Assembly (NCBI GenBank): GCA_002841595.1
Contig: PHAD01000014.1
Location: 1-36,916 of the forward strand
Origin: Firmicutes bacterium HGW-Firmicutes-12
GTDB lineage: Bacteria > Bacillota > Peptococcia > DRI-13 > PHAD01
DNA length: 36,916 nt
Reading direction: 5' to 3'
Under the pieces are notes generated by a model. That model did no database searches. It was given only the letters and a program-made list of their open reading frames with translations, and had not been told where the DNA came from. Positions 1 to 36,916 of the stretch are shown here, in pieces; within the stretch, counting starts at the first letter, position 1, and each line of letters starts with the position of its first letter. A program made the position numbers and the translations under genes.

Positions 1-244
1 TTTTGTCAGCATAGGCATAGACGATGAGCTTGGTCATCATCACCGGATGAAAACTGGCTCGTCCACCACCAGGATATTTTGCAAATAGGGGTTCCAACTT
101 CATTTTGTCGATGGCCGTATTTATCACTTTGACCATATGATTGACGGGAATTAGGCTCTCTAGATCGATTGGTAAACTTAACTGTTTTTGGTTGTATTCC
201 TTGAAAACGACTTTATTGTGTACTTTCTGCCCGGGCTTTGACAT
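1..244 (-). CDS. IS1182-family transposase, N-terminal part (runs off window)
   Basis: Reading from ATG at 244 gives 81 codons without a stop to the window edge, starting MSKPGQKVHNKVVFKEYNQ. It continues through LSLPIDLESLIPVNHMVKV and YPGGGRASFHPVMMTKLIVY. This is the conserved N-terminal (DUF772-like) segment of IS1182/IS5-group DDE transposases, which precedes the catalytic domain. The catalytic residues lie outside the window, so activity cannot be judged. The segment seen is intact, with no frameshift, which is compatible with a recent or functional copy. A ribosome binding site (AGAGGGTG, just upstream of 244) fits the chosen start. Confidence 0.85.
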   Translation of the reverse strand, partial: MSKPGQKVHNKVVFKEYNQKQLSLPIDLESLIPVNHMVKVINTAIDKMKLEPLFAKYPGGGRASFHPVMMTKLIVYAYADK

Positions 245-373
245 GTTATTTTCACCCTCTTTTGACATTTATGTACACTTCTATTTTACCATTTTTCGAC
301 CCTGAATGACATAGAAAACCGCCTGAAACTTTCATTTCAAGCGGTCCCTTGGACTGTGTTTTCACACAGCCCC
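1..373 (-). mobile_element. End of an IS1182-type insertion sequence
   Basis: The transposase start at 244 is followed outward by about 130 bp of non-coding DNA ending in two nested hairpins. One pairs accgc (about 318) with gcggt (about 340). The other is a tip hairpin in which ctgtg and cacag flank tttt, closing in cccc at 370-373. From memory, IS1182-family elements commonly end in GGGG-CTGTG type termini, so the boundary is placed near 373. The other end lies outside the window, so target duplication and terminal repeats cannot be compared. The tip is about 20 bp from the histidine kinase stop codon at 395, so the tip hairpin may also act as that operon's terminator. Confidence 0.7.
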
Positions 374-394
374 TTTAGTATTAGTTAGCGACTT

Positions 395-3304
395 TTAGAT
401 ATCGGAAAAATATTTAAATATTACTTTTTTGAACTTCTCAATATCAATCGGCTTGGTCATATATTCTTCAAAACCAGCTTCTTTTCCTCTTATTATATCA
501 CGAGACATAGCATTTGCTGTTAAAGCAATCACCGGAATATCCTTTGTTTCCGGCAACATTTTTAAATGCTGCAAGAGCTCATAGCCATCAGTATCCGGTA
601 GATTTATATCTAAAATGATTAAATCAAATTTTTCTTTACTTACTAGCTCAAGGCTGGTTCTACCATTTTCTGCAAAATATACCTCCACCGATTTATAATC
701 CTTTATGATACGATGGACTAAATTTCGGTTTGCCGGATTATCTTCGACATACAGAACCTTTTTTACGCGAATACGTTCTTTATTATTTTTATCCTCGAAA
801 AATTCATAGGATGCATGGTCAAAGCATTTCTTGTTTTCTACATGAGGCAACTCAATCCAAAAATGACTACCTTCTCCTACTTTACTTTCTACGCCTATAG
901 AACCTCCCATTAACTCTATGAGCTGTTTAGCTACGGTTAGTCCGATCCCTGTGCCTTCACGATAGCTTTCCGCGGCATCTAGCCTATAAAAGGGATCAAA
1001 GATAGCCTCAAGCTCAGTATCTGGGATACCTATGCCTGTATCAACAAAATTAATACGCACTACCCCACCAATCTGTTCGCAATTGATTTTTACGCGACCC
1101 ATATCTTTATTATATTTAACTGCATTAGAAATAAGATTTAAAATCACCTGTTTAAACCTTGTACTATCAGCTTTAACATACTTACCTACACATTCAGATG
1201 CCAACGGTATTATTTCAACATTGTGTAATTTAGCTAAAGGCTTAATCAGTGCAATGGTTTCGTCAATAATTGGTTTTATCAAAACCGGCTCCAGAGATAC
1301 TGACATTTTCCCGGATTCAATTTTTGCCATGTCTAACACTTCATTTATTAGTATTAATAAATGCTTCCCAGCCTTTATTATCTCCTCCACACTTTCACTC
1401 TGAGACTCATTTAGCGGTGCAGTAGGGTCTACCTTTAATATTTGAGCAAAACCCAAGACTGAATTAAGCGGAGTTCTCAACTCATGACTCATGCTTGAAA
1501 GAAATTCTGATTTAGCATTACTAGCCTTTTCTGCTTCATCCTTGGCAGCAATCAGAGATTTTTCCATTTCAATGCGCTCGGTTATATCACGGGCACTTAT
1601 TGAGACCGTTCTCGTGGCATTAGAAATCAACGAAATTCGTGCTTGAAATGTTCGGAGTCCTTTTGGGGTTTGCAGGACATACTCAATCTTTTCCGTTTCC
1701 CCTGTTTCAATAACACGTTTGATTATACCAATATAGATATTAGCCATATTTTTTTTTTTAAAAGATGCCTCAAGGAGTTCTTCATCCTTGGCCCAGATAT
1801 TCAAACATTCTCCTTGTTCGTTAACTTTCATAATAACATCATCAATTGAATTAACAAGAGCCTGCAGGTCAGCTCCACGTTTTTTTAGCTCTTCTTGAAT
1901 ATCTATTAACTCTTGGTTCGTATTTCCTAGTTTTTCTCCCATTTTAATGAGTTTCAAGGCAGTCTCCTGCAATTCCACCACATCTAAGTCCGATATGTTT
2001 TGATAATAATCTCCTGCTCCAATTTTCTGTACAATTTGGTTGATTTTTAATAAAGGCTCAGAAATATTCAGACTCATTATTCTAGATTTTTTAAATAATA
2101 TTAGTAAAAATATACAATAGAAAAAAACCAACCCTGCAATCATAAAACTTCCAATCTTAAACAATTTACTACTCATCTCATTAACTCTTGAATAAATATT
2201 TTCTTCATTGACTATCAGTAACAACTTCCATCCTGTTTCTGGAACTGTTGTCCATGATACTACCTTATCATTTTGACCAATCAAAACATCTGAAAAACCA
2301 TTATTATTAGTGGCTACCTTCTGGGCTAATTCAGAAATTTCATTTCTTTTATAAAGATTGAATTGCTCCGGTTTGAACGTATCCTTCAAAATTGCTTCAT
2401 TGTAGTGATGATCAGTTAGTTCCGTAAGACCCCACTCACCCTCTCCCTTTTCTGGAAGAGCAAGAATAGTTCCATCCTTACCTACCAATACACCATAACC
2501 TTGCCAGGGAATATTTAGATTAAGCACCTGATTAGTAATTGTACTTACAGTAACATCAATACCAACTACTCCTTCTAGAAAATCACCATTATATACAGGT
2601 GCAATTGCTGAGGCCATCCAACCATGACCGGCAGGGTCCAAGTAGGCATCTGTCCACTTAACCACTTTTTGGGGATTATTTTTGGCATCTGCCTCATAAT
2701 AGAAGTTATATGAAGGTATGTCCATCAAGGGCGCATACTGAGAAATAACATCAAAATAGGGATAAATTATATTTAAGGAATCAAATGTATTAAGATATAT
2801 TGAGGCAGCTAAAGGTTGTGACTTTTGAATATCAATCATCAGCTCTTCGGTTGTCAAAACACAAGCTACCTTTTCCCTTTCAGTTTCTCCAATGGGTACA
2901 AATCCGCTGTAGAAAATCGCCACACCATCTTTTACTTTATCGCGAGTAGTATAATAAACTCCCTCAGGAGAATATGCAAGTCTAACAACATCCTCTGGAG
3001 CTAGCTTTGCAGGAGTCTGTAGTGCTCTAGCCGTTTGCTGTCGATATAGCTCTGTAGCATTTGTTATGCTGGTTATTTGTTGTTCAATTACATTACCTTC
3101 CTGCTCAGCTATCTGACTCAGTTCCATTTGAACCTCTTCACGCAAAAAACCCACCATTTCATTCTGCGACCAGTTATTAGTTACAAAATAAATGCCAATA
3201 AAAACCAACTCTACCAATATCAGTGGTATCAAGGCAGTCTTCAGATATGAATGCCAAATCCACTTAAATAACGTAGTTGCGTTCTTAGGTTCTGCTCTAT
3301 TCAT
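395..3304 (-). CDS. Hybrid sensor histidine kinase (Cache-PAS-HisKA-HATPase-REC)
   Basis: This is a membrane sensor kinase of 969 residues. One N-terminal membrane segment (about 22-45) precedes a roughly 330-residue extracytoplasmic domain resembling dCache. A second membrane segment follows (about 385-410), then a HAMP-like/coiled stretch and a PAS domain (about 480-590). The HisKA domain has the phospho-acceptor box SHELRTPLN. The ATPase domain has NLISNAVKYN, DTGIGIP and GTGIGL boxes, and the C-terminal receiver has acceptor Asp (LILDINLPD, about residue 899) and TKP lysine. ATG at 3304 is chosen because GGGAGG lies 5 nt upstream; a longer reading from TTG at 3325 has no such site. It is downstream of, and probably cotranscribed with, the HD-GYP gene, 58 bp apart. 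The signal is unknown; Cache domains usually bind small metabolites. Confidence 0.9.
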   Translation of the reverse strand: MNRAEPKNATTLFKWIWHSYLKTALIPLILVELVFIGIYFVTNNWSQNEMVGFLREEVQMELSQIAEQEGNVIEQQITSITNATELYRQQTARALQTPAKLAPEDVVRLAYSPEGVYYTTRDKVKDGVAIFYSGFVPIGETEREKVACVLTTEELMIDIQKSQPLAASIYLNTFDSLNIIYPYFDVISQYAPLMDIPSYNFYYEADAKNNPQKVVKWTDAYLDPAGHGWMASAIAPVYNGDFLEGVVGIDVTVSTITNQVLNLNIPWQGYGVLVGKDGTILALPEKGEGEWGLTELTDHHYNEAILKDTFKPEQFNLYKRNEISELAQKVATNNNGFSDVLIGQNDKVVSWTTVPETGWKLLLIVNEENIYSRVNEMSSKLFKIGSFMIAGLVFFYCIFLLILFKKSRIMSLNISEPLLKINQIVQKIGAGDYYQNISDLDVVELQETALKLIKMGEKLGNTNQELIDIQEELKKRGADLQALVNSIDDVIMKVNEQGECLNIWAKDEELLEASFKKKNMANIYIGIIKRVIETGETEKIEYVLQTPKGLRTFQARISLISNATRTVSISARDITERIEMEKSLIAAKDEAEKASNAKSEFLSSMSHELRTPLNSVLGFAQILKVDPTAPLNESQSESVEEIIKAGKHLLILINEVLDMAKIESGKMSVSLEPVLIKPIIDETIALIKPLAKLHNVEIIPLASECVGKYVKADSTRFKQVILNLISNAVKYNKDMGRVKINCEQIGGVVRINFVDTGIGIPDTELEAIFDPFYRLDAAESYREGTGIGLTVAKQLIELMGGSIGVESKVGEGSHFWIELPHVENKKCFDHASYEFFEDKNNKERIRVKKVLYVEDNPANRNLVHRIIKDYKSVEVYFAENGRTSLELVSKEKFDLIILDINLPDTDGYELLQHLKMLPETKDIPVIALTANAMSRDIIRGKEAGFEEYMTKPIDIEKFKKVIFKYFSDI

Positions 3305-3362
3305 AAAAACCTCCCATATATGCAAAAATCTTACGTGGCTTTTAAGTTAGGAGGGGTAAAGT

Positions 3363-4415
3363 TTATTCATACTTAGTTTGTATTTCTAGAATGGTAGGAA
3401 GTATTTCAAAAAACTTTTCCACCAGGTCCTCATCAAAATGTGATCCACTATTAGTCCTTATCTCTTCTAATGCTTTTTCTATAGGCCAGGCCTTTTTGTA
3501 AGGTCGCTCACTAACCAAAGCATCAAAGACATCACTTATTGCCGTTATTCTCCCTACTAATGGTATCTCCTCACCCTTCAATCCTTGTGGATATCCGGTT
3601 CCGTCCCATTTCTCATGATGTGTTAAAGCAATATCTTCAGCCATTCTTATCAATTCAAAACTACTACCTCTTAATATTTGTGCGCCTTTGGTAGTATGAG
3701 TCTTCATAATTTCCCATTCTTCCAGATTTAGCTTTCCAGGTTTTAGTAATATGCTGTCAGGGATTCCAACCTTACCAATATCATGCATGGTACTTGCATG
3801 CAATAACAAGTCAAGTTCCCCTTCGCTTAAACCCACAGCTTTACCCAATTCATAAGTAAAATAACTTATACGAATAATATGATTTGCTGTCTCATAATCA
3901 CGAAACTCTGAAGCAAGAACAAGCCGATGGATTAACTCCTGTTGTGCTTCTTGAAGGCCTTTGTTACATAACAATACATCCATCTCTAAATGTCTGTTAT
4001 ATTCCTTAGCTTCTTTATGTAATAGACTTATCTCCAATATGTTTTTAATCCTTATAATCACTTCCGTTTGATCAAAGGGCTTGCCAATAAAATCCTTTGC
4101 CCCTAGATCTAATGCTTTGATACGATTCTCATAATCATTTTGTGCTGTCACAATTAATACCGGAAGAATATAATCGATTTTCTCGCTTTTCAACTGTTCT
4201 AGAACCTGAAATCCATCCAAAACAGGCATTTTTAAATCTAATAGTATCAGATCTGGCTGTTCTTTTTTACAAATTTCTAAAACCTCTATAGAATGTGTTG
4301 TAGAAATAATATTAGTATAGTTAGAAATATTCAATAATTTCTTAAGTAATAGAATATTAGTAGGATTATCATCAACGATTAGTATCTTCGCATTGAGTAG
4401 TTTTTGATTGTCGAT
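3363..4415 (-). CDS. Response regulator with HD-GYP domain; no canonical start codon
   Basis: Predicted receiver plus c-di-GMP phosphodiesterase. The first ordinary start (TTG at 4334) would cut off the first receiver strand and its acidic pair. Extending the same frame upstream restores a perfect receiver beginning (AKILIVDDNPTNILLL) and reaches the in-frame stop TAA at 4416-4418. No ATG, GTG or TTG occurs at a plausible initiation site between that stop and the VDD motif. The codon right after the TAA is ATC (4413-4415), and GGTGG sits 5 nt before it, exactly where an ATG would be expected. The receiver has phospho-Asp in LILLDLKMPV. The HD-GYP domain (about residues 160-345) keeps MHDIGK, THHEKWDGTGYPQGL and ISDVFDAL, so it appears catalytically intact. 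It is the first gene of an operon with the downstream kinase. Translation may use the rare ATC start, or the base may be a mutation or an error. Confidence 0.8.
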   Translation of the reverse strand: MDNQKLLNAKILIVDDNPTNILLLKKLLNISNYTNIISTTHSIEVLEICKKEQPDLILLDLKMPVLDGFQVLEQLKSEKIDYILPVLIVTAQNDYENRIKALDLGAKDFIGKPFDQTEVIIRIKNILEISLLHKEAKEYNRHLEMDVLLCNKGLQEAQQELIHRLVLASEFRDYETANHIIRISYFTYELGKAVGLSEGELDLLLHASTMHDIGKVGIPDSILLKPGKLNLEEWEIMKTHTTKGAQILRGSSFELIRMAEDIALTHHEKWDGTGYPQGLKGEEIPLVGRITAISDVFDALVSERPYKKAWPIEKALEEIRTNSGSHFDEDLVEKFFEILPTILEIQTKYE

Positions 4416-4534
4416 TTAGTCCACCCACCCCAAATTAAATATATATATAATACTATTTTAACATCCTATACTTATACTTAATATATAATATTAACTATTT
4501 TGTAATATTTTTCTGCTATATGCCGTTAAATGAA

Positions 4535-4573
4535 TAAAAAAAGAGGATCCCATCAAAATATGGACCCTCTTTT
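4535..4573 (-). terminator. Intrinsic terminator of the lipoyl/Hdr operon
   Basis: Just past the last gene (stop at 4597), the arms aagaggatcccat (4541-4553) and atggaccctctt (4560-4571) pair with one mismatch. On the minus strand this stem is followed by a run of T from the aaaaaaa at 4536-4542. This closes the eleven-gene operon. Confidence 0.8.
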
Positions 4574-4596
4574 CTAACCCAATCTACTAATCGTAT

Positions 4597-5649
4597 TTAA
4601 ATATTAGTTCCCACAATTGCAGTAGCAAAATCCTCCGGTGTCACTCCTGGTGTGTCTATTTTTTCTTTCTGAATAAATAAAGTTATTACTTGTTTTATTT
4701 GTTCTTTCTCCATTTCTACATCTACTAGAGCTTCTTCCAGGTCTCTTACTTTTTCCTTAGGCAGAAAGGTAAAGTCACCGTACAAATTAACTTTCCCCAA
4801 TTTCTTTTCTTTCAATTCTATGATGCTATGAATAGTCCCTCCGACTGCCTTGTACCTATTCTCATAAACATGAATACCACTAGCTATTTTAATACTTGTA
4901 TTTTCTTTTCGTTTCCTACTAATAAATTCTTCAGAAGTATAAAGCTTTTCTAGTTCTCGTGCTTTATTCAAAACCTCCGTATTTAAACTTCCTTCTTCTA
5001 GTGGTCCGAAAAGTTCTGAAAAATGATGTATCAAACGATTTTCCACAAACTCGCGGGATGGGATTTGGCCCAGTTCTTTTTTGAGAGATGTAACATTGTT
5101 CTCTAATGTCTGTAGGATTTGCTGGCGGTATTCTTCATTGGGAACAGGAAACACCTTGCTCATTGTCTCAGTATCAAAGTCAAGCAATATACCGCCGACA
5201 AAAACCTTCGATTCTCCAATATTAGCTCCGCCCTCGCCGGTTATTTTCTTATTACCCTCGACAGTAATCAGGTCATTGACCTCTTTGAATCTTACCTTTA
5301 CGCCCAAATCACCATACGCCTTAATTACAGGCTCAGAGAACTTACGATATAGATCAAGAGCATCGCCTCTGGCTATCTCATTATCTTTGTGCAGGATTAT
5401 TTGAAAAAATATCTGATTACTGTCTAAAAGAGTAGTTCCTCCCCCTACTTCCCGACGCATCACTCCAAGGTTGGCTCTTTGGCAATAATCCAAATCTACT
5501 CCTGTTTTGGCGTCTTGAAAGTATCCTAGCGTGACTATCGGGTCACTAGGTGATACAAATACAAGTCCCTCAACTCCTAAATATGCCATAGCATGAAAAA
5601 CTGTCATAGCATCAAAACCCGGTAATTTACCTAGCCTATATAAATTCAT
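4597..5649 (-). CDS. Lipoate/octanoate-protein ligase, copy 1
   Basis: Member of the LplA/LipB/BirA-like ligase fold, 350 residues. The catalytic domain covers about 1-240 and is followed by an accessory C-terminal domain (about 245-345) like that of LplA-type ligases. Known members adenylate lipoate or octanoate and attach it to a carrier lysine. The adenylate-binding loop reads RREVGGG (65-71), where the family norm is RRxSGGG, so Ser is replaced by Val. The conserved active-site lysine is present in KITGEGG (K135). It is the last gene of the operon, 72 bp behind the second radical SAM gene, with AAGGAGAG before ATG at 5649. A paralogue with the standard loop lies upstream in the same operon. 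Together with the two radical SAM proteins it probably serves the GcvH-like carrier. Which acyl group each copy handles is unknown. Confidence 0.85.
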   Translation of the reverse strand: MNLYRLGKLPGFDAMTVFHAMAYLGVEGLVFVSPSDPIVTLGYFQDAKTGVDLDYCQRANLGVMRREVGGGTTLLDSNQIFFQIILHKDNEIARGDALDLYRKFSEPVIKAYGDLGVKVRFKEVNDLITVEGNKKITGEGGANIGESKVFVGGILLDFDTETMSKVFPVPNEEYRQQILQTLENNVTSLKKELGQIPSREFVENRLIHHFSELFGPLEEGSLNTEVLNKARELEKLYTSEEFISRKRKENTSIKIASGIHVYENRYKAVGGTIHSIIELKEKKLGKVNLYGDFTFLPKEKVRDLEEALVDVEMEKEQIKQVITLFIQKEKIDTPGVTPEDFATAIVGTNI

Positions 5650-5721
5650 AACTTCACTCTCCTTCCCTTTTTAACTCCACCTGAGTTAGTTAAAGCCATT
5701 CTAAAGGAGTCTTAGCACTGT

Positions 5722-6630
5722 TTAGCTATCGGATGAACTGCAGCACTCTTCCTTATATATCATCAACAGCCCTTTGGCCCTTGCATATTCAACCGTTTTT
5801 TCCGAGGGAAAAGCTATTGCATTTACTCCACAGTCTATAGCGATTTTTTCTAGTTCTTCTTTGTACACTCCTGCTGGTTTGATACACCCAAGATTAAGTA
5901 CACTTCCAGGAAACATTGTCCTAGCATGTTTCACTATCGAAGCCGCTTCGATTACGGTTAGTGGGTCTGTTCTTTCCATCGGCGTACCACGTATAGGTCT
6001 AAATACGACCAGTACCAAAACCCTCGGATCTGCTTTCCTAATCATTTCTAAGGCTAGATACTCTCCTTTAATCTTGCCAAAGTTTAACCCCAGCACAACA
6101 TGAGGTACAAAATCAAGGTCAACTTCACGGCAATTCATCATAGCCTCATAATAATCCTGTGGTTTACGCTCTAGATGATAGACATCCCTAATAGTACTCT
6201 CATCCCCAATTATATCCATTAGAACCTGATTTACACCAACTTCTTTTAAGACAATTGCTGTGGATTTACTTATAATTCCACAATGCGTCAGTACTTTCAA
6301 GCCTTTCTCTCGGGCATAGGCAATTCCTGGCGCGAAAGGGATTAACGGTACTTCGCCTTGATCATCACAACCTCCACTTACCAATACCCCCTTGCATCCT
6401 TTGGCTGCAAGGGTATCTATTACTGAGTAAAAATCACTTACAGATTCGGCCGCTATCATGCTTTCCAAAAGTTTACCCTGGCAATGAGCGCATCGGCAAC
6501 TGCATTTTGTGCCAGTTATACTGATATTAGCAAAAGAATTAGGAGAGTTTTTATAATACTCGCTTTCATAATACTTAGAACCCGGTACAGCGAAGTAGAT
6601 TTTTCTCGCCTCGACCGTAGTAGAATTCAT
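5722..6630 (-). CDS. Radical SAM protein, probable component of two-protein lipoyl synthase (LipS1/LipS2 type)
   Basis: This 302-residue protein carries the radical SAM cluster motif CxxxCxxC as C43, C47, C50 in KCSCRCAHCQG. An SGG-type SAM-binding turn (VLVSGGCDDQG) and a TIM-barrel-like pattern follow. Further cysteines (LTHCG, NCRE, LGCIKP, IDCG, and a C-terminal CC) could hold an auxiliary cluster. Its start overlaps the stop of the upstream radical SAM gene (ATGA, 6627-6630), so the two are translationally coupled, as expected for a two-subunit enzyme. Both lie between two lipoate ligase genes. In archaea and many sHdr-bearing bacteria, the paired radical SAM proteins LipS1 and LipS2 together insert the two sulfurs of lipoate. 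I infer that role from context and architecture, and cannot decide which of the two names applies here. Confidence 0.75.
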   Translation of the reverse strand: MNSTTVEARKIYFAVPGSKYYESEYYKNSPNSFANISITGTKCSCRCAHCQGKLLESMIAAESVSDFYSVIDTLAAKGCKGVLVSGGCDDQGEVPLIPFAPGIAYAREKGLKVLTHCGIISKSTAIVLKEVGVNQVLMDIIGDESTIRDVYHLERKPQDYYEAMMNCREVDLDFVPHVVLGLNFGKIKGEYLALEMIRKADPRVLVLVVFRPIRGTPMERTDPLTVIEAASIVKHARTMFPGSVLNLGCIKPAGVYKEELEKIAIDCGVNAIAFPSEKTVEYARAKGLLMIYKEECCSSSDS

Positions 6631-7667
6631 AAGCTTACCTGGGAACGTATTAAGGTAATATCATCTGGTTCTGGGATAAACGGATAGTTTCGAAAGGGCT
6701 TACTCGGTCTTTCATTGCCGAAAGGACGGTTACAGGCTAAGAAACCGTCTACTCCGGGACAACCGGAAGTCATAAAGGCTAGACCTTGTTCTATATAAGG
6801 CTCTATATCTATACCGTATCCAATAATTCTCTCGTCCGAATCATATTCTACGTGCGAACCAGTAATTAGACCCTCATTAATAAGGTAGCGCGCCAGCTGA
6901 ATACGACGATAATTTTCTAGTGAGGGCTGAACAACATCGGCCATCTGGCTACCCGCTTCTGGAAAAAAGGAGAACAGATGCGTTAAAGCCCCTAACCTTT
7001 GAGCCCTATCAATAACAGTGACCATTTCCTTCTCTGTCTCTTTAAGACCTACTATTAGATGTACCCCTACATAGTATTTGCCAAATATTTCTATAGCTTC
7101 TTCCACCGCATCCCAGTAACGTTCCCATCTATGCGGTCCAAGTACATTAGTACCACGAAATTTCTCAAAGAGAGACTTCGTTGCAGCATCAACTGCAATC
7201 CCGACTCGATCGGCGCCAGCTTCTTTTACTGCAGCCATATCAATTTTACCTTTCATCACAGTTGGTGTAAGAAGTCCACTGATCGGCAAATTTGTTCTCT
7301 CTTTACATTTACGGATTATTGTTAAGGTATCTTGCATAGCCTGCGGATGAGTAGTCATAGAAACACAGATCCTCTTAAAAGGATGGTCCTTAGCTTCTAC
7401 AGCATCTAACACATCATCTAATGAATAAACCGGCCATTTCACTCGTATAAAGGTAGGCTTGGCCTGACTATCCCGGCTACAGGATAATCCACAGTAACTG
7501 CATTTTGCTGCACAGCCACTTTCATATGTTAAAAGTAAATTTAAACAGTTGCATTTTGCATCTCGACTAAATCGTCCATTCTCCATGCCCAGACATATAG
7601 CACCCGCAAGGCTGGTTTTGATAAATGTGGGACTCTCTTTTACACTCAAAACCCTATCCCCTTTCAT
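6627..7667 (-). CDS. Radical SAM protein, probable partner component of two-protein lipoyl synthase (LipS1/LipS2 type)
   Basis: A 346-residue radical SAM protein with CxxxCxxC as C52, C56, C59 in ESGCAAKCSYCG. It is preceded by a CNC pair (C39, C41) and followed by C63, and there are two further cysteines near the C-terminus in TSGCPGVDGFLACNRP. These extra cysteines fit auxiliary Fe-S clusters of the sulfur-donating kind found in lipoyl and biotin synthases. A biotin-synthase-like reading by automatic annotation would not be surprising. It is coupled to the next radical SAM gene by an ATGA overlap. ATG at 7667 has only a weak upstream AGGATAA. A TTG at residue 7, preceded by AAAGGGG, is an alternative start. 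The proposed role is sulfur insertion at C6 or C8 of the octanoyl chain on the GcvH-like carrier, based on the flanking ligase genes. Confidence 0.75.
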   Translation of the reverse strand: MKGDRVLSVKESPTFIKTSLAGAICLGMENGRFSRDAKCNCLNLLLTYESGCAAKCSYCGLSCSRDSQAKPTFIRVKWPVYSLDDVLDAVEAKDHPFKRICVSMTTHPQAMQDTLTIIRKCKERTNLPISGLLTPTVMKGKIDMAAVKEAGADRVGIAVDAATKSLFEKFRGTNVLGPHRWERYWDAVEEAIEIFGKYYVGVHLIVGLKETEKEMVTVIDRAQRLGALTHLFSFFPEAGSQMADVVQPSLENYRRIQLARYLINEGLITGSHVEYDSDERIIGYGIDIEPYIEQGLAFMTSGCPGVDGFLACNRPFGNERPSKPFRNYPFIPEPDDITLIRSQVSL

Positions 7668-7700
7668 GTTTATCCTATACCTTTATCTTTGGTTTCCACA

Positions 7701-7732
7701 AGACTCCCTCTTCAACATAGTAAGAGGGGTCT
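7701..7732 (-). other. Intercistronic hairpin between ligase copy 2 and the radical SAM pair
   Basis: The arms agactccctctt (7701-7712) and aagaggggtct (7722-7732) pair with a one-base bulge around a 9-nt loop. No T-run follows on either strand, so it is unlikely to be a full terminator. An mRNA processing or stability element, or a partial attenuator, is possible. Confidence 0.5.
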
Positions 7733-7759
7733 ACGTTTATCCGCCAAAATTAAACTTAA

Positions 7760-8827
7760 CTAATAAGTGTTTACAGCTGCTTTCAGAGCCGCAATCATAT
7801 CCTCTGCCGTCACTCCAGGAATCTTTACATCAGGTTTTGCGAAAAATCTCATTACATTTTCCTCCATTTTTTCCGTCCTGACTGATGTGTTTTTCAAGGC
7901 GGCTTCTAAATCTAAAATACAATTTTCCGGATAGGCAAAAAAATCCCCAGTAATAAATACACTCTTAATAAGCTGACGTGCTCTATCCATAACGAGGGAA
8001 ACACGTATTAGACCTCCTGGAGCTTTATAATCAATTAACTGTAAACTGCTAGCTTGCTTAATGCTCCTAGTATCTCTAATCCATTCTTCAGACATAAACC
8101 GGGGTAATTCCTTTTCGAATAGAGCCTTTTCTTCTTCTGTAAGCCTTCCCGGAACAAGTTTAATACCAAGAACTTCGCTAAACCCTTCAACCATCGCTTC
8201 CTTAATTTCCTCTATAGGTGGCAGGTCTCCTAGCAATTCTTTAAGACTGACTACTCTCTTCTTAAAAGTATCTACCTGTTTGTCATCTAGTTTTTTTAAG
8301 GGTAGCTTTAGACAGTTAATCATTGTTTCAACACTAAAATCAGTCAATAATGTACCATGAAAAATAAAAGAATTGGCATACTCACTGCCACCGGTGCCTG
8401 ATATTTTACGACCGTCTACCTCAATATCATTTATCGGTCGATACCTTGCAGTTACTCCCAACTTAGCTATCCCAGCAATGGCGCATTCACACAGCAACTT
8501 ATACATATCGTTCAAATTCTGCGGAATTCCTGGTGTATCCTTTAAAGCAGTGACTTCCCAGCCTAACTGTCCTTCATCCATGTAAATGCATCCTCCGCCG
8601 GAAATGCGCCTATTAATTTCTATATTATGTTGTTTGCAATATTCTTCTTCAATTTCAAGCTCAACAGCCTGGTGATAACCCACCAGGGCATTATGGGGTT
8701 TAAACTGTAACAAATGTAACGTATTAGGAGCCCAGTTGTTATGTCGAGAATTCAAAAGAACCCACTGTAGTGTCATATTGTGGGAGGCAGGAAGAGGACC
8801 GGTATCTAATAAGCGCCATTCTTTCAT
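7760..8827 (-). CDS. Lipoate/octanoate-protein ligase, copy 2
   Basis: A 355-residue ligase of the LplA fold, paralogous to the copy at the end of the operon and with the same two-domain layout. Here the adenylate loop is canonical, RRISGGG (73-79), and the catalytic lysine is K141 in RKISGTGG. An accessory C-terminal domain follows from about residue 250 to the end. GAGGTGAT precedes ATG at 8827. The gene sits between the hydrogenase fusion and the radical SAM pair, separated from the hydrogenase by a strong hairpin. Known relatives attach lipoate or octanoate to E2, GcvH or LbpA-type carriers. The only lipoyl carrier visible here is the GcvH-like protein of the same operon, so that is the likely target. 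Whether it uses free lipoate (salvage) or octanoate (for the radical SAM pair) cannot be read from sequence. Confidence 0.87.
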   Translation of the reverse strand: MKEWRLLDTGPLPASHNMTLQWVLLNSRHNNWAPNTLHLLQFKPHNALVGYHQAVELEIEEEYCKQHNIEINRRISGGGCIYMDEGQLGWEVTALKDTPGIPQNLNDMYKLLCECAIAGIAKLGVTARYRPINDIEVDGRKISGTGGSEYANSFIFHGTLLTDFSVETMINCLKLPLKKLDDKQVDTFKKRVVSLKELLGDLPPIEEIKEAMVEGFSEVLGIKLVPGRLTEEEKALFEKELPRFMSEEWIRDTRSIKQASSLQLIDYKAPGGLIRVSLVMDRARQLIKSVFITGDFFAYPENCILDLEAALKNTSVRTEKMEENVMRFFAKPDVKIPGVTAEDMIAALKAAVNTY

Positions 8828-8884
8828 TAAAATATCACCTCATCTTAATTCATGCAGTATCAAATAATTAAGCTCCTATGTAAA

Positions 8885-8912
8885 GGACCGCAGGCACCTA
8901 TACCTGCGGTCC
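8885..8912 (-). other. Strong intercistronic hairpin after the hydrogenase gene
   Basis: Perfect 10-bp arms, ggaccgcagg (8885-8894) and cctgcggtcc (8903-8912), flank an 8-nt loop 14 bp beyond the hydrogenase stop codon. On the minus strand only TTTA follows. It therefore looks like a leaky terminator or 3-prime stabiliser that could set a lower level for the downstream lipoylation genes than for the redox genes. Confidence 0.65.
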
Positions 8913-8925
8913 CGAAACCACGAAA

Positions 8926-10896
8926 CTATTTAATGCTTCGTTCTACATAATGAGTATGCAGCAGATGATGGGAAAGCTCTGAACATGGTTTTTCTAGGAA
9001 GTCAGAATAAATCTGTTTTATCTCCTGATTATCATGCGATTTGCGCAACGGCTGATCCTTATCATCCTTGTTGAGGCCCTGTGTTCTAGCCATAGCCTTT
9101 ACAACGTTGGTGGTAATTATCTGTCCACCTCCGCCTACACAGCCACCGGGGCAAGTCATTACCTCGATAAAGTGATACTTAGAGAATTCCCCGCCCTTTA
9201 GAATATCTTCACAGATCATACGCGCGGTCTTTAAGCCAAAAGCTACTGCAACCTTCACTTCATTACCACCAACAGGAAGAGCCGCAGTCTTTAAGCCGTT
9301 GTATTCTCCTAAGGCTTCTAGCTCTATATCACCTAATGGCTTTCCTTCTACTACTTCATAGGCTGTTCTTAGGGCCGCAGTCATAACCCCTCCGGTTCGA
9401 CCAAAGATTGTTGCTGCCCCTGTATAATCGCCTAACAGTAAGTCCGGCTTTCCATCTGGCATTTCCATTAGGTTGATATTTAGCAATTTGAAGAGCTTAG
9501 CGCATTCTCTGGTTGTCAGAACAGCATCTACATCGGGATAATCACCTGACTCACCGTGTTTTGACCAATAATGCGCAGCATCTTTAAATTCATCCCTGCT
9601 CTTTTCATACTTTTTAGCAGTACATGGCATTACGGATACTACATACATATTAGCCGGGTCTACCTTTATTTTATCAGCAGCATAGGTCTTGGCTACCGCC
9701 CCAAACATTTGCTGTGGTGACTTGGCACTAGATAAGTTTGGCATTAAGCTTGGGTAATAGGTCTCAACAAATTTAACCCAGGCAGGACAACAGGAGGTAA
9801 ACTGCGGTAATGTTTTGTTATTGCTCAAACGGTCAATTAACTCAAATCCTTCTTCCATGATAGTTAAGTCTGCTGAGTAGTTGGTGTCCCAGATTCGATC
9901 AAATCCCGCTTGTTTTAGTGCAGAGTAAAGCTTTTCTGTAACGATCGTGCCCGGTTGGGCTCCAAATTCCTCGCCAATGGTTGCCCTTACAGCAGGTGCC
10001 ATTTCTACTACTACATATTTATCTGGGTCTTTTAATGCAGCCAAGACTTTGTTAACCTCATCATTTTCTGTTATGGCTCCTATGGGACGTGAATAGGGAC
10101 AGGATTTACAATCTAGCCATTCTTTGACGAGCTGTACGGTTTTTTCTTGGAAGCCCAAAGGACAATTCATGACGCATTGTCCACAGCGTACACATTTGCT
10201 CTCGTCTAGAAGAATGCCTTCTTTTTCATCCATCTGGAGTGCTTCTACCCCTTGAGCTTTACAGGCTTCTACACAACTCCCACAGCGAATACACTTGTTG
10301 GGATCATAGAATATAGAGGGTTCCATCCGCTTAGACTCCAAAGTCCAATTCCTGCGTTCTTCTAAGTTGATCATTTCTGAAGAGGCTGCCTCACAAGCCG
10401 CAAATTCCTGTATTTTTCTAATAACGGAACACTCTTTCGTGCTCTTAACATCGCTATCTTTTTCCAGCGGACAAAATCTTTTTTTGTCTAGTTTAAGCGG
10501 TCCTAATTCACGGATGGTCTTGGCAAAATCATTCATTACCTGTGCATATTTTTCACCCTCAGACGCAGATATCCAGTGGAGCTGGAGCCGTTCTTTTTCT
10601 ATGCCTAATTCCTCGAGCAAGGGTTGGAATATTTCATAACGGGCTAGGGCTTTGAAGTTACCGCTGGTATAGTGACAGTCTGACGGGATATGACATCCTG
10701 CTATTATTACGCCATCTGCTCCTTCTTGGAAGGCTTTGATGACGAAGCTCGGTTCCACTCGTCCGGAGCACATTACTCTAATGGCTCGGACACTGATGTC
10801 GTGATGATTCCGTGATGTACCGGCTAGGTCTCCTCCTGCATAGGAACACCAGTTGCATAAGAACCCTACTAATTTTGGTTTAAATTCGCTGCTCAT
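8926..10896 (-). CDS. MvhD-ferredoxin-[FeFe]-hydrogenase fusion protein
   Basis: A 656-residue fusion. Residues 1-135 are an MvhD domain (the HdrA-docking [2Fe-2S] subunit of methanogen hydrogenase) with C14, C17, C43, C68 and C74. Residues 200-250 hold two [4Fe-4S] motifs (C202-C212 and C235-C245), and another CxxC pair lies at 263-266. Residues 295-600 are an [FeFe]-hydrogenase catalytic domain with all three H-cluster signatures: TSCCPAW (367-373), PCTAKKYE (424-431) and CPGGCVGGG (582-590). The tail resembles the small-subunit domain. The start is ATG at 10896, overlapping the HdrA stop as ATGA and preceded by GGGGTGGAG. A longer frame to 11091 only overlaps HdrA. The fusion ties H2 turnover directly to HdrA. 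The reaction is probably proton reduction or H2 oxidation via HdrA flavin; whether it bifurcates electrons is unproven. Cytoplasmic: no signal peptide. Confidence 0.92.
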   Translation of the reverse strand: MSSEFKPKLVGFLCNWCSYAGGDLAGTSRNHHDISVRAIRVMCSGRVEPSFVIKAFQEGADGVIIAGCHIPSDCHYTSGNFKALARYEIFQPLLEELGIEKERLQLHWISASEGEKYAQVMNDFAKTIRELGPLKLDKKRFCPLEKDSDVKSTKECSVIRKIQEFAACEAASSEMINLEERRNWTLESKRMEPSIFYDPNKCIRCGSCVEACKAQGVEALQMDEKEGILLDESKCVRCGQCVMNCPLGFQEKTVQLVKEWLDCKSCPYSRPIGAITENDEVNKVLAALKDPDKYVVVEMAPAVRATIGEEFGAQPGTIVTEKLYSALKQAGFDRIWDTNYSADLTIMEEGFELIDRLSNNKTLPQFTSCCPAWVKFVETYYPSLMPNLSSAKSPQQMFGAVAKTYAADKIKVDPANMYVVSVMPCTAKKYEKSRDEFKDAAHYWSKHGESGDYPDVDAVLTTRECAKLFKLLNINLMEMPDGKPDLLLGDYTGAATIFGRTGGVMTAALRTAYEVVEGKPLGDIELEALGEYNGLKTAALPVGGNEVKVAVAFGLKTARMICEDILKGGEFSKYHFIEVMTCPGGCVGGGGQIITTNVVKAMARTQGLNKDDKDQPLRKSHDNQEIKQIYSDFLEKPCSELSHHLLHTHYVERSIK

Positions 10897-12857
10897 ATGC
10901 TCTCCACCCCCTCTAATAGAGCCTCTATCTCTGCAAATATTTGATCTGTAGAGAATTGTTGCTGTTTGATTGCTCCCGCCGGACAAGCCGCGGCACAGGT
11001 TCCGCAACCTTTGCATTTGGCACTTTCTACTTCCATTATTTTGCTTTCTTCGTTGAATTCTAATGCTCCGTATGGGCACAGTTTCTGACAAAGCCTGCAG
11101 CCTTTGCAGATATCAGGATTAATTTGTACGATAGTTGATTCTAGTTTTACTTTACCGATATTCAGTAACTTTATTGTTTCTCCAGCACAGCCTTTTGCTT
11201 GACAGACGGTATCAGGGATATCTTTTGGACCCTGGCTACATCCGGCCACATATATTCCGGCTGTTGGTGTTTCGAGTGGATTGAGTTTTGGATGAGCTTC
11301 CATAAAGAAGCCATCTTGGGAGCGATTGATATGCAGAACCTCAGAAAGTTTGTCAGCATCTTCACAATTTTCTAGTCCAATTGAGAGTATTACCATATCA
11401 ACTCCTAGCTCCATATTTTTACCCAGGAGTGTATCCTCTGCTTTGACCTTAAGCTGTCCTTCTTTTTCGACTATTTCTGCTACTTTGCCTCTGATGAAGC
11501 GGACTCCTTCTCCTTGGATCCTTTGATAGAATTCTTCGTAGCCTTTGCCAAATGCTCTCATATCCATATAGAAGTTGTAAACCTCGGCATCTGTTTTTTC
11601 TTTGGCCAAGTGAGCGTGCTTCAAGGAATACATACAGCATACTCTAGAACAATGTCGATTGGTGTTTACATCTCTACTTCCTACACAGTGGATGATGGCT
11701 ACTTTTTTGGGCTTTTCTCCTTTTGAGGTGAGGACTTTTCCTCCGGTTGGGCCTGATGCGTTGGTCATTCTTTCAAATTGCATGGCATCGATAACATCGG
11801 GATAGCGACCATAGCCATATTTGCTTACTTTTTTAGCATCAAAAGGTTTGAAGCCAGTAGCAACTATGATTGCTCCTACTTCTATTTGTATTTCTTCTTC
11901 TTTTTGAGAAAAATCTATGCAGTTTCTTTCACAAGCTGTGACGCAAGCTTGTTTGCATTTGCCTGTTTTGAACATGAGACAGTTTTCTTGGTCTACTACT
12001 GCTTTTAATGGTACTGCTTGGGGGAAGGGTATATAGATGGCTCCTCGTTTAGCCAGACCATAATCGAATTCACTGGGTATCCGCCCTTTCATGACGCAGG
12101 CACTGACACAATCCCCACAACCGCTGCAATCATCTTTAACATAACGCGGTTTTTTCTTTACGGTTACGGTGTAGTTCCCCACTGCTCCGTCTAGTCCTAC
12201 TACTTCGGCATTGGTTATGAGTTCAATATTCGCCTCACGAGCCACATCTACCATTTTAGGTGTCAAGATACAAGCAGAACAGTCCAAGGTCGGAAAGGTT
12301 TTATCAAGCTGAGCCATAACCCCACCAATAGTCGGCTTTTTCTCGACTAGATAGGTTTTATAGCCGGCTTTGGCTACGCTTAAGGCGGCTTCTATTCCAG
12401 CAACACCTCCTCCGATTACGAGGGCCGCTCGTTTAATCCCTATTTCTTGAGGTACGATAGCTTCTTGATGGATAACTCTTTTGGTTGCTGCTCGTACGAG
12501 ATCTTTGGCTTTTTCGGTTGCTTTTGGTGTATCATTGGTAATCCAGGAGACATGCTCGCGGATATTTGCCATTTGCATGAAATATGGGTTAAGTCCACTT
12601 TCTTCTACTACTGTTCGAAAGGTAGGCTCATGCATCCTTGGTGAACAGGAGGCCACTACTATTCTATTGAGTCCTAGGTTCTTGATATCTTCTTTGATTA
12701 GTACTTGACCAGGATCTGAACACATGTATGCATAATCTCTTGATACGACTACATTAGGTAGGTTGGCTGCATATTCTGCTACTTCTTTACAATCAACGAC
12801 GCCACCGATATTGCTTCCGCAGTGACATACATATATTCCTATCTTTACTTCGTTCAT
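10893..12857 (-). CDS. hdrA: HdrA, heterodisulfide-reductase-type flavin/Fe-S subunit
   Basis: A 654-residue HdrA of the usual length. It has an N-terminal CHCG (11-14), an FAD GxGxxG motif (GGGVAG, 149-154) and the HdrA hallmark LDCSACILTPKM. A ferredoxin-like CSGCGDCVSAC insert, a further cysteine-rich segment (CKQACVTACERNC) and two C-terminal [4Fe-4S] motifs (CKGCRLCQKLCP, CKGCGTCAAACP) complete it. In methanogens and relatives, HdrA carries the bifurcating flavin that joins HdrBC, MvhD and ferredoxin. Here it is coupled by ATGA overlaps to the CCG protein upstream and to the MvhD-hydrogenase fusion downstream, exactly the partners such a subunit would need. That coupling argues for one stoichiometric complex. 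Electron direction and bifurcation are inferred, not visible. Confidence 0.93.
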   Translation of the reverse strand: MNEVKIGIYVCHCGSNIGGVVDCKEVAEYAANLPNVVVSRDYAYMCSDPGQVLIKEDIKNLGLNRIVVASCSPRMHEPTFRTVVEESGLNPYFMQMANIREHVSWITNDTPKATEKAKDLVRAATKRVIHQEAIVPQEIGIKRAALVIGGGVAGIEAALSVAKAGYKTYLVEKKPTIGGVMAQLDKTFPTLDCSACILTPKMVDVAREANIELITNAEVVGLDGAVGNYTVTVKKKPRYVKDDCSGCGDCVSACVMKGRIPSEFDYGLAKRGAIYIPFPQAVPLKAVVDQENCLMFKTGKCKQACVTACERNCIDFSQKEEEIQIEVGAIIVATGFKPFDAKKVSKYGYGRYPDVIDAMQFERMTNASGPTGGKVLTSKGEKPKKVAIIHCVGSRDVNTNRHCSRVCCMYSLKHAHLAKEKTDAEVYNFYMDMRAFGKGYEEFYQRIQGEGVRFIRGKVAEIVEKEGQLKVKAEDTLLGKNMELGVDMVILSIGLENCEDADKLSEVLHINRSQDGFFMEAHPKLNPLETPTAGIYVAGCSQGPKDIPDTVCQAKGCAGETIKLLNIGKVKLESTIVQINPDICKGCRLCQKLCPYGALEFNEESKIMEVESAKCKGCGTCAAACPAGAIKQQQFSTDQIFAEIEALLEGVESI

Positions 12858-14023
12858 TTTGCTTCACCCCCGGTGGTTGTATCTATTCTCTCGGCTATGA
12901 ATTCTAGGAGATCATACACTTTTAGGCGTGCTCTATTTTTCCTTACTGCGTTTTGCAGGGTCCGTTTGCATTGCTGGCAGGTTGTTACTAGGTATTGGGC
13001 GTTGGTTTCCATGGCTTCTGCGACTCTTTTTTGGGCTATTTCTAAGGATAATTCGGAATTTGTCATTTCTAGGTTGCCACCACCGCCACAGCATTTGCTG
13101 TCTTTTCCGGTAAAGCGCATCTCCACAAGCTTAACCCCGGGTAGTAATCTGATAAGTTCACGTGGTTCTTCGATTACGTCCGATTTTCTACCTAGATCAC
13201 AGGGATCATGGTAGGTTATGGTTACTTCATCTGTTTTGAATTGGATATTGCCCTGTTTGATTAGCTCCGGCAAATACTCAGTATAGTGTTTGATTTCTAT
13301 TTGGTGTTGCTTACCCAAGTTCGAATATTCGTTCTTCCAGACGTGATAACAAGTCGGGCAGCTAACTAGCAAGGTCTTAGCTCCCTTGGCTTTTACTACT
13401 TCGATATTATGTGCAGCAAAATCTTTGATGGAATCTTCTCCGCAACCTGCGGCCAGCTTGGGATAACCACAACACCATTCATCTTCTCCGAGTAAGGAAA
13501 AGTCGATGCCACCTTTTAGTAGTATTCGTGTTAAGGATTGCGGAATTTTGTAGGCTTGCGGGAATAGGGCACTCACACAGCCGGTAAAATATACTACCTC
13601 CGCTTGATCTTTTACAAGCTTTTCACGTTCTTCTAAAGTAATATCAGGTATGTTTTCTGTCCAGAGCAGTCTGTTTTTAGGTTCATCTCCGGTTATGCTC
13701 TTGGTTAGGTTTAGAATTGTGGTCATTTGCTGCATTGATCCATAGGGACCATTTTTTTCAAGATATCTTTCGCGTAGCTCCATTATTATTTTATTAAGTG
13801 GTATCCCTCTGGGGCACCTAATCTCACACATGGAGCAAGTAGTACACTGCCAGAATAGCTCTGTTGACATTGCTTCTTCAACTAGTCCCATTTGCAGCAT
13901 TCTCCAAAGCTGTCTCCTTGTTAAGTCTAGGTTATCAGCACCGGGGCAGCTGCTACTGCAGCTGCCGCACTGAATACAGGTCATTATTTCATGAAGGATA
14001 TCCTTTTCTGCTGCCACTTCCAT
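12854..14023 (-). CDS. HdrD/HdrBC-like CCG-domain Fe-S protein, copy 2 (HdrA-side)
   Basis: A 389-residue fusion of an HdrC-like ferredoxin part and two CCG (HdrB-like) domains. The [4Fe-4S] motifs lie at C16-C26 and C60-C70. The CCG cluster-binding sets are YFTGC, EWCCGYP, SCPTC and then HDPCD, SKCCGGGG, TCQQC, all intact. CCG domains of HdrB bind the non-cubane clusters that cleave the CoM/CoB disulfide. ATG at 14023 is chosen because GGAAGGGG lies just before it; the upstream GTG at 14062 has none. The stop overlaps the HdrA start (ATGA), so this copy is the likely HdrBC partner of HdrA. It is clearly a paralogue of the other CCG protein in the operon, sharing the CQQCKRTLQNA tail. Automatic pipelines may call it a glycolate oxidase subunit, but its neighbour is HdrA. 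Confidence 0.88.
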   Translation of the reverse strand: MEVAAEKDILHEIMTCIQCGSCSSSCPGADNLDLTRRQLWRMLQMGLVEEAMSTELFWQCTTCSMCEIRCPRGIPLNKIIMELRERYLEKNGPYGSMQQMTTILNLTKSITGDEPKNRLLWTENIPDITLEEREKLVKDQAEVVYFTGCVSALFPQAYKIPQSLTRILLKGGIDFSLLGEDEWCCGYPKLAAGCGEDSIKDFAAHNIEVVKAKGAKTLLVSCPTCYHVWKNEYSNLGKQHQIEIKHYTEYLPELIKQGNIQFKTDEVTITYHDPCDLGRKSDVIEEPRELIRLLPGVKLVEMRFTGKDSKCCGGGGNLEMTNSELSLEIAQKRVAEAMETNAQYLVTTCQQCKRTLQNAVRKNRARLKVYDLLEFIAERIDTTTGGEAK

Positions 14024-14077
14024 ATTATTTCCCCTTCCTTCAACACATTTATATTTATTCACTTAGCTTTAACGAGT

Positions 14078-14509
14078 TTACTTTTTTGTTCCTTCTTTTA
14101 TTTTCCTATCTTCCTCTTCAATATAGGCGGTATATTCGTCTCCCGGACTTAATAAATCTTTAATCTCTTCAGCATCACTAGGTTTGATTTTAATTATCCA
14201 ACCTTCTTCATAAGAGCTTTCATTAAGCAAATAGGGGAAATCCGTTAGTTCCGAATTCACTTCAACAATCTCACCACTAACCGGGGCTTTGAGACGTCCT
14301 ACCCATTTACCAGATTCTATTGAAGAATATGGCTGCCCCTTTTCTACTTTTCTTCCCACCAGGGGCATTTCAATAAAGATAATTTCTCCGGCAAGCTTTT
14401 GGAAATAATCTGTTACTCCAGCTATGATAAGATCACCTTCTTCTTTAGCCCACCCATGTTCTTTGTCATAAAGCAGTTCCTCAGGAAACTGGTACCCTAA
14501 GATATCCAT
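14078..14509 (-). CDS. GcvH-like lipoyl carrier protein (LbpA-like role proposed)
   Basis: A 143-residue GcvH-family protein with the lipoyl hairpin at YSSIESGKWVGRLKAPVSGE. K68 is the predicted lipoylation site. Typical GcvH proteins have ESVKAASD-type sequence here, so the residues after the lysine (WVGRL) differ. The family shuttles an aminomethyl group in glycine cleavage. LbpA relatives instead serve the sHdr sulfur-oxidation complex. No gcvP, gcvT or lpd is present in the window. The gene stands between two paralogous CCG-domain genes, and the operon also encodes ligases and probable lipoyl synthase components. I infer a dithiol/disulfide carrier working with the CCG proteins. GGGAGAAAG precedes ATG at 14509. 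Glycine cleavage with genes elsewhere on the chromosome remains the alternative. Confidence 0.88.
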   Translation of the reverse strand: MDILGYQFPEELLYDKEHGWAKEEGDLIIAGVTDYFQKLAGEIIFIEMPLVGRKVEKGQPYSSIESGKWVGRLKAPVSGEIVEVNSELTDFPYLLNESSYEEGWIIKIKPSDAEEIKDLLSPGDEYTAYIEEEDRKIKEGTKK

Positions 14510-14551
14510 AATACTTTCTCCCTTCCATTCTTATATTTAGTTTCCAAATCT

Positions 14552-15709
14552 TTAATTCCTCAAGTTTTCTTTAACCATTTCATTAAGCTCCATAATCTTA
14601 ATCCTGGCCCTCATCTGTCGTGCCGCATTTTGCAAGGTACGTTTACATTGTTGACAGCTCGTAACCAGTATGGTGGCACCAGTATTGATTGCTTGTTTGA
14701 TTCGTTCCTGAGCAACTTGGCTACTCAACTCGGCATCATTCATTTCGAGATTTCCACCACCTCCACAGCACATTGCACTCAAACGATTAAATTTCATTTC
14801 ACGTAGTTCTACCCCCGGAATGCTGGTCAATATTTCACGCGGCGCATCAAAAATACCACTTTTTCTACCCAAATCGCAGGGGTCATGGTATGTCACTACT
14901 AATTTTTTTTCATTGAATTGCAGTTCATTTTTGTTAGTCAATTCCTGTAGTAGCACACTAGCATGCACTACTTCTATTGGTTCATCCGTTTCTACTAGTT
15001 CAGGATAATAATCCTTCCACATGTGATAGCAGGATGGACATGTCGTAACAACTTTTTTGATACCAAGCTCCTTAAGCTTATTAATGTTTTTAAGGGCTGC
15101 TATTTTAGCTTCTTCTCGCATCCCTCCCATCAGAAGAGGATATCCACAACATATTTCCTCAGCACCAAGCAAAGTAAAGGAAACTCCAGCATTGCTTAAA
15201 ATAGTGACAAAAGCTTGCGGTATGCTGTACGAAGATGGATATAAGGTTGGTACACAACCGGCTAAGTAGGCATATTCTGCAGGTTCATTTACTTTTAGCC
15301 CCTTTAGTGGTTCTGCCATATTCTCTAACCAGAGCATCCGGTTAGCAGGTGCATCACCTGTTATATTACCAACTGCTGCAACACTGTCCTTTACATTTTT
15401 GAGTACTCCGGTCACACCTTTTTGCGCAACACATTCTTCGCGCATGGCAGTAATAATCTTTTCCGCTTCTACCCCTGGTGGGCAAAACTGACTGCAGTTC
15501 CCACACAACAAGCACTGGTTCATCCTCTTCATAAAGAGATCACTAAACTCTTCAATTCTTCCATCCAGAGCAGCAGACACCAGTTCAATTCGTCCCCGTG
15601 CTACAAACGGTTCAATTCTGGAGACTTTAAAAGTAGGGCAATAGTATTGACAATTACCACACTTTGAACACTTACTGATCATCTCTTTGTATTCTTTAAG
15701 CTCTTTCAT
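14552..15709 (-). CDS. HdrD/GlcF-like CCG-domain Fe-S protein, copy 1 (dehydrogenase-side)
   Basis: A 385-residue protein with two [4Fe-4S] motifs (C14, C17, C20, C24 and C66, C69, C72, C76) and two complete CCG domains (AGC, EICCGYP, TCPSC; then HDPCD, AMCCGGGG, SCQQC). It is paralogous along its whole length to the CCG protein on the other side of the GcvH gene. It follows the GlcD-type dehydrogenase gene directly, the same pairing as GlcD-GlcF and LldF-type electron-accepting subunits. It probably takes electrons from the flavin dehydrogenase. ATG at 15709 is chosen because GGGGGAG lies 7 nt upstream; an upstream ATG at 15745 in the same frame has no such site. In methanogens HdrD-type proteins act on a disulfide, so the lipoyl carrier encoded next is a plausible partner. 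Confidence 0.88.
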   Translation of the reverse strand: MKELKEYKEMISKCSKCGNCQYYCPTFKVSRIEPFVARGRIELVSAALDGRIEEFSDLFMKRMNQCLLCGNCSQFCPPGVEAEKIITAMREECVAQKGVTGVLKNVKDSVAAVGNITGDAPANRMLWLENMAEPLKGLKVNEPAEYAYLAGCVPTLYPSSYSIPQAFVTILSNAGVSFTLLGAEEICCGYPLLMGGMREEAKIAALKNINKLKELGIKKVVTTCPSCYHMWKDYYPELVETDEPIEVVHASVLLQELTNKNELQFNEKKLVVTYHDPCDLGRKSGIFDAPREILTSIPGVELREMKFNRLSAMCCGGGGNLEMNDAELSSQVAQERIKQAINTGATILVTSCQQCKRTLQNAARQMRARIKIMELNEMVKENLRN

Positions 15710-15758
15710 TATTATTCTCCCCCATTTTCTATTTCGGATAAGCAATCAATATGCTCAC

Positions 15759-17153
15759 TTAAGCAGAAGTCATTTTGCCAGGATTGAGAATGCCATCAGG
15801 ATCAAGGGCTACCTTTATTTTATGTAAAATTGCGACCCCTGCGGTACCCATTTCCCATTCCAGGAATCTGGCTTTGGAGAGACCAATACCATGTTCTCCT
15901 GATAGTGTTCCACCAAGTTCAAGTGCTGCTTTAAATATATCTTCAACAGCCTGCTCGACACGTTCCATTTCTTCCTTATCATTTTCATCCGTAAGAATAG
16001 TGGGGTGCAAATTGCCGTCTCCGGCATGACCAAAGGTTCCAATAGTTAAATTATATTTATTTGCTATATCCCTAAGAGCTCGAATCATTTCGGGCACCTT
16101 GCTCCTAGGTACGGTAGCATCTTCTAAGATAGTAGTCGGTTTTATCCGCACCAATGCCGGTAAAGCTGCTCGCCTTGCTTCCCAGATAGCATCTCTTTCT
16201 GCATCAGTTTGTGCAATCCGAATCTCGCTAGCATCATTATTTCTTAATATTTCTTCAACTAATTGTGCCTCTTTCAAAGCCGCTTCCTTAATACCATCAA
16301 GTTCAATGAGCAGTACTGCCTCTGCCTCCATAGGCAAGCCAATTTTCTTATAGTTTTCTATCGTCTGCACTGTAAATTTATCCATAATTTCTAGAGTAGC
16401 CGGGATTACCTTATTGGCAATGATATCGTGAATTGCTTGGGCTGCTTTATCTAGATCCATAAATACAGCCAAGAGAGAACGCCTATATTCAGGTATGGGT
16501 ATTAGCTTTACAGTAAGCTCAGTAATAATTCCTAATGTTCCTTCTGAACCAACCAACAGAGAAACCATGTCATACCCAGTTACATTTTTTACAGTCTTGC
16601 CACCAAAACGCGCAATACTACCATCAGCAAAAACTGCCTCGAGACCAATAACGTAATGCTTAGTTACTCCGTATTTAAGCCCTCTCAATCCTCCCGAGTT
16701 TTCAGCGGCTGAGCCTCCCATTGTAGCTGTATTTACTGTACCGGGGTCAGGCGGATACATTAACCCATGTGGCATCAATACTTCAATCAAATCCTGGATT
16801 ACTACTCCCGGTTCAACAGTGGCTGTTAAATTCTCTGCATCAACTTCAAGTATCTTGTTCATCTTCAATGTAGAAAGCACCAACCCATTTGCTACAGGTA
16901 GAGCCCCCCCAGATAAATTAGTACCGCCACCACGTGTATAAATAGGAATCTTATTCGCGGCTGCTAACTCCACCAATTTTATGATCTGTTCCTTGTTTTC
17001 TACGCTCACTACCACTTCCGGCTTGCTTTTGTACAAGCCAGGTGCAGCATCGAAGGCATAACAAAGCAAGTCCTCCGGTGATGATAAAACATTTTCTGAT
17101 CCTACAAGATTGGATATTTCTTCAATCAAACTTTTGGAAATACTTCCAGTCAT
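15759..17153 (-). CDS. GlcD-type FAD-dependent 2-hydroxyacid dehydrogenase
   Basis: A 464-residue VAO-fold flavoprotein. The FAD-binding domain (about 40-180) has TRGGGTNLSGG (73-83). The FAD-oxidase C-terminal domain carries GTFGHAGDGNLHP and LSGEHGIG, whose histidines bind metal and substrate in D-lactate, glycolate and D-2-hydroxyglutarate dehydrogenases. It is likely to oxidise a 2-hydroxyacid such as lactate or glycolate; the exact substrate cannot be told from sequence. It is the first enzyme gene of the operon, 18 bp after the FadR-type regulator, a family in which LldR and GlcC respond to lactate and glycolate. No Etf genes are nearby, so unlike the bifurcating lactate dehydrogenase/EtfAB complex its electrons probably go to the adjacent CCG protein. 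Confidence 0.88.
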   Translation of the reverse strand: MTGSISKSLIEEISNLVGSENVLSSPEDLLCYAFDAAPGLYKSKPEVVVSVENKEQIIKLVELAAANKIPIYTRGGGTNLSGGALPVANGLVLSTLKMNKILEVDAENLTATVEPGVVIQDLIEVLMPHGLMYPPDPGTVNTATMGGSAAENSGGLRGLKYGVTKHYVIGLEAVFADGSIARFGGKTVKNVTGYDMVSLLVGSEGTLGIITELTVKLIPIPEYRRSLLAVFMDLDKAAQAIHDIIANKVIPATLEIMDKFTVQTIENYKKIGLPMEAEAVLLIELDGIKEAALKEAQLVEEILRNNDASEIRIAQTDAERDAIWEARRAALPALVRIKPTTILEDATVPRSKVPEMIRALRDIANKYNLTIGTFGHAGDGNLHPTILTDENDKEEMERVEQAVEDIFKAALELGGTLSGEHGIGLSKARFLEWEMGTAGVAILHKIKVALDPDGILNPGKMTSA

Positions 17154-17171
17154 GCTTTTTCCCCTCCTTTA

Positions 17172-17876
17172 TCAATTTGTATTGTTATAGATTTTATGAA
17201 TGGCACTAATCATATCCTCCAAGTGATACTGCATAACCCGTCTAGCTTCCTCCTTATTCCCGCTAATAACAGCATTCATGATATAAAAATGACATTTCTT
17301 GATAATATCATCTTGTCCCGGTATTTTTACCACTTCCTGATATCCATCTATAATCAAGTCTCTAGTTGTATAAAGCATTTCAGCCAAATACTTATTATGG
17401 GCAGCCTCGGCAATTGCCATATGGTATTCAAAATCAGCCTTCAAGAATGCCTCAGGATCGTGTTTATGTCTCAACGTATTATAAAAGGACTCCTTAATGA
17501 GGTCTTTATGTTCCTCTGTTGCTCGTTCGGCTGCTAAGGTAGCGATTTCTACCTCTAGTAATTTTCTAGCCTCGGTCAGTTCCAAAATGCTATATTTCTT
17601 TAATAAATTCTTTATTCTAAAATCTGATAACTTCTCAATATCATCCTTAAGATATGTTCCATCTCCTATTCTTATATCAATTAATCCCAGGGTGCGTAGT
17701 GAACGCATAGCTTCTCTTATGGACGGACGACTTACCGATAAGGCTTCGGCTAGGTCCCTTTCCGATGGCAGCTTCTGCCCAGGTACAATGTCCCCTTGAG
17801 AAATCATCTCAAATATTTGTTTAATAATTGTATCTGATAAAGTCGACTTTATGATTTGTTTAAAGTTTAGCTCCAT
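17172..17876 (-). CDS. FadR/LldR-subfamily GntR transcriptional regulator
   Basis: A 234-residue regulator. The N-terminal winged helix (about 10-75) has the GntR signature GQKLPSERDLAEALSVSRPSIREA. The C-terminal FCD ligand domain has the metal-binding pattern DxxxH (in ADFEYHMAIAEAAH) and later histidines in CHFYIMN and QYHLED. FCD regulators sense small carboxylates, and LldR and GlcC sense lactate and glycolate. It is the first gene of the eleven-gene operon, with AAAGGAGA before ATG at 17876. A perfect FadR-type operator lies about 60 bp upstream, overlapping the likely promoter. It probably represses or activates its own operon, and possibly the divergent opuAC-type gene, in response to the dehydrogenase substrate. 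Confidence 0.9.
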   Translation of the reverse strand: MELNFKQIIKSTLSDTIIKQIFEMISQGDIVPGQKLPSERDLAEALSVSRPSIREAMRSLRTLGLIDIRIGDGTYLKDDIEKLSDFRIKNLLKKYSILELTEARKLLEVEIATLAAERATEEHKDLIKESFYNTLRHKHDPEAFLKADFEYHMAIAEAAHNKYLAEMLYTTRDLIIDGYQEVVKIPGQDDIIKKCHFYIMNAVISGNKEEARRVMQYHLEDMISAIHKIYNNTN

Positions 17877-17913
17877 TTAGGGTATCTCCTTTATTACGAT
17901 TTATAATTAATGA

Positions 17914-17950
17914 ATTATACGCCAGGGTAAAATGGTCTTACCAATTTACC
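17914..17950 (-). promoter_or_regulatory. FadR-type operator and promoter of the lipoyl/Hdr operon
   Basis: TGGTCTTACCA (17933-17943) matches the FadR/LldR-family consensus TNGTNNNACNA perfectly. It lies inside a 25-bp palindrome (17926-17950) with one mismatched pair. On the minus strand an exact TATAAT (17914-17919) follows. A TTGGTA inside the operator could serve as the -35 with a long 19-nt spacer. Operator overlap with the promoter fits direct control of the operon by the regulator it encodes. Confidence 0.8.
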
Positions 17951-18107
17951 TTTTTATATTTCCACGTTTTCGTATGATGTCCTGCTTTGTGAAAATATTC
18001 TTTTTCTTTTTGGTTATAATATGATTTATTAATTAAGTAATTTAGTGTATAATTAACCTACAACTTTTAGATAAGTTGCAATTTGTATGTTATAAGGAGG
18101 ATGTTTT

Positions 18108-19139
18108 ATGAATGTGTTAAAAAATAATAGAGCACTGCTCGTATTGTTAGTATTTCTATTGGCTGTTTGCCTCTTAGTGGTTGGTTGCCAAAAGGATACA
18201 AATACGAGCGATGGCGAAACAAAAAAGAAAGAGATAATCACCATAGCAGAAAGTACCTGGGATAGTGCTATGGTTAACTCAGAAATCGCAAAATACATCT
18301 TGGAAAACGGTTACGACTATAATGTCGAACTCATTTCCGCTTCATCAATGATAGAACTCCAATCACACGCACAAGGTGAAATTGATGTTCGCATTGAAAA
18401 CTGGACCAAAACTTACGGAGATGAATACTACAAACCATTAGAAGAAGGCTCTATAGTGGAAATCAATGAAATACTTACAGGAAATGAACAAGCATTGTAT
18501 GTTCCAACTTATATTATCAAAGGTGATCCCGCCAGGGGCATTGAACCGGTAGCTCCTGACTTAAAATCAGTCTTTGATTTGCCAAAATACTGGGAGCTAT
18601 TCAAGGACCCAGAAGACAGCAGTAAAGGACGTATAATTGGTGCTCCTAATACGTGGTCAACTAACCAGCAATTAGAACCTAAAATGGTAAACTATGAATT
18701 AGATAAAAACTACAACCTCTTCTTCCCTGGTTCCGGAACTGCTCTATCCACATCAATTGCCAGTGCCTATGAAAAAGGCGAGCCGGTCATTGCTTACTAC
18801 TGGGGCCCTACTTGGATTTTAGGTAAATATGATTTAACTGCTCTCGAAGAACCGGAATATACCGATGAAGCTTGGGAAGACTATAATTGTGAATGGCCGC
18901 CCGATGTTGTATCAATTACGGTTTACAAAGATTTGATTGACCAAGCTCCTGATGTAGTAGAGTTTTTCAAGAAGTTTGAAATGAGTAGCGCTAAGATGAA
19001 CGAGATTCTAGCCTATGTAAACACCGAAAATGCTGACCCACATGAAGCAGCCATCTGGTATCTTGAAAATAATGAAAATATCTGGAGTAACTGGATGCCG
19101 CAGGAAATATCTGAAAAAGTTAACACAACTCTTCAGTAA
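18108..19139 (+). CDS. OpuAC/ProX-type ABC transporter substrate-binding lipoprotein
   Basis: A 343-residue lipoprotein whose hydrophobic signal ends in LLVVGC, with lipid Cys at residue 27. It then has a type-II periplasmic-binding fold of the OpuAC (quaternary amine) family, with segments such as ITIAESTWDSAMVN and IAYYWGPTWIL and aromatic residues suited to a trimethylammonium ligand. Known relatives bind glycine betaine, proline betaine, carnitine or choline, but some bind other compounds. AAGGAGGATG precedes ATG at 18108, and a TATAAT-like -10 lies near 18046-18051. No permease or ATPase gene is adjacent, so it is an orphan here. It is transcribed divergently from the dehydrogenase/Hdr operon and shares its operator-bearing intergenic region. 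It may deliver a substrate related to that operon. Confidence 0.88.
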   Translation: MNVLKNNRALLVLLVFLLAVCLLVVGCQKDTNTSDGETKKKEIITIAESTWDSAMVNSEIAKYILENGYDYNVELISASSMIELQSHAQGEIDVRIENWTKTYGDEYYKPLEEGSIVEINEILTGNEQALYVPTYIIKGDPARGIEPVAPDLKSVFDLPKYWELFKDPEDSSKGRIIGAPNTWSTNQQLEPKMVNYELDKNYNLFFPGSGTALSTSIASAYEKGEPVIAYYWGPTWILGKYDLTALEEPEYTDEAWEDYNCEWPPDVVSITVYKDLIDQAPDVVEFFKKFEMSSAKMNEILAYVNTENADPHEAAIWYLENNENIWSNWMPQEISEKVNTTLQ

Positions 19140-19282
19140 TGATATTGCATTCTTCTGGTATTATTGATATACTGGATGCACTCGAGTATGCCTATTGGAT
19201 ACAAACCTCTCTAATGCCTGCGGCCTAGAAAGTCTTTGGATTCCCTTGGCAACGGGTAATATATTTTTGGAGGTTTGATTAA
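19140..19282 (+). other. Intergenic leader before the zinc-ribbon gene
   Basis: This 143-bp gap has no ORF. Near its 3-prime side it holds a GCCTGCGGC element and a small stem (ccc-ttg-g-caa-c-ggg, about 19242-19256) before TTGGAGG. It could be a structured 5-prime leader, but I do not recognise a known riboswitch class. There is no obvious terminator for the upstream gene. Confidence 0.3.
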
Positions 19283-19597
19283 ATGTACAATGACAAAACA
19301 TTGGCTTGCAAAGAATGTGGTGTAGAGTTCACATTCACAGCATCAGAACAAGAATTCTACAATGAGAAGGGCTTCACCAACGAACCAGGTCGCTGTCCTG
19401 AATGCCGTGCTGCTAGAAAAGCGCAAATGAGAAACAATAGAGGCGGCGGCGGTAGTAGCTTTGGACGTGGCGGCGAACGCGAAATGTTTACCACTACCTG
19501 TTCCGCATGTGGAAACACTGCAACCGTTCCGTTTAAACCAACTGGTGACAAACCAGTTTATTGCAAAGATTGTTACCAGCCTCGCAGCCGTTACTAG
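19283..19597 (+). CDS. Small zinc-ribbon protein (CxxC-x17-CxxC family)
   Basis: A 104-residue protein with two zinc ribbons joined by a Gly/Arg-rich linker (RGGGGSSFGRGGER). The first has CKEC and CPEC. The second has CSAC, 17 residues, then CKDC, the pattern that names the CxxC-x17-CxxC family. The first half resembles the probable zinc-ribbon domain zf_Tbcl. The RGG-like linker and basic character suggest nucleic-acid binding, but no function is established. TTGGAGG precedes ATG at 19283, and a strong terminator follows. Confidence 0.8.
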   Translation: MYNDKTLACKECGVEFTFTASEQEFYNEKGFTNEPGRCPECRAARKAQMRNNRGGGGSSFGRGGEREMFTTTCSACGNTATVPFKPTGDKPVYCKDCYQPRSRY

Positions 19598-19618
19598 GCC
19601 GCAATTAGCTCAATAATT

Positions 19619-19658
19619 AAAGCCAACCTTCCTTCATGGATGGTTGGCTTTTCTTTTT
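19619..19658 (+). terminator. Intrinsic terminator of the zinc-ribbon gene
   Basis: Perfect 10-bp arms, aaagccaacc (19619-19628) and ggttggcttt (19642-19651), are followed by ttttcttttt on the plus strand, 22 bp after the stop codon. Confidence 0.9.
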
Positions 19659-19682
19659 CACTGATCTCATCTTCATTTAACC

Positions 19683-19994
19683 TTATACTCTATTCTTCCT
19701 TGCTTCTCTTCTCCTTAATTTTTCCTCTTCCTTAATTCTCTTCTGCTCCTCCTGCTCTTCTAGTAATTGCTTCTGCTGTTTTTTATAAATGTAAAACATT
19801 ACCCCATTGCCTGTTATAAAAGAAATCAAATATACGATCCTAAGCTGTGAACGAAACTGTTCATATATTAAGGGGTCCTCCGGCTTTAATGTTATAAACA
19901 ATGCCAATACGGTAAGTAATAAAAAGGCATTCATCGAGATAATTACAGCAGTTGTGCCTTTTGTTTGTGATACTTTTTTCCACTTTATAAACAC
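19683..19994 (-). CDS. Small two-helix membrane protein of unknown function
   Basis: About 103 residues with two hydrophobic helices (AVIISMNAFLLLTVLALFIT and IVYLISFITGNGVMFYIY). A highly charged Glu/Lys/Arg coiled-coil tail (QQKQLLEEQEEQKRIKEEE) is predicted to face the cytoplasm. I do not recognise a family. GTG at 19994 is preferred because AGAGAGG lies 8 nt before it; GTG at 20003 would abut that site. It follows the lipoprotein gene by about 25 bp and is probably cotranscribed. It is the last gene of a small envelope-related cluster. Confidence 0.6.
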   Translation of the reverse strand: MFIKWKKVSQTKGTTAVIISMNAFLLLTVLALFITLKPEDPLIYEQFRSQLRIVYLISFITGNGVMFYIYKKQQKQLLEEQEEQKRIKEEEKLRRREARKNRV

Positions 19995-20028
19995 TAACAA
20001 CACCTCTCTTAATTCTTTTATAATAGCT

Positions 20029-20985
20029 TCACTTCTTACCCTCTTTTAACACCTTACTAATTTCCACGCCATTTTCCTTATAGCGCAAAATGATCTTCAT
20101 AGTGTCTGTGAGATAGCTAGTATTAGTCTTTGTTACGTCTTTATCGATAGGTAAGAGCATCTTATACTCACAAATCTCCTGTGGCTCTAAACTGAAATAG
20201 GCATTACCATTATTCTTATAGGTATCACCGTCTAACTCCACCATTACGTCAATTGTAGCCTCTTTAATATCCTTATTGTTGCTGCAGATTTCTATGAATA
20301 TTCCTATCATCTCTTTATCAGGCTCTTTTTGCCTAGCGGCCCTGACGATCTGATCCTTTTTCTTATAAACTATGATGTAGGGTTTCCCGTCTTTATCCTG
20401 CCCTAGATTATGATCTACAGTTATGGTTATATCTGCTGATATATCATCACCAAAAACAGACTGCGAATCAATAAGGCTGATATTCTTTACCACTTGAAAT
20501 AGAATATTGTTTTTTATATCAGAAATATAATAAAGAAAGTATCCTCGGCCTTCCGAGGAAAAAACAATTAATTCCCTATATCGCTTATCTTCATTTGTCT
20601 CAATCTCCGCTATTACTCCATAAATATTGTTTTCACCTACAATAATTGGGCGATATTCATTAATACTATACATTTTCAAATCAAATCCCAGTTCTTCGTT
20701 ATCGATTACCTTACTGCTAATAGAAATATTTGACTTAAGAAAGTCCTGACCAGATTCTTTTAGCTTATTAAATAGAGAAAGGGAATCCTGATTACTCTCA
20801 AAGCTCTTTAGTAGAATATATCCTCTTTTATGAGCATAAATCCTAAAATCAGCACCTTTTTTTATTACTTTCAAGGTATCATCTGTTTTAATCTCTAAAG
20901 GAAATGGGCTAAAAGTGCAGGCAGACACCGCTATTACCAACACAAGAATAAAAGGGTATAGCAATTTACGAAAAATACTCATCAT
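20029..20985 (-). CDS. Lipoprotein of unknown function
   Basis: About 318 residues beginning MMSIFRKLLYPFILVLV, with a lipobox ending VSAC, so it is exported and lipid-anchored. The mature part is a beta-rich, charged sequence with no domain I recognise. ATG at 20985 has AAGGAG 7 nt upstream; the frame upstream to 21003 runs through that ribosome binding site and is not coding. It lies between a CYTH/CHAD gene and a small membrane protein on the same strand, with a gap of 39 bp to the former, so the three may form one operon. No function is proposed. Confidence 0.7.
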   Translation of the reverse strand: MMSIFRKLLYPFILVLVIAVSACTFSPFPLEIKTDDTLKVIKKGADFRIYAHKRGYILLKSFESNQDSLSLFNKLKESGQDFLKSNISISSKVIDNEELGFDLKMYSINEYRPIIVGENNIYGVIAEIETNEDKRYRELIVFSSEGRGYFLYYISDIKNNILFQVVKNISLIDSQSVFGDDISADITITVDHNLGQDKDGKPYIIVYKKKDQIVRAARQKEPDKEMIGIFIEICSNNKDIKEATIDVMVELDGDTYKNNGNAYFSLEPQEICEYKMLLPIDKDVTKTNTSYLTDTMKIILRYKENGVEISKVLKEGKK

Positions 20986-21024
20986 CTCCTTTCTCCTTAA
21001 CACGGATTCCTTATGACAATTTGC

Positions 21025-22152
21025 TTATTCTAGTAAATCGCGTGTTATTGCTGATTGAAATTCTTCAAGTATATGCTCCATTTCGACAATGTCACTATCA
21101 AATGATTTTGCACCAACCCATTTTACCGTATATTCCCTTATAGTCATTATATCTTTTTGTTCATCCCAATGGTTTTTAAGTAACCACGCCCAGAATTCAA
21201 ATACTACTGGAACATATTCACCTTTGGATATATCTATATCTCGGCGGTGCGAAACCTCCTCAGCCATTTTTTCTATCCTTTGCAATACTTCATTGTTTCC
21301 TTTTGTGTTTATTAAGGACTTACTAAAAGAAAGTACCCTCTTCAAATTCTGCAACTTATCCCTAAATTGGTTCAACACCCTTATAGTATCGGTTTCCTTT
21401 ACACTTTTCTCTAGTGCCTCTGTGATTTCCTGCACATAAAAAAGCAATACTTTATCTATCGCCGCCCCCGCCTCTTCATTAGGGCTAATAATAAAGCTAT
21501 CTGCAGCTTTCTTTTCTTCCGTGGTAGACAACTTAGCCAAGACTAAGCCTCTGTGGAACTTGCTATCCCCCTCAGGAAGCAAAACATAATTCCTAGCCAA
21601 CTCTGCAGCTATTAGTAAGACATCCGCAACATTTCCGTCCTTTAATTCCAATTCAATTTCCTGAATAGGTGTAGTTTTCTCATCAACAACAATTTCTCCC
21701 CAATCAACGGCTAACTCTACTAGACCGCCCTCTGGCGTTCTCAAATCAACACTTTTACGCTTAAAACGCGTTCGTAAAATTTCCCGTAATCCCTCTTGTC
21801 CTAAAGAGTTCTTCATCCGCTCCCCTACCGGCAACTCATAAAAAGGAGTTATATCCGGTTCTGGGTTATTTATAACAAAGCTCCATTCACTGCGGTCATG
21901 AAGCCCCCCACTAGTAACTCCATCAGCCTTTACTGTGGCTATCCACTCTTCCTCTTGATGACGTATACGATATGACAAGCCTGCCTTTTTCAAAGAATAT
22001 GACGGGGTATCGTAATATATAGTTTCAAGAAACATTTGTCTCTTTGAGCCATGTAACAACATCTTAACAATAATAGGTTCCAGACTTATCTTCTCCCATA
22101 ATTCCTCTTGAAAATAACGCAGTTTTAATTCCACTTCTTTATGAGTAGACAT
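21025..22152 (-). CDS. CYTH-CHAD protein (triphosphate tunnel family)
   Basis: A 375-residue protein. The N-terminal CYTH domain (about 1-205) has the EVELKL (ExExK) signature and later basic/acidic pairs (SYRIRHQEEEW, SKFHRGL) that line the triphosphate tunnel in inorganic triphosphatases. The C-terminal helical region (about 225-375) looks like a divergent CHAD domain, but its usual conserved histidines are only partly evident. Known CYTH-CHAD proteins hydrolyse triphosphate or bind polyphosphate. Here catalysis is plausible but not certain. GGGGGACAATGG precedes ATG at 22152. It is probably the first gene of the three-gene cluster down to 19683. Confidence 0.82.
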   Translation of the reverse strand: MSTHKEVELKLRYFQEELWEKISLEPIIVKMLLHGSKRQMFLETIYYDTPSYSLKKAGLSYRIRHQEEEWIATVKADGVTSGGLHDRSEWSFVINNPEPDITPFYELPVGERMKNSLGQEGLREILRTRFKRKSVDLRTPEGGLVELAVDWGEIVVDEKTTPIQEIELELKDGNVADVLLIAAELARNYVLLPEGDSKFHRGLVLAKLSTTEEKKAADSFIISPNEEAGAAIDKVLLFYVQEITEALEKSVKETDTIRVLNQFRDKLQNLKRVLSFSKSLINTKGNNEVLQRIEKMAEEVSHRRDIDISKGEYVPVVFEFWAWLLKNHWDEQKDIMTIREYTVKWVGAKSFDSDIVEMEHILEEFQSAITRDLLE

Positions 22153-22243
22153 CCATTGTCCCCCTTTCCAAATCAGGTATTATTAAGCTCACACACCAAG
22201 AAATCTATATATATAATACCATACAAAACATTCTTGTAACGTA

Positions 22244-22290
22244 AAAGCAGGTTATTACTAATTCAAATTGAATTAGTAATAACCTGCTTT
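22244..22290 (-). terminator. Large perfect inverted repeat / terminator after hbd
   Basis: Two 23-bp arms (22244-22266 and 22268-22290) are perfectly complementary, so the full stem is limited only by its loop. On the minus strand TTTTACG follows, a modest T-run. It lies 40 bp beyond the hbd stop codon and probably ends that transcript. The exceptional symmetry could also mark a remnant of a mobile or repeat element. Confidence 0.7.
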
Positions 22291-22330
22291 ATTTCTTTTA
22301 TAAATACTTACTATAATAAACAGCTATCAA

Positions 22331-23170
22331 TTAATATGTATAGAAGCCGCGTCCGGATTTACGACCCATATAGCCTGCCCGCACCATTTTCCGTAATAAT
22401 GGGCATGCACGATACTTGCTATCTGCGAACTCTTGATTATAGGTATCCATAATAAACAAGACTACATCTAATCCAATCAAATCAGCCAACGCTAATGGGC
22501 CAATAGGGTGATTAGCTCCGAGTTTCATTGTAATATCTATATCCTCAGCCGAAGCTACACCTTCTGCTAAAAGAAAGATGGCTTCATTTATCATAGGTAT
22601 TAAAATTCTGTTAAGCACAAATCCAGGAGACTCTTCTACTTTAACTGGGCTTTTGCCAAAGTCCTCAGCTAGCTTTTTGGTGAAATCAAAGGTCTCATCT
22701 GATGTTGCAAAGCCTTTTATTATTTCGATCCACTTCATTGCCGGTGCCGGATTAGAAAAGTGCATACCAATGACCTTGTCAGGTCTTGCGGTAACAGAAG
22801 CTATCTCACTTATACTAAGAGCGGAAGTGTTAGTAGCCAAAATAGTACCTGGAGCACAAACACTATCTAGCTTTTTGAACAGCTCCTTTTTAATTTCCAT
22901 TCTCTCCGCTACACTCTCAATAACATAGTCAACACCTGCAGCATCTTCAATGGTAGTTGTCCAGGATATACGCGCCATTATCTTATCCTTTTCTTCCTGA
23001 GGCATTTTCCCTTTACTTACTCTGGAAGACAAAATTTTATCAATTTTCCCTATTCCTTTCTGGATAGATTCTTCACTTCTACCCATAATTAATACATCCA
23101 TTCCAGCTTCAGCTACAACCTGGGCAATACCGGCACCCATCGTACCAGTACCATACACCATTACTTTCAT
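22331..23170 (-). CDS. hbd: 3-hydroxybutyryl-CoA dehydrogenase
   Basis: A 279-residue protein, the usual length for the short Hbd form. The N-terminal Rossmann motif is YGTGTMGAGIAQVVAEAG. The catalytic region has GMHFSNPAPAMKWIEI, and the C-terminal dimer domain has GPLALADLIGLD. It interconverts acetoacetyl-CoA and 3-hydroxybutyryl-CoA with NAD(P)H, in the cytoplasm, as a step of butyrate formation or syntrophic butyrate oxidation. It follows the acetyl-CoA acetyltransferase gene by 178 bp, which contains an inverted repeat, so it may have its own promoter. AGGAGGAAA precedes ATG at 23170. Crotonase and acyl-CoA dehydrogenase genes are not in the window. Confidence 0.93.
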   Translation of the reverse strand: MKVMVYGTGTMGAGIAQVVAEAGMDVLIMGRSEESIQKGIGKIDKILSSRVSKGKMPQEEKDKIMARISWTTTIEDAAGVDYVIESVAERMEIKKELFKKLDSVCAPGTILATNTSALSISEIASVTARPDKVIGMHFSNPAPAMKWIEIIKGFATSDETFDFTKKLAEDFGKSPVKVEESPGFVLNRILIPMINEAIFLLAEGVASAEDIDITMKLGANHPIGPLALADLIGLDVVLFIMDTYNQEFADSKYRACPLLRKMVRAGYMGRKSGRGFYTY

Positions 23171-23303
23171 ACTATTTCCTCCTATACAATATTATTTAAA
23201 AAGAAAGACTCTACATTTTTCCACGAAGACTATTATACCATTTTTTAAGGAAATTTGCAGAGCCTTTTAGGGGGCAATTTAATATATAGTCTAGTAAACT
23301 CGG

Positions 23304-23344
23304 AGTGTCTATTTTTCTAGAACTATTCCTGCATTATAGACACT
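23304..23344 (-). other. Inverted repeat just after the thiolase gene
   Basis: The 9-bp arms agtgtctat (23304-23312) and atagacact (23336-23344) lie 5-45 bp beyond the thiolase stop codon. There is no T-run on the minus strand, so it is at best a weak terminator. A role in setting hbd expression relative to thiolase is possible. Confidence 0.4.
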
Positions 23345-23348
23345 TTAA

Positions 23349-24551
23349 TTATATTTCTCGCGTCCATAGTGAGGCCATAGCCGGCCCTCCTCCGACACAT
23401 AAGGAGGCTCCACCCAATGTCAAGCCAAGTCTTTCCATTTCATAGTACATAGAAACTATAATTCGAAGCCCGGTCGAGCCAACTGGATGTCCTAGCGCAA
23501 TACCTGAGCCATTATGATTAGCTTTATCTAAATCTAAAACCATTCCATAATCTCTATCTAACATCCTACCAACTCCCAACCATTGAGCTGCAAAAGCCTC
23601 ATTGATTTCCCAGTATTCAATATCCTCAAATTTCAATCCAGCCTTATTCAAGCATTTAGGTATAGCTACAGCAGGACCTAATCCCATTATTTGAGGCTCT
23701 ATTCCTTCACTACAGATATAAACAAGCTTCATAAGGGGTTTAAGCCCCAATTCTAAGGCTTTATCTTTTGACATTATTACTACTGCGGAAGCCCCGTCAT
23801 TAATCCCTGAAGCATTAGCCGCCGTAGTAACACCGCCTTTTTTGAACACGGGCGACATTTTAGCCATTGATTCTATACTAGCACCTCTGATGGGATGTTC
23901 ATCTTTGTCAAAGTAAGTGGTTCCCTTCTTTGTAGTCATTTCTACGGGAACAATTTCTCTATCAAATATTCCTTCATCAATTGCCTTGATGGCACGGTTA
24001 TGGCTGATTGAAGCGAGTTCATCACATTCCTCACGGGTTATACCATATTTTACCGCTACATTCTCAGCTGAAAGTCCCATATGACCGGGTATCAACTCAT
24101 CGTTTAACCCATCATGGATCATAGAATCTTCTATTGTCCCTACTCCCATCTTATAACCTGATCTTCCTTTTGGAAGCAAATAGGGAGCATTAGTCATGCT
24201 TTCCACTCCAACAACCAGTCCAATATCAGTCTTTCCTAACATGATATTCTGACAGGCAATTTCCATCGCCCTCATACCTGAAGCACAATTCTGGTTAACA
24301 TTTACTGCCGCACTTCTATAGGGCAGACCGATCCTCATACTAACCTGACGAGCGGGGAGCGAACCCTGCATAGCTGTATACAACTGTCCCATAACAATCT
24401 CGTCAACTATATCTGGAGTTATCCCAGCTCTTTCTATAGCCGCCTTACCCACAGTAATAGCTAATTCTCGGGCGTAAACATTCGATAATGTCCCCATAAA
24501 CTTACCTATAGCAGTTCGGCACGCACCTACTACAACTACTTCTTTCAACAT
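23349..24551 (-). CDS. Acetyl-CoA acetyltransferase (thiolase)
   Basis: A 400-residue thiolase with the acylated Cys in NQNCASGMRAME, the His in GHPVGSTG and the second Cys in CVGGGPAMASL, all in place. NEAFAAQ is also present. It condenses two acetyl-CoA to acetoacetyl-CoA, or cleaves it in the degradative direction. Its partner enzyme Hbd is encoded next downstream. AGGGGGAAAG precedes ATG at 24551. Upstream there is a sigma-54-type promoter and a palindrome at an enhancer distance, so expression is probably switched by an activator ATPase. Similar control is known for acetoacetate and short-chain fatty acid genes in other bacteria. Symbols thlA and atoB both apply to the family, so none is assigned. 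Confidence 0.93.
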   Translation of the reverse strand: MLKEVVVVGACRTAIGKFMGTLSNVYARELAITVGKAAIERAGITPDIVDEIVMGQLYTAMQGSLPARQVSMRIGLPYRSAAVNVNQNCASGMRAMEIACQNIMLGKTDIGLVVGVESMTNAPYLLPKGRSGYKMGVGTIEDSMIHDGLNDELIPGHMGLSAENVAVKYGITREECDELASISHNRAIKAIDEGIFDREIVPVEMTTKKGTTYFDKDEHPIRGASIESMAKMSPVFKKGGVTTAANASGINDGASAVVIMSKDKALELGLKPLMKLVYICSEGIEPQIMGLGPAVAIPKCLNKAGLKFEDIEYWEINEAFAAQWLGVGRMLDRDYGMVLDLDKANHNGSGIALGHPVGSTGLRIIVSMYYEMERLGLTLGGASLCVGGGPAMASLWTREI

Positions 24552-24593
24552 TTATCTTTCCCCCTCATATAATATACTTTCAACTAATAATCA

Positions 24594-24609
24594 TGCAATA
24601 ATCATGCCA
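24594..24609 (-). promoter_or_regulatory. Sigma-54 (-24/-12) promoter of the thiolase gene
   Basis: The minus strand reads TGGCATGATTATTGCA. GG and GC are exactly 12 nt apart, as in the sigma-54 consensus TGGCAC-N5-TTGCW. The start point would be near 24583, about 30 bp before the thiolase ATG. Two direct AATAATCATGC repeats overlap it. Confidence 0.75.
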
Positions 24610-24667
24610 TATAATATGAGATTGTAGTTTGATGACTTGTTTATTCATCTTTATTTCTCTCTTAATT

Positions 24668-24684
24668 AACCACAAACTGTGGTT
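24668..24684 (-). promoter_or_regulatory. Candidate enhancer (activator) site for the sigma-54 promoter
   Basis: AACCACAAACTGTGGTT has perfect 7-bp arms around a 3-nt centre. It lies about 90 bp upstream of the predicted transcription start, the usual distance for enhancer-binding proteins of sigma-54. A short terminator-like hairpin is the alternative reading. Confidence 0.55.
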
Positions 24685-24740
24685 TTATAATGTTTCTTCC
24701 ATTTGTATTAATCTTATTTTTTATTAAAATAAGTTGTTAA

Positions 24741-24780
24741 AAATTAATTGCTGGCTAATAAACTAGCCAGCAATTAATTT
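24741..24780 (-). terminator. Terminator after the PrcB-like lipoprotein gene
   Basis: Perfect 17-bp arms (24741-24757 and 24764-24780) flank a 6-nt loop. On the minus strand TTTTTAAC follows, so it ends the PrcB-like lipoprotein transcript. The 282-bp gap 24552-24833 holds this terminator plus the thiolase promoter elements, and no gene. Confidence 0.85.
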
Positions 24781-24833
24781 TTAATGTATATACTTTTAGA
24801 CACTTTTAATTTTACTCACTTCTATCGAACTCA

Positions 24834-25769
24834 TTAGTTGATAGCAGTTTCAATATTCGTGATTGTACGTACACCAGCTTCTTGAATAAATCTAACCATA
24901 ACCTTCGTTCCCGTTTCAATCTCATTTAATTCGATATCATACTTTACATGGTCAGACAGACGAAACGTTTCAGGTATACCTTCAATATTTATTTCCACTG
25001 AGTTAGCATCGGCTTGCCCAACGTACTCCCCATTGATACTTTCTTCTTGTAGACTATCAGTTATCTTGGTTATCTTAGTTATTTCCCACAAACCTTCAGC
25101 AGTTCTTAAACAGTCAAATTCAACCAATTCGTTATTCTTAAACTCTTTATACTCGGAATTATCTTTATTAAAATAAGCAATTACGGAATCTGTAAGTTTA
25201 AAGACGACCGAGCTGCCATTTCCCGGGAATTCAAAGCTTGGATCTATATCTATTTCAACTGAATTACTATCAGCCAAACCAATGTAGATACCCCGCAATC
25301 CAACGTAATTATCTGATATTGACTGATTAGACACAATTCCAGACATATCTAACTCGGCTCTAATACTTACTTCATCCTTTTCCTTAACTCTAAAAAGAAT
25401 ATGCGGATAAGTTATTACGTCCGTAGTTATTTTATCTTGCTCAGGAACAATAAGTTTAGCATAAAATACTATAGCTCCATTTTCCTTTTTAGCATCAATA
25501 AGATCTATTTCATAACCAGCAGTTGGCATTTCACCTGCACAAATAAGCACATATTTGTACCCATCAATATAACTCACACTATGTGAGAACTTTTCCTTAT
25601 ATGCATCCTTATACCAGCTCTGCAAATTATCAACTAATGAGTCCGGCTCAATAATTTCGATATTTATATCTCCAATTTTTTTGTTTTCAACACCCTTTTG
25701 TCCACAAGCCGCTAGTAAAATCAAACAAAAGATTAATACAACTAACAGCACAACAACCTTTTTGGCCAT
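24834..25769 (-). CDS. Lipoprotein with PrcB-like domain and internal repeat
   Basis: A 311-residue lipoprotein; the signal ends in LILLAAC, with lipid Cys at 22. Residues about 65-145 (YVLICAGEMPTAGYEIDLID, then PHILFRVKE) resemble the PrcB C-terminal domain, which in Treponema denticola PrcB assists a surface protease complex. The C-terminal part has two related units, GIYIGLADSNSVEIDID (about 174-190) and GEYVGQADANSVEINIE (about 250-266), probably duplicated beta domains. ATG at 25769 has GGAGGTG upstream. It lies 107 bp after the fumarase genes and has its own terminator, so it is probably a separate transcript. A surface or protease-associated role is only a suggestion. Confidence 0.7.
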   Translation of the reverse strand: MAKKVVVLLVVLIFCLILLAACGQKGVENKKIGDINIEIIEPDSLVDNLQSWYKDAYKEKFSHSVSYIDGYKYVLICAGEMPTAGYEIDLIDAKKENGAIVFYAKLIVPEQDKITTDVITYPHILFRVKEKDEVSIRAELDMSGIVSNQSISDNYVGLRGIYIGLADSNSVEIDIDPSFEFPGNGSSVVFKLTDSVIAYFNKDNSEYKEFKNNELVEFDCLRTAEGLWEITKITKITDSLQEESINGEYVGQADANSVEINIEGIPETFRLSDHVKYDIELNEIETGTKVMVRFIQEAGVRTITNIETAIN

Positions 25770-25875
25770 CTTTTACACCTCCAGAATTAAAAGCATCATT
25801 ATTTAATTACACATTAACATAGAAAAACCCTGCTCTTTGTTCCTGCAGATGTCTAAGTAAATTATGGGAACTAAT

Positions 25876-26433
25876 TTAATTTAATCTATATCTTTCGGAA
25901 CCGCTCTGATACAAGTTATCTCCATGGCTATCAATAGCAACTATACACGGAAAACCCTCTACTTCTAAGCGATAAATGGCTTCAGGTCCCAGATCAGGGT
26001 AGGCTACTACTTTCGCCTTTTTCACACTACGCGCAATAGTAGCTCCAGCGCCACCTATCGCCGCAAAGTAAATTGCCTCATTTTTCTTTATACATTCTAT
26101 AACATCTTGACTACGTGTCCCTTTACCAATCATACCTTTCAAGCCCAGTTCAAGTAAAGTGGGCGTATACGCATCCATACGGAAACTAGTAGTAGGTCCA
26201 CAAGAGCCAATCACTTGACCACGTTTAGCTGGGCATGGGCCAACATAATAAATAATCTGTCCCTGGATGGCAATCGGCAAAGGTTGACCTTCCTGATATG
26301 CTTGAACCATTCTTTTATGGGCCGCATCTCTAGCAGTATATATCACCCCTGTAATCTCAATCATATCCCCAGCCTTAAGTTTGCTTACAATTTCAGCAGT
26401 AAGAGGAGCTGTAATCCTTTTAATCTCTGCCAT
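25876..26433 (-). CDS. Class I fumarase, beta subunit
   Basis: A 185-residue protein matching the C-terminal half of class I Fe-S hydrolyases (fumarase/tartrate dehydratase beta). Features are the AAHKRM loop (TARDAAHKRMVQAYQ), YYVGPCPAKRGQVIGSCGPTTS and the IGKGTRSQDV segment. With the alpha subunit encoded 34 bp upstream it forms the oxygen-sensitive [4Fe-4S] enzyme that interconverts fumarate and malate. It is the third gene of the malic enzyme-fumarase operon. AGAGGTGATAG precedes ATG at 26433. L-tartrate dehydratase is the main alternative assignment, but the malic enzyme neighbour favours fumarase. Confidence 0.9.
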   Translation of the reverse strand: MAEIKRITAPLTAEIVSKLKAGDMIEITGVIYTARDAAHKRMVQAYQEGQPLPIAIQGQIIYYVGPCPAKRGQVIGSCGPTTSFRMDAYTPTLLELGLKGMIGKGTRSQDVIECIKKNEAIYFAAIGGAGATIARSVKKAKVVAYPDLGPEAIYRLEVEGFPCIVAIDSHGDNLYQSGSERYRLN

Positions 26434-26467
26434 CTTTTTACTATCACCTCTTTTTGGATACTAGTCG

Positions 26468-27313
26468 CTAAAGATTTGCCACAGCTTGCCTCGCCGCATG
26501 GCAATTCAAATTTACAGCTACTGGTAAAGCTGTAATATGTGTAGGAAAGTGTTCAATATGAACTGCCAAAGCAGTAACACGTCCACCTAAGCCTTGTGGG
26601 CCGACACCCGACCTATTAATCTCTTTTAGCAGTTCTTTCTCGAGTTTGGCATATTGTGCGTCATGATGAGGTACCCCCGCTTTGCGGCATAAGGACTTCT
26701 TAGCAAGTAAGGCCGCCATATCCATAGTACCACCAATGCCAATACCTACAATTACCGGTGGGCATGGATTGCCCCCAGCCTCTACCACACTACTGATAAC
26801 AAAGTCCTTTATACCTTCTATCCCATCTGACGGCTTAAGCATTTTCAAGGCTCCCATGTTCTCGCTTCCGCCCCCTTTGGGAAGAAGTCGAATTTTCAGC
26901 ATATCGCCGGACACGATTTCTGTATGAATTACCGCTGGAGTATTATCTCCTGTATTCTTCCGTTGGAATACAGGATCTGCCGTAACAGATTTACGTAAAT
27001 ATCCCTTCTGGTAACCTCTTCTTACCCCTTCATTAATGGCATCGCTTAAACCGCCACCTCTAATGTGAACATCTTGTCCTATCTCTACGAAGAAAACAGC
27101 TATCCCAGTGTCCTGACACATAGCTATATTCTCCCTTCTTGAATAAGCAGTATTATCCAGTATCTGTCCAAGAATATATTTACCGAAATCTGATTCTTCC
27201 TGCTTAATCGCCTTATTTATTATCCTTTCCACATCTTCGGGCAAATCACAGGCAGCTTTTATACACAAACCCTCAATCGTATCAACTATTTTATAAAAAT
27301 CTATCTCTTTCAC
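26468..27313 (-). CDS. Class I fumarase, alpha subunit
   Basis: A 281-residue Fe-S hydrolyase alpha subunit. Likely cluster cysteines are in NIAMCQDTG, GGNPCPPVIVGIGIGGT and VNLNCHAARQA. It pairs with the separate beta subunit, the two-gene form common in strict anaerobes. It hydrates fumarate to malate or the reverse, in the cytoplasm. It starts 45 bp after malic enzyme with GGGGGAACG before ATG at 27313, so the three genes give a fumarate-malate-pyruvate route. Confidence 0.91.
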   Translation of the reverse strand: MKEIDFYKIVDTIEGLCIKAACDLPEDVERIINKAIKQEESDFGKYILGQILDNTAYSRRENIAMCQDTGIAVFFVEIGQDVHIRGGGLSDAINEGVRRGYQKGYLRKSVTADPVFQRKNTGDNTPAVIHTEIVSGDMLKIRLLPKGGGSENMGALKMLKPSDGIEGIKDFVISSVVEAGGNPCPPVIVGIGIGGTMDMAALLAKKSLCRKAGVPHHDAQYAKLEKELLKEINRSGVGPQGLGGRVTALAVHIEHFPTHITALPVAVNLNCHAARQAVANL

Positions 27314-27358
27314 GTTGCGTTCCCCCGTTTATCTATCAGATACCTTCGGTTTTTTACA

Positions 27359-28585
27359 TCATTTTTTCATCCTCTTAGTTGCTAACTCCAAAGCTTCATT
27401 ATAAGTAAGATTTCTACGGGATACCCTGGTCTTGACGCCAGCCTCAGCTACTGCAGCCGCCACACGCGGTCCTACTCTAAGATCAAAAGCTTTTGGAATG
27501 ATATTATCTTCACTCAAATTTTCCGGCTCAATAATCTCTGCTATAGCATGTGCTGCAGCCATTTTCATTTCTTCGTTAATATCCTTAGCCATTATATCAA
27601 GTGTCCCACGAAAAATACCGGGAAAAGCCAAGACATTATTGACCTGATTGGCAAAATCCGAACGCCCTGTCCCGACAATTCTCGCTCCTGCTTCTTTCGC
27701 TTCATCCGGAAATATTTCCGGTGTTGGGTTGGCCAATGCGAAAATTATCGCATCTTTATTCATGGAACGAATCATCTCCTTATTCAACGCCCCTGCAGAT
27801 GAAACCCCAATAAATACGTCCTTATTTTTAATAATATCCTTAAGCAATCCTTTTTCTTGTTTCTCGTTCGTCTCTTTGGCTAGCAATTCCTTCTCCTGGT
27901 TCATCCCGTCACAGCGACCTGCATAAATTGCACCTTTCGTGTCACAGAGCACTACATTTCCGGCTCCGCACGCCATTAATAATCTGGCCGTGCTAATTCC
28001 TGCTGCTCCAGCTCCGTTTATTACAACACCAATCTCAGCAATATCTTTATTCACAATCTTTAAGGCATTGAGAAGCCCAGCCAGTACTACTACTGCTGTG
28101 CCATGCTGATCATCATGAAAAATCGGAACATCCATAACCTTTTTTAAACGTCGCTCTATCTCAAAGCATCTCGGACCGCTAATATCCTCAAGGTTAAAAC
28201 CACCAAAAGACGGGCCCATTTTACTAACTATATTGACTATCTCATCAACATCCTTAGTATCCAGACAAATTGGAACTGCATCCACACCCCCAAACTCCTT
28301 AAAAAGCACACATTTCCCTTCCATTACCGGCATTGCAGCCTCCGGTCCGATATCACCCAAGCCCAGTACAGCTGTACCGTCTGAAACTACGGCTATGTAA
28401 TTTGACTTAATAGTATACTCAAAGGCAAGAGATTTATCTTTAGCAATTGCTTTGCAGGGCTCGGCTACACCCGGCGTATAAGCAATCGAAAGATCATCTT
28501 TATCCTTCACTGGAACTTTACTAACTACTTCGAGCTTTCCTTTTAGCTCCTTATGAACTCGCAGTGATTCTTTGGCATAATCCAT
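27359..28585 (-). CDS. Malic enzyme, NAD(P)-dependent, short bacterial form
   Basis: A 408-residue decarboxylating malate dehydrogenase. The N-terminal domain has SIAYTPGVAEPCKAI and the Lys/Tyr region (TIKSNYIAVVSDGTAVLGLG). The metal site lies in NLEDISGPRCFEIE and FHDDQHGTA. A Rossmann domain follows (VVINGAGAAGISTARLL) with a GRSDFANQ-type end. It converts malate to pyruvate and CO2 with NAD(P)H. The C-terminal phosphotransacetylase-like domain of long malic enzymes is absent. ACAGGAGGTATC precedes ATG at 28585; a TTGTGA/TATTAT promoter with 17-nt spacing can be seen on the minus strand near 28620-28650. It is the first gene of the operon with fumarase alpha and beta. Confidence 0.94.
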   Translation of the reverse strand: MDYAKESLRVHKELKGKLEVVSKVPVKDKDDLSIAYTPGVAEPCKAIAKDKSLAFEYTIKSNYIAVVSDGTAVLGLGDIGPEAAMPVMEGKCVLFKEFGGVDAVPICLDTKDVDEIVNIVSKMGPSFGGFNLEDISGPRCFEIERRLKKVMDVPIFHDDQHGTAVVVLAGLLNALKIVNKDIAEIGVVINGAGAAGISTARLLMACGAGNVVLCDTKGAIYAGRCDGMNQEKELLAKETNEKQEKGLLKDIIKNKDVFIGVSSAGALNKEMIRSMNKDAIIFALANPTPEIFPDEAKEAGARIVGTGRSDFANQVNNVLAFPGIFRGTLDIMAKDINEEMKMAAAHAIAEIIEPENLSEDNIIPKAFDLRVGPRVAAAVAEAGVKTRVSRRNLTYNEALELATKRMKK

Positions 28586-28670
28586 TTAAGATACCTCCTG
28601 TTTTTACATCAATTCCCTTTAAATAATATAATACTGAACAAAAAATCACAATTTTATTTTTCTAAAAATA

Positions 28671-28707
28671 AAAAAGCGGGTGCCTAGTTAAAGGGCACTC
28701 GCTTTTT
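28671..28707 (-). terminator. Terminator after sufCB
   Basis: The arms around aagcgggtgcc (28674-28684) and gggcactcgctt (28693-28704) pair with one mismatch, and A/T runs flank both sides. On the minus strand a T-run follows, ending the sufCB transcript about 85 bp past its last stop codon. Confidence 0.85.
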
Positions 28708-28790
28708 ACTTTTTTTAATAGAAACTATATCAAAGAATACATGAAGTTATCCCTTCTTGATTTATGAAACCGGTAATGTTATAAGGAATA

Positions 28791-29708
28791 TTATTTAAGA
28801 AACCCTTGCAGGATTGTCTCTTCTGCTACTTGTTCAGTAAGACCCATAGACATAAGCTTAATAATCTGTTCGCCGGCAATCTTACCAATAGCAGCCTCAT
28901 GTACCAGCTGAGCATCCGTATGGTGGGCAGCTATTTCTGGTATAGCTCTAACCACCGCTCTATCCATAATAATAGCATCACATTGGACATGACCGCGGCA
29001 CTTATTCATACCTATCACACGTGGATAAAAGACCTGTTGGGAATCATCCTGCGCCACAGATCGAGAAATAATCTGCGTAGTAGAATCCTCGCCGAGCAGT
29101 TCTACGACCATATCTGATTCAGCATACTGCTTTTTGTGGGTTAGCAGGCGCTCCGTAATTAACAAATGTCCATTTTTATGAATTTTCGCCTCTGTCGAAC
29201 GTCTTGTTGAATCTACGCCTTTTAACTGAACGAGTTCGAATTCAGCGTAAGCTCCTTCTTCTACTTCGATAATAGTTTTGGGATTGAGAACTCTCTCCCC
29301 AGCCCCTTCGCCTTCACCGTAATGTTTTTCAACATAATGAACACGAGCGCCCTTTCGAATAATAAAATGGTGGATTCCATCATGTTGAGACTTCTTTGAG
29401 CCTGAATTGTGAATTCCGCAACCAGCCACAATAAGTACCTCAGACCCCTCACCAATATCGAAATTGTTATAGACCATATCCTCTATACCAGATTCCGTTA
29501 TAATAACCGGAATGTGCACACTTTCACCCTTAGTCCCCGGTTTTATGATAATATCAATACCAGGCTTATCTGTCTTCGTCTTGATCTCAATATTCTCTGT
29601 ATTCTGCCTGCCCACACCTTGCCCATCTTTGCGTATATTATAGGCACCGGCAGGCATATCATGCAGATCAGCAACTTCTCTTAGCAATCTCTTTTCAACG
29701 ACATTCAT
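28791..29708 (-). CDS. SufB/SufD-type Fe-S cluster scaffold protein, short form
   Basis: A 305-residue SufBD-family protein with the right-handed beta-helix core. Ordinary SufB is about 460 residues, so this is the short form seen with SufC alone in minimal archaeal-like SUF (SMS) systems. ATG at 29708 is chosen because GGGGGAA precedes it and it overlaps the SufC stop by 14 nt; the longer frame to 29810 only overlaps SufC. Conserved-looking segments are EHTDAQ-like HHTDAQLVHEAAIGKI and AGCGIHN. With SufC it probably assembles and delivers [4Fe-4S] clusters in the cytoplasm, a need made large by the many Fe-S proteins in this window. SufD, SufS and SufU are not present here. Confidence 0.85.
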   Translation of the reverse strand: MNVVEKRLLREVADLHDMPAGAYNIRKDGQGVGRQNTENIEIKTKTDKPGIDIIIKPGTKGESVHIPVIITESGIEDMVYNNFDIGEGSEVLIVAGCGIHNSGSKKSQHDGIHHFIIRKGARVHYVEKHYGEGEGAGERVLNPKTIIEVEEGAYAEFELVQLKGVDSTRRSTEAKIHKNGHLLITERLLTHKKQYAESDMVVELLGEDSTTQIISRSVAQDDSQQVFYPRVIGMNKCRGHVQCDAIIMDRAVVRAIPEIAAHHTDAQLVHEAAIGKIAGEQIIKLMSMGLTEQVAEETILQGFLK

Positions 29709-30435
29709 CTGCTTCCCCCGTTCTTTCCAAGCAATCCATGCTGCAATCACAGCCCTGTAGAATACTAGCAAGCAGTTTGTCCTTCTCGCCTTTTTGCTGT
29801 ATTTGGCCATCAGCTATAAGAATTACTTCATCTGCTAATTCCAATATTTTCTCTTGGTGTGATATAATGACAGTTGTTTGACCATTCCGGGAATGAATAT
29901 TTCGAAATGTATCTATCAGACGGCTAAAACTCCACAAGTCTATCCCGGCCTCGGGTTCGTCAAACAAAGCTATTTTAAGCTTTCTACTCAGCAATGTCGC
30001 TATTTCTATACGTTTTAACTCCCCACCTGACAAGCTGGTATTTACCTCCCTATTCATATAATCCTTGGGGCACAAACCCACATCCAATAAATAGTTGCAA
30101 AGCTCTCCATATATTTCAGCTTTATTGGACAACTGTAACAATTGACCTACAGTAATACCCTTAAAACGCGGGGGCTGTTGAAAAGCAAACCCTATTCCAC
30201 GAAGAGCCCTTTGGGTAACACTTAGCTCGGTTATATCCTCTCCATCCATTAGTATCTTACCGGATGAAGGTTGATATATCCCCATTATTAGCTTTGCTAA
30301 TGTTGATTTCCCACCTCCATTAGGTCCGGTAATCACATAGAACTTCTTGTCTTCCAAGACTAGGTTTACCTCTTTAAGAATTGGTGTATTATCTTCCCCT
30401 AAATAGGTGATGTTTTGCAATTCCAGCATATTCAT
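29695..30435 (-). CDS. sufC: SufC, Fe-S assembly ATPase
   Basis: A 246-residue ABC ATPase with Walker A GPNGGGKSTLAKL, Q-loop FQQPPRFKG, signature LSGGELKRIEIA and Walker B IALFDEPEAGIDL, plus the switch His in IISHQEK. It powers the SufB scaffold encoded directly after it, with overlapping reading frames. AAGGAGCT precedes ATG at 30435. The 14-nt overlap implies translational coupling. Lack of membrane partners and the SufB neighbour distinguish it from transport ATPases. An ArsR-type regulator is divergently encoded 159 bp away. Confidence 0.92.
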   Translation of the reverse strand: MNMLELQNITYLGEDNTPILKEVNLVLEDKKFYVITGPNGGGKSTLAKLIMGIYQPSSGKILMDGEDITELSVTQRALRGIGFAFQQPPRFKGITVGQLLQLSNKAEIYGELCNYLLDVGLCPKDYMNREVNTSLSGGELKRIEIATLLSRKLKIALFDEPEAGIDLWSFSRLIDTFRNIHSRNGQTTVIISHQEKILELADEVILIADGQIQQKGEKDKLLASILQGCDCSMDCLERTGEADECR

Positions 30436-30525
30436 AGCTCCTTCCCAATCAATTAGATATAGCTTGTTTTTTGATTATTCGTCTAGTTTTTAAAATATTT
30501 GCTATATAACGATATTTGGTTTATG

Positions 30526-30574
30526 ATTACCTTTAGTAATGGGCTTGTATACTCTTTATTTAGGAAAATATAAT
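30526..30574 (+). promoter_or_regulatory. Promoter and candidate operator in the sufC-arsR intergenic region
   Basis: TTGTAT (30545-30550) and TATAAT (30569-30574) are 18 nt apart and point at the ArsR gene. Just upstream lies ATTAC-CTTTA-GTAAT (30526-30540), a short palindrome that could be the operator of that regulator. Confidence 0.5.
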
Positions 30575-30594
30575 AAAGTGGAGGTATATAATAT

Positions 30595-30912
30595 ATGTTA
30601 CTTACAATGAAGGGAAACGATAAGAAAGTACTTGAGGAAAAAGCTGAATTATTAAAAGCACTAGCTCATCCCGTACGTTTGTGTATTGTCAGAAACTTAA
30701 TTGAAACAGGTGGCTGCAATGTTACAAAAATCCAAGGCTGCCTTTCCATGCCACAATCTACTATCTCACAGCACTTAAGCAAATTAAAAGCACACGGTAT
30801 AGTAGAAGGAATAAGATCAGGGACTGAAATTACGTACTGTACTGTAAATCCAGATGCAATTAATATCGTTAAAAGCATTATCCCAAAAAACATACTACTT
30901 GAATTAGAATAA
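30595..30912 (+). CDS. ArsR/SmtB-family transcriptional regulator
   Basis: A 105-residue winged-helix repressor with the recognition region QSTISQHLSKLKAHGIVEG and preceding ALAHPVRLCIVRNL. The classical CxC metal motif (ELCVC) is not present. Instead there are cysteines in RLCIV, GGCNVTKIQGCLS and TYCTV, so metal, thiol or Fe-S sensing is possible. GGAGG lies 10 nt before ATG at 30595; ATG at 30607 is an alternative. It is divergent from sufCB and convergent with a ZIP metal transporter. Control of either, or of itself, is plausible but not shown. Confidence 0.85.
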   Translation: MLLTMKGNDKKVLEEKAELLKALAHPVRLCIVRNLIETGGCNVTKIQGCLSMPQSTISQHLSKLKAHGIVEGIRSGTEITYCTVNPDAINIVKSIIPKNILLELE

Positions 30913-30934
30913 ACTCAATCGTACTATTATTTTC

Positions 30935-30958
30935 AAGACCGGCCGTGCCGGTCTTTTT
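30935..30958 (+). terminator. Terminator of the ArsR gene
   Basis: AAGACCGGC and GCCGGTCTT form a stem with a short loop, followed by TTTTT, 22 bp after the ArsR stop codon. It is short enough to work on the convergent ZIP gene as well. Confidence 0.9.
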
Positions 30959-30976
30959 GTAGTTAGCGTAATATTA

Positions 30977-31687
30977 TCACTGGATAAATAAAGCAAGAAT
31001 TATTCCTGATAATATACCAATATTAGCAAAGTGACTATGAGCTTTATGACTTAAAGGGATAAGCTCATCACTAACTATATACAGCATGGCCCCTGCTGCA
31101 AAGGCCAGGGAAAAAGATATGAAAATACCCGACACCGAAACAAGTTTCAATCCAATCACTGCCCCACATAGAGTCGCCATTCCAGTTAAAGTAGTAATGA
31201 AAACTATACGACCTTTTTGCATTTTCCCCATGCATAGTGGCATCGCTATACTGACTCCTTCGGCAATATTATGAAGTCCAATAGAAAATGCCATTGAAAT
31301 TCCCAACCCACTTGATACTTGGCTACTGGCACCAATAGCTATCCCTTCAGGTAAGTTATGAAAAGCAATACCTATCGCAATGAAAGACCCTAGCTTCATA
31401 TACATGTCACACTCAGTCTCAGTCTTATGGATATGAGGAAGTAAGACATCTACCAACCAAAGCAGAATAGCACCAAATGAAATTCCCAAAAAGCATATCG
31501 TAAAGCTACCGGCTTCTAAGCTTTCCGGAATTAAACTTAAAGTAGATATGCCAATCATTATTCCTGCGGCAAAACCTAAAGAAAGTGATAATATTTTCTG
31601 CGATGGTGACTTAATAAAAACACTAATTATAGCTCCTAACCCTGTCACCAAGCCAGCAAAAAGGCTAAGTAATATTATAGATATCAT
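30977..31687 (-). CDS. ZIP-family divalent metal transporter
   Basis: About 236 residues with roughly eight membrane helices. The signature metal-site helix contains HNLPEGIAIGAS (TM4) and the next HNIAEGVSIAMPL (TM5), as in ZupT and GufA-type ZIP proteins. It imports Zn, Fe or Mn in most relatives. A His/acid-rich loop is short (LPHIHKTETECD). ATG at 31687 is chosen because GAGGGTG precedes it; the frame to TTG at 31699 overlaps that site. It is convergent with the ArsR gene and has palindromic sequences upstream that may be metal-regulator sites. Confidence 0.9.
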   Translation of the reverse strand: MISIILLSLFAGLVTGLGAIISVFIKSPSQKILSLSLGFAAGIMIGISTLSLIPESLEAGSFTICFLGISFGAILLWLVDVLLPHIHKTETECDMYMKLGSFIAIGIAFHNLPEGIAIGASSQVSSGLGISMAFSIGLHNIAEGVSIAMPLCMGKMQKGRIVFITTLTGMATLCGAVIGLKLVSVSGIFISFSLAFAAGAMLYIVSDELIPLSHKAHSHFANIGILSGIILALFIQ

Positions 31688-31700
31688 AATCACCCTCAAT

Positions 31701-31769
31701 ACAAAGTAATAATTACTATATATATTAATCTAAAGATTAACACTAATACATTGTAGGTATTACTTTGTT
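31701..31769 (-). promoter_or_regulatory. Palindromes in the ZIP upstream region
   Basis: TTAATCTAAAGATTAA (31725-31740) has perfect 7-bp arms. Around it, acaaagtaata (31701-31711) and tattactttgt (31759-31769) form a second inverted pair 47 bp apart. The sites sit directly upstream of the ZIP start and look like binding sites for a metal-responsive repressor. I cannot name the regulator from these sequences. Confidence 0.5.
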
Positions 31770-31805
31770 TAGTTGTCAAGTACAACATTCAATAATTCGA
31801 TATGT

Positions 31806-32453
31806 TCACTCCGGCAGTTTTGTCAAATCCTCATTCTTCCCAATAACGATAATTACATCATTTTCATCAAGTTTGTCCTCTGCTCCTGGTGCTACAATAA
31901 CTGCTTCCTCTTTCCTAACAGCCAGCACACTCGTACCATATTTAGCCCGTAAATCCACTTCACCTAAACTCTTCCCTATATATTCCTTGGGTACTACAAT
32001 TTCTAATATGCTGTAGCCAGGAGTGAGCTCAATATAATCTAGAACATTATGTGTATCTAGATTATGGGCCAAACGTATCCCCATATCCTTTTCAGGATAT
32101 ACAATTCTATCTGCCCCGATTTTTTCTAGGACTTTAGCATGTGAAGCATTTATTGCTTCGGATACAACTATTTTCACTCCCATTTCTTTAAGCATCAAAG
32201 TAGTTAATATGTTAGCTTCTATATCGTTCCCAATAGCCACAATAGCTACATCAAAATTTCGAATGCCTAAAGCCTTCAACGTATCCTCATCACGAGCATC
32301 AGCTTTGACAGCATGTGTTACATCATTAACTATTGCCTGAACATTGCTCTCCACAATGTCTATAGCTAAAACATCATGACCTAATTCACTTAATGTTAAA
32401 GCCACACTAGCCCCCAACCGACCCAAACCAATAACAGCAAATTGTTTTCGCAA
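31806..32453 (-). CDS. ktrA: KtrA/TrkA-type potassium channel regulator (RCK)
   Basis: About 215 residues. The N-terminal RCK domain has the dinucleotide motif FAVIGLGRLGASVALTL with a following acidic residue (AIDIVE). The C-terminal TrkA-C domain starts near 135. It gates the membrane subunit in response to nucleotides (ATP/ADP or NAD(H); c-di-AMP in several Firmicute KtrA proteins). TTG at 32453 is preferred because TAGGAG lies 8 nt upstream; the GTG at 32462 abuts that site. It lies directly behind the KtrB gene, and the two form the standard transporter operon. Confidence 0.92.
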   Translation of the reverse strand: MRKQFAVIGLGRLGASVALTLSELGHDVLAIDIVESNVQAIVNDVTHAVKADARDEDTLKALGIRNFDVAIVAIGNDIEANILTTLMLKEMGVKIVVSEAINASHAKVLEKIGADRIVYPEKDMGIRLAHNLDTHNVLDYIELTPGYSILEIVVPKEYIGKSLGEVDLRAKYGTSVLAVRKEEAVIVAPGAEDKLDENDVIIVIGKNEDLTKLPE

Positions 32454-32464
32454 ATTATACACTC

Positions 32465-33826
32465 CTATCCTATAAGGATCTTTTCTTCTGGATATTTTAT
32501 ATGTGTTGTAGAAACATTTCGTTGCGCTAAGGCAAAAGCTAGGGTTAGTGTCCCTATTCTACCAGTATACATGGTGAACATAATAGCCAATTTACCCAAT
32601 GATGAAAGGCTTGGCGTAACACCTAGAGAAAGACCTACCGTTCCAAAAGCCGAAACAGTTTCAAATAGCAGATTAATCATACCTGCCTCTTCAGTAAGGG
32701 TCAACATCCCTGTTATAATAATTATTAAAAGAAGACCGCTAAAAGTTATAGTTATTGCCTTTTCTACAGTCTCACGCGGTAGGGTACGTTCCAACAAAGT
32801 ATACTCTTTTTTTCCTCTTAAGTTTGCGAATATAGCTGTAAGCAACGAAACGAAAGTGGTCGTCTTAATCCCACCGCCTGTTGAACCTGGATTGGCTCCA
32901 ATAAACATATATATCATCATAAACAATATAGTTGTTTCCGTTAAACTATTTATAGGCAAAGTATTAAAACCTGCCGTACGTGGAGTCACAGCTTGAAACA
33001 GAGAAGCTATTCCCTTATCAAAAAGGCTCATCGAAGAAAGCGTATGGGGATTGTTATATTCTAGAATAAATACTATAACCAAGCCTAATAGTATTAAAAC
33101 AACTGTGCTTATCAAGGCTATCTGAGAATGAAGGCTAAGCTTCCGTCCTCGTTTAATCTGCACTTCCGAAATTACTACAAAACCAAGACCACCAAGAATA
33201 ACAAGCACTAGAATAACTAGGTTTACAACTATGTCCCCCGTATACGCTGTCAGGCTGTCAAAACCTCCAAATAAATCAAATCCGGCGTTATTGAAAGCAG
33301 ACACAGCATGAAAAATACCAAAATATGCAGCCTTCCCGAAAGTAAATTCCTTCAACCAATGCAAAGTTAGCACAAGTGCGCCTATTATCTGGATAACAAA
33401 AGCAATTTGTAGAACTAGTTTTACCAGCCTAACTATACCTTCTAATGTTAATTGATTTAACGCCTCCTGAAGTAATATTCGTTCTTTTAAAGTTATTCTT
33501 TTCCCCAAAATAATGGCAAAAAGTGTAGCAAAAGTCATAAAACCTAATCCACCCAATTCAATTAAAAAAAGAATTACAACCTGCCCAAAGACGGAATAAT
33601 AAGTTCCCGTATCCACAACTACCAAACCGGTAACACAAACAGCAGAAGTAGCCGTAAAAAGTGCATCAAGGAACGTAGCTCCCTTCCCATCCACAGTAGC
33701 ATACGGCAAAGACAACAAGATTGCTCCAATAATTATTAAGAATAGAAAGCCTAGTACCAATATCCGGGCTGGGTTAGACACCTTTTTCTTTAAAGGCTCA
33801 TCCTTACTAATAGCTAATATTTCCAT
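32465..33826 (-). CDS. ktrB: KtrB/TrkH-type potassium transporter membrane subunit
   Basis: A 453-residue membrane protein with the four-repeat pore of the Trk/Ktr family. Selectivity-filter segments are TSAVCVTGLVV, SAFNNAGFDLFGG, TPRTAGFNTLP and SAFGTVGLSLG. Length and absence of extra N-terminal helices favour KtrB over TrkH. It takes up K+ coupled to Na+ or membrane potential, gated by the KtrA ring encoded 12 bp downstream. AAGGATGG precedes ATG at 33826. Confidence 0.92.
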   Translation of the reverse strand: MEILAISKDEPLKKKVSNPARILVLGFLFLIIIGAILLSLPYATVDGKGATFLDALFTATSAVCVTGLVVVDTGTYYSVFGQVVILFLIELGGLGFMTFATLFAIILGKRITLKERILLQEALNQLTLEGIVRLVKLVLQIAFVIQIIGALVLTLHWLKEFTFGKAAYFGIFHAVSAFNNAGFDLFGGFDSLTAYTGDIVVNLVILVLVILGGLGFVVISEVQIKRGRKLSLHSQIALISTVVLILLGLVIVFILEYNNPHTLSSMSLFDKGIASLFQAVTPRTAGFNTLPINSLTETTILFMMIYMFIGANPGSTGGGIKTTTFVSLLTAIFANLRGKKEYTLLERTLPRETVEKAITITFSGLLLIIIITGMLTLTEEAGMINLLFETVSAFGTVGLSLGVTPSLSSLGKLAIMFTMYTGRIGTLTLAFALAQRNVSTTHIKYPEEKILIG

Positions 33827-33926
33827 AGAACCATCCTTAATATAGTTTCTATATTAAACATATAACCTAATTATACCCTAGCACTTCAATAGCAACGTTA
33901 CAATTTTTGTTTATTTTACTTATAGA

Positions 33927-33969
33927 AAAAAAATATGGAGAGAATGAATAACATTCCCCCCCATATTTT
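33927..33969 (-). terminator. Terminator after the YhcN-like gene
   Basis: aaaaatatgg-a-g-agaatg pairs with cattc-c-c-ccatattttt, with small mismatches. It is flanked by A and T runs 15 bp after the stop codon at 33984. Confidence 0.85.
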
Positions 33970-33983
33970 TGTTAGGCCATTTG

Positions 33984-34478
33984 CTATTGGACACTCGGCA
34001 TAATCCTATTAGTGATTTTATTTAATTCATCCATAAAGCCGGATATTGGCTTACCCGCAGTAGTATCTCTTGCTACATTCCGCAAACGGCTAACCGTATC
34101 TGCATCTGCAGTAACATAAACCGTCCTTATATTATTAGCCTGATTCTTTACCATTTGTGTTATCTTTGTTTTTACTTCCTCTGTTACTTCTGTCCCCGCA
34201 TTTGCTTGAAGATCTACACCAACCCAAGCTTTGCTACCAGTTACGACTACTGTTGCCGAGTTGATTTCTTCCATCGTACTTATTCTATCAGCTAGTTGTT
34301 TGGACTTTGCTACATCTTCATCAGCCTGGTTTGTATTTGGCATTGTGTTTGGTGTTGTATTTGGTGTCGGTGTTGGTTCTACAGGGCCTGGTCTATTTTG
34401 TACACTGCAAGCAGAAAGTGATAGAATACTAACCACCATTAACATAATCATTGTTAGTGCAAATATTTTTCTTTTCAT
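33984..34478 (-). CDS. YhcN/YlaJ-family sporulation lipoprotein
   Basis: A 164-residue lipoprotein with signal ending ILSLSAC and a Pro/Thr/Asn-rich spacer (residues about 30-50). The YhcN/YlaJ domain follows (ADRISTMEEINSATVVVTGSKAWVGVDL, then VYVTADADTVSRLRNVARD). Family members are spore-associated in Bacillus; the exact role is unsettled. It is the best marker here for an endospore-forming host. AAAGGGTGG precedes ATG at 34478. It is a single-gene transcript with its own terminator. Confidence 0.88.
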   Translation of the reverse strand: MKRKIFALTMIMLMVVSILSLSACSVQNRPGPVEPTPTPNTTPNTMPNTNQADEDVAKSKQLADRISTMEEINSATVVVTGSKAWVGVDLQANAGTEVTEEVKTKITQMVKNQANNIRTVYVTADADTVSRLRNVARDTTAGKPISGFMDELNKITNRIMPSVQ

Positions 34479-34601
34479 CGCCTAACTATCCACCCTTTCT
34501 TAAAAATATTTCATATCTAGTATTTACATTGACGATGAAAATATGTGTTATATGTTTTATAATAATGTTAATACCAGCATACTTAAAGGAAGTGATAGTC
34601 T

Positions 34602-35252
34602 TTGCTAGAAAAAGGTAAATTTATTGTAATAGAAGGTGTGGATGGATCAGGAATTTCTACCCAGACTGGTTTCTTACAAAAATGGATGACTGAAAACGAG
34701 AATAAAATTGGTAGAACATATTTTACTAAAGAACCCACAGATGGACCAGCCGGTAGCATAATCCGTCTAGCACTGGCAAAGCGTCTTAAACCGCTCGACG
34801 AAAGAGTTATGGCTCTACTTTTTGCGGCGGATCGCCTTGACCACCTCTGTAGTCAAGGTGATGAACAACAAAAGGTTGGTATAATAAACCTCATTGAAAA
34901 CGGATTTAATGTCGTTTCGGACCGCTATTATTTATCTTCATTCGCCTATCAATCCCAATGTGTAGATTTAAATTGGATACGTGAAATAAACCGCTATAGT
35001 CTCCAACCTGATTTAACCCTTCTTTTGCAAGTTCCCATTGAAGAATCTGCCCAACGAAGGAACAAATCACGAATACACGATGAATTGTACGAGCGAGAAG
35101 ACTATTTAATAAACATCAGCCGCAATTATGCGTCAATCGCAAATTGTTTACAATCAGAAGGGGAAAATATCGTTATAATAAATGGTAACCGCGATAAAAA
35201 TGAAGTTTTCGAGGATATCAAAGACGCCGTCTCAAAAACTCTAAATAGATAA
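34602..35252 (+). CDS. Thymidylate-kinase-like protein with altered P-loop
   Basis: A 216-residue protein with the thymidylate kinase fold: P-loop EGVDGSGISTQ (11-21), FTKEPTDGPAGSIIR, DRY-type motif VSDRYYLSSFAYQ and a LID-like region (RRNKSRIHDELYERED). The known enzyme phosphorylates dTMP with ATP. In the P-loop the usual lysine (GSGKST) is isoleucine at residue 18, which would normally weaken ATP phosphate binding. The start is TTG at 34602 with AAAGGAAG upstream. It may be a diverged deoxynucleotide kinase or a subfamily with a different lysine. The M23 peptidase gene follows 13 bp later, so the two are cotranscribed. Confidence 0.8.
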   Translation: MLEKGKFIVIEGVDGSGISTQTGFLQKWMTENENKIGRTYFTKEPTDGPAGSIIRLALAKRLKPLDERVMALLFAADRLDHLCSQGDEQQKVGIINLIENGFNVVSDRYYLSSFAYQSQCVDLNWIREINRYSLQPDLTLLLQVPIEESAQRRNKSRIHDELYEREDYLINISRNYASIANCLQSEGENIVIINGNRDKNEVFEDIKDAVSKTLNR

Positions 35253-35265
35253 AGGACGTTAAATA

Positions 35266-36243
35266 ATGACAAAAAAATACCTCCTGATAATATATCTCAT
35301 TCTGATTGTCATATCTTTATTCGTCTACACATTTTACTCGGATAAAGTTTCCATCGAGGATAATGAAATAATCTTATATGATTACTCAGAAGACAAAGCA
35401 ACTTTCGTCGAGGTTGAACTCCCTGTATTAAGTTTTGCAAAACTTGAGATATACCCAGGCGATTACCTTGTTTTTTATCTTGAAAACCTTAATTCCTCTG
35501 ATGAATTTATTTTTACTCAAACTCTAAATAAGACTAAACCCACTTTTTACGACTATGCAGAAGGTAAAATTGGACTCTTTTCAGTGCACTACAGTACTTT
35601 GCCCGGTGCATATCCTCTGTATTTAGAAGTATTAAGAGACGGAAAAACTATCCTGCAACAGAATTATACTATTAATATCATGCCAAAGAAGTTTGCGACT
35701 CAACACTTGCAAGTTAGTTCGAGCTTAAGTGCTAAAAGAGATTCCAAACTACTAGAACAAGACGCCATATATGCTAACAAGGCTAAGGCTTCTTCCGAAA
35801 ATCATCCTCTTTGGAATGATAAATTTGTCATCCCTGTCACAGGCAGAATTAGCACCGAATACGGTCTTATCCGTTATATAAACAATGTAGTCTCAGGTAG
35901 ACATGCAGGGGTTGACATCGCAGCCCCCAGTGACACTCCCATTAAAGCAACTAATAGCGGTATAATCACTCTTGCTCGTGAACAATACGTTACAGGGAAT
36001 ACGATTATAATTGATCATGGCTTAGGAATATATAGCAGCTATTCTCACTTGAATAAAATGTTCGTAAGCCCAGGAGATAAGGTAGAAAAAGGTGAGATCA
36101 TTGGACATGTGGGTTCTACCGGATTTTCTACTGGCTCTCACCTACATTGGACTATTAGTATTGGCACCACTTTTGTCAATCCATGGCTCTTCCTCGAAGA
36201 AGACCCACTTTCATGGCTTCGCCTCATTAACAAATCGAACTAG
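35266..36243 (+). CDS. M23 (LytM-type) peptidase, membrane-anchored
   Basis: A 325-residue protein with an N-terminal membrane segment (residues 5-24, LLIIYLILIVISLFVY). An extracytoplasmic beta-rich stalk (about 30-165) follows, then a LytM domain (about 195-315). The zinc ligands and catalytic His are present as HAGVD (HxxxD), SYSHL and SHLHW. M23 enzymes cut peptide cross-links in peptidoglycan, so this is probably a cell-wall or spore-coat remodelling enzyme. The gene is cotranscribed with the kinase-like gene; the functional link is not evident. Confidence 0.88.
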   Translation: MTKKYLLIIYLILIVISLFVYTFYSDKVSIEDNEIILYDYSEDKATFVEVELPVLSFAKLEIYPGDYLVFYLENLNSSDEFIFTQTLNKTKPTFYDYAEGKIGLFSVHYSTLPGAYPLYLEVLRDGKTILQQNYTINIMPKKFATQHLQVSSSLSAKRDSKLLEQDAIYANKAKASSENHPLWNDKFVIPVTGRISTEYGLIRYINNVVSGRHAGVDIAAPSDTPIKATNSGIITLAREQYVTGNTIIIDHGLGIYSSYSHLNKMFVSPGDKVEKGEIIGHVGSTGFSTGSHLHWTISIGTTFVNPWLFLEEDPLSWLRLINKSN

Positions 36244-36279
36244 GTACCCTACTGCAAATATCATCTAGTTATTAAAAAA

Positions 36280-36323
36280 GGGTTGTTACACAGTGGACTA
36301 TGATTATCCCTGTGTAACAACCC
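36280..36323. terminator. Bidirectional terminator between M23 and HtrA genes
   Basis: Perfect 14-bp arms (GGGTTGTTACACAG at 36280-36293 and its complement at 36310-36323) lie between convergent genes. An A-run lies on the left, and a weaker CCTTACTTATT stretch on the right. It probably serves both. Confidence 0.85.
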
Positions 36324-36353
36324 CTTACTTATTCGTTATATTAAAAGTTTTTT

Positions 36354-36916
36354 CTAACGTTCACCTATCTTTATAGTCACATATTCACTCTTTTCATTCC
36401 GATAGACCAACATTACCACTTCATCTCCTATTTGCGTTTCCCTTACAGCTGCTTGCAAGTCTTCCGGAGAACTAATCGCTATCTTGTTATATTCCAGGAT
36501 GATATCACCTCTTTGGATACCAGCCAGATCAGCCGGAGATCCTTCCTGCACTGCACCGATCAGTGCTCCTTCGGCTTTATACATTCCAAAATATCTGGCT
36601 AACTCATCGGTTACTGGCTGCATATATACCCCTAACCAGGGCCTTATCACTTTACCATTTTCGAGTAACTGATCCAACACCTGAGTGACTGTGGAGCTTG
36701 GAATAGCAAAGCCAATACCTTGGGCTTGAGCGTTAATTGCTGTATTGATACCCACTACTTCACCGTCCATATTTAAAAGTGGCCCACCACTATTACCAGG
36801 ATTTATAGAGGCATCTGTCTGAATTAAATCCTTAAACTCATTACCATCAACAGTAATAGGTCGACCCTTGGCACTAATAACACCTACCGTTACCGTATGA
36901 TCGAGCCCGTATGGAT
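36354..36916 (-). CDS. HtrA/DegP-type serine protease, C-terminal part (runs off window)
   Basis: The open frame enters from the right edge and has 187 codons here. It carries the catalytic Ser in [13 protein letters not shown] and the conserved [19 protein letters not shown]. It ends in one PDZ domain (about the last 95 residues, [15 protein letters not shown] to the end) with the substrate loop and no second PDZ. Family members are membrane-anchored proteases and chaperones that degrade misfolded envelope proteins. His and Asp of the triad lie beyond the window. An ATG at 36770 in the same frame is internal, not the start. Confidence 0.93.

Follow-up and report, generated by a model that had tools for sequence, protein, structure and literature searches.

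Lipoate serves as the cofactor of the 2-oxoacid dehydrogenases and of glycine cleavage and, since 2018, is also known to take part in sHdr sulfur oxidation. A group of lipoylation genes at the end of a redox operon of the anaerobe Firmicutes bacterium HGW-Firmicutes-12 raises the question of which protein these genes serve, and what a lipoyl group could do next to a hydrogenase. The operon lies within the window, i.e., the whole stretch of 36,916 nucleotides analysed here (contig PHAD01000014.1).

Organization of the operon

The operon extends on the minus strand from 17876 to 4597 and encodes, in order, a GntR regulator, a GlcD-type dehydrogenase, a first CCG protein (CCG1), a GcvH-like carrier, a second CCG protein (CCG2), HdrA, a FlpD-[FeFe] hydrogenase fusion and, as its terminal part, the four-gene lipoylation cassette LplA1-LipS2-LipS1-LplA2 (8827 to 4597). 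The genes share one direction and are separated by gaps of at most 98 nt, with several overlaps, which fits a single transcription unit; a scan for promoters and terminators returned sites no more numerous than in shuffled sequence and hence neither supports nor breaks this reading. The first gene (17172–17876) encodes a regulator of the GntR/FCD family (PF00392, 65 bits; PF07729, 79.1 bits). The initial annotation had described a coupled radical SAM pair between two LplA-type genes, in an operon encoding a lipoyl carrier. Indeed, all four reading frames were recovered in this arrangement, and a GcvH-family protein is encoded at 14078–14509. A misbinned contig was rejected, as the rest of the window agrees in composition with the genome's other contigs. 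A plasmid collection gave no match.

A probable two-protein lipoyl synthase and two ligase-like proteins

The reading frames of lipS2 (6627–7667, 346 aa) and lipS1 (5722–6630, 302 aa) overlap by 4 nt. LipS1 passes the cut-off of its family model (NF053742, 234.7 bits against 230), while LipS2 has NF053743 as its best family by far at 223.5 bits, under the curated cut-off of 270. Profile assignment of the pair, suggested at the outset as a check, is thus obtained in full for LipS1 and, for LipS2, as best family below the threshold; the LipS2 of a Syntrophomonas relative is likewise under the cut-off, at 235.1 bits. All the cluster positions named for LipS1/LipS2 of T. kodakarensis (PMC9585515) have candidate counterparts in the window pair, matched by order and spacing rather than by direct alignment. 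In particular, C43xxxC47xxC50 of LipS1 and C52xxxC56xxC59 of LipS2, together with the candidate auxiliary-cluster ligands C249, C296, C297 and H177 of LipS1 and C101, C303 and C312 of LipS2, are invariant across 12 relatives. The window and T. kodakarensis proteins therefore share both families and the radical SAM motifs, but differ in the last two LipS2 cysteines, which are 9 residues apart in the window and 3 in the T. kodakarensis numbering, and in the ligases, which are one-chain proteins in the window (PMC9585515). Identity with BioB was ruled out (LipS1, 32.6 bits against a BioB cut-off of 225); among solved structures, the only relative of LipS1 is a distant biotin synthase and LipS2 has none. 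The family scores, the cluster residues and the lack of LipA in the genome bear out the earlier proposal of a two-protein lipoyl synthase rather than LipA. As LipS2 is 46 bits short of its cut-off, the pair might instead belong to a neighbouring radical SAM family and have another function, with the ligases loading scavenged lipoate. This is very unlikely, since each protein keeps the residues of both clusters, LipS1 is above its cut-off, and the pair adjoins LplA and shares an operon with the carrier in a genome devoid of LipA.

The flanking ligases, LplA1 (7760–8827, 355 aa) and LplA2 (4597–5649, 350 aa), both comprise the catalytic domain, the RRxxGGG and catalytic-lysine motifs and the C-terminal domain. 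PF21948 and PF10437 are found in each (158 bits for PF21948 in LplA1; 108.8 and 33.4 bits in LplA2), with intact motifs RRISGGGCIYMD and KISGTG in LplA1, and RREVGGGTTLLD and KKITGEG in LplA2. The PDB relatives of both are lipoate-protein ligases. Neither reaches the TIGR00545 equivalog cut-off of 280 (151.4 and 121.3 bits), so their domains place them in the family, without an assignment to the classical LplA equivalog.

A single detectable client in the genome

The genome is a MAG, 96.8% complete, so a gene that seems to be absent may fall within a gap; the searches for LipA, LplA/LipB, GcvH, biotin/lipoyl and GcvP/GcvT families were each positive in control genomes. LipA (TIGR00510) had no match in the window's own genome, compared with 12 of 14 positive control genomes, and no LplA/LipB-type enzyme was found there outside the window. 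The single PF03099 match lies on a contig (C99) that also encodes a biotin carrier, and is presumably BirA. Exactly one GcvH-like protein is encoded, i.e., the carrier of the operon, and the sole other biotin/lipoyl domain belongs to a biotin carrier with EAMKM; no lipoyl E2 was found, and GcvP (PF02347) and GcvT (PF01571) had no match in the genome. A LipT-like reductase was also not found, in a genome search that had no positive control. Thus, no lipoylation route other than the cassette, and no client other than the carrier, is detectable in this genome. The search for a classical lipA or lipB elsewhere, raised by the initial annotation, came out negative, and its suggestion of a modification system dedicated to one carrier is strengthened.

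The carrier (PF01597, 131.9 bits) has a putative acceptor lysine, K68, within IESGKWVG, and lacks any cysteine. A Trp follows the lysine (KW) in 46 of the 57 GcvH-like proteins of LipS1/S2-type loci, the window carrier included. With 115.9 bits it falls right at the TIGR00527 cut-off of 115.85, so that the family score alone does not tell whether it is a true H protein; what sets it apart is the absence of GcvP and GcvT from the genome. That the carrier is an ordinary glycine-cleavage H protein, with the cassette as its lipoylation pathway, would agree with this equivalog score but is extremely improbable, given the missing partners, the position of the gene between two CCG genes and the GKW motif in place of VK[AGT]. 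The glycine-cleavage reading was accordingly rejected.

The redox modules

CCG2 (12854–14062) combines an HdrC-like ferredoxin part with two HdrB-like CCG domains (PF02754 twice), and carries two C..CC[GA]..CxxC and two CxxCxxCxxxC motifs. CCG1 (14552–15745) is a second HdrC-HdrB-like protein, again with two PF02754 domains, and its HdrB-type motifs are as complete as those of CCG2. HdrA (10893–12857) matches NF040770 with 855.5 bits over positions 1–642 of the 777 of the model and stays under the cut-off of 1100 because the C-terminal FlpD part of HdrA2 is on the next protein. Indeed, the FlpD domain is absent from HdrA and fused to the hydrogenase instead, in a protein of 655 aa (8926–10893) that matches model positions 647–774. 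This fusion contains the FlpD (MvhD) domain at residues 9–131 (PF02662, 160 bits), the [FeFe] hydrogenase domain at 292–589 (PF02906, 299.5 bits) and PF02256, and carries TSCCPAW, MPCTAK and FIEVMTCPGGCVGG. The GlcD-type FAD 2-hydroxyacid dehydrogenase (15759–17153; PF02913, PF01565) scores 531.4 bits against TIGR00387, below the equivalog cut-off of 567.9, and its substrate is therefore uncertain.

The presence of an HdrA, two HdrC-HdrB-like fusions, a carrier, Lpl and LipS1/S2 resembles sHdr clusters (PMC6067878, PMC10332631), and the carrier might accordingly serve an sHdr-like sulfur oxidation, handling sulfur rather than only electrons. However, two cysteines are conserved in most LbpA proteins, some archaeal LbpAs being exempt (PMC6067878), and the window carrier has none; in addition, GlcD and a hydrogenase are encoded in the operon, whose HdrA is of the HdrA2 type. 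A role in sHdr is thus quite improbable, and membership in sHdr was rejected on the missing LbpA-type cysteines.

A proposed lipoyl-dependent electron pathway

From the gene content we infer the lipoylation of the carrier, its role, the wiring of the modules, the substrate and the direction. It is fairly likely that the cassette provides a complete lipoylation pathway for a single client and that the lipoyl group carries electrons between GlcD with one CCG protein and the other CCG protein with HdrA and the FlpD-[FeFe] hydrogenase. LplA1, perhaps with LplA2, would put octanoate or lipoate on K68, and sulfur would be inserted at C8 and C6 by LipS2 and then LipS1. Cycling between dithiol and disulfide, the lipoyl group would then carry electrons, and its disulfide would replace CoM-S-S-CoB at the non-cubane clusters of both HdrB-like CCG proteins, one of which may be wired to the GlcD-type dehydrogenase (of the lactate or glycolate class) and the other to HdrA. 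From HdrA, electrons would pass to FlpD and to the [FeFe] hydrogenase on FlpD's own chain. The probable task of the carrier is thus electron transfer between a hydroxy-acid dehydrogenase and a complex that handles H2, rather than glycine breakdown.

As for direction, 2-hydroxyacid oxidation may be linked to the formation of H2 by confurcation, where reduced ferredoxin would be the energetic co-donor; alternatively, the pathway may run in reverse. In the latter case, the [FeFe] hydrogenase would oxidise H2 and HdrA would bifurcate electrons to ferredoxin and to the lipoyl carrier, from which a 2-oxoacid would be reduced by the GlcD-type enzyme. HdrABC-MvhAGD does bifurcate electrons in the H2-oxidising direction, all the parts are reversible redox modules, and the sequence itself is compatible with either direction. 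Conversely, GlcD-family enzymes normally oxidise 2-hydroxyacids, and the GntR/FCD regulator alongside fits a substrate-induced catabolism, so that the reverse run appears unlikely. It is plausible, at slightly less than even chances, that a soluble HdrA-FlpD-[FeFe] hydrogenase complex joining 2-hydroxyacid oxidation to H2 depends on the lipoyl protein as its obligate disulfide substrate and electron carrier, and that the host makes lipoate for nothing else, using archaeal-type enzymes encoded in the same operon.

The only detectable lipoyl protein of a genome being encoded in an Hdr-hydrogenase operon argues for a wider service of lipoyl proteins to HdrB-like enzymes, as protein-bound stand-ins for CoM-S-S-CoB; this would explain HdrA-type electron bifurcation in bacteria without coenzymes M and B. 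It also provides a clean natural test, since removal of the cassette would be expected to change one protein only.

Comparison with known systems

In methanogens, HdrABC-MvhAGD similarly combines HdrA, FlpD/MvhD and HdrBC-like modules, with FlpD joining the hydrogenase. The window differs in that the hydrogenase is [FeFe] rather than [NiFe] and is fused to FlpD, no [NiFe] MvhAG-type partner being present in the operon, and in having GlcD and a probable lipoyl disulfide in place of CoM-S-S-CoB. For Culexarchaeia, it has been suggested that the lipoyl disulfide of GcvH meets HdrB; their Ehe cluster, like the window, encodes GcvH together with Hdr proteins (HdrA2B2C2 in that case), but with a membrane [NiFe] hydrogenase, SdhA and CdhA (PMC9723716). 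The sLpl(AB)-LipS1/LipS2 pathway of Hyphomicrobium and Thioalkalivibrio (PMC10332631) shares Lpl, LipS1/LipS2, a GcvH-like carrier and Hdr-like genes, whereas the window has two ligases, a cysteine-free carrier, a hydrogenase and GlcD, and neither sHdr nor a detected LipT. The occurrence of LipS1/S2 in a non-sHdr redox operon, put forward by the initial annotation, is supported, but LipS1/S2 in organisms beyond sHdr, Firmicutes among them, had already been published (PMC10332631). What is new here is the link of cassette and carrier to HdrA and the FlpD-[FeFe] hydrogenase fusion: this linkage was found in no other sampled genome of the class or phylum, and a search of a literature collection returned nothing on FlpD with HdrA and [FeFe], or on GcvH with Hdr, glycolate oxidase and hydrogenase.

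LipS1/S2 and LplA are recurrently linked to GcvH-like, HdrB-like CCG and GlcD-like genes in other genomes, including Syntrophomonas, Smithella, Desulfosporosinus, Sporomusa, Deltaproteobacteria and archaea. Four such clusters were compared, from Syntrophomonas sp. DTU018, Smithella, Desulfosporosinus and Sporomusa malonica (L058, L074, L086 and L136), and contain GcvH - GlcD-like - CCG - GcvH - LplA - LipS2 - LipS1. Like the window, they combine carrier, CCG and FAD oxidase genes, but with two carriers, one CCG protein and often a LipT-like gene; HdrA or hydrogenase had no match in the compared stretches. Unlike the window, all but the Smithella cluster adjoin a dehydrogenase E2 with lipA and/or lipB. 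The window's LipS1/S2 pair has its nearest relatives in the Syntrophomonas and Smithella clusters. GlcD is more distant in these clusters, with about 130 bits against TIGR00387 in Syntrophomonas compared with 531 in the window.

Operon layout and lipoylation enzymes

The window is contig C185 of a 189-contig, 2.78-Mb genome (96.8% complete), and it carries an operon of eleven genes that runs unbroken on the minus strand from a GntR/FCD regulator (17172-17876) to the ligase gene LplA2 (4597-5649), in the order GntR, GlcD, CCG1, GcvH-like, CCG2, HdrA, FlpD-[FeFe] hydrogenase, LplA1, LipS2, LipS1 and LplA2. CCG2 overlaps HdrA and LipS2 overlaps LipS1, HdrA abuts the hydrogenase start, and the widest intergenic gap is 98 nt. 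The terminal cassette from LplA1 to LplA2 (4597-8827, minus strand) was confirmed as described in the initial annotation. The operon has a GC content of 0.415, versus 0.384 for the genome, and its tetranucleotide correlation with the genome is 0.940, versus 0.981 for the remaining window. Since this composition deviates and no LipS1 above cut-off occurs in 15 sampled genomes of the same class, the operon (4597-17876) was probably acquired horizontally. Past the downstream end of the cassette, the same strand of the window also encodes a hybrid histidine kinase together with a response regulator of the HD-domain type (395-4334).

The reading of the radical SAM pair as LipS1/LipS2-like is supported by LipS1, which scores 234.7 bits against an NCBI equivalog cut-off of 230, and by LipS2, whose best family is LipS2 (223.5 bits, below the cut-off of 270). 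Similar scores were obtained for the Syntrophomonas sp. DTU018 relatives (LipS1 227.6 bits, LipS2 235.1 bits), thus the pair appears to represent a lineage that has diverged to some degree, not an isolated outlier. A tree built from LipS1 and LipS2 of 79 loci places the window on a long branch within the Syntrophomonas/Smithella/Syntrophaceae group (support 0.73). In Thermococcus kodakarensis, LipS1 has the radical SAM motif C27/C31/C34 and likely auxiliary-cluster ligands C230, C276 and C277 with H159, and LipS2 has C39/C43/C46 and C85, C276 and C279 (PMC9585515). By order and context rather than direct alignment, these pair with C43/47/50, C249, C296, C297 and H177 of the window LipS1 and with C52/56/59, C101, C303 and C312 of LipS2, all invariant in 12 relatives. 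The last cysteine pair of LipS2, however, is 9 residues apart in the window and 3 in T. kodakarensis. A SufB/SufD-core and ABC-ATPase gene pair, of the SUF minimal type of iron-sulfur assembly, lies on the same contig (28791-30435); systems of this kind could restore the auxiliary clusters that LipS1/S2 sacrifice.

Both ligases have the LplA catalytic and C-terminal domains, RRxxGGG and the catalytic-lysine motif, and neither reaches the classical LplA equivalog cut-off. They may belong to the separate archaeal-derived ligase clade that travels with LipS1/S2 (PMC10332631). In several loci of archaea and bacteria, LplA2-like genes lie immediately ahead of a gene for a GcvH-like protein, so LplA2 probably belongs to the system rather than being surplus to it.

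A single detectable client

Family searches of the genome gave no match to LipA, which was matched in control genomes, and exactly two LplA/LipB catalytic domains, both within the cassette; one further BPL-type protein (contig C99) is presumably the biotin ligase. The same searches found exactly one GcvH and neither GcvP nor GcvT, and the one other biotin/lipoyl domain is a biotin carrier with EAMKM. Thus, within 96.8% completeness, the operon holds all detectable lipoylation enzymes of the organism and their only detectable client, which strengthens the earlier proposal of a modification system dedicated to one carrier.

The carrier (14078-14509, minus strand) has its acceptor lysine, K68, in IESGKWVG and contains no cysteine. 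Among 57 GcvH-like proteins of LipS1/S2 loci, a few from duplicate records, the acceptor lysine is followed by Trp in 46 and by Phe in 3, versus 8 with the VK[AGT] form of solved H proteins. The KW form mostly accompanies loci that include CCG, GlcD-like or Hdr genes or in which LplA, LipS2 and LipS1 are tightly grouped, and GKW/AKW is a possible signature of redox carriers.

Proposed wiring to the hydrogenase

In each of the two HdrC-HdrB-like proteins, CCG1 and CCG2, the HdrB-type cysteine motif occurs twice and is complete both times, and there are also two ferredoxin motifs. HdrA aligns with positions 1-642 of the HdrA2 model; the FlpD domain, which covers positions 647-774, is instead found at the start of the hydrogenase chain, in which H-cluster motifs are present. 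The hydrogenase was set at 8926-10893 because FlpD homology begins just past the start codon at 10893 (the listed ORF starts at 11091, TTG). As FlpD is the known link between hydrogenase and HdrA in HdrABC-MvhAGD, the fusion fits direct wiring to HdrA. At the thresholds used, no match covering the FlpD part was found in other genomes among 46 of the class and 398 of the phylum, and a search of one literature library found no paper on an N-terminal FlpD domain in an [FeFe] hydrogenase with HdrA lacking FlpD. GlcD scores strongly (531.4 bits) but below the equivalog line of 567.9, and is therefore assigned by sequence no further than a putative 2-hydroxyacid dehydrogenase of the glycolate/lactate class. 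Elsewhere in the window, the C-terminal part of a fumarase and a partner resembling fumarase (25876-28585) adjoin a malic enzyme; with GlcD, these could fit glyoxylate use via malate.

The genes, their motifs and the lack of detectable alternatives are direct observations, from which we infer the remaining steps. Octanoate or lipoate would be ligated to K68, and sulfur would be inserted by LipS2 and then LipS1, an order taken from PMC9585515. The HdrB-like clusters would use the lipoyl disulfide, with electrons passing along GlcD - CCG1 - lipoyl carrier - CCG2 - HdrA - FlpD - hydrogenase and ferredoxin acting at HdrA. Since established redox potentials make the path from 2-hydroxyacid to H2 uphill, catabolism would most naturally run with reduced ferredoxin as a co-donor; electron flow may also go the opposite way. 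An encounter of the GcvH lipoyl group with HdrB has already been proposed for Culexarchaeia (PMC9723716), and LipS1/S2 outside sulfur oxidisers have been published (PMC10332631); what is new here is the single-client genome and the proposed FlpD-[FeFe] hydrogenase wiring.

LipS1/S2 loci in other genomes

In the LipS1/S2 loci retrieved by a collection-wide scan, a theme recurs: GcvH - GlcD-like - CCG - (LplA2) - GcvH - LplA1 - (LipT-like reductase) - LipS2 - LipS1. A deltaproteobacterial locus (L129) has CCG - GcvH - CCG - LplA - LipT-like - LipS1 - LipS2, and in an archaeal one (L132) HdrA/FlpD adjoins LipS1 - LipS2 - GcvH. LipS1/S2 thus accompany carriers and HdrB-like proteins beyond sHdr as well, and the window is a hydrogenase-linked variant of this association. 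In Syntrophomonas sp. DTU018 (L058), L079, Desulfosporosinus (L086) and Sporomusa malonica (L136), the theme adjoins a dehydrogenase E2 with lipA and/or lipB. These four loci carry a second lipoyl-redox module (GcvH - GlcD-like - CCG - GcvH - LipS2 - LipS1), which might oxidise dihydrolipoyl groups of the adjacent E2.
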